From Chrysophaeum taylorii (Eukaryota > Sar > Pelagophyceae > Pelagomonadales > Pelagomonadaceae): a DNA stretch of 26,677 nucleotides. Positions 1 to 26,677 of this stretch are shown in pieces; the stretch's first letter is position 1, and the number at the start of each line of letters is the position of its first letter. The notes under the pieces are model-generated. The model saw only the letters and a list, made by a program, of their open reading frames with translations. It did not search any database and was not told where the DNA came from. A program made the position numbers and the translations under genes. The stretch is from the NCBI GenBank assembly GCA_029834535.1, contig JAQMWT010000582.1, positions 1-26,677 on the forward strand, in the 5' to 3' direction.

Positions 1-1242
1 GCCGGCCGGCGGCGCGGCGCCATCGCCGCGCCGTCGCGGGACGCCGCGCCGAGTTTTTTTTTCGGGTTTGTCGAGTGGACGTCAACCGCGGGCGAGTCCG
101 ATACCGCGGTCGCGACGTCGATGGCCGCTCGCAGCGGCGACGAAGCCGGCGGCACGCATCGTATCGAAGGTGAAACGGTCTTGGATCCACCGAGTCGACG
201 GTCGAGTCTCGTTCGCTCTCGCACGTTCTCGAGGACGGCCCGTCGGAAGATCGAGTCGTAGCCGTGGAAGCGGGCTTTGACCGCAGACGCGAGCGCGGCA
301 AGCCCTTCTCGATTTCGGTGGCGGCTCGCAGCGGCGACGAAGCCGGCGGCTGCATCGCGCGCGTACCGAAGAGTTCGCGCGCAAAAAAAGGCGAAATCGC
401 GTCGCATTTTTGCGCGCGCCAGAAGCCCGAAAGAACCCCGAACGTAAAACGCCGGCATGCGATGCCGGCGTCGAGCCTCGCGTAGCGTCCCTGGCTCGAG
501 CGCGTCGTCCCGTTTGCCGGGCGAAGGCTCCATCGCCGTCGCACGCGACAACCTTACTTCAAAAAAATTTTTTTTACGACTACAACCTTACCCTGATCGC
601 TGACTGCGGGCGATGGAGGACGGTGCCTCACGAATCCTGAGCCTTGCGAGGGCCATCCGCCCTCCCGGCGTAGGTTGGCACCTATTCGCCTCCCGGGCGT
701 GCCGGTTGGCAGCCGGAACGTTCGCTGTGGGACGGGGCATGGCGGGGTGGCGAAGACGGAAGGTTAGGGTTTTCTTCCTCGAAATACTCGCGATCTACGA
801 CTACGCCAGCATACAGCCAGCATAGAAATCGACCATCCGACAGGGTTTTCTTTTCAACGAATACTACGGTTTTTCTTCTTCGAAATACTCTCTCGCCTAA
901 GGGTTTTCTCTCTCCTTCGAAATACTACCAGGATCCGAACTCGAGACGTACGTACAGCAATCACCCAGATTCTCGCTCAAACTTCTAGGGTCTCTTCGAT
1001 ACTCCAAGGGTCGCCGCAGATAGCAAGAACAAAACATTTTATAAACATTAAGGCTTTTGGCGCATACATTTAGCAAAGAACAGAAAGTAGGCCTCGAGTG
1101 AAGCGTTTTGAAATGAATCGGCTTTACAAAACGCAGATTTTGACGGCCCGTTTCGAGCATACATAGGGCTTCGAACAGAAAGTAGAGTTCCGTTAATTGA
1201 TCCTCACACACTCACACACGTTTCCCAATTAATTATTGTGGA
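1..1242. repeat. 2-kb tandem satellite, copy 1 (5' truncated by the window)
   Basis: First, partial copy of a unit that recurs at 1243-3296 and 3297-5478. Shared landmarks are a T-run followed by CGGGTTTGTCGA (near 52-75), GGCGACGAAGCCGGCGGC blocks, a TCGCATTTTTGCGCGCGCC block near 402, the string CCAGGATCCGAACTCGAG near 928, and an AATTAATTATTGTGGACTAG boundary near 1227. The first 540 bases are very GC-rich; the rest is AT-rich. Open frames on both strands through the GC-rich part are Arg/Ala/Ser-rich and look like composition artefacts. I recognise no gene. GGTTAGGGTTTTC occurs near 764, but not as a telomere-like array. Confidence 0.85.
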
Positions 1243-3296
1243 CTAGTAAGGCCAAGTCGGGTTTTTTCGGCCTTTTTCTCGGGGGGCAAGCCCCCCGAAC
1301 CCCCGAGAATTGGGGGGCTCTGCCCCCAACCCCCGCCGGGACACCCCCGACCCCCACGGCCCCCAAGGCCCCCCGGGCCTCTGCTGGCGCGCACGGACGC
1401 GGGTGCCGACCAAAAACGCCGTCGCACGCCGTGGCAACGGTTTTTTTTCGTCATTTTCGGTTCTTGAACTTGTTGAGATCCGTTATGAGGGTTTATGGTA
1501 GAGCGTGTGGCTTCTGCGGTAAGGCTTGTGCGTGTGTTATTTTCGGCTTTGCGTGCCGCGACGCGGTGGACGTGGCCGCCGACCACACGCCCGTTTTATT
1601 CTCTTTCTTTGCCGTGGGATCCTGTGGGAGGAGACAACAGGCTCGGGGTGGAGGAGGCGGACTCCCCATTGGGGAGTTTTAGGCCGTGGGAATAAAGGGT
1701 GTAGTAGTCTTTTATTAATATCCATGGTGCGAGTTGGAGGAGGTAGACAGGGATGAGGCGGTGGAGAATGGAGCGCGCACCGTTGGAGTTGACAGGGCGT
1801 GGGTTTCGAAGGAGCACGACGGAGATTTATCCGTGTGGCCGACGGTGGCCGATGGTCTAGACGTAGATAGCGGACGTCCCGTCGCGGTCGACGGTCGAGC
1901 GGGGTTCGGGTCGAGGACGACCCGCGCGAAGAGCGAGGCGTGGCGGTGGATGCGGGCTCCGTTCCCTCGGCGATGGCCAGACCGCGGCCACGGGCGGTCG
2001 TCGTGGACGCGCGCGGGCGGCTCGTCGGCGCGTAGGCGCACCGGTCGCGGCGACGACGGGGCGTCTGTCGTAGAAGGCAAAGCGGAGGCGGCGAGTCCCA
2101 GGACGTCGCGCGACCACCGTCGACCAAGCCGAAATCGCGGTAGCAGACGCGTCGAGGTCGAAGACTCGTCGCGCCGGCGACGTCGTCGCGGCCTTCGTCG
2201 ACGCCGGCCGCGACTTTACGGCGAGCCGTTGTCGCCCGCGGGGGAGAGTCCGAGGCCGCGGTCGCGACGGCGGTGGCCGCTCGCAGCGGCGACGAAGACG
2301 CCGGCACGCATCGTATCGAAGCGCTGGCGCACGCGTCGAGCTCGACGCGCCGCGGAGTTTTTATTTCGGGTTGGTCGACTGGACGTCAACCCGCGGGCGA
2401 GTCCGAGTCCGCGGTCGCGACGGCGGTGGCCGCTCGCGGCGACGAAGCCGCCGGCACGCATCGTAACGAAGGTTAAACGGTGGTCGATCCACCGAGTCGA
2501 CCGTCGCGTCTCGTTCGGTCGCGCGTTCTCGAGGACGTCCCGTCGGAAGAGCGAGTCGTAGCCGTGGAAGCGGGCTTTGACCGCAGACGCGAGCGCGGCA
2601 AGCCGTTGTCGATTTCGGTGGCCGGTCTCCGCGGCGACGAAGACGGCGGCACGCATCGCGCGCGTACCGAAGAGTTCGCGCGCAAAAAAGGCGAAATCGC
2701 GTCGCATTTTTGCGCGCGCCAGAACCCCGAAAGAACCCCGAAAGATAAGAGGGAGCCAGCCGGCATGCCATGCCGGCGTCGAGGCTCGCGTCCCTGGCTC
2801 GAGCGCGTCGTCCCGTTTGCCGGGCGAAGGCTCCATCGCCGTCGTCGACCTTCAACCTTCAAAAAGATCGGCCGAGGGTTTGTGTAGCAAATAGCAAAGT
2901 TTTGACTTTACAAAGTTTTGACTTTACAAAACGCAGATTTTGTCGGCCCGTTTCGAGCATACATAGGACCACCAGGATCCGAACTCGAGACGTACGTACA
3001 GCAACAACCCCAGATTCTCGCTCAAACTTCTTCGCTCTCTCCGATACTACATACTACAAGGCTCTCGCCGCAGATGGCAAGAAGAAAACATTTTATAAAT
3101 AGCTTTGCTTTTGGCTCATACATTTAGCAAAGAACAGAAAGTAGGCCGGAGGTGAAGCGTTTTGAAATGAATCGGCTTTACAAAACGCAGATTTTGTCGG
3201 CCCGTTTCGAGCATACATAGGGATTCGAACAGAAAGTAGAGTTCCGTTAATGTGTCGGGACACACACACTGACATTTCCCAATTAATTATTGTGGA
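1243..3296. repeat. 2-kb tandem satellite, copy 2
   Basis: Complete 2,054-bp unit bounded on both sides by ATTATTGTGGACTAGTAAGGCC. It opens with a G/C-run hairpin block, then a GC-rich segment (about 1740-2860) with internal diverged sub-repeats of the type GTGGCCGCTCGC..GGCGACGAAG..CCGGCACGCATCG (near 2274, 2427 and 2620), then an AT-rich tail. It differs from copies 1 and 3: it lacks the block with GGTTGGCACCTATTCGCCTCC (present near 672 and 4923) and instead carries a 46-bp direct repeat (2923-2968 and 3176-3221). This copy is therefore internally rearranged. No domain is recognisable in any frame. Confidence 0.85.
1276..1382. repeat. G/C-run hairpin block in satellite copy 2
   Basis: Successive perfect or near-perfect short palindromes built of homopolymer runs, including GGGGGGCAAGCCCCCC and TTGGGGGGCTCTGCCCCCAA, followed by C-runs separated by GA or AC. 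The same block occurs at about 3330-3412 in copy 3 with changed run lengths, as expected of slippage. The function is unknown; the DNA can form hairpins or G-quadruplexes. Confidence 0.7.
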
Positions 3297-5478
3297 CTAG
3301 TAAGGCCAAGTCGGGTTTTTTTCGGCCTTTTTCTCGGGGGCAAGCCCCCGAACCCGAGAATTGGGGGGCTCTTCCCCCCAAACCCCCCGCCGGGGGACAC
3401 CCCCGGACCCCCCACCGCCTCGACGGCCGCCGCGTCTCGGGAGCCGACCAAAAACGCCGTCGCACGCCGTGGAAATTCTGTCTTTTCGGTTCTTGAAGAT
3501 TTCTGCGCAATTTTTCGTTCTTGGGTTAGGGTGTGTACCGTTTTCCTTCCTTTCCGTTGCGCGAAGCGTTCTGGGGGTTAGCGTTATGCCTGTTTATTTT
3601 CGGCTTTGCGTTTTTTGCGGATGGACTATGTGATGGCGGATGGCCGCTTTCTTTATTGGAGTATTTCCCTATAGACAATATTTTTGGTGTAGGCGCCGGG
3701 GTGGCGGCGGGCGTAGTGAGAAGGAGGGCGCGGCGCATAATCCATAGATAGCGGACGCGCCGTCGCGGTCGACGGTTCCAGAGGTTCTCGCGGCGAGGTC
3801 GACCCGCGTGAAGAGCGAGGCGTGGCCGTGGAAGCGGGCTTCGTCGTAGACGCGAGCGGGGAGGTCTTCGTCTCCGTCGGCGATGGCCAGAGCGCGGCCA
3901 CGGGCGGTCGTCGTGGACGCGCGCAGGCGCGCGGCCGGTCGTGGGCGCGTCGGCGCGCGGCGCGCTCGTCGCGGTCGTCGCCGCGTTGTTCCTGGTCTTC
4001 GATCCGTAGGCGCTCCAGCAGTAGGTCGCGAGGTTTGCGATGGCCAGAACGCGGCCAGTCCCAGGACGTGGCGCGACCACCGTCGACCAAAGCGAAATCG
4101 CGGTCGCAGACGCGTCGAGGTCGACGACGCCTCGACGAAGGCCGCGACTTTACGGCGAGCCGTTGTCGCCCGCGGGGGAGAGTCCGAGGCCGCGGTCGCG
4201 ACGGCGGTGGCCGCTCGCAGCGGCGACGAAGACGCCGGCACGCATCGTATCGAAGCGCTGCCCGGCGGCGCGGCGCGCCGCCCGTCGAGCGAGCCGCGGA
4301 GTTTTTTTTCGGGTTGGTCGACTGGACGTCAACCCGCGGGCGAGTCCGAGTCCGCGGTCGCGACGTCGGTGGCCGCTCGCAGCGGCGACGAAGCCGGCGG
4401 CACGCATCGTATCGAAGGTGAAACGATGTTCGATCCACCGAGTCGACGGTCGAGTCTCGTTCGGTCGCGCACGTTCTCGAGGACGGCCCGTCGGAAGATC
4501 GAGTCGTAGCCGTGGAAGCGGGCTTTGACCGCAGACGCGAGCGCGGCAAGCCCTTCTCGATTTCGGTGGCCGGTCGCAGCGGCGACGAAGACGCCGGCAC
4601 GCATCGCGCGCGTGTGTACCGAAGAGTTCGCGCGCAAAAAAGGCGAAATCGCGTCGCATTTTTGCGCGCGCCAGAACCCCGAAAGAACATCGAACGAAAA
4701 ACCCCGGCATGCCATGCCGGCGTCGAGGCTCGCGTAGCGTCCCTGGCTCGAGCGCGTCGTCCCGTTTGCCGGGCGAAGGCTCCATCGCCGTCGCACGCGT
4801 CAACCTTACTTCCAAAAAGATCGGCCGAGGGTTTGCATAGCAATCGCTGACTGCGGTTGCGATGGAGGACGGTGCCTCATGAATCCTGAGCCTTGCGAGG
4901 GCCCCCCGCCCTCCCGGCGTAGGTTGGCACCTATTCGCCTCCCGGGCGGGCCGGTTGGCAGCCGGAACGTTCGCAGTGGGACGGGGTATGGCCGGGGGGC
5001 GAAGACGGAAGGTTAGGGCTTTCTTCTTCGAATACTCTCGATCTACGACTACCAGCATACAGCATACAAATCGACCATCCGAGAGGGTTTTCTTTTAAAC
5101 GAATACTACGGGTTTTCTTCTTCGAAATACTCTCGACTAAGGGTTTTCTCCTTCGAAATACTACCAGGATCCGAACTCGAGACGTACGTACAGCAACCAC
5201 CCCAGATTCTCGCTCAAACTTCTACGGTCTCTCCGATACTACAAGGCTCGCCGCAGATGGCAAGAAGAAAACATTTTATAAATAGCTTTGCTTTTGGCTC
5301 ATACATTTAGCAAAGAACAGAAAGTAGGCCGCGGGTGAAGCGTTTTGAAATAAATCGGCTTTACAAAACGCAGATTTTCTCGGGCCGTTTCGAGCATACA
5401 TGCTCGAAAGAACAGAAAGTAGAGGTCCGGTAATGTGCTGTCACGGACTGACACACGTTTCCCAATTAATTATTGTGG
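3297..5478. repeat. 2-kb tandem satellite, copy 3
   Basis: Third unit, starting at the same GACTAGTAAGGCC boundary and ending in CCCAATTAATTATTGTGG near 5460. The GC-rich interior repeats the GGCGACGAAG..CCGGCACGCATCG module (near 4220, 4382 and 4580), and the AT-rich tail repeats CCAGGATCCGAACTCGAG near 5164. It keeps the GGTTGGCACCTATTCGCCTCC segment seen in copy 1. It is the last unit before the AT-rich ATTGTGGA array. No coding potential beyond GC-driven open frames. Confidence 0.85.
3330..3412. repeat. G/C-run hairpin block in satellite copy 3
   Basis: Counterpart of the block near 1276. GGGGGCAAGCCCCCG and TTGGGGGGCTCTTCCCCCC are visible, again directly after the unit boundary and a T-run. 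Run lengths differ by one or two bases from copy 2. Confidence 0.7.
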
Positions 5479-5541
5479 ATTAAATTAAATTAATTGTGGA
5501 TTAATTATTGTGGATTATTGTGGATGGATTATTGTGGATTA
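5460..5541. repeat. ATTATTGTGGATT short array
   Basis: At least five close copies of ATTGTGGATT separated by AT-rich spacers. The same motif forms the boundary of the 2-kb satellite units (near 1230 and 3290) and recurs at 7761-7773 just before the CC2D2A frame. It therefore brackets the helicase-bearing duplication on both sides. Confidence 0.75.
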
Positions 5542-5553
5542 ACAAGTGCAGGC

Positions 5554-5862
5554 CAGTAAGTTCACCTAGCCCCAATCTCTAACCCCAGTAAGTTCAGGTC
5601 TGGTCCCAGCATATAAGTTCACCTGGTCAGTAAGTTCACCTAGCTCACACCAACTCCTTTGAGCTCGTCGCTCTCGCCTCCGCCAATCTAAGCTGCTTTG
5701 ATCCGCACGCGCCGCCAACCTTTGAGTTTACTCTAAAAACCCTTTACTCTAAAAACCCCAGTATGATCACCTGGTCCCAGTTTCACCTGGTCACTCAGCT
5801 CACCTAGTCCCAATCTCCAACCCCAGTAAGTTCACCTGGCCCCAGTAAGTTCACCTACAGTG
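5554..5862 (+). repeat. AGTAAGTTCACCT short-repeat cluster A
   Basis: Irregular copies of a roughly 20-bp unit, CCCAGTAAGTTCACCTGGTC, alternating with CCCAATCTCTAACCC (near 5554, 5587, 5616, 5633, 5824 and 5843). Each full unit contains GTAAGT, a perfect eukaryotic 5' splice-site hexamer. A non-repetitive GAGCTCGTCGCTCTCGCC block interrupts the cluster. Confidence 0.8.
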
Positions 5863-5869
5863 CGCGTGT

Positions 5870-6250
5870 AGACGCCGTGAGGGGGCTTATCGGTATTGCG
5901 CAGCACGTGTGGGGTAGGGTGGAGTCGTCGACCCAGATGAGTATATCTCCTCGGGGTTGCCGATCGACAGAGAGCCACGTAGAGCTGGACGTGGCAGAAG
6001 ACGGGCTTGGGAAAGAGGACGCCGACCTCGCGGGGCGTCTGGCCCTGGCTCTTGTTGATCGTTTGGCGTAGGCGGGCCTTAAGCGATACAGGTTGGAGGA
6101 GCCTCGGTGACAACGACACGATCGATCATGTATCTGGTACCGTTGCAGTGGCCGTGCGACGGGTCGAGGTTGCGAAGACATTAAGCTCGCGATCAAAGTC
6201 AGCATGCCGTTGGTTGTCAGGGAGTTGAAAACTCTACTGTAAAGAGCGAG
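5870..6250 (-). pseudogene. PIF1/Helitron-type helicase C-terminal remnant (copy A)
   Basis: The minus strand keeps the last conserved blocks of a PIF1-family helicase, the type fused to Rep in Helitrons. A block equivalent to LRNLDPSxGLCNGTR reads LRNLDPSHGHCNGTR (about 6177-6130). Motif VI reads TINKSQGQT (about 6065-6039), followed by VGVLFPKPVFCHVQLYVALCR (about 6030-5962). These blocks lie in different frames, with a stop between the CNGTR and TINKSQGQT parts, so the copy cannot encode a working helicase. Walker A/B and any HUH Rep domain are absent, so a free PIF1 gene cannot be fully excluded; the repetitive setting favours Helitron. Confidence 0.75.
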
Positions 6251-6373
6251 GCGTCGTCGTCGTGGAAATAGTCTGCGAGGTCGCCGTAGACGGCTTGGAG
6301 GATCACTATCTGGCTCTCGCGCCTACCTGATCCTTACTCTCGCGCCTACCTGATCCTTACCCTAAATCGAGGG

Positions 6374-6377
6374 ACAA

Positions 6378-6412
<35 letters not shown>

Positions 6413-6415
6413 TCT
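6374..6415. repeat. CAGA tetranucleotide microsatellite (unit A)
   Basis: An ACAAACAAACAGACAGAC-type run ending ACATCTGTCG. The terminal TCTGT can pair back with the ACAGA run. Confidence 0.85.
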
Positions 6416-6442
6416 GTCGAATAGTAGTTAAGACAAGTGCAG

Positions 6443-6760
6443 GCCAGTAAGTTCACCTATCTCTAACCCCAGTAAGTTCACCTGGTCCCAGTAAGTTCAC
6501 CTAGTCCCAATCTCTAACCCCAGTAAGTTCCGTGTAAGCCCACTCGTGCTCACACCCACTCACCCACTCTCCTTCGAGCTCGTCGCTCTCACCTCCGCCA
6601 ATCTAAGCTGCTCTGATCCGTACACGCCGCTAGCCTTTGCGTTCACTCTAAAAACCCCAGTAAGTTCACTTGGTCCCAGTAAGTTCACCTGGTCACTAAG
6701 TTCACCTAGTCCCAATCTCAAACCCCAGTAAGTTCACCTGGTCCCAGTAAGTTCACCTAC
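6443..6760 (+). repeat. AGTAAGTTCACCT short-repeat cluster B
   Basis: Copy of the preceding cluster in unit B, with the same unit, the same CCCAATCTCTAACCC spacer and the same GAGCTCGTCGCTCTCACC interruption. It runs up to the target site of the TIR element at 6764. Confidence 0.8.
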
Positions 6761-6763
6761 AGT

Positions 6764-7018
6764 AGGGTCGGATAAGAAAACGAGACTAGCCCGCGCTGCA
6801 ACGACGGGTCCTACAACGCGTGGGCTTTTTCCTTTTTTTGCGTGAGGAGACGAAAGGATGCCGACTTCACTATGGGGACTAGTTCCATCGCGACGATCTC
6901 GCGGCGTGGACATACTGCTTGAGTACAAATGAACATAGCTCAGCGATCCGTTGAGTATGTCTTAGTACAAACTGAAACATAGTTAACGGCTCGTACGAAC
7001 TTTCTTATCCGACCCCTG
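6764..7018. mobile_element. hAT-like non-autonomous TIR element (MITE)
   Basis: The 255-bp element starts AGGGTCGGATAAGAAA and ends TTTCTTATCCGACCCCTG, giving terminal inverted repeats of about 16 bp. It is flanked by an identical 8-bp direct repeat CCTACAGT (6756-6763 and 7019-7026). Unit A retains the matching empty site at 5855-5866. An 8-bp target duplication and a YARNG-like terminus are typical of hAT transposons. It has no transposase frame. Internal short repeats resemble GAACATAG..AGTACAAA. Copia or Helitron origin is ruled out by the TIRs plus the target duplication. Confidence 0.8.
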
Positions 7019-7049
7019 CCTACAGTGCGCGTGTAGACGCCGGGAGGGG

Positions 7050-7680
7050 GCTTATCGGTATTGCGCAGCACTTGTGGGGTAGGGTGGAGTCGTCGACTCA
7101 GAAGAGGATATCCTCGGGGTTGCCGATCGACAGAGAGCCACGTCTCGGGGTTGCCGATCGACAGAAAGCCACGTAGAGCTGGACGTGGCAGAAGACGGGC
7201 TTGGGAAAGAGGACGCCGACCTTGCGGGGCGACTGGCTCTTGTTGATCGTCTGGCGTAGGCGGGCCTTAAGCGATACAGGTTGGAGGAGCCTCGGTGACA
7301 ACGACACGATCGATCATGTATCTGGTACCGTTGCAGTGGCCGTGTGACGGGTCGAGGTTGCGAAGACATTAAGCTCGCGATCAAAGTCAGCATGCCGTTG
7401 GTTGTCAGGGAGTTGAAAACTTTACTGTAAAGAGCGAGGCGTCGTCTTCCGACCCAGCCTAGTCAGCCGAAAAGAACTCCGACGCCTCGTCTCCGGGAAA
7501 AAAAAGGCCGCGGTCATGCGCGCGTTGTCAGCATCGACAACATCGTTTCGACGGGGCGTGAGAATGGCGCGCTGAAAGAGCCGCCGCGGGTCGTGGAAAA
7601 TAGTCTGCGAGGTCGCCGTAGACGGCTTGGAGGATCACTGTCTGGCTCTCGCGCCTACCTGATCCTTACTCTCGCGTCTA
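7050..7680 (-). pseudogene. PIF1/Helitron-type helicase C-terminal remnant (copy B)
   Basis: Second copy of the fragment, in unit B. It preserves more of the upstream part: a block resembling the helicase AILTPxNxxVDxxN motif (about 7571-7515) and a VYGDLADY stretch (about 7626-7600), then the LRNLDPSHGHCNGTR-type and TINKSQ blocks. It is frameshifted in several places and carries a 31-bp tandem duplication through the PKPVFCHVQLYVA block. It looks closer to the ancestor than copy A, which lost the AILTP segment. Confidence 0.75.
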
Positions 7681-7705
7681 CCTGATCCTTACCCTAAATC
7701 GAGGG

Positions 7706-7745
7706 ACAGACAAACAGACAGACAGACAGACAAACAAACATCTGT
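7706..7745. repeat. CAGA tetranucleotide microsatellite (unit B)
   Basis: Counterpart of the unit A microsatellite, with the same flanks (CTAAATCGAGGGACA before, CATCTGTCGA after) and a slightly different repeat number. Confidence 0.85.
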
Positions 7746-7766
7746 CGATTAGTAGTTAGGATTATT

Positions 7767-10700
7767 GTGGATTCAAAGCACATACGCGAGCGCGCTTGCA
7801 AGCCGCGCTCGCTGCGGGATTTGCGCGCGAGCAAGCCGCAGCTGTCGGGAACAGAGCCGCCGAAATATCTCGGGCCCGAGCTGTCGCTGCTCCTCGACGA
7901 CGAAGTCCTAGCACTGAAGTCGACAAAGCGTTCGGCAATTCCTTCCTGGTTTGCCCAGGATAAACGGAGATCTTGCTGTGTTCTAAAGGGAAGAAACGGT
8001 CGAATTCTTTGTGATCCTTGTTTTGGAGGTGCCTCGCACATGTTGCCATGCCTCTTGATGCCGCAAGTGTTGGGACATGACAAAAATGCTGCACCACGAT
8101 GTCCCAGCATGCCATGTAAACTTGTGCAGGCACTACTCAAATTTGGGTCGGATCAAGCGAGCGAGCATTTAGGTGGTAGTACCAACGAACATCTACCATT
8201 GGCGAATCAACGCCTGGCGTCGGTGAGATCACTTAAGACAAGCACCCTAATGACAGCCAGTGAACCGTTAGATCCGCACCGACAGCGGCCACTGGGACAG
8301 CATTTCGATACATTTACTGCCAGCGAAAACGGTCATCCGGAGTCTGCAGAAGAACGTAGTGGTGCAACGTTGTTGCCGTTTTCAGCCGCAAAGCTACACG
8401 TGGGTGTTCATTTTCTAGCACTGTATGACCATCCGCTCTTCGGTTCTGAGGAGCGGCTCTACATCCAGCTCCGACTTCTGTATGGCGATTATAGGAGGCT
8501 GGCTGAGGCGCAGACCATGGCCTACCTGCGACGGCGTCTGTGGCACCTCGCTGTGGCAGCAGCAGACCTGGCGAGTAAGTTCGACACAGATTGCGAAATG
8601 CAGTGGCATGCAGTGCACGTTGTGGGCGCCAGTTTGTTGGAGACTGCTAGTCTGCTAGAAGCCGAGGATTATTCAGTCACGGAACTCGAGGAGGCCCTTT
8701 ATACGACCTGGAAGCAGCTGAAGGGCTTAAGAAAGCATCAGGGGTTCATAGCTACGCCGGCCAAGCTCGTTGCCATCAACGTCTCAAACACGAAGCAGTT
8801 GGAATGGGCTAGGCAGAAGAGCTCTGGTGGCGAAATGGTTGACGTTGACTTTGTTGGGCCTTTGTTGGCTAAGGCATTTGGTTGCCCAGCTGCCGAGATG
8901 GTTATTTCAGCTTTGCAGGAAGCTACCCTGGCTACACGACGAGAATTATTTATTCTGAAGCTACGGTCAACAGTTGTGGTTACGCCAGATGATCAGGTGC
9001 CAATCGATGAGCTTGTCCGACGGCGGCGGCTTCGCCAACGACAGTGGTATGTCGCGCTTCGAGCCAACGGGCGGCGCGTGCTTGCGGCGACCGCTCGTGG
9101 ATTCGAGTGGCCAGCCCTCACAGTGCCTGTTGACCAGACTGTTTGGCTTCAAGCATTGAAGATAGGAGCAGTCGAACTTGCTGTCGAAGTTTGGCAGCGG
9201 CGACCCTACATGTGTAGCGACATCCATTGTGCCAAGACCCTGGTATCCATTCACAGCATAAGACAGCACAACGACAGATCATCGGAGCATGCACATGCAC
9301 CCTTATGGACCTGGCTTGACTTAAGCGTGACAAACGCAGGAAAGTGGAACGCTAACATTGAGCGAGATAAGGTCGAGGTCCGTGGTAAATTAGCCAGCCA
9401 AAGTAATGTCTCACAGCAGCATGTACCAAGTGCTGCGCCCTGGGAAGAAACCATGTTCGAAGGCAACCATCGGTACCCACGTCACGTCCGCCTCGCGGAC
9501 GTCACCCTGGCTGAGTTGCGATCGTCTGGGGTCAGACGCAGGCTGCTTGCCCAGTGTTTTAATGTTTTAGTAGTGTCGGAACCATATTCGCCACAGGTCG
9601 AACCGAATTGTACATCGGCAAATGACGACGGTTTCCGCACTCATCTCGATTGGTTGGACATCACGCTTGGCGCGACCCGCAGTAAGAAATTGGAACAGCT
9701 GCTGGGTTCTCCGCTTCATCCCGCTGCCATCTTACCCTGACAATAACTGGCCAAATAGCTCAGTTGCTCGCGGCTGCCTAAAGAAGTGCAATAAGTCAGG
9801 GGCTTTGGTAGGCGCGCAACTAGGTTCGATTATGTTGAGGGATGTGCTGCTTGACCCATTTGACCCACGAAATGAAGCCCTGTTCAGGTGCTGCTCGGTC
9901 GCAGAGATAGATTCTCGCTTGACTCACAATCGACCAAAATTTCGTGCTATTGATTTACAGGACAGGCTGGGGGCATGGACGTGTGAGACCACTACTGTCC
10001 GAACGTACGAGATTCTCATGCGGCAGCGGCTGATTCAGCTCCAGGCTTGGAAGGCTCATCCCACGAGGCCGATACTGACTGTCGAAGACAAAATAAACGA
10101 TATATTTGGCTGTATCCTTACTGACACCAACGCCAGCTGTGCCACCGAGCTGGTTTATGAAGACATACGAAATATTCTGCAGGCATCCTTGTCATCACTG
10201 TACGGCTTTGACACACGACTGCGGCTCGTGTTTTCTTGTGAGCGTGAGAGCAGTGCATTTGTCGAGAAAGAATTCTCGATGACGAAGCTACCTGCATCAG
10301 CTGTTGTGCATTGTCGCACATTTCTGCGGCGCGTTAAGTTCCATGGCCTTGATGCAGATACGGAGGGTGCGATGCAGCGCCGCCGACTGTTGAGGCTCAA
10401 GTCGCGGGTCCACGTGTCTTCCGTTGTGTCGCTCACTTCGAGTCGCTGTGTCGTGGTTCTTGTCACATCGGCCTCTTGGGTCACGCAAGTACCACGAATG
10501 CAAATGGGAAACTCACCTGCGCTTTCATTGTTGCGAGTAGCCGAGGAATCATCCGAGCAGGTCCGAAGTGCGCGCAGATTCTTTGTGACAGTGACGTTCC
10601 AAGAGCACACAAGGCGCACGAGTATTTCACGAGGTCCAGTGCCACATTGGAAAGAGACGCTCGTGTTACCCTTCATGCCGCCACACGATAGTTTCTCACC

Positions 10701-12522
10701 TGCTGCATTGTGGCAGGCGTGCGACCGTCTTCACCTCGCCCTCTTCTCCGAGGCGGCATTCGCAGGAGTGGACTATGCAAGTGGTGACGTCATCGATCAG
10801 CAATGGACAAGGCTGCGGAGGCTGTTCCTCGGCGACCTTGTCATCCCTATCGCTGCTATTAACTTTTGCCCTAGTGGTTCTATCGATGGAGCCTGCCAGC
10901 TCTATGAGCCTGCTGTTCACCTAGTTGTTGAAGGTGGTACCACGATAGCGACAGTCACCACAGAAATGCACGGTCCCAATGGTGACAATGCCCCTGAGTG
11001 GGTTGGGCACTCGGAGACGCTGCAAGTGTGGCGTGCTGCGACAGCTTGCAAGCCTCTGATGGATCTGGCATCAGGTTCATTCTACCTGCAGCTCTCAATC
11101 TTGCTGCAGCCAGCCGTGATGGGCCCGGAGCCCTCGCCTAGCACTGTCTCATACATCGAAGACGAACGCCTGGTGCACTTTGGGATGACCTGGATGCGCA
11201 ACGTGCATTTATACCTGGAGTCCCTCGAGACTTCTGCTCACCACACTGTTGACCCTCGAGTACGTGAGCGAAGGGTCCAAGCTTTGGTGACGAGTTCTTC
11301 TGGCGACGCTGTGTTGATCTGCCGTTATCTCCACCCGCAGGCACCGCCACCAGGCGTCGACACGCCTGCGAAGGCTGCAAGATACGTCTCCCTTATACCA
11401 CTCGTTGATGACTGGCGATTGACTGCTGGGCCCTATATCAACGTGTGGAGGGCGTCACACGATTTCTTACGTGTCGGTGCAGGTAACAGGGGGGATCATG
11501 GGGTCCTCCTTCATAATTACATTGCTTGGCTTCTGCTCCACAATCGGCAACCTTCAAACGATGTTTTGCCAGATGAGACATTCCTTATCATTGGTGCGGG
11601 CAGGCCCGAAGGCCGGACGGTCTATGTTGGGCAGAGGCCTCCGGCATCCCATGTGCCAAATAGCATCGTCGTCTGGAATCCGTGCACAGGCGAAGCTTTC
11701 TGCGCTGGGGACCGCCGGTGTCCACTTTTTGATGTTGGCTGCGTCATCACTCACGAGAATGTTTTTGCCAACCTTCAGCCATTCGCCACCCTTGGTGAGC
11801 TGAGTTTCGACTTCGCCAACTGTACCGAGTGGCGGCCCTTCTTTGAAAGTGTGAGCCTCTATACGCCAAGCTTACTGTCGCTACCCCCGGGTCGAAAAAC
11901 ACGAAGGCGCATGACACGACCACACCTGGACTCTCAGTTCGCTCATGCTGGTCATCGGCCTTTTCCCCGACCCTACCGTCTCACCTCCGTGCAAGTCGCC
12001 ATCCTCAACTACAAACCGCCAGATATCCTCAAAGCCAAGACCATCCAGGCCGATCTAACTGAAAGGATTGAGCAGGCTGTCCGTCGTTGGCGAGGTTGTC
12101 AACAGGCTCGACGTGTCCACACCCAGACTGCATTTTCTGTGGACTTCTCGCACCGCCTCAAGATGATTCTTCCTCAACTTGAACAAGCTGCCCAGGCACA
12201 TGCCCTGAGCAGAGAAAGACTTCAGAAACATCACGACAGCGTGCTCACCTTGAACCACCAAGCTTGGGATATCAATGCGCTCGCTTTCAATGTCCCTTGT
12301 TTCAAACCTGACATCATCCTTGACCGCCTGAAGATCACCAACATGCACGAGACTCCCCTTAGTAATGTACAGTTTGTTGTTGCTGTCTACGTGCGTGCAT
12401 ACCAGGTTTATGTCATCCCCACCTTTCTTCTTTACCTGGTGTAGGTGCATCCTCTTCACCATGGCGTATTTTCCGTCTGGGTTTACTACGGTACCATCCG
12501 CCCCCACGTCATGCTTGAATGA
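7767..12522 (+). CDS. CC2D2A: CC2D2A homologue, ciliary transition-zone protein (three exons)
   Basis: Homologue of CC2D2A, a scaffold of the MKS module at the ciliary transition zone that works with B9-domain and tectonic-type proteins to gate cilium entry. Exons as read: 7767-9681, 9764-12390 and 12445-12522, 1,539 codons in all (vertebrate proteins are about 1,600). Recognisable parts are an N-terminal C2-like domain (about 9045-9205, WYVALRANGRR to VELAVEVWQR); the central C2 domain (about 10430-10850, including FFVTVTFQEHTRR and GPVPHWKETLVLPF); a transglutaminase-like domain (about 11370-11870, with GAGRPEGRTVYVG and VWNPCTGEAF..CPLFDVGCVI); and the family C-terminus around VQFVVAVY. 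The usual catalytic Cys position is not obvious, which fits a non-enzymatic domain. The start is uncertain: 7767 is GTG, the frame is open from 7686, and the first in-frame ATG is 8040. The first roughly 120 codons do not resemble the family, and a 5' exon may be missing. Confidence 0.85.
9682..9763 (+). other. CC2D2A intron 1 (82 nt, phase 1)
   Basis: The donor is GTAAGA at 9682, a branch-like CTGAC lies at 9737-9741, and the acceptor is GCTCAG ending at 9763. Removing it joins the frame that otherwise stops at 9740 to the frame that runs to 12390. Family-like sequence continues after it (GCLKKCNKSG..LLDPFDPRNE). A one-base assembly error could mimic this, but donor, branch and acceptor are all present. 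Confidence 0.85.
12391..12444 (+). other. CC2D2A intron 2 (54 nt, phase 0)
   Basis: The donor is GTGCGT at 12391 and the acceptor GGTGTAG ends at 12444. The intron is a multiple of three and open until its own acceptor TAG, so unspliced reading stops exactly at the intron end. After removal the frame continues VHPLHHGVFSVWVYYGTIRP to a TGA at 12520-12522. This matches the conserved AVYxHPxxxxVxSVWxY ending of CC2D2A far better than the read-through does. Confidence 0.78.
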
Positions 12523-12902
12523 GTCGAATATATGTTGGATACGGTTTAGTGTAGCCTCGGTGAAGGGTGTTCGCGACAAAGCAGCAAATACCAGGTGCAT
12601 CTCGAAGTTACGTTTCCAGTCTACAGGCGTACTCTTAAACCCCACGCAGCCTGATTTCAAGATTCAAAATCCGCGCTCGGTCACCAATTCCACTTGTGAC
12701 GGCAGCTGCGGAGGCGATTTCAGGTCCGGGAGCCTGCTGAGTCCACCAGAGGGGCTAGCCCGGTCTCTGTCCCGGTGTCTGTCCTGGCGGCCAACTCAAG
12801 CAGCGCTTAGAGGGGACAAGGTTTTACTAATTTAGGTTTGGGCGGCGTCTTGTGAGTGTTTTTTTTCGAAATAATCCTTGCGATTGTGGCTATCCATTGA
12901 CA
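12523..12902. other. CC2D2A 3' flank, no gene seen
   Basis: Downstream of the CC2D2A stop. Open frames here (a 156-codon plus frame and a 201-codon minus frame starting at 12660) are shadows or extensions over the coding 3' end with no family resemblance. No canonical AATAAA is seen close to the stop. Confidence 0.5.
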
Positions 12903-12990
12903 AGTGAGAGAGGGGGTCTCACTGGAAAGTGAGCGAGGGGTCTCACTGAAAAGTGTGCGAGGGGGTCTCACTGAAGAGTAAGCAGAGGGT
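12903..12990. repeat. 24-bp tandem repeat, about 3.5 copies
   Basis: Successive copies of AGTGAGNGAGGGGTCTCACTGAA with small changes. Each copy contains an AGTGAG..CTCACT inverted pair and can fold on itself. No gene is present. Confidence 0.85.
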
Positions 12991-13079
12991 GCAGAGTATT
13001 CCGCAAGTCAGTGGTATTAAGTCACTGAAGGGGGCTGATTTTGTACTGCGAGCTCTATGACGAGCTAATCTGAACGCTG

Positions 13080-13182
13080 ATTGGCTCGTTTAGCTAGTCA
13101 CACGTCAGCAATTGGCTCGTTTAGCTAGTCACACGTCAGCACTAGCCAATGAGAGGCCAGAATAGATCGTCACACGTCAGCA
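13080..13182. repeat. 31-bp tandem repeat with inverted and partial copies
   Basis: Two identical 31-bp units (13080-13110 and 13111-13141) beginning ATTGGCTCGTTTAGCTAG and ending CACACGTCAGCA. CTAGCCAAT (13142-13150), the reverse complement of ATTGGCTAG, comes next, then a third CACACGTCAGCA (13171-13182). CCAAT/ATTGG and CACGTCA are typical eukaryotic promoter elements, so this could be a promoter or LTR U3-like region. That role is inference. Confidence 0.8.
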
Positions 13183-13248
13183 TTTTGCGGCGTGCTGCTC
13201 AAGACTTTTTGACGAGCAGGCAACATCGACCGACCACTGACCGAACGA

Positions 13249-13954
13249 TGTTTCGAGGGAGGGACCTTCAGCCGCGAAAGCGCCGTACGAACGAAGAGAG
13301 TGGACGCGACGAGCGTACTGAGGAGCAGCGGGTAGCTGAAGCAAAGGCGACGCTGCAGAGGCTCGAAGGGCCTTCTTCTAGCCGCTACCAGCTGCGAGGA
13401 AACGAGCCATGTCAGTCAGGGACAACGGTGGAGTGCGTGACGACGAGGACGACGTACATGTGTACAATGAGGTGATGCCAGAAACAGAACCGGTCAGGTC
13501 AACTCCTGGAAGTACCGACCCGAGTGACCTCCACGTCGACGTGGCCGATGTGAATCCAAGCAATTTGTGAGGACTCGGCGCCTTCGACCTACAAGAGTAC
13601 AGAGCTCTAGCGTCGGGTTTTGTACCGACGGCACTCGATCGCGAAGGCGTCATCCCGGGCGAGCTCCTGCGCGGATGGACAATTATGTCTCATTCGGCTG
13701 ACGGCGGTCGCTCTTGGCCCCAAGGAATTGTCCTCCGTCCTGCGGATGCCGACACGACGCTCTGTTCGCTGCGAATGGGCAGCTCGGTACTCGACCTCTT
13801 GTTGGCCCCGTCGCACTACAGGGATGGGCTTGGCGTCGCGGCTTCGGAACCGCCCCCTTGGTTTCGGATCGTGCGCAATGCAGATTTCGCCGACGTGATG
13901 CGCAGTCTTATCGACGAACAAATGACGGAATGCGCACGCCGACGGCAGAACGAG
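13249..13954 (+). pseudogene. Broken unidentified open frame upstream of the retrotransposon gag
   Basis: A basic, charged segment begins at the ATG at 13249 (MFRGRDLQPRKRR, then a Glu/Arg/Ala helix). Near 13405 the better frame changes to one starting at ATG 13409 with an acidic DDEDDVHVYNEV stretch. A TGA at 13568-13570 interrupts it, after which the same frame continues smoothly (GLGAFDLQEYRALASGF..MRSLIDEQM) to about 13954. There a GTGGGT could be a splice donor, with TTTTCTCTAG at 14148-14157 as acceptor. I recognise no family. It could be a decayed leader or gag part of the adjacent element, or a host gene fragment. Confidence 0.4.
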
Positions 13955-14245
13955 GTGGGTAGAGATAGAAAATTTGATTTAGGGTTAGTACCCCCCTATC
14001 CTAGGGTTAGCTCTCTTACTTCTAGCACATTTTAATTCAGAAAAACGCTGTGTTATTCACACCGTGCTGTCCTCGTTGTTAGAGCACAGAACGAGGGCAG
14101 ACTACAACTGCTCTCACTCTGCTGAAGGGTAACACAGCTGAAATTCCTTTTCTCTAGGTTATGGGCACCAGCCCCGGTATCAGCAGAGTACCAGGATTTC
14201 CAGTCGACTTTCGCTCTCTGACGTTCCTGACCAACCAAAACCAAG

Positions 14246-15262
14246 ATGCCAAGAAATCAAGAACTCCAAAAGGAGATAAAAGACCAAGAGGCAAGGCATC
14301 AAAAAGAGTTGACCAACATGCAAGCGCAAGCAGCCATCCAACAACAAGACATTCAAGACCTTCGCGACATGATCAGGCAAATGCAAGCTACGAACGTCGC
14401 AACACCACCTGCCGTCGCCGCTGCGACTGCTCCCCCCACAGCTCAACAAGACCCCAAGAACAAAGCCAACACCTTCAGTGACCCGCCAAGCTCTGTCCTC
14501 AAATGCATGGACGGCGCTCAAGTCACCCCCCAAATGCTCTCGTTTCGCGTTATGCTGTTGTTCGTTGAACATCTCATGCCCGAAACCGACATCACGCAAT
14601 ACTTCCTGCAAGGCTTCTACACGTGGGAATCCATCTTACGCGGATCTAACGATCTAGCAGACGCTCTCCTAAGCCACTGCATCAAGGAGTACGACAAGGA
14701 CCCCGACAACTATGCCACAGCCGGCAATACTCAAGATTTCCAAGGCCGCTTCGTCTACTACAAGGGCGTCTACCGCAAGTTCGGCAAACACTTCCTTGAA
14801 ACAGTATACGAACCAAAACTCCAAGAACTCAAAGACCAAGACAAAGATGCGACCGATACGACGAAAGGAATTTTGTATCCGATCACACAACTACATCTCC
14901 AAGGAAAAGAAGCCGACTTCATTGTGTACCTCCGCGAGACAGTGCACCCCCTCTTTCGCCGTTTCCTGCACGCCGGCAGCGACTCCGTCAAGCACCCGGC
15001 ATACGACGAGATAGATGCACTCGGATCCTCCCATCCGATAGGACTCGAATTCGTACTACAAGTCCGTCTCGCACTTGACAAGCACACGGGCCAGAACCAC
15101 GTCCATCATGCGCATTACGTCTTCAGTGCCTTTCTGGACACGCCGTTCAACCCGGAGATCCACGAACCCGCGCATTACATAGACTATATGCGCCACGTTC
15201 AACAACAGCTCCGTCAAAACACCGACGACCCTTCTCTCCAACTCAGCGACAATACGATATAA
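14246..15262 (+). CDS. ORF1, Gag-like structural protein of the methyltransferase retrotransposon
   Basis: 338 codons from an ATG preceded by an in-frame TGA. Residues 1-50 are a strongly charged coiled coil rich in Gln, Glu and Lys (QELQKEIKDQEARHQKEL), then a Pro/Ala/Thr linker (50-75), then a mainly helical region reminiscent of a capsid-like domain (FRVMLLFVEHLMPETDI..YFLQGFYTWESIL). No CCHC zinc knuckle is visible. Position upstream of a retropepsin-like pol and the coiled coil plus helical body suggest Gag. The assignment rests on context, not on a sequence motif. The stop at 15260-15262 lies 50 nt before the next frame opens. Confidence 0.7.
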   Translation: MPRNQELQKEIKDQEARHQKELTNMQAQAAIQQQDIQDLRDMIRQMQATNVATPPAVAAATAPPTAQQDPKNKANTFSDPPSSVLKCMDGAQVTPQMLSFRVMLLFVEHLMPETDITQYFLQGFYTWESILRGSNDLADALLSHCIKEYDKDPDNYATAGNTQDFQGRFVYYKGVYRKFGKHFLETVYEPKLQELKDQDKDATDTTKGILYPITQLHLQGKEADFIVYLRETVHPLFRRFLHAGSDSVKHPAYDEIDALGSSHPIGLEFVLQVRLALDKHTGQNHVHHAHYVFSAFLDTPFNPEIHEPAHYIDYMRHVQQQLRQNTDDPSLQLSDNTI

Positions 15263-15312
15263 CCAGAAATACACAAGATGCTCCGCTTCAAATAACCCCC
15301 AAGCTTACTTGA

Positions 15313-16407
15313 CCCTGCGCCCCAACCCATATCAAAGGTTTCGCACGTCATGCAAACTGTCTTCGTACCTCCAACGACTCACTGTTACTCGACGAAGACA
15401 AAGAAGCGATAAACAATTTGCCCAAGCTGATTGCCCGCATCACGGTTATCTCCACATTTGAGCGCAACTTTTGGGCTCACCTAAAGCCTCACCCCACCCT
15501 GAATTTCAAGCCGTTGCGATTCGTCACTGACTTCGGTCGTCTGCCGACCAAAGACAAAGACAATCCCCGTTTTCGCTCCCGCCGTCATGGCCTCCACCTC
15601 GCCGAAGACGACGACGACACCATCCCCTCTGAAGATGATGTCCCTCCGGATCCTGATGAAGCATCCCCTGAAGACACCGACCCTGTTGCCGTTTTTCTCA
15701 CGGAAGCCAACCTCGATCCAAATGACGACACCGATCTCATCCAATCTCTTCACGCTTACCGCAAGAAGCAACTCTCCCGCCACCAGAAGAAAACCCCACC
15801 GAAAAAGCCTCCCAATCCTCGTTCACCGTCGTACTATGACATCAACGACAGCCCTAAACCCAAACCCACCCCTGTCACCCCAACAAAGAACAAACACCAC
15901 CCCCGTGCTTCTCCTGTCACCCCAGACAAACGCGAGCACCCGCACCTCCGCAAGGTCACTTTTCCCACTCAAACGCACCCCCCAAAGCCATCCACTCCTG
16001 ACCAACGGTTCAAGGTTCCCCTCCGTGATGTTCGTCGCAAGCTTCCGATCATCCGGAACCTTAGTCAAGCCGGCCGCCAACACACCTCCAACTCGGATCG
16101 CATGACCAAGCTCATCAACCTCATCACCACTATCTCCGACGAGATACTCCTCTCCGAGGCTGATTCCGACGCCGCCGAGTTTCTTCCGGTGTTATCATCC
16201 GATCCCCAGGATGATCCACCAGATGAGGGCGCAGCCGACGACGCCGATGACCAAGGCCACCTCGGTTTTTACGATGATCACGGACAGCTATGCCTTTACG
16301 ACGATCAAATCCCCGAAATGGAAGATGAAGACGACTCCGCCGAAGACTACGCACAACGTCACAACGACTATATGCATGCTCTCCGTCAGAGCCAGCTTTT
16401 TCGATGA
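15313..16407 (+). CDS. ORF2, disordered acidic/proline-rich retrotransposon protein without an ATG
   Basis: Frame open from 15313 to the TGA at 16405-16407. No ATG occurs before SDRMTKL near residue 262, so it must be joined to ORF1 by frameshift, readthrough or splicing, or the copy has decayed here. The protein is low-complexity: an acidic patch (EDDDDTIPSEDD), Lys/Pro/His-rich middle (KKTPPKKPPNPRSP, repeated VTP.K), a conserved-looking KVPLRDVRRKLPIIRNL patch, and an acidic C-terminus (DDQIPEMEDEDDSAED). It could be a Gag C-terminal or linker domain. No enzyme motif is seen. Its stop overlaps the pol ATG (ATGA at 16404-16407). Confidence 0.6.
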   Translation, partial: PCAPTHIKGFARHANCLRTSNDSLLLDEDKEAINNLPKLIARITVISTFERNFWAHLKPHPTLNFKPLRFVTDFGRLPTKDKDNPRFRSRRHGLHLAEDDDDTIPSEDDVPPDPDEASPEDTDPVAVFLTEANLDPNDDTDLIQSLHAYRKKQLSRHQKKTPPKKPPNPRSPSYYDINDSPKPKPTPVTPTKNKHHPRASPVTPDKREHPHLRKVTFPTQTHPPKPSTPDQRFKVPLRDVRRKLPIIRNLSQAGRQHTSNSDRMTKLINLITTISDEILLSEADSDAAEFLPVLSSDPQDDPPDEGAADDADDQGHLGFYDDHGQLCLYDDQIPEMEDEDDSAEDYAQRHNDYMHALRQSQLFR

Positions 16408-19400
16408 TGGTTGCCGACGACGCCTGTGCCGCCAACCAAACTCTACTAAATCAGGCACCAAGCCTCACGATGAAACATTTCCCAACATCATCGATACTTT
16501 CACCCAGAGTCGCAGAATTTCTTTGTGCCACTTACACTACAGGAAAGGCACCCACCAAGACTAACTCTCTACACGAATGCAATGGACCCGGCACTGAAAT
16601 GTCCTTAATTGACGGTGGTGCATCTTTTTGCTTCACTCGCACTATACAACACTTTGTTCCCGAGTCCATATGTAGGATTCCCGAACATACCATCCGCATG
16701 GGCAGAGGCACATTAACCAGCCATTTCATTGGTGTCAAGCCTCTGTATTTACAGGCTGCAGGTCTCTCCTCACAGGATATTAAAGATTCCACAGGCTACG
16801 CACTATACTTAGTCTTCTTGGTCGTCCCGCACTTCAGGCCAGGTCTACAGGTTATAGCGACCTCTCAACTGAAAGCTCTGAACGTACAGGCAACAGACCC
16901 CCCGCTGCCGCACGAACCATACTTGTATGAACTTCTGACCAACTCCACGTCAGGTCCTCTCGACTACAGAGAGCTTCTAGGCACGACCGAAGTAATTACC
17001 GCCAATCGCCAAACCAATGGTCTCTTATCTCTGCTATCTCATCCAAAGCAAACATTCCGCGCTGTGATCAGTTTCCACACCGGCACGAAAATGTCCCTCA
17101 AGGATGAACTTACCAACATCACTAAGAAAGTAGCAATAACGCGCTCGCAATCTCACCTCCTCGATTTTGCCAAACTGCAAAACCACTCTGCTTTCCTGAC
17201 GGACTTAATAGGACTGCCGCGTACTTTCGTCCAATATGCATTCATTGGTACAGCGGATCTCTCTGTGCAAGCACAGCCCCCTCCGCTACAAACAGCCATT
17301 ATTGCAGGTGGACTTCACCAAGAGGGTTTCGCCTCTTTTCGCAAACGCTTCGACAAACGCATCATTGTCGTCGCCGCCTGTGAAATAAACCCCATTATGC
17401 GCGCCCGCGCGCAGCAACTGTTCCCGCACGCTCTGCATTATAAGGATCTCAGAAAGCTCACTGCCGCATTGCAAGCCGGCAAAATGCGACTACCTCAACT
17501 TGACCTGGCTGTCTTCACCTTGCCTTGTCAACACCTGAGCGTAATGAAAGACTACGACGGCTATGCCACCCCAGCAACTGCCGACCTCTTCGTCAAAGAA
17601 CAAATTCGATTTGTTCGTTGCACGCTCCCGATATACATCACTGTCGAGAATGTACCACCAAACCCGCAAACCTACCACGAGTACGCCCAGCTCGCAAAGT
17701 GCTATCAAAGCATGGGTTACTTCCGACACTCCGGTGTCTACAATGCCTCCGCCTTTGGCGACGTCATAAGCAAGAACCGCTACCTCGCTGTCTTCGCACG
17801 ACACCCGCTAAACGGCTACAACCTCGAGAAAACCGCTTCTCCCTGGTTAATATCTCCTCCGAGCATGGTCCCCCTCCTGGACCCAAGTCACACTATCCCC
17901 GACGATCTCTGGATAGCCAACCCCGCTCTTCGCGGCACAGTGACCCGCTCCACCTTGGATTATTATCAGCACAAAGCCATTTTCTCATATGCACCCGTCA
18001 ATGCTGCCCAACTCTCGATTTCCGAGAATGCACGCATCTGCCAAATGCTTGCACGCCTGAAGAAGCCCTTCATGGATCTCGGCCTGGACGCCGACGGCAC
18101 CCCCTATGCCTCGATGACCACCATCCAACATCTCTTGGTATTTACACTGCTGCACAATCATTTGTCCCAGCACCCTACTCTCGCCGCCTGGAACACACTT
18201 CGATGCTTTCACGCCTCCGAGTCACAATGTGCTTACCACCTGGATGGAGCCATCCCCGGCTCTGCCGCCACCGCCGTCGCATGTGGCTACTTCCTGCGCG
18301 CATCCCTCACCTTGCATTCACGCCCCCCTCAGATATTGGACTGCTCACACCAACCCGCAGTCTTCTCCCCAACGCACACCTTCTCCCTGGATGTTCTCAA
18401 GGGCACCGCCTTTCTGGTCGTCGCCTACACCAACTCCTTGGGGGCCGCTCACAGCTGCTCGCACCCCTCCACGTGGGTCCACAACATGAATCGCTCGCAT
18501 CCCGCCTTTGCTGCGATCGACCCACAAGGGCGGATAATCCTCGATGACCCCACGGGACTCATAATGTCCGAAGCACGCCCCACCTACGCGGACTATGTTG
18601 GCCACATCGGCGACACACTCCAGAAAAGCACCAAGTGCTACTCGGCCACCGGCTCGTACCCAACCAACGCGAGCTACTCCAACGCACTAGTGCTGATCTC
18701 TCCCGAACACATCGGATACGCGACTCTCAACGAAATCGCAAAGTTTGGATACCACTCTGACCCGGAACCGCTTCGCTTGTTCCGACAGCGCCCGCCGTAC
18801 TTCACGTTTAAGGCACTTGCCAACGCCGTCCCGCACCACATGCTGCAGGCAAAGTACAGCGCTGTCCTCGCACTCCACGAATCGCATCACCACGTGAATC
18901 TTCACATCGAATGGGCAACCATACGCAACGGCATCCCCAGTCCCGGAGACATCGCTCAGGTTGCAGAATTCTTCTTGAACATCTCCAGCCGTCTCTTAGC
19001 AGTGGAGGACCTCCACCTCACCTCCCTCTTCAATGCTGTTGCAGATGCCCACCATGCTGCGATCCGCAAGCCACGCACTTCGAAAAACCTCGAGACGCTA
19101 CTTGCCGAGGCCACAGTCGCTAAAGTCAGAATCGACAAGCGACCCAGCCCCCCTAGCGCTTCGACTGCAGCTCTGCCCCCCTCTCAAAAGCCCGGCACCA
19201 CTCAGCACGCAAAAAGAGTGCTTTTGGTCACTCGCTGGCACCGCATACACCACCAGCAACCCGAGATTCTTCGCCGCACGATTGCCGCTAACGTAACGAA
19301 CCTCCGCCCAGGTGATGATCGGTATCTGCAAGACTGCAGCGAATGCAAGCGCTGTCAATCGCATGTCAGCTTCAGTCATAAGAACGCTTCCTGGTCACAG

Positions 19401-19700
19401 GATGAACTGGCCTACGCTCCTGGCCAACATCTCCACATGGACGTATCCTACCCGAGCATCAGTAAATGCTATGGTGGATTCCGCTACACAATGCACTTCG
19501 TGTGTGTTATTTCGGCACACAAAAGGGTATACTTCCTGAGGAAACTGACGCGGAGGACGCTCTTGCTGGCATCCTCTAGGCTTGGCGACAGCCGCATCCG
19601 GGGGGGGGGGGCGGGGGCGAGAACACGAAAAGAACGCCCCCCCAGCACGAAAGCTTGGCGCTGGGGAGTCGATATCCCCTGCCCTAGGCCTCCCCTATAG
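16404..19700 (+). CDS. Pol, 5' part: retropepsin-like, C5-DNA methyltransferase, pre-integrase and integrase start
   Basis: Frame starts at the ATG overlapping the ORF2 stop and is open from 16329. True element sequence ends at 19578; the last 40 codons come from an inserted TIR element. Residues 66-77 read MSLIDGGASFCF, a retropepsin-like D-x-G-A site with Gly for the usual Ser/Thr, followed by a copia-style VVPHFRPGLQVIATSQL (about 140-157). Residues about 297-820 are a C5 methyltransferase (separate entry). Residues about 941-990 form the pre-integrase zinc finger: H946, H950, C978, C981. D1013 (HMDVSYP) is the first integrase catalytic Asp, followed by GGFRYTMHFV..KRVYFLRK. A frame offset lies near 19530, just before the insertion. 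Type copia is inferred from the integrase style. Confidence 0.85.
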   Translation: MMVADDACAANQTLLNQAPSLTMKHFPTSSILSPRVAEFLCATYTTGKAPTKTNSLHECNGPGTEMSLIDGGASFCFTRTIQHFVPESICRIPEHTIRMGRGTLTSHFIGVKPLYLQAAGLSSQDIKDSTGYALYLVFLVVPHFRPGLQVIATSQLKALNVQATDPPLPHEPYLYELLTNSTSGPLDYRELLGTTEVITANRQTNGLLSLLSHPKQTFRAVISFHTGTKMSLKDELTNITKKVAITRSQSHLLDFAKLQNHSAFLTDLIGLPRTFVQYAFIGTADLSVQAQPPPLQTAIIAGGLHQEGFASFRKRFDKRIIVVAACEINPIMRARAQQLFPHALHYKDLRKLTAALQAGKMRLPQLDLAVFTLPCQHLSVMKDYDGYATPATADLFVKEQIRFVRCTLPIYITVENVPPNPQTYHEYAQLAKCYQSMGYFRHSGVYNASAFGDVISKNRYLAVFARHPLNGYNLEKTASPWLISPPSMVPLLDPSHTIPDDLWIANPALRGTVTRSTLDYYQHKAIFSYAPVNAAQLSISENARICQMLARLKKPFMDLGLDADGTPYASMTTIQHLLVFTLLHNHLSQHPTLAAWNTLRCFHASESQCAYHLDGAIPGSAATAVACGYFLRASLTLHSRPPQILDCSHQPAVFSPTHTFSLDVLKGTAFLVVAYTNSLGAAHSCSHPSTWVHNMNRSHPAFAAIDPQGRIILDDPTGLIMSEARPTYADYVGHIGDTLQKSTKCYSATGSYPTNASYSNALVLISPEHIGYATLNEIAKFGYHSDPEPLRLFRQRPPYFTFKALANAVPHHMLQAKYSAVLALHESHHHVNLHIEWATIRNGIPSPGDIAQVAEFFLNISSRLLAVEDLHLTSLFNAVADAHHAAIRKPRTSKNLETLLAEATVAKVRIDKRPSPPSASTAALPPSQKPGTTQHAKRVLLVTRWHRIHHQQPEILRRTIAANVTNLRPGDDRYLQDCSECKRCQSHVSFSHKNASWSQDELAYAPGQHLHMDVSYPSISKCYGGFRYTMHFVCVISAHKRVYFLRKLTRRTLLLASSRLGDSRIRGGGAGARTRKERPPSTKAWRWGVDIPCPRPPL
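17289..18860 (+). other. C5 cytosine-DNA methyltransferase domain inside the retrotransposon pol
   Basis: All main motifs of the m5C methyltransferase family are readable in order (residues of the frame starting 16404): motif I AIIAGGLHQEGF (298-309, SAM binding); motif II CEINP with E327; motif IV LPCQHLS with catalytic C375; motif VI VENVPP (E415); motif VIII YNASAFGDVISKNRYLAVFA (446-465, R459); motif IX-like ISPEHIGYATLNEIAKFGY (765-783); motif X KALANAVPHHMLQA (803-816). The catalytic Cys, ENV Glu and motif VIII Arg are intact, and there are no stops or frameshifts across the domain. Between VIII and IX lie about 300 residues, much longer than a minimal target-recognition domain. Substrate sequence context (CG or other) cannot be read from this. 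Likely acts on DNA in the nucleus, perhaps on the element's own copies. Confidence 0.88.
18222..18440 (+). other. HxD-containing segment, possible degenerate 2OG-dioxygenase-like fold
   Basis: Residues about 607-680 of pol read SQCAYHLDGAIPG, then AVACGYFLRASLTL, then AVFSPTHTFSLDVLKGTAFLVVAYTN. This order (HxD at 612-614, a G-F/Y strand, then FSP..H......G...LVAYT) resembles double-stranded beta-helix Fe(II)/2-oxoglutarate dioxygenases, and domains I recall in dinoflagellate polyproteins. The distal His position is shifted and the Arg expected near the last strand is not seen, so activity is doubtful. It may simply be part of the methyltransferase target-recognition region. Confidence 0.3.
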
Positions 19701-20416
19701 CGCGGAGGGATCGCCCCCCTAGGACGACGGGCACCGCAGCACCTGAGTGGCTCTACAATGTAGGCTACAGTTTGGCAGGGAAATTGGGTTTCGAGGGGGG
19801 TCTTTGGCGACGCTGAATGGGTCGCAAGGAATGTGGCGGCCTCATGGTGCGTCTCAGAGGTCCATGAGGTAGTCGCGGAGGTTCTCCTCTGGAGCTGGGC
19901 TCTCATCCTCCTCCTCATGGAGGGCGGGCTCGTCGACGGAGTCTGGCTCGTCGGCCTCGCCATGTTCGCGGGGGGCGGTTCGTTGTCGTCATCATCGTCG
20001 TCTTGAGGACAGGGCGCACAATATCCCGACAAGTTTTACGGCTCGGAGTCGCGCGTATGGCTAAGCCACTGTGATTTTCCTGCAGCCGCGCCTCCTCTTG
20101 TCCGGTTCTTTTAACGCCTATGCCCGCGACGAGCGCGAGGCTAGCAGAGGCGCTCCCTCCCGGCCGAGTCGCCGGCACCCAGTCCGTGGCCGTCCGTAAT
20201 TCTATAGCTCTGCTGACCACCTGGGCGCTCGGCAAGCATTCGAGGCCTCTTCTAGAGTGCGTGCGCGGTGGTCAGACAACCCCCTAGCACGAAACTTTCG
20301 TGCTAGGAGGTCGCAGACTCCCCCCCGGGCACAAAACTTTAGCGCTGGGGGGTGGCGGCCCCTCGCCCAGCAAAACGCTGTTCTCGCGCCCCCTCGGATG
20401 CGGCTGTCGCCAAGCC
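19579..20416. mobile_element. 838-bp TIR DNA transposon inserted in the integrase
   Basis: Perfect 21-bp terminal inverted repeats, 19579-19599 (starting GGCTTGGCGACAGCC) and 20396-20416 (ending GGCTGTCGCCAAGCC), are flanked by the 3-bp direct repeat CTA (19576-19578 and 20417-20419). The 5' TIR is followed by a 12-base G-run. The interior is GC-rich with palindromic modules. On the minus strand an acidic stretch with a stop after RDYLMDL (about 19960-19855) could be the tail of a lost transposase; that is a weak guess. A 3-bp duplication fits PIF/Harbinger or CACTA-type superfamilies, but the CTA site and termini do not settle which. Downstream open reading from 20352 uses a GTG inside this element and is not a real start. 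Confidence 0.88.
20283..20307. repeat. Near-perfect palindrome inside the TIR element
   Basis: CCTAGCACGAAA, one C, then TTTCGTGCTAGG: a 12-bp stem with a one-base centre. Related imperfect modules are CCCAGCACGAAAGC..GGCGCTGGG at 19641-19664 and CCCGGGCACAAAACTTTAGCGCTGGG near 20324-20350. Confidence 0.85.
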
Positions 20417-20419
20417 CTA

Positions 20420-21473
20420 CGTGGTCAACGTGATTAAGGTCGAATTCGATGTAAGTGTGAAAATCATCTCATCTGATGCCTTTTCCACATTCCGCTCCGA
20501 AGCCTTCCACCCGCTCAAGGTGCAACTTGGTATCCAGTTTCAAATCATTGGTCGCCATCTACGCCAGCGGCACTTAGCGGAAGACATCATCGAAGAAAAT
20601 ACTCGAGGCACTGTCGTTCGCCTCCTTAATCTGCGCAGCGTAGGCATTAAAGGAAAGCCAATTTTCGCCGAGTATTACCACCCGTTTGCTCTGCTGCATA
20701 AGATCCAAGCAGACAATCAGCGCTCTCATGGATTGCCCTCGCGCACTCACATGCCCTGCACCGTCCCCAGGCGCATTATGTCATCTACGGCGCCACTCTT
20801 GAAGCTCCTCCCCTTTGGCGAACCTGTCACATTCGTATACCCGCGAAGCAAAAAACTGGAACCCGCCAGCGTCTCCGCCTCTTATTTCCATAGCAACAAC
20901 TATCTACCGAATCTCCCTGGTACGGACCGATTTATCCGCGATGTTCACAGCTCTATCCTGCTTGTACATCAAGGGCGATATGGGAAAATCGTCACCTCGA
21001 ACGACTTCCACGTTGATGCGGACATGGTAGTCAATCGCAACAAGGAAATTGAGCGGATTAAAGCACAGGCGCAGTTTCCAGCAGAAGCACGGCAAGAGGA
21101 CCCGCTCCCAGCTATAAGCGACCAGTCAATGCCGGAACTTAGACCGGAGTCGCAAAATGAGGGCGAGACTCATGATAACAACCATGATGACGAACCCGAT
21201 GACGAAGACAAGAATAAGGAACCAGATCAAACCTCTGCTACTGGTCCAAGTCCCGTCAGCGACGAGACACCTGAACAGGACTTTTCGTTCCTCAACAGGC
21301 CACCTCCGCCGGATGGAAGCATTCCGATGCCCAAGCGAAAAGATCGCTTAGAGGTTGTTCTCGACGATTCAGGTTTTACTCCAGTCTTTGTGCATCGCAA
21401 CCAGAGTGACAAACTCAAGGCAAATTCAAGGACGAGCGCGGATTCCGCATTCCCAAAGATCAACTATACATAG
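20420..21473 (+). pseudogene. Pol, 3' part: integrase second half and post-integrase linker
   Basis: Continuation of the integrase after the TIR element. D at 20475-20477 (SSDAFSTF, equivalent of the DNGxEF site) and E at 20592-20597 (IIEENTRG) supply the second and third catalytic acids of the DDE triad, about 38 residues apart. YGKIVTSNDFHVDADM (about 20976-21024) corresponds to the copia post-integrase SRDVxFDE-type patch. Then comes an acidic linker (DDEPDDEDKNKEPD) and a basic patch. The frame stops at 21471-21473, but a neighbouring frame reads on from about 21425, so a one-base loss there is likely. Confidence 0.75.
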
Positions 21474-22079
21474 TGAAATGTGCTGACGATGGACAACTAT
21501 TCACCAGACGCATTATCGCATCAGAGTATGGTCGCAACTGCAAATACCAGCAGGAGCAACCCACGGCTCGCGCCACAGCCAACATGTCCAGCAACGTTGA
21601 TGTTTCTTATCAGTGTCAGCGCTCTGCATCAAGGCCATGCCGCCTGCATCGCATCCGATCTTAACCTTAGAAGGGACGCTAAGCCACCAGATGATGTCCC
21701 GATAGGATGCCTCCTCGCAAATACCACCCAAGACTATGGTATCATGGGCGGCACTGCACTGGATCTGCAGAGAGAAACCGACGCAGAACTCCTGCACGTC
21801 AACTTCCCAAAGAAGCCATACCATTCGTCTGTTCTGGTCGATCACCTGGACAACGGCAATTCTGTTCTCGAGAATTATGTGTGCCATGACGAATTGTCAC
21901 CGGCAGAGTACTATGCGCGTCAATGGTGCAGAGCATTGGCAAGCAGTGGTAAGTCACCTGGGAAACCATCCCGTCTCATCATGAACGTCTGGAAGCATTT
22001 AATTCGGGGAATGAAAAGGTATGTTCCCTGTATCCTCAGAAAACGACAGGCGGCATCTAGAACTACACGAGAAAGGTAA
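21425..22079 (+). pseudogene. Pol, frameshifted tail before the missing RT
   Basis: Coding-like sequence continues first in the frame through KCADDGQLFTRRIIASEYGR (21474-21533) and then, after a second shift somewhere in 21600-21670, in the frame through GIMGGTALDLQRETDAELLHVNF and SPAEYYARQWCRALASSGK to a stop at 22077-22079. No RT motif is reached. The end AAAAGGTATGTT near 22015-22026 looks like a splice donor, but that may be chance. The assignment rests on continuity with the integrase frame. Confidence 0.5.
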
Positions 22080-23570
22080 AGTGTGTAGTGCTACATACCT
22101 CGGGGCGCGCTAGACCATGATGATGAGCGTAGGCACAAATCAGAGGACTATTTGATTGTGTATGAAGGAAGAATAAGGGTAAGGAAGAGATCACGTTCTC
22201 AGCGGACGGATAAGGGTAAGATGCAGCAGATTTCTCTGCACCCCCTCGAGATGTCTTAAGCGCAAGGTGCGACTGTAGAGCATCTCTTGAGAAAGATGAT
22301 GATGAAGAAAAAGGAAGGAATACAGTCTTGATGGTCACAGAGGTCACATACGAAGCATCAAGAGTATAGAAGGGTCTTAGGACTTGGACTTGGACTTTGT
22401 GGAGCTGAGAGTCGATTTGACCCTTTTTTTTTGAACAGAACATTAAGAAACACAGATACAACCGAGAGTGTGTTAGGATTATCAATCATCGTCAGCTTCT
22501 GCTGTAAGGTGGTGAACACCAATAGCTGAATGATGTGGTGCCAAGAGAAGGGTGAGTGCAAGTAGAGCATTCAGTATGGATGGCGACATAGAATCTAGTT
22601 GAAAGGTGTCCAGTTGGTTTCCCAAAAAGGTTGGACTTGGCGAACGAAGATATAAGAGTCTTCAGATTCACATGAGAGCGGACGGAATGCTCTGAAGCAT
22701 GAGAGCAACTTGTCACGTAGATGAAGGAGGTGATCGTCCGGGGAGGAGTGGTTGGTAGCATGTTGGTCATGAGCGGTGAGTGTTAAGCGAGACAACAGCT
22801 CTGTGATCTTGTACAGTGTATAAGTAACACGTGGGTGTTGGCTGTAGGAGGGAAGAGCCGGTTCTCCACGGAGGTGATTGAAGCAACGGCAGCCTCGGTA
22901 ATATAGATTCGAAGAGTTTCCTGGAGTTGGTCGACTTGTTGGCACAAGACGTCGAAATCAGCAAGCGAAGCAGAAGGCGTAGGTAACGATGGCGATGATA
23001 TCTCCAGAGTAGTGTCTAGCGTGGAGTGTGAGTAGTTTAACGACGTTTCGGTCAACGTTAAAAAAAAAGGGATGCAGGAAGCCTTAATGTTCTGCCTGAG
23101 CATAAGTGTGGCCGAACATTACATGCCGGCGTGATAGCGGTTCTGTATCATCAGAGGATGATGCGTAGTCGTCAAGATGTTGTACAAGCGATCGAGCAAC
23201 AGTAGTAATCAAATGCTGAATGGATGGCTTGTATAGCCTGAGCTGTGCGACTCTGTGTTCGAACGCGAGTCACAAGTAAACTGATCGGTGTTGTGATAAT
23301 GGGGATGTGACCATTCTTCTTATGGTCGTCCGTGTTGAGGTGACTCCGCACTTCAGTGGGGAGTTCACGAGGTGTTTGTGCCTTGGAACTGTACGTGGTC
23401 GAGACTAGGAAAGTCGGTTGTCTACGATCATTTAGGCACTGCGTAAGAAAAAAAGGAAAGCGACAAAATGAGACGTTCGCGTTTGGGGCATCTGTAGCAG
23501 CCAATAGAAGCAATAGCAGGAGCAGCTTCCCAAAGTATAGTAATGGGTAAGCGCATGGATATGAATGTGG
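22080..23570. other. Non-coding or decayed end of the minus-strand copia element
   Basis: No intact gene. Only short minus-strand frames occur; the one starting at 23103 (SLNYSHSTLDTT..PSASLADFDVLCQQVDQLQETL) resembles the segment upstream of RT in the minus element (SASLADLEEYLLVCTEF and TATSLNYNSP), with the two motifs in the opposite order. The region may be the 3' untranslated part, LTR or a decayed second gag. I could not find a TG..CA LTR pair. Confidence 0.4.
23035..23054 (+). repeat. 20-bp dispersed motif, copy 1
   Basis: AGTTTAACGACGTTTCGGTC. Near-identical 20-mers occur at 23848-23867 and 25745-25764, all in the same orientation within the minus-strand element. Confidence 0.75.
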
Positions 23571-23717
23571 TCAGGTAAGGAGAGAGATTCCTCGCTCGTA
23601 AGCAGCATAGTCAATACTGAGGCCGTCCTGGAACGTCGTCAGCGACTGAGGTGAGATATGCACGGCTAGTGTCGGTGCAAACGCAGCAGACAGTGTGGTA
23701 GCAGTTGTAGCAGTCAT
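23571..23717 (-). pseudogene. Short gag-like frame 3' of RNase H
   Basis: The ATG at 23717 on the minus strand opens a 48-codon frame, Thr/Ala-rich at the start and then HISPQSLTTFQDGLSIDYAAYERGISLLT, ending at 23571. The composition resembles a copia Gag N-terminus, and it lies just downstream of RNase H, so it could be the start of a second, decayed element of the same family in tandem. This is inference. Confidence 0.25.
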
Positions 23718-23847
23718 GGTTCGTTGCTTTTGCGACAACCTGGGGGAAGGTTCGGCCGTGGAGAGCGAGAAAGGACTGTCCTTCAACCGACTAGTGAGAT
23801 GCCGCCGCGTACAACAATTTGTGGCAAAAGAAGGTAAGGCCAGGGCT

Positions 23848-23867
23848 AGTTTAACGACGTTGCGGTC
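23848..23867 (+). repeat. 20-bp dispersed motif, copy 2
   Basis: AGTTTAACGACGTTGCGGTC, 18 bp beyond the RNase H stop (in minus-strand direction). One mismatch to copy 1 and one to copy 3. Confidence 0.75.
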
Positions 23868-23884
23868 ACTAGAGTTAGGCATCT

Positions 23885-24465
23885 TCAATCCTGTAAAGGC
23901 TTGTCGTCAGAAGCATGATGCATACCGAGTAGAGAACGAAAAGTGGAGAACTCAGCAGCAAGTGGCTTTGTAAAACCATCCGCCACGTTCAGCTTGCCGG
24001 GAACATGATGGACTCGTATTTTCTGTAGCGAGATGTACTCACGGATTTTAAACCATCTGGTCGACAGTGCCTTGGATCGAGAGGACCCATCTGGGTTATT
24101 AGAGGTGTGAACAGCGGCAGCATTGTCAGACAAGAGAGGCTTCTGATGAAGCGCATATCTTCAGCAATTGGGTTGTCATTGTCATCGAAGTCAACAGGGT
24201 CAGCGGTGTTCTCACCATTAGCATTGTTGACGTAGAAGGTGGGGTTGACGACAAAGGAGAGTTCCAACAGCAGCTTGCGTAGCCAAACAGCTTCATCAGC
24301 ACAAATACTGAGGGCAATCAACTCAGCTTCGTGAGTTGAGCAGGAGACAATCGGTTGAAGTTTGCTTTTCCAACCAATAAGGCAGTTGAAAAGATAGAAG
24401 ACAAACCCGGTGGTAGATTTCCTATCTTCCTGTGCTAAGGAAGGGGCGTTGTCAGCGTCAACCAT
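23885..24465 (-). pseudogene. Copia RNase H, frameshifted
   Basis: Minus strand. The part from 24465 reads MVDADNAPSLAQEDRKSTTGFVF..KLQPIVSCSTHEAELIALS, the copia RNase H core with the DAD and HEAEL acids. After a frame change near 24130 it continues SDNAAAVHTSNNPDGSSRSKALSTRWFKIREYIS..VHHVPGKLNVADGFTKPL to the stop at 23885. A first frame offset separates it from RT (RT stops at 24471), so at least two shifts break the RT-RNase H polypeptide. Confidence 0.85.
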
Positions 24466-24470
24466 GGCAA

Positions 24471-26069
24471 CTAAGGGTCAAACTGTCCAGTAGATACATC
24501 CTGCGGTTGGTAGTCGACCACAGTGGATAGATCAATTCGATTAGCGGAGACAGTGCGAAGGTGAGCTTCAATGGCATTACCTTTAGGATGGAACCAGAGG
24601 CGAAGTGAGCGGTTTTCCGGCTTCTTGAGGTAGCGAAGCAAATGCTCTAGCATTTGGACGTGAACATACGTGGGTGCATGCATACCACGCGAACATCTGC
24701 CCAAGGCTTGCGAGAAGTCAGGTCTGCAGGCAACTTGCATGAACACCAGCTTGCCAAGGAGGGTGGCAAAGTGCGAATTGATGTACAACTCTGTTTCAGA
24801 GCTGGGAGTGCCATCTTTATACTTGAAGGACGATGACATAGGATATTTAAGCGGGGTCAGTTGCTGCAAGACTGGGTGATCAGCGAAGAGTTCATCCAGC
24901 TTGGCTTGCACATCCAGAGAAATGGAACCGTCAGATGTGCGACACACACGCATGCCTAGGAGGGTATGGACAGGTTCAAACTGCTCTACAGCATACCGTT
25001 TGTGGAGGGCATCCTGTAATTCAGTACGAAGAGGGTCGTCATTGGACACAATAACAATGTCGTCTACAGACAGACTGCATACGACGAACTTAGCATGTGC
25101 GGATACTCGAGCATATAGGCAAGAGTCCGAATGCAGGCGTTTGTAGCCAAGGCTACGGAAGAAGCCGTCTATCTCTTTGTTCCAAAGAGATGGTGATTGC
25201 CGAAGTCCATAAAGTGACTTCTGCAGTTTTGGTATACGTCGGCCCTTGTACTTAGCGTCATCGGGGTCGATAAGCTTGATGCCGTCTGGTAGGTGAACAT
25301 ATACGTTGGCATCAATGTCAGACTGAACGAAGGCGTTCGGGACGTCTGCATGGTAGACAGGCAATTGCTTGTATGCGGCAATAGCTAGTAGTACCCGGAT
25401 TGCGGTCATGGTGGCCATGGGGCTGAAGGTGCCAAAGAAACCGGCGCCAAGAGATGCTAGGAAGCCACGTAGTACGAGGCGAGCCTTGTGCTTAACGTAT
25501 TTGCCTGCAGAGTCTGTCTTCAGCACCATCTTGCTGTCAATAGGACGAGAGACACCGTCGGGTAAGGAAAGTTTGAAGCAGCCAAAGCGGATAATGTCGT
25601 GGAGTTCCTTGGCGATGGCCTTGAGGTAGGCGTGCCTGTTTTCAGGCGACAAACCGTGGAGGCACTTAAGTTTATATTCGTCAATGGAAACGTCAGCTTC
25701 TTGGACCTGATATTCGTCAGGACCAACAATGGCTGGTGAATTATAGTTTAGCGACGTTGCGGTCGAGGCAGTGTGCGCAACTTCGGGATAAGCGGAAACT
25801 GCGTCAGTAGTAGTAGGGGCAGATTCCAGTTGAATATGGATAGTAGGGTCGGTGTGTAAGACCTGGGTGATAAACTCTGTACAGACCAGAAGGTATTCCT
25901 CCAAGTCAGCCAGAGATGCAGAAGTAGCGCCAAACTCGGAGGAGTTGTGATCAATAAAGCTGGTCGGCGCCAGGTACGTAAGTGCATATCGTAAGGAAGA
26001 AGTGCCGAAGGCAGCAGCGTGTTCAGTGAAAAAAAAATAGCTGAGGAATGGGTCACGCAGGTGAACCAT
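24471..26069 (-). CDS. Copia reverse transcriptase (RVT_2 type)
   Basis: 532 codons from the ATG at 26069. Residues 1-170 are a linker with no known domain. The RT follows: KMVLKTDSAGKYVKHKARLVLRG, TFSPMATMTAIRVLLAIAAYKQLPVYHADVPNAF (D242), VYVHLPDGIKL, LQKSLYGLRQSPSLWNKEID, and the catalytic SVDDIVIVSND at 334-344. The usual Tyr of YVDD is Ser here. LGKLVFMQVACRPDFSQALGRCSRGM precedes a missing join to RNase H. No integrase lies upstream; the preceding frame is gag-like. Probably part of an inactive copy. Confidence 0.88.
   Translation of the reverse strand: MVHLRDPFLSYFFFTEHAAAFGTSSLRYALTYLAPTSFIDHNSSEFGATSASLADLEEYLLVCTEFITQVLHTDPTIHIQLESAPTTTDAVSAYPEVAHTASTATSLNYNSPAIVGPDEYQVQEADVSIDEYKLKCLHGLSPENRHAYLKAIAKELHDIIRFGCFKLSLPDGVSRPIDSKMVLKTDSAGKYVKHKARLVLRGFLASLGAGFFGTFSPMATMTAIRVLLAIAAYKQLPVYHADVPNAFVQSDIDANVYVHLPDGIKLIDPDDAKYKGRRIPKLQKSLYGLRQSPSLWNKEIDGFFRSLGYKRLHSDSCLYARVSAHAKFVVCSLSVDDIVIVSNDDPLRTELQDALHKRYAVEQFEPVHTLLGMRVCRTSDGSISLDVQAKLDELFADHPVLQQLTPLKYPMSSSFKYKDGTPSSETELYINSHFATLLGKLVFMQVACRPDFSQALGRCSRGMHAPTYVHVQMLEHLLRYLKKPENRSLRLWFHPKGNAIEAHLRTVSANRIDLSTVVDYQPQDVSTGQFDP
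25745..25764 (+). repeat. 20-bp dispersed motif, copy 3
   Basis: AGTTTAGCGACGTTGCGGTC, located within the linker of the RT frame (it encodes part of TATSLNY on the minus strand). Confidence 0.75.
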
Positions 26070-26677
26070 CAGCAGTTAAAAAGGTTGCAGCTGGGATGCT
26101 GGATGCGCACTTGGCGTGGGCGAAGTAACCATCGACGTGCGGGTAGCGGGCAAGTAAGTCAGTGCGCAACGGGAGAAGAAGACGAGCTAACAACGCATGT
26201 TCCCCCTCTGAGCAGATAGCAGACCAGAGGATACCACCACTGAGATGAAGGGCGGAGAGGGCGGGAGACTTGAACGTAAGAAAGTGGTGGCGAAGATCCC
26301 AGCGGAAATCGGCGAGTTTGCCACCAGCGGCTTTGTAAGCACCAATAGTAGACGCTTGTAACCGGGTTCGGATAGTTTTCATAGAAGTGGCCGTGCGTTT
26401 GGAACCTGGGACAAGAATGAGGTCATCTTGTGCAAAAAGGTCTTTGTAAGAAGGAAGCAAGGGCGGCGGTGACATAGAGCCAGAATCGTCGGCGAGAGTG
26501 TTAGAAGAGGGAGAAGAGGCAGGAGTAGGGGACGAAGAAGGAGCTGAAGGAGGTGGGGAGTGCCCCTCTGAGGATGAGGAGTCCGTGTCCCCCTCTGAAT
26601 GACATGGTCTTGATAGCGGTGTGGGGTGTGAGCGAGAAAGGCGCGGGAGGAGCATGATGCGGAGGAGCAAGTCAGGA
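26053..26677 (-). CDS. Gag-like protein preceding RT (runs off the window)
   Basis: Minus-strand frame open to the window edge, first ATG at 26655, stop at 26053-26055. The N-terminal part is Ser/Pro-rich (EGDTDSSSSEGHSPPPSAPSSSP). The C-terminal part is helical with basic patches (SKRTATSMKTIRTRLQASTIGAYKAAGGKLADFRWDLRHHF..LLLPLRTDLLARYPHVDGYF). It overlaps the RT ATG by 17 nt in the +1 frame. No zinc knuckle, protease or integrase motif is visible. Gag is the best guess from position; a pol linker is the alternative. Confidence 0.5.
   Translation of the reverse strand, partial: PDLLLRIMLLPRLSRSHPTPLSRPCHSEGDTDSSSSEGHSPPPSAPSSSPTPASSPSSNTLADDSGSMSPPPLLPSYKDLFAQDDLILVPGSKRTATSMKTIRTRLQASTIGAYKAAGGKLADFRWDLRHHFLTFKSPALSALHLSGGILWSAICSEGEHALLARLLLPLRTDLLARYPHVDGYFAHAKCASSIPAATFLTADGSPA

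Follow-up and report, generated by a model that had tools for sequence, protein, structure and literature searches.

Cytosine methylation is a normal means by which hosts silence transposons. Retrotransposons that themselves encode a DNA methyltransferase (DNMT) have been described as SymbioLINE-Dnmt, SymbioDIRS-Dnmt3 and KnitGypsy-Dnmt3 (de Mendoza 2018, PMC5890265). According to the portions of that paper available to us, the captures in Symbiodinium concern LINE and DIRS elements and the capture in Klebsormidium a Gypsy element, two SymbioDIRS enzymes were active in yeast, and the abundant Copia elements of Symbiodinium lack any DNMT domain. The original prediction for the locus described here had pointed to captures in dinoflagellate and charophyte retrotransposons. 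Such captures are indeed published, but the carriers named in these portions are LINE, DIRS and Gypsy elements, with the Symbiodinium Copia elements devoid of a DNMT. The available text of a later paper (Mol Biol Evol 2025, PMC12344493) includes a sentence that places some members of DNMT3 inside LTR Copia and DIRS elements; this sentence refers to de Mendoza 2018 and concerns DNMT3 in streptophytes and dinoflagellates. Its mention of Copia may be a slip, the cited LTR case being Gypsy. Apart from that sentence, the open-licence literature searched yielded no account of a Copia clade that bears a DNMT.

The window, i.e. the whole stretch of DNA analysed (26,677 nt of a contig from Chrysophaeum taylorii), contains a family-1 (F1) Copia element with a DNMT domain inside its Pol, and the 3' part of a second Copia element:

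13960..14156, + strand: 5' LTR of the F1 Copia element, matching the LTR of copy L013; its ends are TAGAGA...TTCTCTA instead of TG...CA
14231..15259, + strand: gag-like ORF, 343 aa from stop to stop, matching ten other fetched copies
15313..16404, + strand: second ORF of the gag region, proline-rich and acidic (from the ORF listing, Pfam scan and copy comparison)
16329..19697, + strand: Pol ORF fragment with protease, DNMT and the start of the integrase, 1123 codons in a single stop-free frame
16602..16634, + strand: retropepsin-like site SLIDGGASFCF, of putative function from its sequence; LDSGA at the corresponding part of the related Pol proteins P0003 and P0004
17289..18860, + strand: C5-cytosine DNMT domain, with motifs I-VIII, a stretch of about 300 aa, and motifs IX and X
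17295-17330, + strand: motif I, IIAGGLHQEGF, degenerate
17379-17390, + strand: motif II
17520..17540, + strand: motif IV, LPCQHLS, with the catalytic Cys
17643..17660, + strand: motif VI, VENVPP, with the catalytic Glu
17766..17792, + strand: motif VIII, ISKNRYLAV, second Arg kept
18708-18749, + strand: motif IX (HIGYATLNEIAKFG)
18813-18845, + strand: motif X (ALANAVPHHML)
19170..19565, + strand: N-terminal part of the integrase, matching residues 1-132 of the F1 integrase query
19579..20416, no strand assigned: 838-bp insert splitting the integrase; its terminal inverted repeats measure 21 bp, and the duplicated target is CTA
20417..21926, + strand: remaining integrase and integrase-RT linker; the match to relatives ends at 21926, before the RT
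21927..22895, no strand assigned: another repeat, adjoining or inserted into the F1 element, with two matches to L063 (90% and 83%)
23805..26677, - strand: 3' part of a family-2 (F2) Copia element with linker, RT and downstream region, 95.6% identical to L052 and 96.4% to L051

The F1 copy of the window spans from the LTR at 13960-14156 to 21926, and its own RT is absent from the rest of the window. Integrase matches were found at 19170-19565 and 20400-20807, on either side of the 838-bp insert. The gag-like ORF (14231..15259) matched no Pfam family above the cut-off. The central claim of the original prediction, a DNMT embedded in a copia-type polyprotein between a retropepsin-like site and the integrase in one stop-free frame, was borne out. 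The motifs were correctly placed and ordered (I, II, IV, VI, VIII, IX, X), and the catalytic residues are kept while the integrase of the same copy is broken by the insert, as had been stated.

The homologous ORF of copy L009 is 1952 aa long and holds the protease site, DNMT, integrase and RVT_2 in this order in one frame (RVT_2 at 1686-1933, E 1.6e-38; rve at 1016-1110, weak with 17 bits vs a cut-off of 32.6). Copy L013, about 9.1 kb long with inserts included, has an LTR pair of 194 and 197 bp (96.4% identical) that starts with TAGAGA, ends with T(T/C)TCTA and is flanked on the outside by the 5-bp repeat GTCAT. The integrase preceding the RT and the RVT_2 match in L009, as well as the LTRs with target duplication in L013, place the element in Ty1/Copia. 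The L013 LTRs do not have TG...CA ends, which are usual in Ty1/Copia and not strict. The F2 element on the minus strand (23805..26677) gave an RVT_2 match with E 7.4e-41.

Other parts of the window were inspected as well. The repeat at 21927-22895 recurs beside the broken part of the family-3 (F3) copy L063 (4648-5677) and may be an element with frequent insertions into Copia. GC-rich repeats lie within positions 1-5000, and parts of them (near 586-766 and 4843-5015) occur again in L013, L014, L015 and L017. Two overlapping frames at 7698-12444 (+ strand) matched a CEP76 peptidase-like domain strongly (E 7.5e-23); their match to the N-terminal C2 domain of CC2D2A was weak (E 1.2e-4, below the cut-off). 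They probably represent a ciliary CC2D2A-type gene, in which case the host is likely to bear flagella. The best PDB matches of an LHC gene of the genome were VCPI-6, PCPI-8 and FCP8, which mark the host as an alga.

The profile search against the DNA_methylase family that had been proposed along with the original prediction gave a significant match for the window Pol ORF (PF00145; E 2.9e-8, 34 bits vs a cut-off of 22) and E 2e-9 for the sub-piece 17199-17819. PF00145 was detected at E up to 1 in 10 of the 13 members of set A6. The domain also matched PHROGs phrog_116 (DNA methyltransferase; E 8.1e-12), and NCBIfam returned no family for the Pol ORF (16329-19697) up to E 10. With hhalign, residues 30-260 of the F1 alignment A1 matched a set of m5C enzymes with E 1.3e-11 and a score of 80.6 (maximum of the shuffles 23.1; 0/200 as good), the set comprising nine annotated phage/plasmid enzymes chosen among the tblastn hits of the F1 DNMT domain itself, plus the host gene L019, which we read from its sequence as Dnmt2-like. 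The annotated adenine-type methylase H33 (L062) was fetched and left out of A3. An AlphaFold prediction over 564 aa was not usable (mean pLDDT 28); a model of the N-half, made with F2/F3 rows, was usable, albeit modest. All 50 PDB matches listed for this model (Foldseek, VIA-align) were of the m5C type, so that the F1 N-half is predicted to adopt the m5C methyltransferase fold. The top matches were DNMT1, MET1, HhaI and HaeIII, rows with Z within 1 being tied, and DNMT2 structures were also among the matches. It is confirmed that 17289-18860 encodes a C5-cytosine methyltransferase domain inside the Copia Pol.

The catalytic signature of m5C enzymes consists of the PC of motif IV, the E of motif VI and the R of motif VIII; the consensus of the SAM-binding motif I is DLFxGxGG. 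The F1 domain of the window has this PC, E and R signature, and the catalytic Cys, Glu and Arg were unchanged in 17/17 very divergent aligned sequences. In A1, which comprises 14 of 20 F1 copies (L010, L016, L024, L032 and L033 were excluded for stops, L028 for a deletion), the Glu is missing in three rows (a deletion in L027, a frameshift in L029 and L031). Motif IV reads PCQ in F1 and PCT in F2/F3, vs PCN in Dnmt3. Among the 17 aligned sequences, motif VI is EM in 14, EN in two and EI in one, and the acidic residue of motif II is Glu in 16 and Asp in the remaining one. Compared with the motif I consensus, F1 lacks the D, the F and the final GG; IIAGGLHQEGF of F1 aligns there with LLCSGLSTPAF of F2, both degenerate, and AIIAGGLHQ-GF is invariant in all 14 F1 rows. 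Motif VIII of F1 is ISKNR in place of QxRxR, with only the second Arg retained. Motif IX lies about 300 residues downstream of motif VIII in F1, and motifs IX-X alone scored weakly against bacterial IX-X.

Across 11 copies, the VIII-IX stretch of F1 (window ~17811-18638) averaged 94% identity per column; it matched no Pfam family up to E 10 and contains a conserved HLD...H...R pattern. A TET/JBP dioxygenase, considered on account of the HxD...H...R pattern, found no support in view of the missing Pfam match; PF12851 had no match in the genome in a search run without a positive control. Over 19 copies, the median dS was 0.22 in this stretch vs 0.56 in motifs I-VIII, hinting at recombination between subfamilies.

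The 70.8-Mb genome has 102 clustered DNMT-domain loci, mostly of family 1, a count that unites 94 domain-search rows with 20 further PF00145 rows (partly without family assignment) and excludes the host genes L019 and L020. It may contain duplicate contigs in pairs such as C10/C297 and, with 82 of 790 candidates scored, may also be too low. The position of the domain is fixed: a DNMT was listed within 2.5 kb upstream at 84 of 137 clustered integrase loci, most commonly with a gap of 310 nt. Fourteen of the 53 other integrase loci were probed, of which ten had more than half of the domain and three a C-terminal piece (L043, L046, L050); L044, a disrupted copy, had only the last residues. Copies lacking the domain between protease and integrase, which according to the original prediction would have spoken against it, were not encountered, as none of the inspected copies had the protease joined directly to the integrase.

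A dN/dS test had also been suggested, and it revealed purifying selection on the domain. The 11 clean copies out of 19 gave median values of 0.154 for motifs I-VIII, 0.220 for the middle and 0.142 for motifs IX-X; the whole-domain median was 0.275 with broken copies included (19 copies). Elsewhere in Pol, the medians were 0.127 for the protease (10 copies), 0.108 for the integrase (10 copies) and 0.192 for the RT (8 copies). Motifs I-VIII of the window copy compared with other copies had a dN/dS of 0.130 at a dS of 0.81, close to the values of the protease and integrase. Selection on the DNMT domain is family-wide. The intact domain of the window copy follows the rule of the family and is no sign of a new insertion. 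The proposal of a recent insertion, drawn from the intactness of the domain in an otherwise dead copy, was not supported. No 3' LTR of the window copy was found in the contig, and the copy could thus not be dated by its LTRs. The nearest of 18 compared copies was L017, at a synonymous distance of 0.44; closer than this (95% amino-acid identity over 176 residues) was the broken copy L023/L036 of contig C64, which lay outside that comparison.

Two further families of the genome carry the domain. F2, the family of the minus-strand Copia element in the window (L051, L052), and F3 (L063, L064) are 52% identical in the region compared, and the sampled longer F2 copies carry their own divergent DNMT. 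The order upstream of the integrase is LLCSG(L/M)S, (P/S)PCT, EMTPP and GDYQ(S/A)RERW, followed by a motif IX-like stretch and a motif X-like stretch with NA(L/I)PAG. Pfam called no DNMT in the two full F2/F3 ORFs scanned, and phrog_116 matched weakly (E 0.54). In hhalign comparisons of F2/F3 with m5C enzymes, 0/200 shuffles were as good. The N-halves of F1 and F2/F3 did not match each other directly beyond chance (12/200 shuffles as good); the C-halves did (0/200).

A protein search with the RT region of F1 returned 1474 proteins, of which the best 120 were examined. The relatives were Pol proteins on short contigs from ENA and JGI records, probably environmental in origin and eukaryotic. Among the 120 matches listed, PF00145 was found in P0004, P0005, P0013 and P0029. 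Profiles of motifs I-VIII and IX-X, with P0003-P0005 among the seeds, detected the DNMT domain in 15 of these 120 proteins; the DNMT of P0029, called by Pfam with E 2.1e-11, was outside their reach. All 16 of these Pol proteins had the order DNMT, integrase, RT. Seven clade members without a DNMT begin too far 3' and therefore could not show one: in five, fewer than 90 residues precede the integrase match, and the other two have no integrase match and start too near the RT. Protein searches with the DNMT domain itself, as a single sequence and as a profile, gave no hit, a misleading result because candidates were taken by length and shared words. No relative was found in a scan of viral_contigs with A1.

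In an RT tree built from 52 of the 124 available rows, chosen by us, 27 rows of the DNMT-Copia clade were split from 25 other Copia with a support of 100/100. No DNMT was found in these 25 rows. Within the clade, 19 rows bear a DNMT label and eight, including P0029, do not; because of these eight, the label needs four changes on the tree. The DNMT has diverged together with the RT (Mantel r 0.88 between DNMT and RT distances over 15 rows, P0029 excluded; 0/2000 permutations as high). The simplest reading would be a single ancient capture, after which the domain was inherited along with the element. The DNMT of P0029 (residues 234-541), with PPCQPFS, is closer to the canonical form and may stem from a second capture or represent a relative that evolves slowly.

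The genome also encodes a host ORF of 2086 aa (L020/L068, contig C621) with PF00145 (E 7.9e-18) followed by SNF2 (E 9.4e-14), a layout that we interpret as DNMT5-like; DNMT5 in algae is described in the available parts of PMC9998398 and PMC12344493. The copies of F1 and F2 displayed no clear signature of CpG decay, C/T differences being no higher at CpG than at CpT (F1: CpG 0.125, CpT 0.128, CpC 0.099, CpA 0.075; F2: CpG 0.083, CpT 0.090). The observed/expected ratio of CpG was ~1.0 in F1 and 0.91, 1.40 and 1.51 in three host genes. Lasting CpG methylation of F1 copies is not clearly indicated by these sequences. Another sequence context, transient marking, an RNA target or inactivity may account for the missing decay.

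We consider it reasonably probable that a Ty1/Copia lineage captured a DNMT into Pol once, long ago, and has kept it as a core enzyme, with the cDNA or the insertion of the element itself as its probable target. A C5-cytosine DNMT would have entered, most simply a single time, between the protease and integrase and been retained as part of the core set of Pol. The domain might be released by the element protease or act within Pol. It would stay with the cDNA and would probably methylate cytosines in the newly made cDNA or at the insertion site. The host DNMT5-like protein could then maintain the mark written by the element. The likely benefit would be self-marking, that is, the hiding or taming of new copies.

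It appears rather unlikely that the domain, though a true methyltransferase fold, acts like Dnmt2 on RNA, such as the element RNA or the tRNA primer. The DNMT2 structures among the fold matches and the unclear CpG decay would suit such a target, as would PCQ and EN(V) of F1, which also fit Dnmt2-type enzymes, but the top structural matches are DNA enzymes, a weak argument given the ties in Z. We give little credence to a catalytically dead domain kept for structure or nucleic-acid binding within Pol: degenerate motifs I and VIII in F1 and the prevalence of EM over EN in motif VI (14/17) are in line with it, yet the catalytic Cys, Glu and Arg did not change across the very divergent sequences, nor did motif I across the F1 rows. 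Equally doubtful are independent captures at the same spot by F1 and the F2/F3 group (or P0029). The N-halves that match no better than chance, and the more canonical P0029 missed by the clade profiles, would agree with separate origins; the matching C-halves, other Pol proteins that bridge F1 and F2/F3, and the correlated DNMT and RT distances (P0029 excluded) argue for a common one. A one-off methyltransferase insertion unique to the window copy, or a frame in which the motifs match by chance, has a negligible probability, being refuted by the 102 clustered loci, a dN/dS near 0.15, and the profile and fold matches.

With a confidence barely below that given to the single ancient capture itself, we regard the Copia clade as old and widespread, occurring in this alga and in further eukaryotes that are probably environmental, with the DNMT as the fourth core enzyme of Pol next to protease, integrase and RT. 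The enzyme would have been gained in a single capture, maintained by selection across deep divergence, and would allow the elements to write their own methylation. The presence of a methylating enzyme as a standard and selected part of Pol suggests that these elements may set methylation marks on their own. The advantage that a methylase brings to its element becomes open to comparative tests, and the clade supplies many divergent DNMT enzymes for assay.

In fold and in motifs IV, VI, IX and X, the Copia DNMT resembles bacterial and phage m5C enzymes (PF00145; HhaI, HaeIII). It differs from HhaI/HaeIII-type enzymes in its altered motifs I and VIII, the usual EM of motif VI, the long VIII-IX stretch of F1 and its embedding in Pol. 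The elements share with plant, fungal and green-algal Ty1/Copia the protease-integrase-RT order, RVT_2, short LTRs and the 5-bp target duplication (L013), but the latter group had no DNMT in the 25 rows compared, and its RT lies across the 100/100 branch. The sentence in PMC12344493 likewise names Copia as a DNMT carrier. Like SymbioLINE, SymbioDIRS and KnitGypsy as presented in the available portions of PMC5890265, the elements encode a DNMT that is present in many copies and under purifying selection, and self-methylation of reverse-transcribed DNA was proposed there, as it is here for the F1 Copia. Unlike these LINE, DIRS (Dnmt3) and Gypsy (Dnmt3) cases, the present elements are Ty1/Copia; their motif IV reads PCQ or PCT, and their DNMT is common to several divergent families. 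Whereas the earlier captures are separate LINE, DIRS and Gypsy cases, the DNMT described here seems to have been inherited in common by an entire Copia clade.
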